In this document: in pieces, positions 1 through 37,067 of the stretch
Layout: the number at the start of each line of letters is the position of its first letter
Position numbering within the stretch: the stretch's first letter is position 1
Source of the DNA: an uncultured Thiodictyon sp.
GTDB lineage: Bacteria; Pseudomonadota; Gammaproteobacteria; Chromatiales; Chromatiaceae
Assembly: GCA_903837595.1 (NCBI GenBank)
Contig: CAILVI010000031.1
Location: 1 to 37,067 of the forward strand
DNA: 37,067 bases
Direction: 5' to 3'
Notes under the pieces: generated by a model
The model's database searches: none
The model's input: the letters and a program-made list of their open reading frames with translations, nothing else
What the model was told of the DNA's origin: nothing
Made by a program: the position numbers and the translations under genes

Positions 1-130
1 AGTCCGGGCAGTAATGCCGGATCGCCCCGCCCTGGACCACCGCCGCCCAACTGGGAGGCAAGTCCGTGGCATCCAACACCGTCGCCTCGGCCCCGCACCC
101 GTCGCACTCCACCAGGTGCCGCCGCGTCAT
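1..130 (-). CDS. small zinc-ribbon-like phage protein (partial, runs off window)
   Basis: The reverse complement of 1-130 opens with ATG at 130-128, overlapping the portal stop codon in an ATGA junction, and stays open for 43 codons to the window edge. The peptide begins MTRRHLVECDGCG and later has HYCPD. A CxxC pair near the start and a second Cys next to His at about residue 41 look like one and a half knuckles of a zinc ribbon; the last ligand would lie outside the window. Small proteins of this kind are common in phage operons and their role is mostly unknown. The start is supported by translational coupling with the portal gene. I do not recognise a specific family. Confidence 0.6.
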   Translation of the reverse strand, partial: MTRRHLVECDGCGAEATVLDATDLPPSWAAVVQGGAIRHYCPD

Positions 131-1527
131 GGCGTCACCACCGTTGCCGCCGGCAGCCCCGCCTCCTGGACGATCCGCGTCGCATACGGATCGGCCCCCG
201 CCAGCAGCTCCGCATCGATCTGCGCGTAATCGCCCGGCGACGCCGCATCCCCCAGCACCCGCCGCGCCATGCGCTGGCGCACCAGCCGCTCTGCCGTGAC
301 GCCCATCCCGCCGGTCAACGCATCCAGATCCTCCTTCAGCCGCGCCGCCAAGTCCTGCACATCAAAGGTCCGCGGATACTGCGACTGTAGTTCGGCCGCG
401 TCCTGCCCGTCCCACGCGCATGCCAATGCCCCGACCTGCCGCTCCGCCGTCTCCAGCGCCGCCGCAAACAGCCCCAGCGTCCGGTTCGCCGCCTGGAAGT
501 GGAACGCGAGCGCCACGCCGCTCTTCGCCACCCCGCCGGTGAACTCCAGATTCGCAATCTCATAGATCTCGACCACCGTTTGCGCGATGGCCGCGTAATA
601 CAGTGTCAGCGGCCCATCCGGCGGGGCGAAATAGGCCGGAGACCCGCCTCCGGCCGGGTTGTACATCACGGCATTCGCCGCGCCGATGGTCAGCCCCGCT
701 TCCCTGATTCGTTCCGCCTCCGCCGGGTCGGATACCGGCAGGGCCAGCGTCGACACCGTCTGATCCCGCTCGATGGAGCGCGCCTCTGAGTGACGGTTGA
801 ACAGATCCAGACAGGCCCCTACGATCGGCTCCGCCCACGGCGCCGCCCGCTCGGCGGTCAGGTCCATCAGCTCAGTCGAGTGCAGCCGGATCACCGGCAC
901 CCGGCCTAAGCCGTGCTGTCCGCGCATGAGCGCCCCGGTCTCGGGATCGGTGCAGAGGTCCTGCCCCAGCGCGTCGCGCGCCACCCACCATTGGGCCGCG
1001 TCCCACCCGCGGTAGATGAAACCCACATCGGTTGGCATGGCGGCGCCATAGACGGCCCCACCGGCCTGTTCGCGGAACACCACCCGTGCTACCGCTCCCA
1101 GCCGATCCAGCGCCAGGGCCGCCACGTCCGTCGGCCGCCGGATTACCACATAAGGTGCGCGCGCCAGTTCGTCCGCCCGCGTGCGCGCCTGGCCGGCCGG
1201 CCGATCCACCACCAGGTAGACCGTCCCCACCAGCATGGAGAGCAGCAGCGCCCGCCGCATGACGCTCTCGATCGGCCCGCCCACCCCATCCGCATTCGCT
1301 TGCAAGGCCACCCACGCCGGGGCATCCCCGGTGCGTTTCGCCGGGGCTGAAAACAGCGTCCCGACATAGGCGCCCAAGACCTTCCGGCAGTAGTTCCGGT
1401 AGGTCGCCAGCTCCTTACGCGCCTTGTATTTGTCGTCCAACTCCCGCGGATGCCGCACCAGATAGTCACCGCTGCGAAATCCACCCAGGCCAGTGTAGGC
1501 GTCCACCATCATCTGATCGGTCAGCAT
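127..1527 (-). CDS. phage portal protein (DUF4055-like)
   Basis: Predicted 466-residue portal, the ring at the capsid vertex through which DNA is packaged. The N-terminal part (MLTDQMMVDAYTGLGGF, then RELDDKYKARKELATYRNYC) and the overall length fit the DUF4055 type of portal-like protein as I recall it. Its place two genes after the large terminase supports the role independently. The frame stays open upstream to 1656, but I choose the ATG at 1527 because it overlaps the end of the preceding gene by 7 bases, like its neighbours, whereas the extension lies wholly inside that gene. The stop overlaps the next start as ATGA. It is not the classical Mu portal (DUF935), so the late module appears to be mosaic. 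Family assignment is from memory of sequence style. Confidence 0.75.
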   Translation of the reverse strand: MLTDQMMVDAYTGLGGFRSGDYLVRHPRELDDKYKARKELATYRNYCRKVLGAYVGTLFSAPAKRTGDAPAWVALQANADGVGGPIESVMRRALLLSMLVGTVYLVVDRPAGQARTRADELARAPYVVIRRPTDVAALALDRLGAVARVVFREQAGGAVYGAAMPTDVGFIYRGWDAAQWWVARDALGQDLCTDPETGALMRGQHGLGRVPVIRLHSTELMDLTAERAAPWAEPIVGACLDLFNRHSEARSIERDQTVSTLALPVSDPAEAERIREAGLTIGAANAVMYNPAGGGSPAYFAPPDGPLTLYYAAIAQTVVEIYEIANLEFTGGVAKSGVALAFHFQAANRTLGLFAAALETAERQVGALACAWDGQDAAELQSQYPRTFDVQDLAARLKEDLDALTGGMGVTAERLVRQRMARRVLGDAASPGDYAQIDAELLAGADPYATRIVQEAGLPAATVVTP

Positions 1528-1829
1528 TGGCGCGCTCCGTACAGGCCCAGCAGGGCGGGATTGGCGATCAGTAGCGCGTCGAGCGCATGCTCCAAGGTCA
1601 TCAAGTCCGGGTGCGTGAGGTCCAGTTGGTGCGAGTACTTGATGGCTTCCAGGCACTCGTGCAGCAGCGTCGTCCGCGCCACGTCATCCGGCAGTCCTGC
1701 CATGACGTCCATGGTCGCCATCGTCATGTCGCACTGCCCCAGCGAGATGGTGTCACCGAGCGGAGCGACCGACCGTCGCACGGTGTATCGGAGCCCCCCA
1801 ACGTTGATTGAGTCGGGTAGATCACTCAT
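1521..1829 (-). CDS. phage metallopeptidase-like protein with HExxE motif
   Basis: A 102-residue protein starting MSDLPDSINVGGLRYTV. The start at 1829 overlaps the terminase stop (ATGA). The centre reads TLLHECLEAIKYSH, followed by a helix ending in LLIANP. This layout matches a group of small phage proteins with a TLLHExxHAI helix resembling zinc metallopeptidases. Here the second metal-binding His is replaced by Glu (HECLE), so either the metal site uses a carboxylate or the protein is no longer an active peptidase. It sits between terminase and portal, so a packaging or assembly role is possible but unproven. The 7-base overlap with the portal gene indicates translational coupling. Confidence 0.6.
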   Translation of the reverse strand: MSDLPDSINVGGLRYTVRRSVAPLGDTISLGQCDMTMATMDVMAGLPDDVARTTLLHECLEAIKYSHQLDLTHPDLMTLEHALDALLIANPALLGLYGARQC

Positions 1830-3289
1830 AGCCCGCGTACCTCCAGCCACTCATACCCTGCCCCCCGGCTCGCCCCCACCCGCACCCAGTGCAGATACTG
1901 CGAGGTCGAATCCACCTGGTCGTCATTGGCCCCCGCCGGGAACCGGATCAACTCATCCAAGTACTCCGCCAGCCAGGGCGCGCCGCCATCCTCCGGCAGC
2001 CACACCAGCCCCGCCTCCACCGCCGCGGACTCCACGGCCATCCGCACCACCTTTGAGTCGACAGGGATGATCTCCACCACCGGCGTGCGCCAGGTACGGT
2101 CCGCCCGCAGGTCTTGGATCAAGGCCGCCCCGTGGGACTTCTTCTCGATCAGCAGCGTGGCCGGGCGCCAGCGGTCGCGCTCCACCACCACGGCACGCTT
2201 CAGCGCCGGATAGGTCAGACGCTCGCGCCGCACGTCCAGGAGGTAATACCCCAGCGCCGTCTCCGCCCAGGTCGTGCCCACCGAGTAATCGGCCGTCGGG
2301 TCGTCGGACTGCGCGCAATCCCAGGACTGCACGATCCGGATCGGATTGAGCGGCGCCGCCGAGTAGCGCCGGAACCAGCCGCGGCGCAGCAACGCCCCCT
2401 CCGCCGGTGTCGGGCGCCCCTGATACAGGCTGATCCAAGAGCCCCCCACCGCCCGCCGGATACGCTCCAGCGCTGCCACGTCATAGCGCCCCGGCGCCAG
2501 CGCGGCACCCTCCGGCCGCCCCAACAGGTCATTGATCTCGGCCAGCGCCGGCAGGTTGATGCGCACCCAATCCCCACTCTGGCCTTCCTCGGAGCGCTCC
2601 ACCCGCCCGGACAGATCGTCGTAATGCCAGCGCGTCTGAATCAGCGTGATCCCGCCCTGGGGCTCCAGCCGGGTATAGAGATCGTCGGTGTACCAGTCCC
2701 ACACCCGGTTGCGATAGGTCGGGCTCTCCGCCTCGGCGCGGCTCTTGGTCGGGTCATCCACGATGATCCAATCCGCCCCGTGCCCGGTCACCCCGGACCC
2801 CACGCCGATGGCCCGCACCCCGCCCTCGGCCGTCGTCTCCCAGTCCGCCGCCGTGTTGCGGTCCGCGGACAAGGCCACCCGGCCGCGGCACAGCCCGCGC
2901 GCGCGCCGGCTGAACTTCTCCGCCAGGGTCTGGCTATAGCCGCCGATCAGATAGCGCAGGGCCGGATCGCGCTCCAGCCGCCAGGCCGGGCCACGGATCG
3001 TGATTTGTTCGGATTTCCCGTGCCGCGGCGGCACGGACAGTTGCAGGCGCTTGATCACCCGCGGATAGATCAGATGGGGAAAGGAGGGCAGCCCAACGGG
3101 CGTCGGGTCGGCCGGCGCCCGTGGGTCACAGCGCTCCCACAGCTCTTGGAGCAGCACCAGATGCGGCCACTCCCAGGTCAGCCGCGGCGAGGTCTCGCTG
3201 CACCAGTCCCGGAAGGACAGCGCCGGCCTGTGCGCGTCCGCCGTCGCCTTGATCTTGGCCGCGACCTCGGCCGCCGCCCGGCGCGCCAC
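1826..3289 (-). CDS. terminase large subunit (packaging ATPase-nuclease)
   Basis: A 487-residue DNA-packaging motor that pumps phage DNA into the prohead and cuts it. The ATPase part shows a Walker A-like PPRHGKSE at about residues 87-94, a Walker B WIIVDDPTK near 174-182, and the coupling segment TRWHYDDLSGRV near 219-230. The nuclease part begins with QSWDCAQSDD near 321-330, where D324 is the expected first metal-binding Asp. The start is GTG at 3289, one base after the TGA of the preceding gene. The gene order small subunit, large subunit, HExxE protein, portal is typical of a head-packaging cluster. Family membership is clear from the motifs; whether packaging is headful, as in Mu, cannot be read here. 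Confidence 0.92.
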   Translation of the reverse strand: MARRAAAEVAAKIKATADAHRPALSFRDWCSETSPRLTWEWPHLVLLQELWERCDPRAPADPTPVGLPSFPHLIYPRVIKRLQLSVPPRHGKSEQITIRGPAWRLERDPALRYLIGGYSQTLAEKFSRRARGLCRGRVALSADRNTAADWETTAEGGVRAIGVGSGVTGHGADWIIVDDPTKSRAEAESPTYRNRVWDWYTDDLYTRLEPQGGITLIQTRWHYDDLSGRVERSEEGQSGDWVRINLPALAEINDLLGRPEGAALAPGRYDVAALERIRRAVGGSWISLYQGRPTPAEGALLRRGWFRRYSAAPLNPIRIVQSWDCAQSDDPTADYSVGTTWAETALGYYLLDVRRERLTYPALKRAVVVERDRWRPATLLIEKKSHGAALIQDLRADRTWRTPVVEIIPVDSKVVRMAVESAAVEAGLVWLPEDGGAPWLAEYLDELIRFPAGANDDQVDSTSQYLHWVRVGASRGAGYEWLEVRGL

Positions 3290-3290
3290 C

Positions 3291-3839
3291 TCAGACCCCC
3301 GCGCCGTCGCAATGCGCGGCCAGCGGACCGGCAGCCGCGGACAACACCGCCGCCAAGGCCTCGGTGCGCTCCGGCAGGTGCTCGGACACCCACTGCGCCA
3401 GCCACTCTAGCGCCTCCGCCACCAGGTCCCCACGATTCAGCCCGGCCCCGGCGTCCAGGTCCCGCGCCAGAACCAGGCGCAGCCGCATTAGGTTGGCATA
3501 CGCCGCCATGCTGCGTGGGTCCGGGGCCTGACCCGCCGCCGCTGCCGCGCGGAACGCCCCCTCATAGCGCCCAATCTGCTCATCGATCCCGGCGAGCATC
3601 GCCGTGCGATCGGTCTGCGCCGCCCGGGTCCGGCGCCGCTCCTCGGCATCATCCGCCGCCGCGCGCGCCACCCACCCCAACTGGTCGCGCCAGTCGGCAA
3701 TGGTCTGCTTCGCGAGCGGCCACTCGTATTCCGCATCCAGCACCCGCAACGTCTCAGCCAAGTTCTGCCCCGCCGCGCGCCACACCCGATAGGCCAGCTC
3801 GCGTTGCGACGCCTTATAGCGCCCCGGCTGCGCGGCCAT
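3291..3839 (-). CDS. probable terminase small subunit
   Basis: A 182-residue protein with an N-terminal region (about residues 10-60) that reads as a helix-turn-helix segment ending KQTIADWRDQLGW, like the DNA-recognition head of small terminases. A helical Ala/Arg-rich middle and a predicted oligomerising C-terminal half follow. In Mu-like phages the genes just before the large terminase are a gp26-like winged-helix protein and then a gp27/DUF3486- or DUF1804-like small terminase. This gene holds that position, but I cannot place it in either family with certainty. The start is ATG at 3839, directly abutting the TAG of the upstream gene. The role is inferred mainly from position. Confidence 0.6.
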   Translation of the reverse strand: MAAQPGRYKASQRELAYRVWRAAGQNLAETLRVLDAEYEWPLAKQTIADWRDQLGWVARAAADDAEERRRTRAAQTDRTAMLAGIDEQIGRYEGAFRAAAAAGQAPDPRSMAAYANLMRLRLVLARDLDAGAGLNRGDLVAEALEWLAQWVSEHLPERTEALAAVLSAAAGPLAAHCDGAGV

Positions 3840-4160
3840 CTACTTCTCCGTGAGGCTGGGCACCGACACGCCCGGATCGGTACGCGCCCCAATCACCAGG
3901 TCCCGCCCGTCCGGCGTCAGCTCATAGTTTTCCAGGCTGATCCCCATCGCAAACCCGGAATGCGCCGTGAGATAGCCCCGTTGCGCTAGGTGCAGCATGT
4001 GCCGCTTCAGCGCCTGCGCCTGCGTGGGCATCCCCAGCAGATCCAGACAGCCGCGGATCGTCACCAGGTCCACCGAAGGCGCCGGGGCGTTGTACAGCAC
4101 CGCCAGGATCATGCCCCGCTCGGCCAACGCCCGTTGCTGCCAAAACTCGTGCTGCGTCAC
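3840..4160 (-). CDS. Mu gp26-like winged-helix protein
   Basis: A 106-residue protein. The first half is helical (RALAERGMILAVLYNAP), then comes a region of winged-helix type (QALKRHMLHLAQRGYL), and the tail reads YELTPDGRDLVIGARTDPGVSVPS. The tail pattern, LTxxGxDxxxGxxxxPGVxxP, recurs in the small protein preceding the terminase genes of many Mu-like prophages, which fits the gp26 position. The start is GTG at 4160, overlapping the upstream TGA as GTGA. Function is not established in the family; DNA binding during packaging is a guess from the fold. Confidence 0.65.
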   Translation of the reverse strand: MTQHEFWQQRALAERGMILAVLYNAPAPSVDLVTIRGCLDLLGMPTQAQALKRHMLHLAQRGYLTAHSGFAMGISLENYELTPDGRDLVIGARTDPGVSVPSLTEK

Positions 4161-4486
4161 GGCCCTTCCCCCGTCTGTGCGTGTAGTTCATGCCCCGCAA
4201 ACCCCACCCGCCCGGCGATCATCCGCAGCACAATCGTCTGCTCCTCCGCCGCCCGCCGCGCCTCGGTCTGTGCCTGCGCCAGAGCCAGCGCCGCCGATGC
4301 CTGCGCCTGGATCGCCTCCGCCAGCGCCTTCTGGACCGTGGTCCGCGCCAGCTCCACATCCCGGAAGGCCGCAATCCCCACCGCCACCAGGCGCACCCCC
4401 GCCCAGATCGCCAGGCCAAAGAGCGCGGCAATGCCTGCCTTCTCGCTGAAGAGCGGTGCGAGGTCACTGATGGGGGGAAGGTCCAT
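4157..4486 (-). CDS. Mu gp25-like membrane/coiled-coil protein (DUF2730 type)
   Basis: A 109-residue protein and the first gene of the leftward late operon visible here. One hydrophobic segment at about residues 19-40 (GIAALFGLAIWAGVRLVAVG) is followed by a long Ala/Gln/Glu-rich helix (about 45-90) that should form a coiled coil. This layout, a single membrane anchor and then a coiled coil, is that of the DUF2730/gp25 protein just before gp26 in Mu-like phages. The start is ATG at 4486. It overlaps the next gene by 4 bases. The 5' side opens into the repeat-rich control region at 4487-4804, so the late promoter probably lies there. Molecular role unknown. Confidence 0.65.
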   Translation of the reverse strand: MDLPPISDLAPLFSEKAGIAALFGLAIWAGVRLVAVGIAAFRDVELARTTVQKALAEAIQAQASAALALAQAQTEARRAAEEQTIVLRMIAGRVGFAGHELHAQTGEGP

Positions 4487-4517
4487 GCCCGCACGTTACC
4501 CCGCGGGGGATGCGGGA

Positions 4518-4538
4518 CCGGCGTTAGCTGCACGGTTT
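4518..4538 (+). repeat. 21-bp direct repeat, copy 1
   Basis: The core GCGTTAGCTGCAC at 4521-4533 recurs at 4706-4718. The repeat extends over 21 bases with one mismatch (G to A at the 17th base). The two copies lie 185 bp apart in the same orientation and frame the two hairpins. Confidence 0.85.
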
Positions 4539-4559
4539 TTAGAGTTGGGGGGGGCGACT

Positions 4560-4611
4560 GTTCCAACGCTTTTCCAACCAGTAACGTCACTGGTTGGAAC
4601 GCTGTTGGAAC
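4560..4611. repeat. imperfect palindrome, hairpin unit 1
   Basis: The arms are 23 bases each around a 6-base centre AACGTC. The outer stem GTTCCAAC pairs with GTTGGAAC, and the inner stem TTCCAACCAGT pairs with ACTGGTTGGAA; a 4-base mismatch bubble separates them. The word TTCCAAC or its complement occurs four times. It is the first of two tandem units with a 70-bp period. Confidence 0.9.
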
Positions 4612-4629
4612 ATTCGGCGGGCTCCGGCT

Positions 4630-4681
4630 GTTCCATCGCTTTTCCATCCTGCCACGTCACCGGTTGGAAACCTGATGGAAC
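4630..4681. repeat. imperfect palindrome, hairpin unit 2
   Basis: Same length and spacing as unit 1 (45 of 54 bases identical by hand count, including two bases 5' of the palindrome). The outer stem has changed to GTTCCATC pairing with GATGGAAC, a compensatory A-T to T-A switch that keeps the pairing. The inner stem is weaker than in unit 1. The central ACGTCAC word is conserved. Confidence 0.88.
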
Positions 4682-4702
4682 TCCTAGGCCGAGCCTTGCG
4701 GC

Positions 4703-4723
4703 CCGGCGTTAGCTGCACAGTTT
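4703..4723 (+). repeat. 21-bp direct repeat, copy 2
   Basis: Second copy of the repeat at 4518-4538, with one mismatch. It ends just before a T-rich stretch (GTTTATTTTCG) about 80 bp upstream of the small ORF at 4805. Confidence 0.85.
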
Positions 4724-4804
4724 ATTTTCGTCCCGATGTCCGCGGGGGCGGTTCCCGGGCGCATAAAGGCGGGGTGCACGTCCCTTTTCCCACGCGAGTC
4801 GAAC

Positions 4805-4951
4805 ATGACCACAGGTAGGCTACACCGGATCCTCTATGATGGGTCGCGATGGGTTCCAGCACTGGCGCCGGTCCTGTTAAACGCGTTCGGCTTTTTACTC
4901 GCGACCGAGATCGCTGAGTTTATGGGGTGGATCAAGGTCTGCCCGTGCTGA
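4805..4951 (+). CDS. small hydrophobic protein, 48 residues (uncertain)
   Basis: A short ORF starting MTTGRLHRILYDGSRW, followed by a hydrophobic stretch (VPALAPVLLNAFGFLLATEI) that could cross the membrane, and ending CPC. I do not recognise it. Its stop codon is followed within 3 bases by a strong terminator hairpin, which is the best sign that something is transcribed rightward here. It diverges from the late operon and converges on the membrane-protein gene at 5097-5750. The ribosome-binding site is weak. It could be a small holin-like, inhibitory or regulatory peptide, or not a gene at all. Confidence 0.4.
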   Translation: MTTGRLHRILYDGSRWVPALAPVLLNAFGFLLATEIAEFMGWIKVCPC

Positions 4952-4953
4952 AA

Positions 4954-4989
4954 GAAATCAGGCTGCGCAATTTTGCGCAGCCTGATTTC
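4954..4989. terminator. strong bidirectional rho-independent terminator
   Basis: A perfect 17-bp inverted repeat with a 2-base loop: arms 4954-4970 and 4973-4989, with GGCTGCGCAA at the inner end of the left arm. The rightward side is followed by ACTGGCTTTTCTTTG. The arms are A/T-rich at the base, so it could act both ways, separating the small ORF from the converging gene at 5097-5750. Confidence 0.88.
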
Positions 4990-5067
4990 ACTGGCTTTTC
5001 TTTGCAAGGCGCATCACGTCTCTAGCCCGCTTTCGCCAAGCGGGAAACCGGCCAGGGATTGTTGCGC

Positions 5068-5094
5068 GTAGGAGCGGCCCCCAGGCCGCGACGC
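5068..5094 (+). repeat. REP-type palindrome, copy 1
   Basis: GTAGGAGCGGCCCCCAGGCC followed by GCGAC matches the bacterial REP style (GTAGGAGCGGCC, loop, GGCCGCGA). It begins just 3' of the stop codon of the leftward gene at 5097-5750, the usual extragenic position. Related copies lie at 10019 and 11727 inside phage genes. Confidence 0.8.
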
Positions 5095-5096
5095 CA

Positions 5097-5750
5097 TCAC
5101 TCCGGCGCCTTGATCGGCCGTATACGCATTCCGCTCTCGGGTGGGGTCTTCAAGGCGATCGATAATTCCTCTCCGCGACAGACCGCAAAGTGCAGAAGCC
5201 CGAAAGCTCCCGAGTCAGCGGCGAACTGGGCGCCCTCGCGCTCCGAGCAGTAGAAGTCCTCAAACCCCGTATAGCCGCCAAAGCCATTCTTTGCGTTGAC
5301 CTCCCCGCACAGGACGTGCACGAAGCCAGTCCCAGGGTTACGGCTGATGACGCGAAGCTCACGGTACCTTGCAGCGCCCGGGTCCTTGAGGCGGTTGCGG
5401 ACCTCAGCCAGGCAGGCAGCGCCCGCCCGATCCTGAGCGATCCACAGGAACCCGTCGGTCGCGGTCCACGCGACCCAGACGAGCCCGCCGACGACGCAGC
5501 ACGCCACCGGAATGCGCACCCTGTAATCCCCTTTGTGGTCTTTGACCCAACGTCCGGCCCTCTCCCCGGCATGGCGCGCGCCCTGCAACGCTTGGCGCAC
5601 GCCGCACAACGCCTGGCGCGGACCGGTGAGCATCACCAAGGCAAATGCCAGGCTCAGCACCCAGCCCCACCAACGGAAGCCCAGGAAGAACGCACCAAAA
5701 AAAATGACCGTCACCAAGAGAAACCGGAGCATTTCTCGCGCCGTTGCCAT
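5097..5750 (-). CDS. prophage membrane protein with C-terminal Cys-containing domain
   Basis: A 217-residue protein. Two adjacent membrane segments lie near residues 8-26 and 28-46, a positively charged linker follows, and a third segment is near 80-100. The rest is a soluble domain containing VRNRLKDPGAARYRE and VLCGEVNAKNGFGGYTG, a pattern I recall from a widespread unnamed prophage-associated domain (CGEVNAKNxFGGYxG). The Cys residues suggest an oxidising, probably periplasmic, location. The start is ATG at 5750, with AGAGGA about 9 bases upstream. It lies between repressor and late operon on the same strand as the repressor, with its own ribosome-binding site and a terminator on its far side. 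This is typical of a lysogenic-conversion gene expressed from the prophage, for example in superinfection exclusion; that role is inferred. Confidence 0.72.
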   Translation of the reverse strand: MATAREMLRFLLVTVIFFGAFFLGFRWWGWVLSLAFALVMLTGPRQALCGVRQALQGARHAGERAGRWVKDHKGDYRVRIPVACCVVGGLVWVAWTATDGFLWIAQDRAGAACLAEVRNRLKDPGAARYRELRVISRNPGTGFVHVLCGEVNAKNGFGGYTGFEDFYCSEREGAQFAADSGAFGLLHFAVCRGEELSIALKTPPESGMRIRPIKAPE

Positions 5751-5825
5751 GTTGTTTCCTCTGCTATTCCTCTGTCGATCGTGTCAGGCGGCCCGCCCGA
5801 AGCCCCAGGCCGCCGCCCACTCCTA

Positions 5826-6332
5826 TTAGATGGACCCCCCATCGTCATCTGCCGGAGGCCCGGGGCCAGTGCCCCCGGCCCCCATCAGCGCCAAGAGCCC
5901 TCGCCACTGGGCGGTCGTCATACCCAGGATCAGCGACCACAGCGCCGCGTCCTCCGGCAACGTATCGATCAGCGCCGCCAACGCCCGTTGTTGCTCCACG
6001 GGTAGCGCGTCGAAACGCTGCCCCGTCCCTGGCTCCACCAGCACCGGCTCACCGTTGACCATCCCCATGATCGCCTTGTCCGGGTGTTCCTCTGCGGCGC
6101 GGAGGATGCTCGGTCGTGCGCGCGGTGCGCCAGTCCTAATGCCGACGACGACGTACTGCACGTCGACCCCTGCCGCTGCGACGCCAGCCAGATATTCCGC
6201 ATCAGGACTCCTTTCGTCCTGCTCATAGTTGACTTGCGCCCTGCGTTTCACGCCCCCAGCCGCTGCCAACTCGTCTTGGTTCATCCCCAGACGTAGGCGC
6301 TCTTCTCTCAGTCTCGATCCGCGGGTGTTCAT
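5826..6332 (-). CDS. phage repressor, XRE/CI type
   Basis: A 168-residue protein with an N-terminal helix-turn-helix of XRE type: RLREERLRLGMNQDELAAAGGVKRRAQVNYEQDERSPDAEYL spans about residues 6-47 (shown only to locate the fold). The tail VDVQYVVVG is the usual end of this domain in prophage regulators. The C-terminal half has no visible Ser/Lys autoprotease pair, so cleavage-based induction as in lambda CI is not evident. It is transcribed away from the Ner-like gene across three copies of a GTGTTC-N4-G(T/G)GCAC motif, one of which covers its own start codon. It therefore very likely represses the rightward early operon and itself. Confidence 0.85.
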   Translation of the reverse strand: MNTRGSRLREERLRLGMNQDELAAAGGVKRRAQVNYEQDERSPDAEYLAGVAAAGVDVQYVVVGIRTGAPRARPSILRAAEEHPDKAIMGMVNGEPVLVEPGTGQRFDALPVEQQRALAALIDTLPEDAALWSLILGMTTAQWRGLLALMGAGGTGPGPPADDDGGSI

Positions 6333-6394
6333 TTGGGCACATCTCTCTTGACAAGTGTTCGTCCGTGCACAAGACTATGTGCACACCTGAACAC
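6325..6394. promoter_or_regulatory. three-site operator between repressor and early operon
   Basis: GTGTTC-N4-G(T/G)GCAC occurs at 6325-6340 and 6355-6370 on the plus strand and at 6379-6394 on the minus strand. The last two form a 40-bp dyad centred on AAGACTAT. The first covers the repressor start codon. Spacing is 30 bp from site 1 to site 2 and 24 bp from site 2 to site 3, which would allow cooperative binding. The sites overlap both divergent promoters. The sequence is direct; binding by the repressor is inferred. Confidence 0.75.
6348..6376 (+). promoter_or_regulatory. candidate early promoter (rightward)
   Basis: A consensus -35 TTGACA at 6348-6353 is followed after 17 bases by AAGACT at 6371-6376. 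The -10 is weak but keeps the important A at position 2 and T at position 6. It lies between operator sites 1 and 3, 38 bp upstream of the Ner-like start codon. Confidence 0.6.
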
Positions 6395-6402
6395 CTTGAG
6401 AA
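6374..6402 (-). promoter_or_regulatory. candidate repressor promoter (leftward)
   Basis: On the minus strand, TTCTCA (complement of 6397-6402) and CATAGT (complement of 6374-6379) are 17 bases apart, each with 4 of 6 consensus bases. The -10 lies in the centre of the operator dyad, so the two divergent promoters overlap face to face. Confidence 0.45.
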
Positions 6403-6414
6403 CAGATTACCGCC

Positions 6415-6672
6415 ATGACCGCCCTCTCGCCATCTGAAGTAGCCGCTGCCCTTGTAGGAAAGGGCCTCTGCTACGCCTCGTGGGCACGTTTGCGCGGGTA
6501 CCAGAGCGCCACGGTGCGGCGGACTGTCACGCGCTGGGTCGGCACCGAGCGGACCCGGACCCCGCAAGGCCCTATCGCGCGCCGCATCCTCGCTGATCTC
6601 TCCCGGGATCTTGGTGTCGAGATCGTCCCCGGCATCCTCGACCCCATCCACGCCGCTCGCCAAGCGGCCTAA
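6415..6672 (+). CDS. Ner/Cro-like early regulator
   Basis: An 85-residue protein and first gene of the rightward operon. The segment from CYASWARLRGYQSATVRRTV onward reads as a lambda-type helix-turn-helix, and the tail RILADLSRDLGVEIVPGI matches small prophage regulators in the Ner position as I recall them. In Mu, Ner is the first early gene and shuts down both the repressor and early promoters. The same job is likely here because the gene sits 20 bases past the operator dyad. The start is ATG at 6415 with only a poor Shine-Dalgarno sequence. Confidence 0.65.
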   Translation: MTALSPSEVAAALVGKGLCYASWARLRGYQSATVRRTVTRWVGTERTRTPQGPIARRILADLSRDLGVEIVPGILDPIHAARQAA

Positions 6673-6693
6673 CCACCACCCGGAGCATCCACC

Positions 6694-7284
6694 ATGCCCG
6701 AACCCACCGCCACCACCGCCTTGGAGGCCCTGGCCAGCAAGGCGCGCACGCTCCAAAAGCGCCTGCGCCGTGGCCAGTTCCAGTTTGGCCCGGCGCATCT
6801 ACTGCTCGGCCAGCGTCTGGCCGATCACCAGTCCGCCTGTCGCCAGACGGGAAACCGTCCCAACGCCCTGTGGGACACCCTCGGCCTCACCTCTGCGGCC
6901 GCGTATCGCCTGATCCGCGTCACCGTCACAGTGCAGCGTCATCCGCCCCTACGCGACCTAGCCGAACGGCAGTACTCCCACGCCATCTGCCTGATCGAGA
7001 CCACCGACGACGAGCTGCTGTCCCAACTGGCCGGCGGCACCCACCCCGATCTGTCCATCGCCGACATCGCGCAGATGTCCGTGCGCGGCCTGCGCGCACG
7101 CCTGCAGAACCTGATGCGCGATTACGGCACCCCGGCGCCCCGCCGCGACCACCGCACCTGCACCGTCGGCCGACTGGCGGATCTGCTCGCCACCCTGCCG
7201 CGCGATCGGGCCATGACCTACTGCGAGTTCACGGCCCTGTTCGATCACTTAGTCCCCAACCCCGCCGCCGACAACGCGGCATAG
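6694..7284 (+). CDS. DUF3102-like early protein, copy 1
   Basis: A 196-residue protein. Residues about 58-145 (ALWDTLGLTSAAAYRLIRV to RLQNL) are roughly 60% identical by hand count to the core of the gene at 13229-14341. The central fold resembles the HTH region of DUF3102/ParB-like phage proteins, where a growth-arm helix is followed by an xxAAAYRLIRVA-type recognition helix. The C-terminal 45 residues differ from the second copy and contain a short helical segment. The start is ATG at 6694 after CCCGGAGCATCCACC. A DNA-binding role is likely, but the process is unknown. Confidence 0.65.
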   Translation: MPEPTATTALEALASKARTLQKRLRRGQFQFGPAHLLLGQRLADHQSACRQTGNRPNALWDTLGLTSAAAYRLIRVTVTVQRHPPLRDLAERQYSHAICLIETTDDELLSQLAGGTHPDLSIADIAQMSVRGLRARLQNLMRDYGTPAPRRDHRTCTVGRLADLLATLPRDRAMTYCEFTALFDHLVPNPAADNAA

Positions 7285-7304
7285 CCACCACCCCGGAGCA
7301 ATCC

Positions 7305-8093
7305 ATGTCCAGCCCTCTACCCTCCACCGTCACCCTGCCCGCCGACGCCGTCGCGATGTACGACGGCCACGCAGTCACGACGAGCCTGAAGATCGCCGAT
7401 ATCTTCGGTCGGAACCACAAGGACGTGCTACGCGCTATCCGCGATCTGAGCGCCAATGCCCCCCAGGCATTTCATGAGCGCAATTTTGCGCCGATGTCCC
7501 GCGAGGTCACGGTCGGCAACGGTGCGACCCGTCCTGAGCGGTATTACAACATCACCCGCGACGGCTTCGTCCTTCTGGTCATGGGCTTCACCGGCCGCCA
7601 GGCGACCGCCTTCAAGATCGCCTACATCGACCGCTTCAACGCCATGGAACAGGCCCTGCACCAGCCCACCCCCTACACCCCCGACCAGTCCACCCTCGAC
7701 CGCCTGGCCGCCTTCGAGGTCAACACCCAAGCCAACCTCACCGCCGCGCAACGCCTACTCACCACCGCCAAGCGCACCCCGCGCAACGCCGCGCGTGAGC
7801 GCGAGCAGGGTCAACTCATCGACCGGCTCCAAGGGGAAAACCTGCGCCTCTTCGCGCGCCTGTGCGCCGCCCATCGCCTGATCCTGCGCGACCCGCTGCT
7901 GTCCGACGTGGCGGAGTGGCACCCCCAGGGCCTGTCCGCCGAGAAGCTCGCCAAGCTCCACGACACCACCGCCGACCTCATCACCGACCTGGCCACCCAA
8001 TGGCAGTCCGCCGGCCTGGTCCTCGACGAGTACACCCGCGCCCGCCTCGGCCTGGCCCGCAACGCGCTGGTGTTCTTGGGGGTGCAGTCATGA
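7305..8093 (+). CDS. Rha family regulatory protein
   Basis: A 262-residue protein. Residues about 20-110 carry the Rha signature: TSLKIADIFGRNHKDVLRAI, then F..SxxxxxxGRPERYYNITRDGFVLLVMGFTG and AFKIAYIDRFNAME. Rha proteins (named from phi-80 and P22-like phages) are early phage regulators that can interfere with growth of some hosts. The second half lacks the usual KilA-C or Ant domain and instead has a long helix and a winged-helix-like end (GLSAEKLAKLHDTTADLI). The start is ATG at 7305 after a GGAG, and the stop overlaps the next gene (ATGA). The domain call is firm; its exact function here is not known. Confidence 0.85.
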   Translation: MSSPLPSTVTLPADAVAMYDGHAVTTSLKIADIFGRNHKDVLRAIRDLSANAPQAFHERNFAPMSREVTVGNGATRPERYYNITRDGFVLLVMGFTGRQATAFKIAYIDRFNAMEQALHQPTPYTPDQSTLDRLAAFEVNTQANLTAAQRLLTTAKRTPRNAAREREQGQLIDRLQGENLRLFARLCAAHRLILRDPLLSDVAEWHPQGLSAEKLAKLHDTTADLITDLATQWQSAGLVLDEYTRARLGLARNALVFLGVQS

Positions 8094-8323
8094 GCCCCAC
8101 CGCCCTGATCCCCGGCGTCTACTGCGCCACCGTCGGCGAGCTGCACGCCCTGCTCGCCACCCTGCCGCCGGAGATGCCCATCAAGGGCCTCCTCGACGAG
8201 GCCATTTCCGTGGTCTATCGCCCGGAGGTCAACACCTGGCGCCCGGGCCAGTCCTACCTGCAACTCGAAGGCTACAACGCCGATTACGGCAATCTGCCCC
8301 ACTGCTCGGAGGTCCTGTCATGA
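8090..8323 (+). CDS. small phage protein, unknown function
   Basis: A 77-residue acidic protein. The N-terminal half, TVGELHALLATLPPEMPIKG, matches a style seen in many small phage proteins (VGEL..L..LPPDxPV), which is recognisable but has no known function. The start at 8090 overlaps the rha stop as ATGA, and its own stop overlaps the next start as ATGA, so it is translationally coupled on both sides. No membrane segment or metal site is visible beyond two isolated Cys residues. Confidence 0.6.
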   Translation: MSPTALIPGVYCATVGELHALLATLPPEMPIKGLLDEAISVVYRPEVNTWRPGQSYLQLEGYNADYGNLPHCSEVLS

Positions 8324-8637
8324 ACTCACGTCAATCGCTCGCCCACCCCGTCGCGCCCGAACAACTGATCCGCTCGACCATGGCGCCGCAGCCCATGGAT
8401 GCCGATGAACGCGCCGCGCGCCGTGAAGCCAATCGCGCGCGCGGCGTGGAGCTCGCGGCCATGCGCCGGGAACGCGATCTGGACCAGGAGCGGCGCGTCA
8501 TGGCGCTGGAGCGTCAGCAGCAGTTCCGCCGCCCCGCGGGTCCGCCGCCCCACCCGGGGGAGTCGTGGAAGGCCCGCACGCGTCAGCGCCGCTTCCGCCG
8601 CCAGGTCGGCCCGGCCTGTGCTCGCGCAGGAGCCTAG
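8320..8637 (+). CDS. Arg-rich helical phage protein, unknown function
   Basis: A 105-residue, strongly basic protein. The middle (MDADERAARREANRARGVELAAMRRERDLDQERRVMALER region) is one long charged helix, followed by a Pro-rich turn and an Arg-rich tail (RTRQRRFRRQ). Such composition suggests nucleic-acid contact or assembly on an acidic partner, but no family is recognised. It is coupled to the preceding gene by a 4-base overlap. The gap to the next gene is 40 bp and contains a fresh ribosome-binding leader. Confidence 0.55.
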   Translation: MNSRQSLAHPVAPEQLIRSTMAPQPMDADERAARREANRARGVELAAMRRERDLDQERRVMALERQQQFRRPAGPPPHPGESWKARTRQRRFRRQVGPACARAGA

Positions 8638-8677
8638 CAGACCCATGCCACCACCCACACCACCCGGAGCACCCACC

Positions 8678-8977
8678 ATGCCCATCACCCTGCCCACCGC
8701 TGCCCTCACGCTGCACGGCCCCCATGCGGAGGCCGCCTGTCAGGCCATGGCCGCCTGCATCGCGCTGTGCCGCGCCGGCTGCCGCCTGCGCAGCGCCCAT
8801 TGCCACGATGATGTCCCCGTCATCACGGTCGACCGCCGGCCGCCCATCCGGCACCTGCGCCCGCAGCTCCTGAGCCGCGATGCCCACTGGTCCGACTTCA
8901 ACGCGCCGATCATGGGCGTGATGGTCGCCTGGTCCGAGCCGCGTCGCCGCTCCGAGCTGCGGGGGAGGGCAGCATGA
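8678..8977 (+). CDS. Cys-rich small phage protein, unknown function
   Basis: A 99-residue protein. Residues about 18-42 contain five Cys and one His with irregular spacing (ACQAMAACIALCRAGCRLRS, then HCHDD), followed by a basic region and a hydrophobic patch near the end (APIMGVMVAW). Metal binding or disulphides are possible, but no standard motif is met. The start is ATG at 8678 after the recurring leader CCCGGAGCACCCACC; the frame also runs open upstream, but that part overlaps the previous gene. The stop overlaps the next start as ATGA. Confidence 0.55.
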   Translation: MPITLPTAALTLHGPHAEAACQAMAACIALCRAGCRLRSAHCHDDVPVITVDRRPPIRHLRPQLLSRDAHWSDFNAPIMGVMVAWSEPRRRSELRGRAA

Positions 8978-9456
8978 GCACGCGCGCCCCTGTCCGACGC
9001 TGGACGCCCGCGGAAGACGCGATTCTCACCGCCCTCTCGGTGGACGGCGGCCCGGTGGACGCCGCCGCCGCCCTGGCTGCCCTCACGGCCGCCGGCCATG
9101 AGCGCTCCGCCGGTGGTGTCACCTACCGCCTGCAGATGCTCGGCCTGTTCAGGGCCACCAAGCAGCCCTGGTGCGCGACCGAGTCGGCCATCATCGCCGC
9201 CGCGCTGGCGCAGCCCCCCACGCTCGGACTGCCCCAACTGGCCTTGGCCCTGGCCCGCCGCGGTTACCACCGCCCGCTCTCCACCATCGCGGACCATGTA
9301 CGGGACCGCGGGACCGCGGCGGCCCCGTCGAGCCACCGCGTCCATCGCCCCGCCCCGCCACCCGCCCATCCGCTGGCCGCGAACGATGCCCAGCTGATCC
9401 CGTACGTCATCGGCCGCGTCTTTCCGGACTGGGCGAAGCAGGGAGCCGGCGCATGA
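8974..9456 (+). CDS. SANT/Myb-like helix-turn-helix phage protein
   Basis: A 160-residue protein. It starts RRWTPAEDAILTALSVDGG and continues to RSAGGVTYRLQMLGL. A Trp-led first helix followed by a second and a recognition-like helix is the layout of SANT/Myb-like or GcrA-like DNA-binding modules used by phage regulators. A second, similar helical stretch (ATESAIIAAALAQPPTLGLPQLALALARRGYHR) may be a repeat of the same fold. Pro/Ala-rich linkers lead to the C-terminus. A DNA-binding transcription factor is likely; the target is unknown. It is coupled by ATGA overlaps to both neighbours. Confidence 0.6.
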   Translation: MSTRAPVRRWTPAEDAILTALSVDGGPVDAAAALAALTAAGHERSAGGVTYRLQMLGLFRATKQPWCATESAIIAAALAQPPTLGLPQLALALARRGYHRPLSTIADHVRDRGTAAAPSSHRVHRPAPPPAHPLAANDAQLIPYVIGRVFPDWAKQGAGA

Positions 9457-9599
9457 ACATACCCGTCCTGCCCCTGTGCGCCATTGCTGTGGCACTGCTG
9501 GCCCTGCTCATCGCCCTGGTCCGGCATCGCCGCGTCCACCACTGGAGCCCGGCGGTGACCGAGCGCGATGAGCATCTGGACCTCTGGGGGATCGGCTGA
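9453..9599 (+). CDS. single-pass membrane microprotein
   Basis: A 48-residue protein. It begins MNIPVLPLCAIAVALLALLIALV, a clear membrane segment at about residues 4-23, then has a basic stretch RHRRVHH and an acidic end. The positive-inside rule puts the C-terminus in the cytoplasm. It overlaps its neighbours (ATGA before, TGATG after), so it is expressed with the early operon. It could be a holin-like, exclusion or host-takeover peptide; nothing visible decides this. Confidence 0.6.
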   Translation: MNIPVLPLCAIAVALLALLIALVRHRRVHHWSPAVTERDEHLDLWGIG

Positions 9600-10219
9600 T
9601 GGCGCCCATCCTTGGCACCTGCCCGCGCTGCCGCGGCACCGACACCATCGCCGCCTATCTGGCGGACCCCGAGACCCGCGCCTGTTGGTCCGCCCTGGAG
9701 CAGCGCCTGGGCGCCCACCCGGCCGTCCTGTCCCGCGTCCTGCCCTACCTGGACCTACACGCCCCGGACGCCAACGCCATGCACCTGCCCAAGCTGCGCC
9801 GGCTGATCGGCGAGCTGGCAGACCTGGTGTTGAGCGACCCCCAGACCCCGGCCGAGGTCTGGGCGCTGGCCATGGACGCCGCCATGGACGCCCGCCAAGC
9901 CGGGACGCTCCGCACCCCGCTGCCCGACGGCTTCGGCTGGCTGAAGTCCGTCGCCATCGCCAAGGCCAAGGACCCCGCCGCCTGTGCCGCCGCCCGCCAA
10001 CTGGCGCGCGCGGCCCCCGTAGGAGCGGCCCCCGGCCGCGACGCCACCGCCGACGCCGCCCTGCGGGAGCTGGAGGACGACGTGCGGCACTGGTTCAATC
10101 TCGTGCACTTAGGCCTTGGCGGCCCCGGTGCAGCGACGGTTCTGGCCGACCTGCAAGCCAAGTACGAGGCCGCCACCGGTGGCCGCTGGATCGATCCCGC
10201 CGCGGAGCCCGCCCCATGA
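9599..10219 (+). CDS. early phage protein of unknown function, with in-frame REP
   Basis: A 206-residue protein starting MAPILGTCPRCRG. The single CxxC near the N-terminus could be half of a zinc site, but no matching second pair is visible. The rest is helical. At residues about 140-149 the peptide VGAAPGRDA is encoded by a REP palindrome (10019-10046) read in frame, and a second helical part follows (LRELEDDVRHWFNLVHLGL). The insertion may be tolerated in a loop. The start is set by the TGATG overlap with the previous gene. No family recognised. Confidence 0.6.
   Translation: MAPILGTCPRCRGTDTIAAYLADPETRACWSALEQRLGAHPAVLSRVLPYLDLHAPDANAMHLPKLRRLIGELADLVLSDPQTPAEVWALAMDAAMDARQAGTLRTPLPDGFGWLKSVAIAKAKDPAACAAARQLARAAPVGAAPGRDATADAALRELEDDVRHWFNLVHLGLGGPGAATVLADLQAKYEAATGGRWIDPAAEPAP
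10019..10046 (+). repeat. REP-type palindrome, copy 2, inside a coding sequence
   Basis: GTAGGAGCGGCCCCCGGCCG followed by CGACGCCA has a perfect GCGGCC/GGCCGC stem. It lies inside the gene at 9599-10219 and is read in frame as VGAAPGRDA. REPs are normally extragenic. Confidence 0.85.
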
Positions 10220-10488
10220 CCATCGACGACCTGATCCGCATCGCCGGCATGGGCCTGGCCTGCGAGGGCATGGACGCGGGTACCACCCTGATCGTGCCCC
10301 CGGGCCATGAAGCCGTGCCCGGCTTCCCGGCCGGCCGCCTGCTGGTCGCCACCAAAGACGGCACCCGCTACCGCTACCCCGCCGCGCACCTCGTCATCTG
10401 GTGTCACGCCCAGCACGCCCGTCCCGACGCCCAGGCCATCACCACCCGCCCAATCACAGCAGCCACACAGGAGCCCGCCCATGTCTAG
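10216..10488 (+). CDS. small phage protein, unknown function
   Basis: A 90-residue protein, start ATG at 10216 overlapping the previous stop (ATGA). The middle has alternating hydrophobic stretches (TTLIVPPGHEAVPGFPAGRLLVATKDGTRYRYPAAHLVIWC), suggesting a small beta-rich fold. The C-terminal 25 residues are Thr/Ala-rich and probably disordered. No family is recognised. The stop lies 8 bases inside the next gene. Confidence 0.55.
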   Translation: MTIDDLIRIAGMGLACEGMDAGTTLIVPPGHEAVPGFPAGRLLVATKDGTRYRYPAAHLVIWCHAQHARPDAQAITTRPITAATQEPAHV

Positions 10489-10672
10489 CCCCTCCCGCCG
10501 CAGCCTCGCGCAAGAGCTGGCCAGCGGCTACAGCGCCCTGCGCCAACTGGCCCGCGCCGCCCGCGCCCGCCCGGACCTGGCCGACCTGGTCGCCTTCGCC
10601 CGCACCGAGGGCATGGCCGCCGTCGCCAACACCCGCCGCGCCCTCATCCTCCCGGAGGTCCCCTATGTTTGA
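10481..10672 (+). CDS. small helical phage protein, unknown function
   Basis: A 63-residue basic, helical protein (SLAQELASGYSALRQLARAARARPDLADLVAFARTEG spans about residues 8-44). It overlaps the previous gene by 8 bases and the gam-like gene by 8 bases, so translation of Gam is probably coupled to it. It is unrecognised. The length and lack of a hydrophobic segment argue for a soluble accessory peptide. Confidence 0.5.
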   Translation: MSSPSRRSLAQELASGYSALRQLARAARARPDLADLVAFARTEGMAAVANTRRALILPEVPYV

Positions 10673-11210
10673 GCCCGCCGTCACCGGCCCCGTCACCCTG
10701 CCGCGCATCGAGCGCGAGGTCTTTGCCCTGCGCCAGCGCCTGGACGCCGCCGCCCAGACCCTGAGCGATTACGAGTCCCAGGTAGCCCCCATCCGCGACG
10801 CCTTCGCGCCGCAGATCCGGCGGCACGCCGCGGAGATCGCGGCGGTCAAGGTGGACCTGATCAAGCTCATCGCCGCCGGCCGCGGCCTGTTCGCGAAACC
10901 GAAGAGCCGCACCATCCACGGGGTCAAGGTCGGCCTGCGCAAGGAGCCCGACCGCTATGCCTGGCCCGCTGATGATGCCCTGGTCGCAACGATCAAGCAG
11001 CTCTGCACGCCTGAGGAACAGAAGGCCTACCTCGTCACCACCACCGTCGGCCGCAAGGACGCCATCCCCGCCGACGCACGCAAGCGCCTGGGCATCGGCT
11101 GCACCCCCGGCACCGACGCCGTGCTGGTAGACGAGCTGGCCACCGGCACCGGCGCCGCCCTGCTGGCGCTGCTTGCCCAACTGCCGGTGCCGGCAGAGGA
11201 GGCCGCGTGA
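10665..11210 (+). CDS. gam: Gam-like DNA-end-binding protein (host nuclease inhibitor)
   Basis: A 181-residue protein. A long N-terminal coiled coil (about residues 13-75) is followed by SRTIHGVKVGLRKEPDRYAWP and a Lys/Thr-rich second half. The helix plus RTIxGVKVGxRK beta segment is the layout of the Mu Gam family (a Ku-like dimer that coats DNA ends), though only the central part is conserved by eye. Mu Gam protects linear phage DNA from RecBCD-type exonucleases during infection. The start is ATG at 10665 with GGAGG about 12 bases upstream. Its position before HU and RdgC genes groups DNA-end protection and recombination control together. Confidence 0.78.
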   Translation: MFEPAVTGPVTLPRIEREVFALRQRLDAAAQTLSDYESQVAPIRDAFAPQIRRHAAEIAAVKVDLIKLIAAGRGLFAKPKSRTIHGVKVGLRKEPDRYAWPADDALVATIKQLCTPEEQKAYLVTTTVGRKDAIPADARKRLGIGCTPGTDAVLVDELATGTGAALLALLAQLPVPAEEAA

Positions 11211-11437
11211 TGAACAGCACCACCCACCCCGGCGACCGAGACGCCACCCCCGAGCAGCTGCGCACCCGCGCCGCCGTCCACCGGGATTGGTCCGCCGAGC
11301 TGCGCCGCAACGCCGCCTATGCCGACAGCGCCCAGGCCCGCGGATTCGACGAGCTTGCCGCCCGCGAGCACGACGCCAAGGCCCAGGAACTGGAGGCGCG
11401 CGCCGCCGCCCTGGAGACCCCCAATGCCCACAGCTAA
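11210..11437 (+). CDS. small coiled-coil phage protein, unknown function
   Basis: A 75-residue, highly charged, helical protein (EQLRTRAAVHRDWSAELRRN, later LAAREHDAKAQELEARAAAL). The pattern DWSAELRRNAAYADSAQARGFDELAAREHDAKA suggests two antiparallel helices with regular Ala spacing. It starts with ATG at 11210 in a TGATG overlap with gam, and its end overlaps the HU-like gene by 14 bases. Not recognised; possibly a partner of its neighbours. Confidence 0.5.
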   Translation: MNSTTHPGDRDATPEQLRTRAAVHRDWSAELRRNAAYADSAQARGFDELAAREHDAKAQELEARAAALETPNAHS

Positions 11438-11840
11438 ACCCGCCACCCTGCTCGGCCATACCGAGATCGTCGCCCACCTGGCCCAGTCCTTCGAACTGCC
11501 CCGCAGCGCGGTGCGCGATGTGCTCGACGGCCTGACGGAGACCCTGTCCTACACCCTCGCGCACGGCGGCCGGGCACGCATCGCCGGCCTTGGCATCTTC
11601 GAGGCGCCGGTGCGCCCCGCCCGCCAGGGCCGCGGCCTGGACGGCCAGCCCTACACCGTCCCCGCCCGCCGCCGCGTCACCCTGCGCCCCGACCGCTCCC
11701 TGTCCCGCGCCGTCGCCGAACCCGCCGTAGGAGCGGCCCCCAGCCGCGACGAGGCTACCCCGATGCACGAGGCCCGCGCGCTGACGCCGGGCCAAATCGA
11801 AGCGTTAGCCGACTATCGCGGGCAGGAGATCCCCTCATGA
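11424..11840 (+). CDS. HU-family DNA-bending protein with C-terminal extension
   Basis: A 138-residue protein. Residues about 5-95 are the HU/IHF fold: HTEIVAHLAQSFELPRSAV, then a GRARIAGLGIFE strand and the DNA-arm region RPARQGRGLDGQPYTVPARR, ending RVTLRPDRSLSRAV. Mu transposition needs host HU and IHF to bend the ends and enhancer, so a phage-borne copy could serve the transpososome. Beyond the fold a 40-residue tail begins with VGAAPSRDE, encoded by a REP palindrome in frame. The start is ATG at 11424, inside the previous gene. Confidence 0.8.
   Translation: MPTAKPATLLGHTEIVAHLAQSFELPRSAVRDVLDGLTETLSYTLAHGGRARIAGLGIFEAPVRPARQGRGLDGQPYTVPARRRVTLRPDRSLSRAVAEPAVGAAPSRDEATPMHEARALTPGQIEALADYRGQEIPS
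11727..11750 (+). repeat. REP-type palindrome, copy 3, inside a coding sequence
   Basis: GTAGGAGCGGCCCCCAGCCG followed by CGAC is near-identical to the copy at 10019. It is read in the same frame as there, giving VGAAPSRD within the tail of the HU-like protein. Confidence 0.85.
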
Positions 11841-12688
11841 TCCGCCACGCCATCATCTACCAGTTCACCGGCCCCACCCCGGCCCTGGCCGCCCTGGAGC
11901 AAGCCGCCGCCGCGCACCCAGCCCGTGCGCCTGGCCCCCCGGAGCCGAGCACCATCGGCTTTGGCCCGCTGCCATCCGGCGACCAGCTGCGCCACGTTGC
12001 CGGCCTCATCGCCCTGTCCGTGCGTCAGGAGCGCCGGCTGGTCCCGTCCTACGCCATCGCCTCCCGGCTCACCGCCGCGAGCCGGGAGGTCGAAGTGGCC
12101 ACCGGCCAGCCCCTGAAGGGTCTCGCCCTGCGCGCCGCGCGCCAAGAGATCTACACCGCCCTGCTCGCCCAGGCCCTCACCACCGCCACCTCCTGCCTGC
12201 TGGTCATCGACCCCACCGCCGGCTGGCTACTGGTCGCCACCCCCAGCCGCCAGCGCGCGGAGGCCGCGGTCAGCCTGCTCCGTCATGCCCTGGATAGCCT
12301 GCCGGTGCGCCCCTGGGTCAAGGACCCCGCCGTCCTGGCGCAGACCATGGCGGCCTGGATCGCCGGCCAGGCCCGGCCGGCCGAGCTCTCCCTGGACGAC
12401 GACGTGCAGTGGAGCGACGCCTCCGGCCAGGTACGCGCCCGCGGCGAGATCGACCTGGCGGAGTTGTGCGCCACCCAGCACGGGCGCCTGCCGGCGCACC
12501 TGCGGGTGACGTGGAATGAGGTCGTGACCTTCACCCTGTACGCCGATGGCCGTCTGGGTCGGCTGGACTTCGCCCCGGGCCTGGACTCGGAGGCCCCCGC
12601 GTTCGATGCCGACCTGACACTGGAGGGCGGGTCGCTGCGGGACGTCCTGGATGGGCTGTCCGCCCATGTCCCCGGAGATGCCCCATGA
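11837..12688 (+). CDS. rdgC: recombination-associated protein RdgC-like
   Basis: A 283-residue protein matching the RdgC layout. An N-terminal strand and helix (IIYQFTGPTPALAALEQ) is followed by a STIGFGPLPSG segment, RQERRLVPSYAIASRLTAAS, a helix leading to LLVIDPTAGWLLVATPSRQRAEAAVSLLRHALDSLPVRP, and a C-terminal part with VTWNEVVTFTLYADGRLGRLDF. RdgC forms a ring around DNA and limits RecA access. The bacterial protein is about 300 residues, so this one is near full length. It overlaps the HU-like gene and the next gene by ATGA junctions. In an early phage operon it may guard replicating DNA from host recombination. Confidence 0.9.
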   Translation: MIRHAIIYQFTGPTPALAALEQAAAAHPARAPGPPEPSTIGFGPLPSGDQLRHVAGLIALSVRQERRLVPSYAIASRLTAASREVEVATGQPLKGLALRAARQEIYTALLAQALTTATSCLLVIDPTAGWLLVATPSRQRAEAAVSLLRHALDSLPVRPWVKDPAVLAQTMAAWIAGQARPAELSLDDDVQWSDASGQVRARGEIDLAELCATQHGRLPAHLRVTWNEVVTFTLYADGRLGRLDFAPGLDSEAPAFDADLTLEGGSLRDVLDGLSAHVPGDAP

Positions 12689-12918
12689 GCGACCAACCGA
12701 CAAGCTGCGACTGCATCGACCAGGTGGATGTAGACCTCGCCAAGAGGGGCGTCCGGCTGATTACCACGACACCGATGAAGGGCCTTGCGTTACTCGAACA
12801 GCGCGTAACCCTCGCCGTCGAGCGGACGGATAGCAGGAGCAGACGCCCCCTGCCGTCCGTTCACGGGACCTTTTGCCCAATCTGCGGCAGGAAGTACGAC
12901 AACGAGGTCCCGCAGTAA
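12685..12918 (+). CDS. small zinc-finger-like phage protein
   Basis: A 77-residue protein with CDC near residue 8-10 and FCPICGRKYD near residue 63-72. One good CPxCG knuckle at the C-terminus and a Cys pair at the N-terminus could together form a zinc site joining the ends, as in small DUF-type phage proteins ending in CPxCGxKY. The start overlaps the rdgC stop (ATGA), and its TAA overlaps the next ATG (TAATG). Function not known. Confidence 0.6.
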   Translation: MSDQPTSCDCIDQVDVDLAKRGVRLITTTPMKGLALLEQRVTLAVERTDSRSRRPLPSVHGTFCPICGRKYDNEVPQ

Positions 12919-13232
12919 TGGCCACCCCAGACGCACCAGCTGCCGAAGCCCCCGCCCGCGACTACACCAGCGAGCCCCAGCAGGTCGTGCTGACCCTCAT
13001 CAGCGCCCTGCTGGACACCTGGCCGGACCCGCAGACCCCGACCACGCTCGCCGCGCGCACCGGCTACAGCCGCGACCAGTGCTACCGCGGTCTGCGCAAT
13101 CTGGCCCTGGCCCGCCACGCCGAAGAGGTCGCCGCCGGCTGGACCATCGGCCCCGTCCTCACCACCGCCGCCGAGCGCATCCGCCAGCGCACCGCGGCGC
13201 TCCTTGCCACCTACCTCGGGAGAACCTCATGA
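12918..13232 (+). CDS. winged-helix-like phage regulator
   Basis: A 104-residue protein. After an Ala/Pro-rich start, residues about 17-75 read as a winged helix: VVLTLISALLDTWPDPQTPTTLAARTGYSRDQCYRGLRNLALARHAEEV, followed by a wing (GWTIGPVL) and a final helix. The TPTTLAxxTGYSRDQxYRxLxNL segment is typical of IclR/MarR-like helix-turn-helix modules. It probably binds DNA and may be the regulator of a later stage. The start is ATG at 12918 in a TAATG overlap. Confidence 0.6.
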   Translation: MATPDAPAAEAPARDYTSEPQQVVLTLISALLDTWPDPQTPTTLAARTGYSRDQCYRGLRNLALARHAEEVAAGWTIGPVLTTAAERIRQRTAALLATYLGRTS

Positions 13233-14341
13233 GCACCGCCCCCGTCGCCCCCGGATCGGCGATCGACCTGCTGACCAGCGGAGTCCGGCCCGCCGTCGCC
13301 TATGTCGACCCCGAAAACGCCCAGAACGTCTATATCCGCGGCGTCCTGCCGGAGTGGATGAAACAGAAGATGCAGGAACAGGGCTACGACTCCGCCAAGA
13401 AGGACGACCGCGAGGCCTTCAAGGCGAACTACCTAATCGAGACCCGTAACCACCCCCAAGCCCGGACCCTCGACATCAGCGACACCCCCGCAGACACCAC
13501 CGACCTGATCTTAGCCACCCAAACCCAGGTCGACCTGGAGGCGCTCAACCATGCAGCACTCGCGCCCGACACCCCCGGCACCGCCCTGACCCCCGCCACC
13601 GTCGACGGCGATTGGATCGCCCGGGAGACATCGATTCAACTGCTGGAGTCCGAGGCCCTCGGCGCGCGTGATGTCTACGTCCGCTCCACGATCGAACTGG
13701 GCCGCGTCCTCCTGGAGCACCGCGACCTCTGCCGCGACAACGGTGAGCGCACCCAAGCCCTGTGGGACCGCCTGGGTATCACCCCCGCCAGCGCCTACCG
13801 GCTGATCCGTGTGGCCGGCGCCGTCAAGGCGATGCCCAGCCTGCGCGACCTGGCCGAGCGCCAGTACAGTCACGCGATCGCACTGATCGAAGGCTCCGAC
13901 GATGACCTGCTGCGCCAGATCGCCAGCGGCGAGCAGACCGAGCTGCCCCTGGACGATATCTCCCAGATGTCGGTCCGCACCCTGCGCACCCGGCTGCGCA
14001 CCCTGACCGAGGACGTGGCCGGCGAGGTCAAGCGCGAGACCAAGGTGCTGACCAAGGAGCGGGATGCACTGGTCGGCGAAGTGGAGCACCTCAAGGCCTT
14101 GGTCGATCCCACCTGGCAAGGCCTGGCCACCGCCACCAAGCGCCTGCGCGCCGCCCAACAGGCCCTGGCCGATGAGTCCCGCGCGGTGCTGACCGTGCTG
14201 GAGCACATCACCGGAGACGATCCCGCCACGCGCCTTGCACTGGAGCAGGCGATCAGCGGCGGCGCCCGGCTGTTCGAGGCCCTGTGGAACCAGTACCAGG
14301 ACCGCGCCCAGGCGGACTGGGCGGACACGACCGGGGAGTGA
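13229..14341 (+). CDS. DUF3102-like early protein, copy 2 (long form)
   Basis: A 370-residue protein. Residues about 145-255 hold the domain shared with the gene at 6694-7284 (ALWDRLGITPASAYRLIRVA, LRDLAERQYSHAIALIE, QMSVRTLRTRL). Before it is a unique N-terminal part containing NVYIRGVLPEWMKQKMQEQGYD. After it comes a coiled coil (about 260-300, KRETKVLTKERDALVGEVEHLKAL) and a helical tail. The domain order suggests a DNA-binding, multimerising factor. The start is ATG at 13229 with GGAG 8 bases upstream. It lies upstream of the transposase genes, so a replication or transposition link is plausible but unproven. Confidence 0.62.
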   Translation: MSTAPVAPGSAIDLLTSGVRPAVAYVDPENAQNVYIRGVLPEWMKQKMQEQGYDSAKKDDREAFKANYLIETRNHPQARTLDISDTPADTTDLILATQTQVDLEALNHAALAPDTPGTALTPATVDGDWIARETSIQLLESEALGARDVYVRSTIELGRVLLEHRDLCRDNGERTQALWDRLGITPASAYRLIRVAGAVKAMPSLRDLAERQYSHAIALIEGSDDDLLRQIASGEQTELPLDDISQMSVRTLRTRLRTLTEDVAGEVKRETKVLTKERDALVGEVEHLKALVDPTWQGLATATKRLRAAQQALADESRAVLTVLEHITGDDPATRLALEQAISGGARLFEALWNQYQDRAQADWADTTGE

Positions 14342-14348
14342 TGCTTCT

Positions 14349-14591
14349 ATGGTCACACCACAGGCAGCTGAGAAGTTGGCGCGCGACGCGCTTCAGCGGT
14401 ACGTCAATGCGTGCGGCTGCAACACCCCAGAAGATAGCGCAAACGTCATGATGAAACTGGTGAGCATGTGCGGCCTGGCGATGTGCGCTGTGGTCGGCCA
14501 GCCTGAGGCAGTCGATAGGCTGCAAGGCACGACCGACTACATCGCGCAGACGCAATCCGGAGTGCAGTGGCGCACCGAGCGCGCGAACTAA
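14349..14591 (+). CDS. small phage protein, unknown function
   Basis: An 80-residue protein with several Cys (NACGCN, then SMCGLAMCAVVG), a moderately hydrophobic middle and a polar tail. Codon use is less GC-extreme than its neighbours, which may indicate a recent addition. The start is ATG at 14349, 7 bases after the previous stop; a GGGGAG sequence upstream may serve as ribosome-binding site. No family recognised. Confidence 0.5.
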   Translation: MVTPQAAEKLARDALQRYVNACGCNTPEDSANVMMKLVSMCGLAMCAVVGQPEAVDRLQGTTDYIAQTQSGVQWRTERAN

Positions 14592-14593
14592 TC

Positions 14594-16246
14594 ATGCCCA
14601 CCCCCGCCCAACTCGCCAGCGCGCGAGACGACTGGAAGGCCGCACCGCGTACCGAAAAGGTCGCGGTGCTGGCCCGTTGGGCGGCGGCACTCGGCATCAG
14701 CGTGAGCACCCTGTACCGGCAGTTCAACGTGCTGGGCGATCGCGGCCCCGCCCGCCCGCGCGAAGACACCCGCCCCGAATATCGCGACTACGCCCGTGTC
14801 GTCATGCAGCAGATGGCCAAGAGCCCAGAGGGCACCATCCCCGTGCATCTGGCGCTCGACTCCTGCTTCAAGCCCAATCCCGATACCGGCGAGGTCCTGC
14901 TGCCACCGTCCGCCGCGCAGATGCCGCTCGCCACCCTGCAGCGCATTCTCACCGACGAACTGGGTGCCCGGCAGCGCAAGCGCCGCACCCGCCGCCTGCA
15001 CGCGGACCACGCCAATCAGGCGTGGCTGATCGACGCCTCGACCTCCAAATATCTGACCGTCGAGCAGGAACTGCCCGACGGTGACTACGTGCTGCGCCTG
15101 TGGCGCAACCCCTTCCCGGCCAGCGGCTACAAGAACAAGCCCCTCGGCCCCGACCGCGCGCGCCTGATCTATTACGGCGTCTGGGAAATGCTCACCGGCT
15201 ACAAGTCTGCCCGCCCCACGGTCGCCCGCGGCGAGACCGGCCTGGACGCCATGGAGTCCCTGGTCTACTTCTTCACCCAGCGCACCGACCCGCGCGATCC
15301 GCTGCACGGCCTGCCCGATGACCTGTGGAGCGACCAAGGCCCGCTCCTCAAGTACGGCGCGACCGCCGACCTGCTGGATCGCCTCGGGGTCAATGTGCCC
15401 CCCTGTGCCCCATACCAAAAGGAGCGCATGGGCGGTGTCGAGCAGGTCTGGGCACGCCTGTGGCAGTCCTTTGAGCAATCGATTTTTCTGCATGCACCCG
15501 CGACCGGGCGCTACGAACTGAAGCTGTCCCAACTCACCGCCCGCCTGGGCGAGTACCTGGCCCGGGAGAACGCGCGCACCAGCCGCAGCGATCCCACCCT
15601 GACCCGCGCCGCGCACTGGGTGCGCAGCATCAATCAGCAGGGCGGCGCCCGCCTGTGTCCGGCCAACCCGATCGAGACCCTGGCCAGGGAAAAGCGCTGC
15701 AAGGTGGACCAGTCCGGCATCATCCGCTGGGACAACACCGAGTACGAAGTCCCCAAGCTGCACAGCTGCTGGGTCATCGCCCGCCGCGCCCTGGACGGCT
15801 CCGGCCGTGTCGTCGTGGAAGACGAGCGCACCGGCGAGCGCTACGACGTAACGCCCTACCAGGGCCTCAAGTACAACGAATGGAAGGGCAGCCAGCCCGC
15901 GCTCCCCATCGACAAGGCCCGCGCCGCCGCCGCCGCACTGCCCCTGCCCGGCGATGTCTACGCCCCGGCGCCGGCCGACGCCGCCCCCGCCAACGTGGTC
16001 ACCGGCCGCTTCGGCCCGCGCCAGCAGCCGGCCCGCGGACTGCCTGATCCCCTGGAGGCCGACCGCTATGCCTCCCTATCCGCCGCCATGGCGGAGTTCT
16101 TCCAGGTCTTCGGCGCCCCGCTGAGCGCCGAAAACCGCGCCGTCGTGGAGCAGCGCTTGCTGCGCGACGGCCTGCGCAAGGACGCGGTGCGCGAGCTCGC
16201 GCTGATCCTATCCACTGCCACCCGCACCACCGGAGCCGCATCATGA
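14594..16246 (+). CDS. MuA-like DDE transposase
   Basis: A 550-residue transposase that cuts and joins the phage ends. An N-terminal HTH-type region (about 20-48, ARWAAALGISVSTLYRQF) precedes the integrase core. The catalytic acids are D147 (AWLIDAS), D247 (DLWSDQGP) and E283 (MGGVEQVW), and the second and third are 35 residues apart, the classical DDX35E spacing. A Mu-type beta-barrel C-terminal domain follows (IRWDNTEYEV to GERYDVTP, about 380-425), then a tail that probably contacts the B protein. MuA itself is 663 residues, so this version is shorter at the N-terminus. The start is ATG at 14594; the stop overlaps the B gene (ATGA). Confidence 0.95.
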   Translation: MPTPAQLASARDDWKAAPRTEKVAVLARWAAALGISVSTLYRQFNVLGDRGPARPREDTRPEYRDYARVVMQQMAKSPEGTIPVHLALDSCFKPNPDTGEVLLPPSAAQMPLATLQRILTDELGARQRKRRTRRLHADHANQAWLIDASTSKYLTVEQELPDGDYVLRLWRNPFPASGYKNKPLGPDRARLIYYGVWEMLTGYKSARPTVARGETGLDAMESLVYFFTQRTDPRDPLHGLPDDLWSDQGPLLKYGATADLLDRLGVNVPPCAPYQKERMGGVEQVWARLWQSFEQSIFLHAPATGRYELKLSQLTARLGEYLARENARTSRSDPTLTRAAHWVRSINQQGGARLCPANPIETLAREKRCKVDQSGIIRWDNTEYEVPKLHSCWVIARRALDGSGRVVVEDERTGERYDVTPYQGLKYNEWKGSQPALPIDKARAAAAALPLPGDVYAPAPADAAPANVVTGRFGPRQQPARGLPDPLEADRYASLSAAMAEFFQVFGAPLSAENRAVVEQRLLRDGLRKDAVRELALILSTATRTTGAAS

Positions 16247-17217
16247 ACCGCCACCTCACCCGCAAGGCATTCGGCCTGACCCGCGACCCATGGGCACGCC
16301 TGCGCCTGGACACCGCCGACACCAGCCGCGTCCGCGATATGCTCGATAGCGCCATCAATGATCAGGCCCTGGTGCAGATCGTTGGCGAGACCGGCATGGG
16401 CAAGTCCACCGCCTTCTGGTCCGGACTCGCCGGCCGGACCGACTTCACGCCGCAAACTGACCTGGTGGAGATCGTCCGCCTGGATCGCGACCGCCGCACC
16501 ATCGCCGATGCCGTCTCCGCCATCTACCGCACCTTGGGCCTGCCGCGTCCGACGCGCGGCGAGGACCGCGACGCCCAGCTGCGCCAGGTCTTGGGCCAGG
16601 CGACCCGCGAGCGGGACGGCGGCCGCCGCACGCTGCTGCTGGTGGTCGATGATGCCCACCGGCTGCACTGGCAGACGGTGGACGCCCTGAAGGGACTGCG
16701 CGAACTGGCCTGGATGGGCCGCAGCCCGCTGATCGGCATCGTCCTGCTGTCCCAGCGTGACGCGCTCGGCAGCCGCAAGGAGATCAGGCAGCGCGCCGAC
16801 ACCCTGCACATGGCCGGTCTGACGACCGCCGAGGTCGCTACCGCCCTGGACCGCACCGTGGGTCACCTGATCGCCCCCGAGGCCCTGCCGATCATCACCA
16901 GCCACGCCGCCGGGCGGACCTGGAATGACATGATCGAGTGCACCGATATCGCCCTGAGTTTGGCCCTGACGGCCGACCATCAGAAGGTGGAGCGGATCGA
17001 CGCCTTGCAGGCCACTGGCGCCGGGTTGAAGGCCATCGCCGAAGCCAGCGGCATCAGCCAGGCCGACTTGGCCCGCCAGACCGGCAGCAGTGAGACCACC
17101 ATCAGCCGCGTGCTGTCCGGCCAGCGCGAAGACCGCGCGCTGCAGTCCCGCATCGCCGATATCCTCATGGGCGGGGCCGACTCGACGCCGCGGCAGGTCG
17201 CCGCCGGGGGCCGCTGA
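16243..17217 (+). CDS. MuB-like target-DNA ATPase
   Basis: A 324-residue AAA ATPase that selects target DNA and activates the transposase. Walker A is GETGMGKST at residues 48-56, and Walker B is in RTLLLVVDDAHRLHW. An arginine-rich segment follows the sensor region, then comes a C-terminal helix-turn-helix (GLKAIAEASGISQADLARQT, then SETTISRVLSG). MuB has its HTH at the N-terminus; here it lies at the C-terminus, as in the TniB/BcepMu-type partners I recall. The gene overlaps the transposase by 4 bases, the usual A-B coupling, and is followed by gemA in a TGATG overlap. Confidence 0.9.
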   Translation: MNRHLTRKAFGLTRDPWARLRLDTADTSRVRDMLDSAINDQALVQIVGETGMGKSTAFWSGLAGRTDFTPQTDLVEIVRLDRDRRTIADAVSAIYRTLGLPRPTRGEDRDAQLRQVLGQATRERDGGRRTLLLVVDDAHRLHWQTVDALKGLRELAWMGRSPLIGIVLLSQRDALGSRKEIRQRADTLHMAGLTTAEVATALDRTVGHLIAPEALPIITSHAAGRTWNDMIECTDIALSLALTADHQKVERIDALQATGAGLKAIAEASGISQADLARQTGSSETTISRVLSGQREDRALQSRIADILMGGADSTPRQVAAGGR

Positions 17218-17756
17218 TGGCCATCCGTCGCCCACTCGCCGACCACACCGACACCAGTGACCGGCTGACAACGCGCCAGGTCGCCGCCATCCACTCCCAG
17301 GTCACGCGGCTTGGACTGGACGATGCCACCTACCGCAAGGCCCTGGGACAGTACCGGTGTGGCACCACCGCACCGAGGCCCGGCCAACCCTGGCCCGCCA
17401 AGGGCGCCCCCTGCACCTCCAGCCTGCACCTCACCCGCCGCCAGGCCCGCGCCCTCATCACCCGTTGGGCGCTCGACGGCGCCCCCGTCGGCGGCGCCTA
17501 CACCGGCTCGCGCCAAGCCGCCGAGGCACAGGCTGCAACCGGAGTGCACCCCCTTCCCACACCAGCGCAACGCGCCCTGATCGCCCACCTGATCCCCGAG
17601 ATCCACTGGCGCGAGGCCGACGGCTACCACCTGTGGCTGACCGCCCGTCTCCACCAGGATCCCGCCACCGCCCCGCGCAGCTACCAGGATGCCGAGGCCA
17701 TCATCGAGGGCCTCAAGGGCCTCCAGCGTCACGGCCATGGCCATGGCGCCCGCTGA
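17217..17756 (+). CDS. gemA: GemA-like protein (Mu gp16, DUF1018)
   Basis: A 179-residue protein. The start RLTTRQVAAIHSQVTRLGLDDATYRKALGQY is the DUF1018 signature. SSLHLTRRQARALITRW and a second half with LPTPAQRALIAHLIPEIHWREADGYHLWLTARL follow. GemA of Mu modulates host gene expression and DNA topology early in infection. Here it follows the A-B pair, as in other transposable phages. There is a basic His-rich end (HGHGHGAR). The start is ATG at 17217 (TGATG overlap); the stop lies inside the next gene. Confidence 0.88.
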   Translation: MAIRRPLADHTDTSDRLTTRQVAAIHSQVTRLGLDDATYRKALGQYRCGTTAPRPGQPWPAKGAPCTSSLHLTRRQARALITRWALDGAPVGGAYTGSRQAAEAQAATGVHPLPTPAQRALIAHLIPEIHWREADGYHLWLTARLHQDPATAPRSYQDAEAIIEGLKGLQRHGHGHGAR

Positions 17757-17988
17757 TCCCCTCATCGCCCCCGAGGTCCGCGTCTGGCTGGCCGGCGCAG
17801 ACCTCGCCGTCAAGGGCTCCTACCGCATCGACGAGGTCATGCGCCTGCTCGACGTGAGCCGCCGCACCATCTACACCATGATCGAACGCGGTGACCTGGA
17901 CACCGTCCGCACCAACCCCGACGGCCAACGCGCCACCCCCACGCGCATCCCCTTCCCATCCGTGGCAGCGCTCCTGAGCGACGACTGA
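17743..17988 (+). CDS. excisionase/AlpA-like DNA-binding protein
   Basis: An 81-residue protein (87 would not fit; the alternative start at 17737 adds two residues). The central part SYRIDEVMRLLDVSRRTIYTMIERGDL is a MerR/excisionase-type helix-turn-helix, and RIPFPSVAALLSDD is the usual end of such domains. These proteins bend DNA or act as small transcription regulators. In a transposable phage without site-specific integrase, a regulatory role is more likely than excision. The start lies inside the end of gemA, so the genes are coupled. Confidence 0.72.
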   Translation: MAPADPLIAPEVRVWLAGADLAVKGSYRIDEVMRLLDVSRRTIYTMIERGDLDTVRTNPDGQRATPTRIPFPSVAALLSDD

Positions 17989-18275
17989 TGGCCATCGACC
18001 CCACCGAGAACGACACCCCACGGTCGGTAGCCGCCGCAGTCGCGATGGCCTCGACGATCCTCCAGGCGTGCGCCCTGGAGGGCGCCAAGGAGCGCACCGG
18101 CCAATCCCGCGGGCTGCGCCTAACCGCGATGACCCGACCCGGTACCATCATCTGGACCGACCCATCTACCGGCGAAGAGCGCTACAGCGCCCCCGGCGAC
18201 CCGATGTACTCCACCGCCCTGATGCTCGCGACCGAGCTGATCGACCCTGACGGCCACCGCGTTCCCTGGCCCTGA
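17988..18275 (+). CDS. last gene of the early operon, unknown function
   Basis: A 95-residue protein starting MAIDPTENDTPRSVAAAVAM, with a helical N-terminal half and a C-terminal half containing TIIWTDPSTGEERYSAPGDPMYSTALMLA. No family is recognised. The start is ATG at 17988 in a TGATG overlap with the excisionase-like gene. It ends 12 bases before a hairpin and about 115 bp before the phage terminus, so it is the outermost gene on this side. Confidence 0.55.
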   Translation: MAIDPTENDTPRSVAAAVAMASTILQACALEGAKERTGQSRGLRLTAMTRPGTIIWTDPSTGEERYSAPGDPMYSTALMLATELIDPDGHRVPWP

Positions 18276-18287
18276 CACCCCGCCCCA

Positions 18288-18308
18288 GGTGTTGGCCCCA
18301 CCAACACC
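18288..18308. terminator. hairpin after the early operon
   Basis: GGTGTTGG (18288-18295), loop CCCCA, CCAACACC (18301-18308): a perfect 8-bp stem just past the last early stop codon. No T-run follows, so it could be a weak terminator, an RNA-end stabiliser, or a protein site near the phage end. Confidence 0.5.
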
Positions 18309-18358
18309 CTGTTGGCCGCCCACCCCTCGCTTACCCGTCGCCTACCCGCTCCCCGCCG

Positions 18359-18390
18359 TTCTTTCGCATTTTTCGCGTTTTTCTTTCGCA
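18359..18390 (+). other. right terminus of the prophage, MuA-type end sites
   Basis: TTCTTTCGCA occurs at 18359-18368 and again, 22 bp later, at 18381-18390, with TTTTTCGCGTTT between. Read from the end on the minus strand it is TGCGAAAGAAAAACGCG and so on. Mu's right end is built from 22-bp sites with the same CGAAA core, and it also carries TTTCGCAT and CGCGTTTTTCG words. The element ends 5'-CA-3' (TG on the other strand) at 18390, where mcrC coding sequence begins. The predicted 5-bp target duplication is CGTCC at 18391-18395. Confidence 0.88.
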
Positions 18391-19531
18391 CGTCCCGGGT
18401 CAGATCGCCATTGCCGGGCTTGCCAGGCTTGTACTTCGCGTCGACGATGGCGCGGCCGACTTTATCCTCGAGTGACACCAAGAAATCCGGCCTAAGCTTC
18501 CATCGGTACTCGTTGGGCAGCGAAAAACACCGTTCCCGCTGAGCCTCTGGCTGACAGTCTGCATACCCAAGACAGACCCCAACCCAGGCCTCGAACAGAC
18601 GATTACCGTCAAGAAAAAACGGCAGGGTGTGCTGGCCCTTGGTGGCGCAACCGGACGGGTCGAGATGCAGGCGGGTCAGCACCAACTCGGCCAGGGCCAG
18701 CGGCTCGGCATAGTGACGCATGGCCCCGTACCGACGCGCCGTCTTCCATTCCCGCGGAGCGATACGCTGCACCGGCACCGCGGTCAGCGCGGCGCGACCG
18801 AGGGCGCCCCAGTGCCAGACCGCGTCTGGCAGGACAGAGCGCGGTTGCTGGTGGAGCCAGCGCAGCCCCGCCGCCAACGCGGCCTTGAGTATGCGGTTTT
18901 CCAGGGTATCGCGCCCCAGCACCGTGAATTCGCAGACCATGCGGTCGGCACGGGCGCGGACCAGGTTCTCGCGGACCTGATCGGCGATCCGCACGCGCCC
19001 GCGTACCCGGCCCACCAGGTTCTCCTCGACGCGGCGGAAGTCCTCCCGCAGGTGCCGCCGCGCGAATTGGGCGAGGCAGTAGAGATAGGCCGTGACCTCG
19101 AGCAGCGTCAGTTGCGGCAGCTCGACGCCTTCGATCGGCGCCTGCGCCGGATCGCAGCCGAACAGCCGGTGGAACTCGACCCCAGTCTGTGTCGGCGGCG
19201 CCGCGAGCACCGCGGCAAAGACCGCGGCCAAGTCCAGCCGCTCCACCTTGGGACGCACGCACAGACAGGGGGCGTCGGCCCCCTCACCCAGACGCACCGC
19301 ACCGATGAAGTGGGAACAGCGGATGCCCCCACCACTCCACCAGTGGAGGCCCAGGGTGCGTGGGTTGTCCGCGGCGGCCGGTGGGCTACCCTCCGAGCGG
19401 TTCCAGGTATGGTCGTGGCCGAAACCGGAGGCGAACGGCACGAGATTGACAGCCTCCGGAAGTGCGCTGCTCTTCCATCGCTGCCATTCACGCCCGGCCC
19501 GCAGGTCGGCCTTGGCGACCGGATAGCTCAC
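18391..19531 (-). pseudogene. mcrC: mcrC, 3' end removed by prophage insertion
   Basis: McrC is the nuclease partner of the McrB motor in modification-dependent restriction. The host-encoded part is 380 codons plus one base. It shows the McrC helical region (ENLVGRVRGRVRIADQVREN, then CEFTVLGRDTLENRILKAAL) and a PD-(D/E)xK core: RPDF at 347-350 and DAKYK at 364-368. Just after LTRD (residue 380) the frame enters phage DNA and reads 69 more unrelated codons to a stop at 18182. The usual following helix with the Q motif is lost. The start is GTG at 19531, directly after the mcrB stop. The rest of mcrC should lie beyond the far end of the prophage. Loss of function is likely but not proven, since the core acids remain. 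Confidence 0.88.
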
Positions 19532-21184
19532 TCAGTTGGCCTCCTGCGCGTCGGCCCCCTCAATGGGCGTATCGGCCGGCCCGTCATCGGCGGTACGGTC
19601 GGCCCCTTGCGGCGCGCCGTCGGCGAGCGGCGCCTGCACCAGGGCCGCATTCGGGCACAACGCGATTTTCAGCCGTGCCATTAGCTCCGACGCCGGCTCC
19701 ACCTGCGTTAGCGTGATCGGCTTGATGCCGGGTACCGTGAGCGCGGAACCGGTCAGAATCCCGTCCTTCACGTATTCGCGCAGCAGCGGTACTACCTGAT
19801 AGACGAACTTGTGCAGCAAGTGGTCGCAGTCCCTCGCGAAAAAATAGGTGTGTCCCGGCTGCACATCGTCTGCGTACACCTCCGCCGAGAGCGCCCCGCC
19901 AGGCCCGAACAGCGCCCCCACCGCATTGAACAGGACGAGTGCGGCCGTGCGTACCGAGGCGTTTGCGTAGTTCCAGTTCTCGATCTCCTTAAGCGCCGGT
20001 GGCATAGGCGCAAACCCGAAGCGTCGGCGCACCGCGTAGTCGATATGCCCAATAGAACGGTCGGCCGCGTTCATCGTACCAATGAGGTACAGGTTCTTCG
20101 GCACTGTCAGGCTGCACCCGTCCGGATGAACACCGTATGGGGTACGCACCGGCTGCCCGCGATACTCCAACGCATAGATCAACTCGCCGAGCACCGCGGC
20201 CAAGTTGGCGCGGTTGATCTCGTCGATGATCAGCACATGGGGCTGATCGGGTGTGGCAGCAGCACGTTTGCACAGGTCGCCGAATACGCGATTGACCGTA
20301 TCATAGCGGACCCGCGCCGTGTTCTGATCCGTTTTGACCTGGATGCCGCGCACGAAGTCCTCATAGTTGTACGCCGGGTGGAACTGCACGATGTCCCAGC
20401 GGTCGCCCTGAGCAGCGAGAAAGTCGCCATGGTCGGGGTCTTGCGGATCGGTGCCAGCCGCGGGCTGAAAGTCCAGCAATTTGGCGCACAACCGCTTGGC
20501 CATAAAGGTCTTGCTGGTGCCCGGCGGCCCATGCAGGATGATTTGCCCCATCTCTTTGAGCAGGGTTTGCAGTTCCACGAGCATTTGATTTTGCCTCTCG
20601 TTGAGAAACTTCTGCCAGGCGTCTGGGCAGTAGACGGCCTCCCAGATCGGCATCAACTGGTCGAAGTATTCGAGGATCTCCTGCGCCATCGCTGCGATGG
20701 CTGCCGGATCGTCCTGCCAGGGCTGGAAGAATCGACCGAAGAAATAGAACACTGGCTCCGGCTGGGTGGGCACCTCGCAAAACCCATGATAATCCTGAAA
20801 TCCCGGATGCGCAGGCGGCCCCTGCTCGTTCCAGATGATCGAGTGCAGCGGCTCGGGGAACCGGCCGACGAGCCGATTAAAACGTGCCCAGACCGTCGGA
20901 GGCCGCCGCCTAACTTGGCGCCCAGGGTTTGCAACGTTTGGCCATCCCCTGAAGCTTAACGCCAACCCGGCGCGCACTTGACCGGGATACTCGTGGCCCA
21001 ACGCAACATTGAATTGCAACTCGTCCGTAGTTCCGGCTTTGGCGAGCGTCGGATCTACAACGCGCAACCCCATATAGCTACCGATAGGCATACATTCCCG
21101 GCGCCGCTGGACAAACGAAGCAAACGGATGCGCTCCGGTCCTCGCGAGGTCATTAATTTGGGTAATCAGATCGGCAAACGGCAC
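19532..21184 (-). CDS. mcrB: McrB-like GTPase/ATPase of an McrBC restriction system
   Basis: A 550-residue protein. The AAA motor occupies about residues 200-470: Walker A GPPGTSKT (219-226), the family segment FHPAYNYEDFVRG, Walker B LIIDEINRAN, the McrB signature GTMNAADRS and the arginine segment DYAVRRRFGF. McrB motors translocate DNA and trigger McrC cleavage. The N-terminal 190 residues (LALSFRGWPNV, SIIWNEQ, GFCEVPTQPEPVFYFFGRFF) do not resemble the methylcytosine-binding N-domain of E. coli McrB, so the DNA modification sensed may differ. A polar, probably flexible tail follows residue 510. The start is GTG at 21184, with a good GGAGGTGA 7 bases upstream. It forms an operon with mcrC (stop and start adjacent). 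Confidence 0.92.
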   Translation of the reverse strand: MPFADLITQINDLARTGAHPFASFVQRRRECMPIGSYMGLRVVDPTLAKAGTTDELQFNVALGHEYPGQVRAGLALSFRGWPNVANPGRQVRRRPPTVWARFNRLVGRFPEPLHSIIWNEQGPPAHPGFQDYHGFCEVPTQPEPVFYFFGRFFQPWQDDPAAIAAMAQEILEYFDQLMPIWEAVYCPDAWQKFLNERQNQMLVELQTLLKEMGQIILHGPPGTSKTFMAKRLCAKLLDFQPAAGTDPQDPDHGDFLAAQGDRWDIVQFHPAYNYEDFVRGIQVKTDQNTARVRYDTVNRVFGDLCKRAAATPDQPHVLIIDEINRANLAAVLGELIYALEYRGQPVRTPYGVHPDGCSLTVPKNLYLIGTMNAADRSIGHIDYAVRRRFGFAPMPPALKEIENWNYANASVRTAALVLFNAVGALFGPGGALSAEVYADDVQPGHTYFFARDCDHLLHKFVYQVVPLLREYVKDGILTGSALTVPGIKPITLTQVEPASELMARLKIALCPNAALVQAPLADGAPQGADRTADDGPADTPIEGADAQEAN

Positions 21185-21425
21185 GCACTCACCTCCAATT
21201 TCACACTGCCACGGTCACCGGCGAACTAATCCGCCGGTCGCCACCGACCAGTCATCGACCTCGCCAGGAGCCAATCCCGACCGGGACGCTCGCCGAGCGA
21301 CGAGAGCGAGTATACGCCGGACCCCGCCCCGATTCCGGACGGACGATTCGCGAGAGCGCGTCCAGCAAGTGGATGAGAGCGGCCCCGACCGCGACGAACT
21401 TCGCAGGCGCCGGCCCGCCGCCCAC
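21185..21425. promoter_or_regulatory. upstream region of mcrBC
   Basis: A 241-bp gap between the potassium-channel stop and mcrB. It holds the strong mcrB ribosome-binding site (complement of 21192-21197), and a promoter for mcrBC is expected here. A degenerate REP-like palindrome lies at 21377-21396 (GAGCGGCCCCGACCGCGACG). I see no clear -35/-10 pair and no small gene. Confidence 0.4.
21377..21396 (+). repeat. degenerate REP-like palindrome
   Basis: GAGCGGCCCCGACCGCGACG resembles the REP copies at 5068, 10019 and 11727, with a shortened first stem. It is extragenic and in host DNA, showing that the family is not confined to the prophage. Confidence 0.5.
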
Positions 21426-23066
21426 TCACCTCGGCGCCGCCCGAAACTCCCGCGCAAACTCGACCATGCTCGCCGCCGTCCCGAATACGATGATCAGGTC
21501 ATCCGCCTCGATGCAAAAGTCCGGCGGGAACTTCACCATCGCCTTGCCGGCGCGTTGCAGTCCGACCAGGGAGGCGCCGGTGCGCTCCCGCACCCCGGGC
21601 TGCCAGGGGTGTGTGCCCACCAGGGTGCCGGGGGTCATGCGTACGCACTGCAGGCGCTGGTCCACCAGCAGGGCACTCTCGCCGAACAGGTGGTGGGCCA
21701 GGAGCTGGCCGGCCACCTGGCCCACGGACAGGGCGAAGTCCGCCCCGGCCTGGTAGAGCCGCGGGACATTGTTGGCCCGGTTGACCCGGGCGATCACACG
21801 CACCTGGGGGGCATAGTCCCGAACCACCGCGGTGGCGAAGACCCCGGCACTGTCGTCGCTCAGGGCCAGAACCAGGGTCCCGGCCGAGCGGACCCGGGCG
21901 CGCTCCAGGGTGGATTGCTGGAGCAGGTTGCCGACCACGTCCACCCCCGGCTGGGCCTGGGCGTCGATGGTGATGGTGGTCTCGCCGGCGTCCTTGAGCA
22001 TCTCATCCACCTTGCGCCCCACCTCGCCGAATCCGGCGACGACGATGGGTCCGGTCCGTGGGATCGGGGCGGCCAGGGCCTCCAGCTGGAGCAGGTTCTC
22101 GTGGCTACCGATCGCCACCAGGATGGCCCCGGGGGCGATGCGTGTGTCCGGTCCCCGGCTCGCGATGAATCGTCCGCCCTGCCATTGACCGACTAGATTG
22201 ATGCCATGGTGTTCCCGCAAGTGCAGATCACCCAGCCGGCACTTGGCCAGCGGGCTCTCAGGGTGGACCCGGTATTCGGCCAGCCCCGCCTGTTCGTCCA
22301 GGGTGTGCAGCCCCTCGGCGCTCGGGCTGATGCGCGCGCTGGCGCGGGCGGCGAGCGCGGCGGCCAGGACATGGGAGGGCGTGTAGACCGCGGTCGCGCC
22401 GACCTGGAGCATGGGCGCCCGGTGCAAGGGGTTCTCCGCCAGGGCATAGATGGGTCCGGTGAATCCCTGTTCCCGGGCCGACATGATGAAGGTGGCGTCC
22501 ACGTGATCGTCGGCGTTGGTGAAGAGTGCGCGGGCGTGCGCCACCCCGGCCAGGATCTGCGGATTCTGCTCCAGGTTGCCCACCACCACCGGGAAGCCGC
22601 GGTCCTCCAGGGAGCGTGCCGCTAGCCGGTCAGGCTCCAGGATCACGAAGGGGGTGTGCGAGCGCCGCAATTCGTCGACCAGCGACTCCACCGCCGGGCC
22701 ATAACAGTGGAACAGCACCCGTCCCTCCATCTTGGGCAGCCGCCGGGGCAGGCGCGACTCAAAGCGTTCCTCGAAATAGGGCAGGACGAAGATCGGAAAG
22801 ATGAGAAACCCCAGGAACATCCCGCAGATCTGCACGAACATGACGAACAGATTCATGACCGGATGGTTCCAATGGGCGTCCTTGCCGTATCCGGTGGTAC
22901 TGAGCGTCTCGGAGGCCCACTCCAGCCCCTCCCAGAAGTCCCGCGGGGAGCCTTCCAGGACATTCATGCCGAGCTCGTAGATCATGCCGAGCAAGACCAT
23001 GGCCGCCGGCAGCACCGCCAGCAGGGCGAGCAGGCGACGGGTGGAGCGTTTGAGCCTCAGCCTCAA
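21426..23066 (-). CDS. two-TM potassium channel with two RCK (TrkA-type) modules
   Basis: A 546-residue protein. TM1 is at about residues 11-30, the pore helix and selectivity filter are STTGYG at 56-61, and TM2 is at about 70-96. The cytosolic part has two RCK/TrkA-N plus TrkA-C units (about 114-335 and 340-540). The first Rossmann glycine motif is degenerate (CYGPAVESL), while the second is intact (GFGEVGRKV), so probably only the second binds a nucleotide. Tandem RCK units in one chain recall BK-type gating rings. The start is TTG at 23066, overlapping the stop of the large regulator as TTGA, with GGAGA 8 bases upstream. The two genes are therefore co-translated, and a regulatory link is likely. 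Confidence 0.88.
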   Translation of the reverse strand: MRLRLKRSTRRLLALLAVLPAAMVLLGMIYELGMNVLEGSPRDFWEGLEWASETLSTTGYGKDAHWNHPVMNLFVMFVQICGMFLGFLIFPIFVLPYFEERFESRLPRRLPKMEGRVLFHCYGPAVESLVDELRRSHTPFVILEPDRLAARSLEDRGFPVVVGNLEQNPQILAGVAHARALFTNADDHVDATFIMSAREQGFTGPIYALAENPLHRAPMLQVGATAVYTPSHVLAAALAARASARISPSAEGLHTLDEQAGLAEYRVHPESPLAKCRLGDLHLREHHGINLVGQWQGGRFIASRGPDTRIAPGAILVAIGSHENLLQLEALAAPIPRTGPIVVAGFGEVGRKVDEMLKDAGETTITIDAQAQPGVDVVGNLLQQSTLERARVRSAGTLVLALSDDSAGVFATAVVRDYAPQVRVIARVNRANNVPRLYQAGADFALSVGQVAGQLLAHHLFGESALLVDQRLQCVRMTPGTLVGTHPWQPGVRERTGASLVGLQRAGKAMVKFPPDFCIEADDLIIVFGTAASMVEFAREFRAAPR

Positions 23067-26000
23067 CAGGGGTCTCCGCGCGCGGGGTTGGTAGCGATGC
23101 AGTGAACCATTGAACCTTCGGCAGCCAGCACCGTCCGATTGCGGCCCTGCGCCTTGGCGCGGTACAGGGCCTCATCGGCCAGTCGCAGCAATTGCTGCGG
23201 CGACGGTTCATTCTCGGGAATCAGCGCGGCGACACCGGCACTCACCGTGACGTGCCCGATCACCGATTCGGTATGGGGTATCGCGCAGGCCTCCAACCCG
23301 CTGCGGACACCCTCGGCCAGGTGCAACATGGTCGTCAGGTCAGTGTCCGCGGCAATGAAGGCGAACTCCTCCCCCCCATAACGGGCAGCCAGATCGCCGG
23401 CCCGGCGGGCCTGGCAGCCAAGCACCCCGGCCACCGTTCGCAGACACTCGTCGCCGGCCTGATGGCCATAGCAGTCATTGTAATTCTTGAACCAATCCAC
23501 GTCGAACATGGCCAGGGCGAGCGGCTGGCCGGAGCGGGCGGCGCGGCGCCATTCGGCCAGCAGGGTCTCATCGAAGCAGCGCCGATTGGCGATGCCGGTC
23601 AGGCCGTCACGGACGCTCAACGCCCCCAACAGGCGATTGGCCGTTTCCAATTCGCGGGTGCGGTCGGCGACCTTCTGTTCCAGGGACTCGTAGAGCCTCA
23701 CATTCTCGATTGAAATGGCCAACTGATCGCAGAGCAGCGAAACCGTCTCGATCCCCGGGGCCGTAAATGCCGCGCGAAACAACCGATTTTCCAGGACCAG
23801 GCAGGCCCTGATCCGCCCTTGCGCGAACATCGGCAGCGCCAGCAGCGAACAGAGCGGCAGGCCGGCGAAGTGGGGGTCGCCCGCGAAACGGCTGTCGATC
23901 ACCGCGTCCTCGGACACCACCGGCTGCAAGCTTGTCAGGAGCAGTTGCTGCCCGGCAGACGACATCAGCCCCCGTTCCTGGGCCTCGGACACCGGCATCC
24001 GCTCCAGCGGCTCCGACCCCCGCAACCCGCCTTCCAGGTACCAGCACCCCGCCTCGTCCAGCATGAAGAAGCGCACGTCGGTGGCGCCGGTCAGTTGCCC
24101 CACCAGCTCAGTCACCCGCGCCACCAATTGAGCGAGCCTGGTTTCCGACGCCAGCGCCTGCATGCCGCGCAGCAGGGCCAGGTGGTTAAATGCCTCACCC
24201 TGGACGTCAGTGGCATCGACCTGCTCGCAAGCGCCCAGGAAGGGCAGGCGCTCGCTCATCGCCCGCACCTTGCCGTGCGCGCCCCACTGCCGATAGAGCA
24301 CCTGCGCCCGCCTCAGGAGCGGCCGGCCGGCGTGTTCCAGCCCGCGCCGCAGATAGAACTGTCCCGCCCGCTCCGTGGCCAAGGCATGATGCCAGGGGCG
24401 CTGGTGGGCCTGGGCCTGGCACATGGCCCGCTCAAATGCCGACTGGGCCTCCCAGGGCCGCTCCAGGACGCCGAGCCGCTCCGCCTCCACCAGTTCCCAG
24501 AGATGACCGAAGTTCATCGGCGCATCGGCCGCGCGGGCCGCGAGCCAAGCCTGGTTGGCGGCCACCTTCTCCAGCAATGGCGGGTGCTCGGCCGCGGGCG
24601 TCGCATGGATCGTCTCAATCAGCACCAATGAGTGCAGCAAATTGCCCAGGGCGATCAGGTAATAACCGGGAATGCCGGGCAGGAGGCCCTGGGCCGCCTC
24701 GACATGGCGTGCCAGGGCCGCCTGATCGTCAAACAGGCAGGCCGCCAGGCCCCGGTAAATGTGAAAGGTGACCAGCGCGGCGGAGTTGCCCTGGATCGCC
24801 GCCTGATGCGTCTGCTCATTGAAGTCGGCGTCGTCGAAGCTGCCCGTTCGCTCAGTCTTGCCTTCCAGTGCGCGCACCAGTTGTCTGAACGGCAGACTCG
24901 TCTCTTCCCCGAGGCGGTGCGCGTGCTTGCGGCAGAAGCCGATCGCGGCCGTGCACGCCGCGCCCATTTGCGCGAGATCGTCGCAGACCTCGATGGTGGC
25001 CCGCAGCGTCGTGCAGAATGAGTAACCAACCAGTTCCAGGTCGCCCGCCCGCAGGGCCGCGTCGATCGTACTGCGGGCGTGGCGGAGGTCTTCCTCCACC
25101 GGCCGAAACCAGTGATTGGAAAAGAGGGCAAGCACATGCCGGACGCGGGCTGTTTCCCCGCCTCCTTCACGGGCCATTCCGGTCGCCAAGGCCATGCAGG
25201 CCACACGGTAACCGGTGGCGTAGTCGCCGCGAAACACGATGGCCGGCACGCAGGTCATCGCCAGGGGCATAAGAAACAGATCGCTATAACCGTGCTCGAG
25301 CCACCAACGGCTCAGTCGCAGCAGGATCCAGATGGCCGGCAGCGGCTGCTTGAAGAAAGCGGTGAACAACATCCGGTTCATGATCCGGGCGGCACCAAGC
25401 AGCACCGCGTCGGCCAGCACGGGACTCGTCGGCAGCCGCTCCAACGCACCATGGTCGATATGCCAATAAAACAGGTCCAACTCCTGTTCCAGGAGGTGCG
25501 GCAAGTCATCCGTCGGCACGCCCACGCCGAGTGAATCCAAGCGACGGCAGCCGAGCGCGAAGGCATCCAAATAGCGCACGCGAGCGGTCAAGCTCATGAT
25601 CTGTATGCAAGTCGGCCCCACCAGTTGCAGGGGCACCGCGGCCCGGACCCCGAGTAACTCAAAGACCTCGTCCGCCTCACAATGATGTGACTGGCTGTAG
25701 AGCACCAAGTGCAATTCGGCAAAGAGCGCAAAGGTTCCCTCCTGTTCGTTCTGCCAGGCGTCCCCCGGCAACTGGTCGGCGGCGATCCGCAGGAAGCGCT
25801 CCGCGGTCGCGAATGAACCGGCCTCGCGTGCCCGCAGGGCCGCGCCGATGAACAAAGGACGGGCGATGGCCCGCTCGGCAGGGTCGAGGATCAACGGGGC
25901 CGCGGCGGCATAGTGCTCCGCGGCAGCGAATTGATGCGGCGATGTGGCCCCGGCTTGGGCGAAACGCCGGGCCATGGCCAGATGCAACCGGCCCCGCCAG

Positions 26001-28066
26001 CCGTCGTCCCGGAGTTGGTGTACCGCCTGCGCCATCCGGTCGTGACAGAACCGCAGCCCGGCGGCCGGATCAGCCCGGCCGAATGCAACCGCGCTCGGCG
26101 TGACGAGGATCCCCAGTACCAGCGCCGGGGCGAGCCGCGGGGCCAGGGCCGCCGGGGTGTCGCCCGTGGCCAATGCCAAGGTGCCCAAGTCACAGGCAGT
26201 GCCCACGCAGGCGGCGGCGACCAGGATGTCGGCGGTCGCCGCCGACAGGCGGGCCAGCCGCCCAGCGAGGAAGTCCACTACATTGGCGCTGGCCGGATGC
26301 AGCGCGATGGCGGCGGCGTCCCACCGCCACTGCCCGCATTCCGGGTCGGGCAACAACTGGCCTTCCTGGTGCAGGGTGTTGACGAATTCGACCACAAAAA
26401 AAGGGTTACCGCCCGTCTTGTCGTTCACGAGCGTGGCCAATGGCGACAGGGTGGCGGCCGGCTGGTGCAGCATGTCCCCCAGCAGCCCGACCAGGTCTTG
26501 AACCCGCAGATTCGACAAGGCAATGGCGGGTGCCGGCGGCCCGGTGGCGGACGACTGCCGCAGCAACCGCGCCACCGGGTGGGCGTTATCGATCTCGTTA
26601 TCGCGCCAGGCACCGATCAGCAACAGGCCCGCAAGGTCGTTCTCATCCAGCAGCGCACGAATGAAGTCCAGCGACGGCTGGTCGGCCCATTGCAGGTCAT
26701 CGAGAAAGAGCACCAGGGAATGCGCGGGCGCTGCCACCTGGCGCAGCAGCGCGACCAGCAGGGTGCGCAGGCGTACCTGTGACTCGAGCGGGCCCAGCAC
26801 CGGCGCGGGGGCCCGCGAGCCCAGCAGGGCCTCCAGTTCGGGCAGGAACTCGAACAATGCACCGGCATCCGGGCCAAGCCCCGCCAGCAACCGCTCCCGC
26901 CACTGGGCCACCGCCGCCTCGGGTTCGGCCAGCAGCCACTGGCACAGTTGGCGCAGGCATTGTGCCGGCGCCAGGAACGGCCGGTCGCGCTGGTACTGGT
27001 CGCACTTGCCGGTGATGAACAGCCCCCCCGCGAGGGTCACGGGCCGGTGGAGTTCATTGATCAGTGCCGTCTTGCCGACCCCCGCATACCCGGCCACGAA
27101 CAGCCCCCGAGGGCCGTCCCCGGGCCTGTCCCGGGTCACATCCGTAAAGGTCGCCAGCAGCATCTCAAGCTCCTGATCGCGGCCGTAAAGACGGCGCGGC
27201 GGGCGCGGCGATAGGGGCAGGTCGTGTTCTCTGAGTTGCCATTGCCCGGGCGGCTCGGGGACCGCCAGGGCCCGGCGCAAGCGCCGCAGGTCGTGGGCCA
27301 GGCCCGCGGCACTTTGATAGCGGTCGTCCGGTTCCTTGGCCAGCAGGGTCAGGATCAGGTCGGACAGGCGCGGCGGCAACCAGGGCGCCAGCGCGACGGG
27401 CGGGACCGGTACCGCGGCGAGGTGGGCATGGACCAGGGTCAGGGTGTCGGTCCCCTCAAACGGTGGGGTGCCCGTCGCCAGGGCATAGAGGGTCGCCCCC
27501 AAGGAGTAGAGGTCGGCGCGGTAATCGACCGGTCGATTCATCCGTCCCGTCTGTTCGGGGGAGCCAAAGGCCGGGGTACCGAGGATGCGACTCGGGTGCT
27601 CGAATGGCGGATTTTCCTCGGTACAGATCGTGGCGAGATCAAAATCGGTGAGTTGCACCTGCAACTCGTCGGGTCCGTCATGGTCGGACCCGCGAGACCG
27701 AATCAGGATCGCCCCAGGATGGATGTTCCGGTGAATGACCCCGCGCGCATGAATGGCGGCCAGAAGGTGCGCCAATGTTTCGGACAGGGCGAGCAAAGGC
27801 GCAAGTTTCCCCTGGCAACCCGCCTGGCTGAGCCTGATGCCGCCAAAGTCCTCGATGGCCAGTTCCCGCGCGACCGGGTCGAACCGCACCAGACGCGGAC
27901 AACCCGTCACACCCTGCAAGCGTTCAAGGATGCGTTGCTCGTTACGCAGAGCGGACAGGGATGCGCCGTCATCCAGCGCCTGTTTGACGACCAGCGGACA
28001 CCCATTGACCGGGTCGGTGGTGCAGCGCTCGCCAAACGCCTGACCGGTGCGGAACACCGTCATCAT
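23063..28066 (-). CDS. pseudokinase-AAA ATPase-TPR-like-GAF-GGDEF regulator
   Basis: A 1667-residue cytosolic multidomain regulator. Residues about 5-270 are a Ser/Thr kinase-like domain with the VVK lysine (K28), helix-C Glu (E43) and DFD (141-143). The catalytic loop reads HRNIHPGA (112-119), where HRD should have Asp and the later Asn is Ala, so phosphotransfer is doubtful. A STAND-type ATPase follows: Walker A GYAGVGKT (326-333) and Walker B LVLFLDDLQWAD. Then come a long helical-repeat region, a GAF domain (about 1300-1460), a short coiled coil and a GGDEF domain. Its active site is GGEEF at 1564-1568, with an inhibitory RAGD site five residues before it, so it should make cyclic di-GMP. 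The start is ATG at 28066 with GGAG 6 bases upstream. It is known as an architecture of large sensor proteins. Confidence 0.88.
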   Translation of the reverse strand: MMTVFRTGQAFGERCTTDPVNGCPLVVKQALDDGASLSALRNEQRILERLQGVTGCPRLVRFDPVARELAIEDFGGIRLSQAGCQGKLAPLLALSETLAHLLAAIHARGVIHRNIHPGAILIRSRGSDHDGPDELQVQLTDFDLATICTEENPPFEHPSRILGTPAFGSPEQTGRMNRPVDYRADLYSLGATLYALATGTPPFEGTDTLTLVHAHLAAVPVPPVALAPWLPPRLSDLILTLLAKEPDDRYQSAAGLAHDLRRLRRALAVPEPPGQWQLREHDLPLSPRPPRRLYGRDQELEMLLATFTDVTRDRPGDGPRGLFVAGYAGVGKTALINELHRPVTLAGGLFITGKCDQYQRDRPFLAPAQCLRQLCQWLLAEPEAAVAQWRERLLAGLGPDAGALFEFLPELEALLGSRAPAPVLGPLESQVRLRTLLVALLRQVAAPAHSLVLFLDDLQWADQPSLDFIRALLDENDLAGLLLIGAWRDNEIDNAHPVARLLRQSSATGPPAPAIALSNLRVQDLVGLLGDMLHQPAATLSPLATLVNDKTGGNPFFVVEFVNTLHQEGQLLPDPECGQWRWDAAAIALHPASANVVDFLAGRLARLSAATADILVAAACVGTACDLGTLALATGDTPAALAPRLAPALVLGILVTPSAVAFGRADPAAGLRFCHDRMAQAVHQLRDDGWRGRLHLAMARRFAQAGATSPHQFAAAEHYAAAAPLILDPAERAIARPLFIGAALRAREAGSFATAERFLRIAADQLPGDAWQNEQEGTFALFAELHLVLYSQSHHCEADEVFELLGVRAAVPLQLVGPTCIQIMSLTARVRYLDAFALGCRRLDSLGVGVPTDDLPHLLEQELDLFYWHIDHGALERLPTSPVLADAVLLGAARIMNRMLFTAFFKQPLPAIWILLRLSRWWLEHGYSDLFLMPLAMTCVPAIVFRGDYATGYRVACMALATGMAREGGGETARVRHVLALFSNHWFRPVEEDLRHARSTIDAALRAGDLELVGYSFCTTLRATIEVCDDLAQMGAACTAAIGFCRKHAHRLGEETSLPFRQLVRALEGKTERTGSFDDADFNEQTHQAAIQGNSAALVTFHIYRGLAACLFDDQAALARHVEAAQGLLPGIPGYYLIALGNLLHSLVLIETIHATPAAEHPPLLEKVAANQAWLAARAADAPMNFGHLWELVEAERLGVLERPWEAQSAFERAMCQAQAHQRPWHHALATERAGQFYLRRGLEHAGRPLLRRAQVLYRQWGAHGKVRAMSERLPFLGACEQVDATDVQGEAFNHLALLRGMQALASETRLAQLVARVTELVGQLTGATDVRFFMLDEAGCWYLEGGLRGSEPLERMPVSEAQERGLMSSAGQQLLLTSLQPVVSEDAVIDSRFAGDPHFAGLPLCSLLALPMFAQGRIRACLVLENRLFRAAFTAPGIETVSLLCDQLAISIENVRLYESLEQKVADRTRELETANRLLGALSVRDGLTGIANRRCFDETLLAEWRRAARSGQPLALAMFDVDWFKNYNDCYGHQAGDECLRTVAGVLGCQARRAGDLAARYGGEEFAFIAADTDLTTMLHLAEGVRSGLEACAIPHTESVIGHVTVSAGVAALIPENEPSPQQLLRLADEALYRAKAQGRNRTVLAAEGSMVHCIATNPARGDPC

Positions 28067-28119
28067 CGGGGCTCCATTCGATCGGCAAGACGGTCAGGCA
28101 CCGCGGCTGGACTCGGCCT

Positions 28120-29310
28120 TCAGAATGCATCCCCAGGCACGCGTACCCATCCCTCCATCAACACCCGGGCGCTGCGGCTCATGATGGCCTTGGTCACGAC
28201 CCACTCGCCGTCGACCTGGTTGGCCTCCGCGCCCACCCGCAAGGTGCCGGAGGGGTGACCGAAGCGCACCGCGGTGCGCGCGCCGCCGCCGGCGGCGAGG
28301 TTCACCAGGGTGCCCGGTACCGCGGCCGCCGTGCCGATGGCCACCGCGGCCGTGCCCATCATGGCGTGATGCAACTTGCCCATGGACAGGGCGCGCACCA
28401 GCACGTCGATGCCGGCGGCCTCCACCGGCTTGCCGCTGGATGAGAGGTAATCGGCCGGTGGGGCGACAAAGGCGACCTTGGGGGTATGCTGGCGCTTGGC
28501 GGCCTCATCGATGTGCTTGATCAGCCCCATGCGCACGGCGCCGTAGGCGCGAATGGTCTCGAACATGGCCAGCGCCTTGGGGTCGCCGTTGATGGCATCC
28601 TGCAGTTCGGTGCCGGTATAGCCGATGGCGTCCGCATTGACGAAGATGGTCGGGATGCCGGCATTGATCATGGTGACCTGGAGCGTACCGACACCAGGCA
28701 CGTCAAGATCATCCACTACATTGCCGGTAGGGAACATCGAACCGCCCGCACCTTCTTCGTCGGCGGCCGGGTCCATGAATTCAAGCTGCACTTCGGCGGC
28801 CGGGAAGGTCACGCCGTCGAGTTCGAAGTCACCCGTCTCCTGCACGGCGCCGTTGGTGATGGGCACATGCGCGATGATGGTCTTGGCGATGTTGGCCTGC
28901 CAGATGCGCACCGTCGCCATGCCGTTCTGGGGGATGCGGCCCAACTCGACCAGCCCGGCGCTGATGGCAAAGGAGCCGACTGCGGCGGAGAGATTACCGC
29001 AGTTGCCGCTCCAGTCGACAAAGGCCTTGTCGATGGAGACCTGTCCGAACAGGTAATCGACGTCGTGATCGGGCCGCGTGCTCTTGGACAGGATGACCGT
29101 CTTGCTGGTGCTGGAGGTGGCCCCGCCCATGCCGTCGATCTGCTTGCCATAGGGGTCCGGGCTGCCAATGACGCGCAGCAGCAGCGCATCGCGTACCGGA
29201 CCCGGCGCCTGGGCGCTGGCGGGTAAATCCTGCAGGCGGAAGAACACACCTTTACTGGTGCCGCCACGCATATAGGTGGCGGGAATCTTGATCTGGGGCA
29301 TGTGGGACAT
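28120..29310 (-). CDS. prpF: 2-methylaconitate cis-trans isomerase PrpF
   Basis: A 396-residue enzyme of the diaminopimelate-epimerase fold. In the AcnD variant of the methylcitrate cycle, AcnD makes 2-methylaconitate and PrpF isomerises it for rehydration. Seen in the sequence: the start PATYMRGGTSKGVFF, then DGMGGATSSTSKTVIL, DWSGNCGNLSAAVG with a catalytic-type Cys, and GLIKHIDEAAKRQ, with the GKLHHAMMGTAAVA helix near the C-terminus. These are the PrpF hallmarks, and the length is normal. The start is ATG at 29310 with a weak ribosome-binding site. It is separated from acnD by a DUF559 cassette, and the downstream gene starts about 55 bases away. Confidence 0.95.
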   Translation of the reverse strand: MSHMPQIKIPATYMRGGTSKGVFFRLQDLPASAQAPGPVRDALLLRVIGSPDPYGKQIDGMGGATSSTSKTVILSKSTRPDHDVDYLFGQVSIDKAFVDWSGNCGNLSAAVGSFAISAGLVELGRIPQNGMATVRIWQANIAKTIIAHVPITNGAVQETGDFELDGVTFPAAEVQLEFMDPAADEEGAGGSMFPTGNVVDDLDVPGVGTLQVTMINAGIPTIFVNADAIGYTGTELQDAINGDPKALAMFETIRAYGAVRMGLIKHIDEAAKRQHTPKVAFVAPPADYLSSSGKPVEAAGIDVLVRALSMGKLHHAMMGTAAVAIGTAAAVPGTLVNLAAGGGARTAVRFGHPSGTLRVGAEANQVDGEWVVTKAIMSRSARVLMEGWVRVPGDAF

Positions 29311-29339
29311 AAGTTTAATATCTCAGCAAATTGATCTAT

Positions 29340-29717
29340 TCACTCCCCCCTCCCCTCGCGGGAGAGGGGCCGGGGGAGAGGGGGAGACGACGGCTGCAGT
29401 GCCTCAAGGATGCTCGACAGCACCCCATCTGGATTGCTCAGGATGTCGCTATTCCAGAACCGTATAACTTTGAAACCTTGCTCCCTGAGCCAAACATCGC
29501 GCGCCGAATCGCTGTCGCTGCCGTTGTGCTGACCACCGTCCGCCTCGACGATCAGCCGGGCGCCGAAGTGCACGAAATCGACGACATAGGGGCCGATTGG
29601 TTGCTGGCGGCGGAACTTCTGTCCATCCAGGCGATGGGCGCGCAGATTCCGCCAAAGCAGCTGCTCGGCGTCTGTCATGTTCTGACGCAGGGCCTTCGCG
29701 AATCCTCGCTGATCCAC
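29340..29717 (-). CDS. DUF559 (endonuclease-like) protein in a repeat cassette
   Basis: A 125-residue protein of the DUF559 family, a PD-(D/E)xK/Vsr-like fold. Motifs are MTDAEQLLWRNLRAHRLDGQ, KFRRQQPIGPYVVDFVHFGARLIVEADGGQHN and GFKVIRFWNSDIL; the VDF, VEADGGQH segment carries the putative active acids. I start it at GTG 29717, because the flanking repeat supplies a GGGGGAG 5 bases upstream; GTG 29738 is the alternative. The last 16 residues are encoded by the other flanking repeat, which hints that the gene and the repeats moved together. It sits between prpF and acnD on their strand but has no obvious metabolic link with them. Confidence 0.85.
   Translation of the reverse strand: MDQRGFAKALRQNMTDAEQLLWRNLRAHRLDGQKFRRQQPIGPYVVDFVHFGARLIVEADGGQHNGSDSDSARDVWLREQGFKVIRFWNSDILSNPDGVLSSILEALQPSSPPLPRPLSREGRGE
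29341..29388 (-). repeat. GC-rich inverted repeat, left side of DUF559 cassette
   Basis: A C-run/G-run palindrome (CTCCCCTCGCGGGAGAGGGG core) that also encodes the C-terminus of the DUF559 protein. In reverse complement it closely matches the repeat at 29720-29766, so the two bracket the gene in opposite orientation. Confidence 0.8.
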
Positions 29718-29719
29718 GC

Positions 29720-29766
29720 TACTCCCCCTCTCCCCCACCCCCTCCCCCGCAAGGGGGGAGGGGCTT
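29720..29766 (+). repeat. GC-rich inverted repeat, right side of DUF559 cassette
   Basis: CTCCCCCTCTCCCCCACCCC followed by a Pro-codon-like C-run and AAGGGGGGAGGGG. Mirror partner of 29341-29388. It lies in the short gap between the DUF559 start and the acnD stop, and a shorter relative is at 36972-37008. Confidence 0.8.
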
Positions 29767-29773
29767 GATTTTC

Positions 29774-32380
29774 TTACGCCGCTTTAGTCGATTCCAGGAA
29801 GTCCTGAGCGAAGCGCTGCAGTACGCCGCCGGCCTCGTAGATCAAGACCTCTTCGGCGGTATCCAGCCGGCAGGTCACCGGCACCTCCACACGCTCGCCA
29901 TTCTTGCGATTGATGACCAGCGTGAGTGTGGTGCGCGGCGTGCGTTCACCGACCACGTCGAAGGTCTCGGTGCCATCGATGCCCAGCGTCTTGCGGTTTA
30001 CACCCGGCTTGAACTCCAGCGGCAGCACGCCAATACCGACCAGATTGGTGCGGTGGATACGCTCAAACCCTTCGGCGGCAATGGCCTCCACACCGGCCAG
30101 ACGCACACCCTTGGCGGCCCAGTCACGCGAGGAGCCCTGACCATAGTCGGCACCGGCGATGATGATCAGTGGCTGCTTGCGCTCCATATAGGTCTCGATG
30201 GCCTCCCACATGCGGGTGACCTTGCCGTCCGGCTCGATGCGGGCGAGCGATCCCTTCTTGACCACGCCATCGACCACGGCCATCTCGTTCACCAGCTGCG
30301 GATTGGCGAAGGTGGCGCGCTGGGCGGTCAGGTGATCGCCGCGGTGGGTGGCGTATGAATTGAAGTCCTCTTCCGGCAGCCCCATCTTGGCCAGGTACTC
30401 ACCGGCGGCGCTATTCGCCATGATGGCATTGGACGGCGACAGGTGGTCGGTGGTGATGTTGTCCGGCAGGACCGCCAGCGGACGCATGCCCTTCATCGTG
30501 CGCTCGCCAGCCAGCGCGCCTTCCCAGTACGGCGGACGGCGGATGTAGGTGGACTGCGGACGCCAGTCGTACAGCGGGCTCTTGGCCTCTTCCACGATGC
30601 CCAGATCGAACATCGGGATGTAGACCTGCTTGAACTGCTCCGGCTTCACACAGGCTGCCACGATGGCATCGATCTCCTCGTCGCTCGGCCACAGGTCCTT
30701 GAGTGTAATCGGGTTGCCATTCTGGTCATGGCCCAGCACGTCCTTCTCGATATCGAAACGGATGGTACCGGCGATCGCGTAGGCGACCACCAGCGGCGGC
30801 GAGGCCAGGAAGGCCTGCTTGGCGTACGGGTGGATACGGCCGTCGAAGTTGCGGTTACCAGACAGCACGGCCGTGGTGTATAGGTCGCGGTCGATGATTT
30901 CCTGCTGGATCGTCGGGTCCAGGGCACCGGACATCCCGTTACAGGTGGTGCAGGCATAGCCGACGATGCCGAAGCCGAGTTTCTCCAGCTCGGTCAGCAG
31001 ACCGGCCTCTTCCAGATACAGCTTGGCCACCTTGGAGCCCGGGGCGAAGGAGGACTTGACCCACGGCTTGCGCACCAGACCCAGCTGATTGGCCTTGCGT
31101 GCCAGCAGTGCGGCGGCCACCACGTTGCGCGGGTTGCTGGTGTTGGTGCAACTGGTGATGGCCGCGATGATCACCGCGCCATCCGGCATCAGGCCTTGCT
31201 GCTCTTCGGCCAGCGCCTTGTCCAGATCGACAGCGATACCACGCGCGGCAAGCTCCGAGGTCGGCAAACGGCGGTGCGGGTTGGACGGACCGGCCATGTT
31301 GCGCACCACGCTCGACAGATCGAACGTCAGCACGCGCGGGTATTGCGCCGCCACCAGACTGTCGGCCCAAAGTCCAGTGGTCTTGGCGTAGTTCTCGACC
31401 AGCGCGACCTGCTCCGGCTCGCGACCGGTCAGCTTCAGATAGTCGATGGTCTGCCGGTCGATGTAGAAGATCGCCGCCGTGGCACCGTATTCCGGGCACA
31501 TGTTGGAAATGGTGGCGCGGTCACCGATGGTCAGGCTATCAGCGCCGTCACCGAAGAACTCGACATAGGCACCCACCACCCGCTCCTTGCGCAGGAACTC
31601 GGTGAGAGCCAGCACGATGTCGGTGGCGGTGATGCCCGGCTGGTGCTTGCCGGTCAGCTTCACGCCGACGATGTCGGGCAGGCGAATCATGGAGGCGCGG
31701 CCCAGCATCACGGTCTCGGCCTCCAGGCCGCCGACGCCCACCGCGATGACACCCAGTGCGTCGACATGCGGGGTATGGCTGTTGGTGCCGACGCAGGTAT
31801 CCGGGAAGGCCACACCGTCACGCACCTGGATTACCGGCGACATCTTCTCCAGGTTGATCTGGTGCATGATGCCGTTACCGGCCGGTATCACGTCGACGTT
31901 CTTGAATGCGGTCTTGGTCCAGTTGATAAAATGGAAACGGTCCTCGTTACGGCGGTCCTCAATGACGCGGTTCTTGGCGAAGGCGTCCGGATCAAAGCCC
32001 CCGCACTCCACGGCCAGCGAGTGGTCGACGATCAACTGGGTCGGCACGACCGGGTTCACCTGGGCTGGGTCACCTCCCATGTCGGCAATGGCGTCGCGCA
32101 GGCCGGCAAGGTCGACCAGCGCGGTCTGACCGAGAATGTCATGACATACCACCCGGGCCGGGAACCAGGGAAAATCCAGATCTTGCTTGCGCTCGATGAG
32201 CTGCTTGAGTGAATCGGTCAGGGTGGCCGGATCGCAGCGGCGCACCAGGTTCTCGGCCAGCACGCGCGAAGTATAAGGCAGCTTGGCATAGGCACCCGGC
32301 GTGATCGCATCGACTGCCGAGCGCGCGTCGAAATAACTGAGGTCGGTGCCAGGTAGCTGCTTACGGTTTATGCTATTCAT
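29774..32380 (-). CDS. acnD: Fe/S-dependent 2-methylcitrate dehydratase AcnD
   Basis: An 868-residue aconitase-family enzyme; AcnD proteins are about this length. It dehydrates 2-methylcitrate to 2-methylaconitate in propionate breakdown, working with PrpF. The cubane ligands are visible as ITSCTNTSNP and YACTTCNGMSG. Other family segments are FPDTCVGTNSHTPHVD, the swivel-domain GADYGQGSSRDWAAKG, and NLVGIGVLPLEF near the C-terminus. The pairing with prpF identifies it as AcnD rather than the citrate enzyme AcnA, though the two are close. The start is ATG at 32380; the ribosome-binding site is poor. prpB and prpC are not in this window. Confidence 0.92.
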   Translation of the reverse strand: MNSINRKQLPGTDLSYFDARSAVDAITPGAYAKLPYTSRVLAENLVRRCDPATLTDSLKQLIERKQDLDFPWFPARVVCHDILGQTALVDLAGLRDAIADMGGDPAQVNPVVPTQLIVDHSLAVECGGFDPDAFAKNRVIEDRRNEDRFHFINWTKTAFKNVDVIPAGNGIMHQINLEKMSPVIQVRDGVAFPDTCVGTNSHTPHVDALGVIAVGVGGLEAETVMLGRASMIRLPDIVGVKLTGKHQPGITATDIVLALTEFLRKERVVGAYVEFFGDGADSLTIGDRATISNMCPEYGATAAIFYIDRQTIDYLKLTGREPEQVALVENYAKTTGLWADSLVAAQYPRVLTFDLSSVVRNMAGPSNPHRRLPTSELAARGIAVDLDKALAEEQQGLMPDGAVIIAAITSCTNTSNPRNVVAAALLARKANQLGLVRKPWVKSSFAPGSKVAKLYLEEAGLLTELEKLGFGIVGYACTTCNGMSGALDPTIQQEIIDRDLYTTAVLSGNRNFDGRIHPYAKQAFLASPPLVVAYAIAGTIRFDIEKDVLGHDQNGNPITLKDLWPSDEEIDAIVAACVKPEQFKQVYIPMFDLGIVEEAKSPLYDWRPQSTYIRRPPYWEGALAGERTMKGMRPLAVLPDNITTDHLSPSNAIMANSAAGEYLAKMGLPEEDFNSYATHRGDHLTAQRATFANPQLVNEMAVVDGVVKKGSLARIEPDGKVTRMWEAIETYMERKQPLIIIAGADYGQGSSRDWAAKGVRLAGVEAIAAEGFERIHRTNLVGIGVLPLEFKPGVNRKTLGIDGTETFDVVGERTPRTTLTLVINRKNGERVEVPVTCRLDTAEEVLIYEAGGVLQRFAQDFLESTKAA

Positions 32381-33246
32381 GAGAAGTACAGTTTTCCAAA
32401 GTTGGGGGCGTCGCGTTTGACGGTCAGAAGGGGTTGCGTGCAGTTTCAGTGCGCGACGCGGGCCGCGTGCTGGTACGGAATTTTGAATTCATCGCGAGCG
32501 CCACGGTGAGTTGCGCGCGGTCGAGTGTTGCGGGTTGAAGTCCCGACCCCAGACAGTCACGGGGTGGGCATCGTCATACCGTCGGTCGCCGGGGCTGCGA
32601 GGGCTTGGCTGCATTGTATCAGCGACACCCCGCAGGGCTTGGCAATGGTAAGGATAGGAAATTCACCCACCTGAGACCAGATAAACACTCGATCTTAGCC
32701 GCCCCCAGGGCGCCCGGCAAGGGCCACTGGCACGGCAAATCAGCCCACGCAGCGTGCGGCGCGAGTGCCGCCTGCTGCCCTGCCCCAGCACACCCCTATG
32801 GCCCCAGTCTCAGGCATGGATTTTTGGCATCGATAAACGCAACGCATCTCCAGAACGCGGCATCAGCCGAGATTTCGAACTGCTCCCGCGGCCGCGTTGG
32901 CGTCGCCGGGCCGCTCACACCCTGCTTCCGGGTGGCCAATCCTGCCCGCCCTCAATCACCGCCAGAGCCAATCCCAGGGGGCACTCCCCGAATGCTCACT
33001 TTCCTCAAGCGGAGCCTTGGCATGCCCCGTCAGCCGCAGCGGGACCAGGTATTCACCTCGTCCCAAATGCCTTACATCGCCCGGTCGCAGCCGCGACCCG
33101 GCGGAACCAGGAAACCTGTTCCGGACGGGGACAATGCCCCGTCCGACAGTCGAGCGGAACTTCCCTGTCTGCGCCCCGGGTAGCACGGTCTTCCGAGCGC
33201 CACGGGGTATCTGTCGAGCTATCCTTACCCCCCGCCTGCGCCAGCG
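32381..33246. other. gene-poor interval between acnD and the HdeA-like gene
   Basis: An 866-bp region. Open frames on the plus strand (to 192 residues) give low-complexity Arg/Pro/Ser-rich peptides without family resemblance and overlap each other in two frames, so I do not call them genes. Visible structures are a 9-bp hairpin at 33122-33145 and a GGTCGC/GCGACC dyad at 33083-33098. The part nearest acnD must carry its promoter, but I find no convincing one. It may be eroded sequence or an undescribed repeat. Confidence 0.5.
33122..33145. repeat. 9-bp perfect hairpin
   Basis: CGGACGGGG (33122-33130), loop ACAATG, CCCCGTCCG (33137-33145). No T-run on either side, so a terminator is not certain; it could be part of a dispersed repeat. 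Confidence 0.6.
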
Positions 33247-33537
33247 CTACTCCTCGGGCATGGCCTCAATGGCGTCCATGATCGTCTTCTTGGGATGCTT
33301 ACCGCAGAACTCACCCATGTGGGTGCCGAGTTTTTCCATCCACTTATCACTGACTTTGGTGTTCTTGCTTTCGGCGCTCATGTAGCCGTCAATCCAGAAG
33401 ATCATCATGGTGATCGTTTCCTTGTCCTGAAGGAACTCATCACAGGTCATCTTGGCGATGTCAAAGTCTTTCGCCATGGCGGCGAGCGGGGCACAGAAGA
33501 GGGCGGCGGCGGCCATCAGGACCAAGGGCTTTTTCAT
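33247..33537 (-). CDS. HdeA/HdeB-like periplasmic protein
   Basis: A 96-residue protein. A signal peptide (MKKPLVLMAAAALFCAPLAAMA, cleavage probably after residue 22) is followed by a mature part with the HdeA/HdeB pattern: MTCDEFLQ, then DKETITMMIFWIDGYMS and a second Cys in GEFCGKHPKKTIMDAIE. The two Cys should form one disulphide. In enteric bacteria these are acid-activated periplasmic chaperones; in other bacteria the role is less clear. The start is ATG at 33537 with a moderate AAAGAGAAA upstream. It runs divergently from ppk1 across a 520-bp gap. Confidence 0.8.
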   Translation of the reverse strand: MKKPLVLMAAAALFCAPLAAMAKDFDIAKMTCDEFLQDKETITMMIFWIDGYMSAESKNTKVSDKWMEKLGTHMGEFCGKHPKKTIMDAIEAMPEE

Positions 33538-34059
33538 GGTTCGTTTTCTCTTTCTCTGTCGTGTGGTTTGCAGTGCTGCTTAGTATTGGCGAGCGGCAGC
33601 CGAGTACTTGGTTTCCGACATATCAGCCGTCCACACACGGATCTGCGCCGGGGGCGCAGGCTGCCGCTCCAGGCATTAGGTGGCGTTGCCGGTGAACCGG
33701 CACAAGGGCAAGAATCAAAACAAGTGTTGAATCACGTCGTCGCGCGGGCGGCCAAGTTTGCCATCCGCGACGCGCCCTCGCCTCGGCGTTGCGTCAGATC
33801 CGTTGGACGCTCAACCCCGACCGCCTGAGCAACCGGACCAACTGCAGAGTCAGGCGCCGTGCGTCCCGCACGGCCCCCTGCGCGGGCGCGTGCATCGTTT
33901 CGACGCCGTAATCGCCGCGTTCCCGCTGCGCCTAACCCGTTGTGTTACCCCGCGGGCGTAACCAAATGGTCACAATTCGACCATCCTGCGCCCCCCGGGC
34001 GTTGCTAGAATGTGGCGGTTACTCGCCTAAGTTCACCCATCGCGACAGGGAACTCTACC
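33538..34059. other. divergent intergenic region between HdeA-like gene and ppk1
   Basis: A 522-bp gap with no convincing gene. It contains a GC hairpin at 33643-33659 (CTGCGCC, loop GGG, GGCGCAG), a 7-bp hairpin at 33687-33702 (TGCCGGT/ACCGGCA), a GTTAC/GTAAC dyad at 33944-33962 and an ATGGTC/GACCAT dyad at 33966-33984. A -10-like TAGAAT lies at 34006-34011, 48 bp before the ppk1 start. The dyads just upstream of that -10 look like a regulator site for ppk1. Transcription of both flanking genes should start here. Confidence 0.5.
33944..34011 (+). promoter_or_regulatory. candidate ppk1 promoter with two upstream dyads
   Basis: A GTTAC-N9-GTAAC palindrome (33944-33962) is followed by ATGGTC-N7-GACCAT (33966-33984). 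TAGAAT at 34006-34011 could be the -10; no good -35 is present, as expected for an activator-dependent promoter. The second dyad vaguely resembles a Pho box, but the distance to the -10 does not fit. Confidence 0.35.
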
Positions 34060-36285
34060 ATGACCGCCAGCACGCTCCAGCCTATCCTCGACGATGAAGA
34101 CGACGCGGACCTCGACCGTCCACCCCCGCTGGCGAGCGCCGCGGACGAGGTGCGGCTGGACGACCCAGCGCTCTTTCTGAACCGGGAGTTGACTTGGCTC
34201 GCCTTCAACGCGCGGGTGCTGCACGAGGCGGAGGACCTGCGCAACCCACTCCTGGAGCGGGTCAAGTTCCTGGCGATCGTCAGCAATAATCTCGATGAGT
34301 TTTTCATGAAGCGCATCGGCGGGCTGAAGCAGCAGATCGGTGCCAATGTGCACACACCGAGCGTAGATGGGCGGAGCCCCACCGAGCAGCTCAAGATCTG
34401 CCTGGCGCGCGTGCGGGAACTGCATGTCGAGCAAAAGCGCATCTTCGATCAGTTGGTGGCACCGCTGGCGGAGCGCGGCATCCGCGTGGTAAGGATGGCA
34501 GAGCTGCCTGGTGACGCCCAGGCCCGCCTGCGCTTGTACTTCCGCGACAACATCTTCCCGATGCTGACCCCGCTGGCCATGGACCCGGCCCACCCCTTCC
34601 CCTTTATCTCCAACCTGGCGCTGAACCTGCTGGTGACCCTGCGATATCCCGGCGGGAACGAGTCCTACATGGCGCGGGTCAAGGTGCCGGTGAGCCGGGA
34701 TGTCTCCAAGCGGCTGATCCCGCTGGACGGCACCACCACCTTCGTGACCCTGGAGGATCTCATCTGCGCCAACCTGGACATGCTCTTCCCGGGCATGGAG
34801 ATCGACTCCGCTGAGTTGTTCCGGGTCACCCGCAACGCCGTCGTCGAGCCAAATGTGGAGGCCGCCAATGACCTCTTGGAACTGATCGAGACCGAACTGC
34901 GGGAGCGGCACTTCGCCCCCATCGTGCGGCTCGAGGTCCAAGAAGGCACTGACCCGGTCCACCGCGGCATGCTGGCGGCGGAACTGGGGCTCAACGAGGA
35001 ACTGGACGTGGTGGAGGTGAAGGGGGCGATGCAGTTGCGCGACCTCTTCGAGATCGCAGCGCTCGACTTCCCGGACCTCAAAGACCCGCCCCATCGGCCC
35101 GTGGATCACCCGCTGCTGGCCAATGACCGGCGCAATATCTTCCACATCATCCGTGAGAACGGGCCGCTGCTGCTCCAGCACCCCTATCAGCCCTTCAGCA
35201 CCACGGTGGAGCGCTTCCTGCGCACCGCCGCTGAGGACCCCAAGGTGCTGGCGATCAAGATGACCCTCTATCGCACCTCCGCCGGGGCCATTCTGGACTC
35301 GCTGATCGAGGCCGCCCGCAATGGCAAGCAGGTGGCGGTGCTGGTGGAGTTGCAGGCACGTTTCGACGAGGCCGCCAATATCGGCTGGGCGCGGCGGTTG
35401 GAGGCCGAGGGCATCCATGTCAATTATGGCGTGCTGGGCCTCAAGACCCACAGCAAGCTCATCTTCATCGTCCGCCGGGATTACTCGCAACTGCGCCGCT
35501 ATTACCACATCGGCACCGGCAACTATCACCCCGGTACCGCCAAGCTCTATACCGATCTCGGGATGCTGGGTTGCGACGAGGGCATCGGCCAGGACCTGAC
35601 CGAGCTCTTCAATTATCTGACCGGCTATTCGCCGCCCCCGTCTTACCGCAAGATCCTGGCCGCCCCCTATAATCTCAAGCGCGGACTGATCGACAAGATC
35701 AATCGCGAGATCGAGCACCAGCGGCGCGACGGCTCCGGCCTGATCCAGATGAAGATGAATGCCCTGGAGGATATCGACATCACCCGCGCACTCTATCGGG
35801 CGACCCGCGCCGGGGTACGGGTGGATCTCATCGTGCGCGATACCTGCCGCTTGCGCCCCGGATTGGCCGGGATCAGCGAGAGTGCCCGGGTCATCAGCAT
35901 CGTCGGGCGCTTCCTGGAGCACGGACGCATCATCTATTTCCGCAACGGCGGCGATGAGGAGTATTTCATCGGTTCCGCGGACATGATGGGCCGCAATCTG
36001 GACAGCCGCGTCGAGGTCCACGCACCCGTGGAAAACAAGGAATTGCGTCAGGAGCTACGGCTGATCCTGGACGTGCAGTTCGCGGACCAGCGCTCGGCCT
36101 GGGACCTGGACGCCAGCGGCAATTACACGCAGCGGGTGCCGACCGACGATAAGGTCAAGGGCGCCCAAGAGACCCTGATGGCAGTCGCCGAGAAACGGCT
36201 GGCCGCCGCCGGAAAACACAAAGAGAAGAAGATGCGCTCGCGCCTGCTGAGCCACTTCCAGTGGCGGTTGCGCGGGAAGGATTAG
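34060..36285 (+). CDS. ppk1: polyphosphate kinase 1
   Basis: A 741-residue enzyme that makes polyphosphate from ATP through a phosphohistidine. The N domain contains ELTWLAFNARVLHEAED and SNNLDEFFMKRIGGLKQQ, and the C-terminal catalytic half has LQHPYQPFSTTVERFL, IKMTLYRT and GLKTHSKLIFI with the active His. RYYHIGTGNYHPGTAKLYTD, DTCRLRPG and FIGSADMMGRNLDSRVE follow, all PPK1 hallmarks, and the length is normal. The frame extends 16 codons further upstream, but I choose the ATG at 34060 because AGGGA lies about 9 bases before it. The Slp-like gene starts 25 bases after its stop, so they may be co-transcribed. The enzyme acts at the cytoplasmic membrane face. Confidence 0.96.
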   Translation: MTASTLQPILDDEDDADLDRPPPLASAADEVRLDDPALFLNRELTWLAFNARVLHEAEDLRNPLLERVKFLAIVSNNLDEFFMKRIGGLKQQIGANVHTPSVDGRSPTEQLKICLARVRELHVEQKRIFDQLVAPLAERGIRVVRMAELPGDAQARLRLYFRDNIFPMLTPLAMDPAHPFPFISNLALNLLVTLRYPGGNESYMARVKVPVSRDVSKRLIPLDGTTTFVTLEDLICANLDMLFPGMEIDSAELFRVTRNAVVEPNVEAANDLLELIETELRERHFAPIVRLEVQEGTDPVHRGMLAAELGLNEELDVVEVKGAMQLRDLFEIAALDFPDLKDPPHRPVDHPLLANDRRNIFHIIRENGPLLLQHPYQPFSTTVERFLRTAAEDPKVLAIKMTLYRTSAGAILDSLIEAARNGKQVAVLVELQARFDEAANIGWARRLEAEGIHVNYGVLGLKTHSKLIFIVRRDYSQLRRYYHIGTGNYHPGTAKLYTDLGMLGCDEGIGQDLTELFNYLTGYSPPPSYRKILAAPYNLKRGLIDKINREIEHQRRDGSGLIQMKMNALEDIDITRALYRATRAGVRVDLIVRDTCRLRPGLAGISESARVISIVGRFLEHGRIIYFRNGGDEEYFIGSADMMGRNLDSRVEVHAPVENKELRQELRLILDVQFADQRSAWDLDASGNYTQRVPTDDKVKGAQETLMAVAEKRLAAAGKHKEKKMRSRLLSHFQWRLRGKD

Positions 36286-36310
36286 GGAGGTTTTACCTGA
36301 GGGTACCGTT

Positions 36311-36904
36311 ATGACATCGCGCGTCTGGTCCCGCGGTCGCACACCCACGCTGGTGCTGCTCATCGCCTTGGGTGGCTGCGCCTCACCCATCCCGAAGGCC
36401 ATCCGGACCGCCCCAGTCACAGCGGTGACAGTGGCCCAGGTACAGCAGGAGCCGGCCCGCTATCCGGATCAGCGGGTCCGCTGGGGCGGGACCATCATCG
36501 CCGTCAACAACCTGGCGGACGTGACCGAGATCGAGGTGTTGAGCCGCCCCCTGGACAGCGACGGTGAACCGCATAGCGGGGAGCCAGGTACGGGACGCTT
36601 CATCGCCCGGGTGACCGGCTTCCTCGACCCGGCCGAGTATCAGAAGGAGCGGGCGCTGACGGTGGTCGGGACCCTCGCCGGGGTACAGACCCGACCGGTG
36701 GGCGACTACCGCTATGCCTACCCGCTGCTGCGGGTCGAGAGCCGGTATTTGTGGCCCAAGGCAGCACCGCCGGTGACCTATGCCCCCTATGGCTATCCGG
36801 GCTGGTACGGCCCTTGGGGTCCGTGGGGTCCCTATGGTCTGGGCTATGACCCCTGGTTCGCGCCCTATGGCCCCTACCGCGGACGGGGGCACTGGCGCCA
36901 TTGA
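36311..36904 (+). CDS. Slp-family outer-membrane lipoprotein
   Basis: A 197-residue protein. An N-terminal signal ends in the lipobox LGGC (Cys at residue 23), giving a lipid-anchored mature protein. The Slp fold follows: VTVAQVQQEPARYPDQRVRWGG, IEVLSRPLDSDGEP, GRFIARVTGFLDPAEYQKERALTVVG and YAYPLLRVESRYLWP. This is the starvation-inducible Slp family (about 180-200 residues). After residue 155 an unusual Tyr/Gly/Pro/Trp-rich tail appears (YGYPGWYGPWGPWGPYG and more), then RGRGHWRH. The start is ATG at 36311, 25 bases after ppk1. Family function is unclear; envelope stress is usually assumed. Confidence 0.88.
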   Translation: MTSRVWSRGRTPTLVLLIALGGCASPIPKAIRTAPVTAVTVAQVQQEPARYPDQRVRWGGTIIAVNNLADVTEIEVLSRPLDSDGEPHSGEPGTGRFIARVTGFLDPAEYQKERALTVVGTLAGVQTRPVGDYRYAYPLLRVESRYLWPKAAPPVTYAPYGYPGWYGPWGPWGPYGLGYDPWFAPYGPYRGRGHWRH

Positions 36905-36971
36905 CGCTAAGGCTTCGTCAGCAAGTGTTAAGGCGATTACCGTGAAAGTCGCGCCGGGAGCGCGCTCCACT

Positions 36972-37008
36972 TTCCCCTCCCCTATTGGGGGAGGGCCGGG
37001 GAGGGGAA
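36972..37008. repeat. GC-rich palindrome of the DUF559-cassette type
   Basis: TTCCCCTCCCC (36972-36982) pairs perfectly with GGGGAGGGGAA (36998-37008) around a 15-base loop. It is similar in composition to the repeats flanking the DUF559 gene. It could terminate the ppk1-slp unit, though no T-run is seen. Confidence 0.75.
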
Positions 37009-37064
37009 CGGCCAAGGCGCCCGCCACTTTCATCTTGCGGGGTGGCGCGGGCGCCATGGCCGTT
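37007..37064. repeat. long imperfect palindrome at the window end
   Basis: The left arm 37007-37024 and right arm 37047-37064 are 18 bases each with 17 pairing (AACGGCCAAGGCGCCCGC against GCGGGCGCCATGGCCGTT), loop 22 bases. It adjoins the palindrome at 36972-37008, making a nested structure. No coding potential is recognised. Confidence 0.75.
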
Positions 37065-37067
37065 ACC

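Follow-up and report, generated by a model that had tools for sequence, protein, structure and literature searches.

Has a prophage landed in a restriction gene by choice or by chance, and what is left of the gene? The question arises from a locus at which an mcrC frame runs without a stop into the end of a phage element. The window (the whole stretch of DNA analysed) is the entire contig C31, 37,067 bases in length, of the draft genome G000 (7.79 Mb, 576 contigs). The host belongs to the same genus as Lamprocystis purpurea (strain DSM 4197, genome G002). Lamprocystis species are purple sulphur bacteria, so the host should be one of these or a near relative. The features that bear on the question are collected in Table 1. 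No tRNA was found in the window. A 1667-residue protein with protein kinase, AAA_16, GAF, and GGDEF domains is encoded at 23063-28066 (minus strand). Beyond mcrB lie PrpF and aconitase genes (28120-32380), and the C-terminal part of a citrate synthase was found at the far end of another contig, C14 (C14:14-697); these may be pieces of a single methylcitrate locus.

Table 1. Position, strand, and supporting evidence of the features at the mcrC-prophage locus (window coordinates)
Feature	Position	Strand	Evidence or remark
Portal protein	127..1656	-	phrog_145, E 2.6e-49
Terminase large subunit	1826..3289	-	phrog_38, E 1.2e-93
Overlap	1..125	+	identical to C14:27265-27389
Right-hand 18.4 kb of prophage	1..18400	.	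left-hand 18.3 kb is C14:9108-27389
Phage transposase	14567..16246	+	phrog_310 transposase, E 3.8e-18; tblastn: weak similarity to transposases annotated in phages
DNA transposition protein, AAA ATPase with HTH	16243..17217	+	phrog_296, E 6.2e-19; AAA_22 and HTH
Phage protein, family phrog_286	17217..17756	+	E 4e-6; homologue in G002
449-codon open frame	18182..19531	-	377 mcrC codons followed by 72 from the prophage
Two GCGAAAGAA repeats, 22 bp apart	18359..18390	-	same pair on the C14 left end at 9117 and 9139
Terminal ten bases of element	18391..18400	.	outside the GCGAAAG repeats; same length in the L. purpurea copy
Right copy of target duplication, CAGAT	18401..18405	.	left copy CAGAC at C14:9103-9107
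mcrC 5′ fragment	18401..19531	-	377 codons, GTG start; PD...D-A-K motifs retained; PF10117; G006 tblastn; alignment with homologues
mcrB-like gene	19532..21184	-	550 codons, open, directly upstream of mcrC; AAA_5, E 2.1e-16

Junction and target duplication

The mcrC frame matches PF10117 (E 9.2e-26, profile positions 2-281 of 318), and the 5′ fragment passes in frame into the end of the element. Thus, the first-pass annotation was right to call it an mcrC truncated by a transposable prophage. Where aligned, in its C-terminal part, the mcrB-like protein is 53-57% identical to its McrB counterparts in three congeners, and an AAA_5 McrB stands beside McrC at this locus, as is the pairing in McrBC systems. 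Where exactly does the gene end? A tblastn search with the McrC of the congener G006 ends exactly at position 18401. Thus, the fragment has 377 mcrC codons, and the bases 18391-18400 belong to the phage. The earlier count of 380 intact codons, with a junction within a G|TG codon at 18391, was therefore ten bases off. In the sister prophage of L. purpurea, ten bases likewise lie between the right TTTCGCA and the host sequence, which supports this position of the junction.

The two flanks of the prophage in G000 share CAGA (window 18401-18404 and C14 9103-9106), and the fifth base is T on the right and C on the left. The 5-bp duplication CGTCC that had been predicted is absent at the far end. 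The flanks of the L. purpurea prophage share CTGAC exactly. One substitution in G000 has to be assumed for a duplication of 5 bp, but none for one of 4 bp (CAGA, CTGA) or of 3 bp (CAG, CTG); with 3 bp, both ends of both copies start with AC. The two copies are compatible with a duplication of three, four, or five bases. According to the comparison with host sequences, the termini of the element begin with AC, CA, or AG, depending on the duplication length, and never with the TG of TG...CA termini.

Prophage and rejoined gene across two contigs

If the prophage interrupts mcrC, the left flank should continue the gene. I searched G000 with a C-terminal alignment built from four homologues, and a single place was found at E <= 10 (C14:8854-9111, E 1.2e-18). 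The left flank does continue mcrC, as the first-pass annotation had predicted. The mcrC 3′ part proper occupies C14:8854-9107 and adjoins the opposite end of the prophage. When the flanks are joined and CAGA is counted once, an open mcrC frame of 461 codons results. Across the join it reads D-L-F-Q-I-V-G-Y, and the homologues have D-L-Y-Q-(I/V)-(I/V)-G-Y. In the alignment of the rejoined frame, a gap of 7 columns closes two residues short of the join; it falls in a loop that is of variable length in the homologues too.

The contigs C14 and C31 are joined here by the 125-bp overlap, not by reads. In the G000 genome, no third match to the overlap was found at E <= 0.001. C14 ends 13 bases past the overlap, and those 13 bases diverge. 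A 19-base stretch is repeated 174 bp apart at this end of C14 (L024:7311 and 7485), which suggests a tandem duplication or an assembly loop by the 1-125 overlap. The transposase gave a single match in G000 at E <= 1e-20, and so did the right end within 3 mismatches. Since the overlap has two places only and both the transposase and the right end match once, the element is read as one prophage of about 36.56 kb (36,557 bp), present in one copy.

The gene content is Mu-like in two respects. First, a transposase (phrog_310) is followed by an AAA+ transposition protein (phrog_296), and a DDE transposition mechanism of the Mu type may be presumed from these sequences. No Pfam family was matched by the transposase, and its AlphaFold model is poor (mean pLDDT 51.8). 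Second, tailed-phage genes for head, packaging, and tail are found in one element within the range of 35-40 kb; tape-measure, scaffold, and head morphogenesis genes lie in the C14 part. The paired GCGAAAG repeats at the ends are probable transposase-binding sites.

Do relatives without the prophage have the same shortened mcrC? At E <= 0.001, the frame 18182-19531 matched 8 of 55 genomes. Within the genus (eight genomes including G000), G000, G001, G004, G005, and G006 match at E < 1e-79; the match in G002 is weak and confined to the phage end, and the congeners G003 and G007 have no match to this frame. A full-length McrC without a phage was found in three of the seven other congeneric genomes searched, namely G005 (467 residues), G006 (487 residues), and G004 (466 residues). 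Thus, these relatives carry the complete gene and not the same shortened form, as expected of an interruption by the prophage.

Sister prophage and fate of the restriction system

I found a sister prophage in L. purpurea DSM 4197 (NZ_KB902501.1, G002:C138:15944-51028). The two prophages have transposases that are 45-46% identical, collinear gene matches where compared, paired GCGAAAG end repeats, and the same left terminus AGGCGGCG, with 8 bases identical. The gene order of the sister agrees across the C14-C31 join. The open reading frames of C14 8500-20000, at the left prophage end, gave no match to the L. purpurea prophage at E 1e-8. Unlike the G000 prophage, the sister is 35,085 bp in length and sits in a histidine kinase gene. 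The gene split by the sister encodes a hybrid histidine kinase with HisKA, HATPase_c, and response regulator domains (L023:5268-5990 and L012:1681 onwards), and its frame is open once the flanks are joined. Like mcrC in G000, the kinase frame reads on into the phage end, here for about 14 codons. No description of either prophage was found in the paper library searched.

How common is this phage? The genome collections searched contain one genome per species. Two copies (G000 and G002) were found among 210 genomes of the order, and G000 alone appeared among the matches listed for 369 genomes drawn from the class. The left-end pattern was found in G000 and G002 among 194 genomes of the family, and a scan of genome contigs gave L. 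purpurea only. Two of three viral-contig scans revealed the same distant relative (L030, IMGVR_UViG_3300025554_000017), whose transposase is 53% identical; the stretch of L030 examined contains nothing that closely matches the GCGAAAG repeats of the ends. Four matches to the left-end pattern in the third viral-contig scan lack the second repeat nearby and were taken as chance. Insertion at unrelated sites, another Mu-like trait, is thus seen in two copies only, one in mcrC and one in a histidine kinase gene.

Both junctions, the contig overlap, the open rejoined frame, the full-length homologues, and the sister insertion elsewhere were established directly. Almost certainly, a temperate transposable phage of about 36.56 kb transposed into the last fifth of mcrC, duplicated three to five target bases, and split the gene after codon 377 of 461, between D-A-K and Q-x3-Y. 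Q-x3-Y is the label of a nuclease motif; among the matches listed, no paper containing the motif name QxxxY was found. The insertion separates D-A-K from the conserved Q-x3-Y of the PD-(D/E)xK nuclease, which is thus no longer complete in one frame, while the homologues carry both motifs (with D-S-K instead in one of three). Because the two motifs are parted, the McrC nuclease is very likely dead, as judged from sequence. The McrC product would most likely be a 449-residue fusion with a nonfunctional nuclease, and this McrBC pair would no longer cut DNA. The insertion probably took place not long ago, since both mcrC halves are still open. The site itself is best explained by near-random transposition into a genome that has several McrBC copies, a view of targeting that is based on two copies of the phage.

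What remains of the McrBC pair? It had been claimed that McrB was left as an unpaired motor. While cutting by the nuclease is likely gone, this expression may be too strong, because the break is near the C-terminal end of McrC and the part described as the McrB activator, DUF2357, is N-terminal (PMC11090510, as far as the accessible part of the paper goes). It would thus be conceivable, if unlikely, that the 449-residue fusion still activates McrB and that the two proteins retain GTPase activity although the nuclease is lost. The frame is indeed open through the phage end, but DUF2357 was not matched in the G000 McrC, and the fusion protein itself is a prediction. The accessible part of a study on Campylobacter describes a pseudogene in the mcrB position in one strain and, in another strain, sensitivity to 17 of 43 phages upon deletion of mcrB (PMC8713573).

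Does the host lose its immunity? Three other mcrB-mcrC pairs are open in G000, with the McrC genes on C505, C107, and C32 and an AAA_5 partner beside each. PADLOC gave no hit for the four McrC proteins; for the four McrB-like proteins its top-listed models were those of type II REases, and two of these proteins also had weak mad8 or IetA hits. Pfam was therefore used for McrBC. Since the three other pairs remain, McrBC-type immunity is at most reduced. Thus, of the natural loss of immunity proposed in the first-pass annotation, the loss of this one system is likely, with its motifs split, and the loss overall is at most partial.

Those three pairs may also make the locus redundant, and it may be asked whether mcrC was already dead when the phage arrived, the insertion being neutral. 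The congener G001 has the same mcrBC locus with no phage, and there the mcrB frame is broken near L010:3280 and mcrC has a short insert with stops at about 1510-1375 of L010 (G001:C118, minus strand). The G001 insert has a palindromic core and imperfect terminal inverted repeats of about 17 bp, like a MITE. Two of five congeneric copies of this mcrBC locus are thus broken, by different events, and the decay of the locus does not need a phage. Such independent decay would suit a gene already dead in G000, but both mcrC halves and all of mcrB are open there and the conserved motifs are present, which makes an earlier death rather improbable.

The insertion in a restriction gene might instead mean that this phage family favours defence loci, or that an insertion in mcrC was selected as an aid to phage establishment; the first-pass annotation had considered target choice or selection for the loss of mcrC after infection. 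Target choice found no support: the one close sister copy that came to light lies in the hybrid histidine kinase gene, losing one of four mcrBC pairs would gain little, and the G001 locus was broken without a phage. I regard a preference for defence genes, or such a selection, as very improbable. That the two parts of mcrC derive from separate genes or strains and are linked by an assembly artefact is hardly credible, even for a draft of 576 contigs with a short divergent tail at the C14 end, since the overlap has no third match, the prophage is single, the rejoined frame is open, the duplicated bases match, and none of the other three McrC proteins lacks its end, as each reaches the last position of the profile.

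The simplest reading is an ordinary kind of event, the near-random transposition of a phage into a defence gene that is redundant and belongs to a type for which losses by other routes are seen as well. Is there a precedent? Among the matches listed, no published transposable prophage inside mcrC was recognised by title or abstract opening. In the accessible parts of PMC3072379 and PMC6456863, mcrC appears just in a strain genotype, and no transposable prophage in mcrC was found in those of PMC5311958 and PMC7344871. At this locus, the probable natural knockout of a type IV restriction nuclease is mapped to the level of single bases, and the second site, in L. purpurea, helps to place the ends of the element in a little-known group of transposable phages from purple sulphur bacteria. 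A prophage in a restriction gene is, by this example, no sure sign of target choice: the sister copy sits elsewhere, and in a congener the locus was lost in another way.

Comparison with Mu, KS10, and known McrBC systems

Like Escherichia phage Mu (NC_000929), the prophage has a transposase and an AAA transposition protein. I compared the ends of the G000 and G002 prophages with those of Mu. The best 30-base match to the right end of Mu surpassed every one of 200 base shuffles for three of the four ends, and 198 of them for the G002 right end; these matches start at Mu base 19, not at the tip. The result for the left end of Mu is mixed, as 0, 1, 9, and 134 of 200 shuffles reach the matches of the four ends. 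Mu starts with TG, whereas the G000 and G002 prophage ends do not. Also unlike Mu, the transposition genes of this prophage are read toward the end, and its target duplication is not clearly 5 bp. It may be, though this is less likely than not, that the phage represents a little-studied transposable branch with 5′-AC...GT-3′ ends that would duplicate just 3 bp (C-A/T-G), unlike the 5-bp duplication and TG...CA ends of Mu.

Other phages lend themselves to comparison. According to the accessible part of its description, the Burkholderia transposable phage KS10 is without TG...CA termini, inserts randomly, and has 15-bp imperfect repeats as putative transposase sites; unlike in the present case, no flanking direct repeats were found in KS10 (PMC2628397). 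KS10 is not among the six phage records matched by the G000 transposase. Leptolyngbya phage Lsp-JY19 and Stenotrophomonas phage phiSHP3 are among the best public-phage transposase matches, with 25-26% identity over 69-75% of the G000 transposase.

The G000 locus resembles McrBC type IV systems in having a PF10117 McrC and an AAA_5 McrB. The profile of this McrC group matches the solved McrC chains 6ut5 (E 1.7e-9) and 6hz4 (E 1.9e-7), which are the McrC of T. gammatolerans and of E. coli, respectively. In the aligned stretch of 6ut5, D-A-K likewise precedes Q-x3-Y. The corresponding stretch of 6hz4 has D-A-K and L-Y-Q-x3-Y in a weak match (i-Evalue 5.2). The solved chains are distant in sequence, and the G000 McrC is split.
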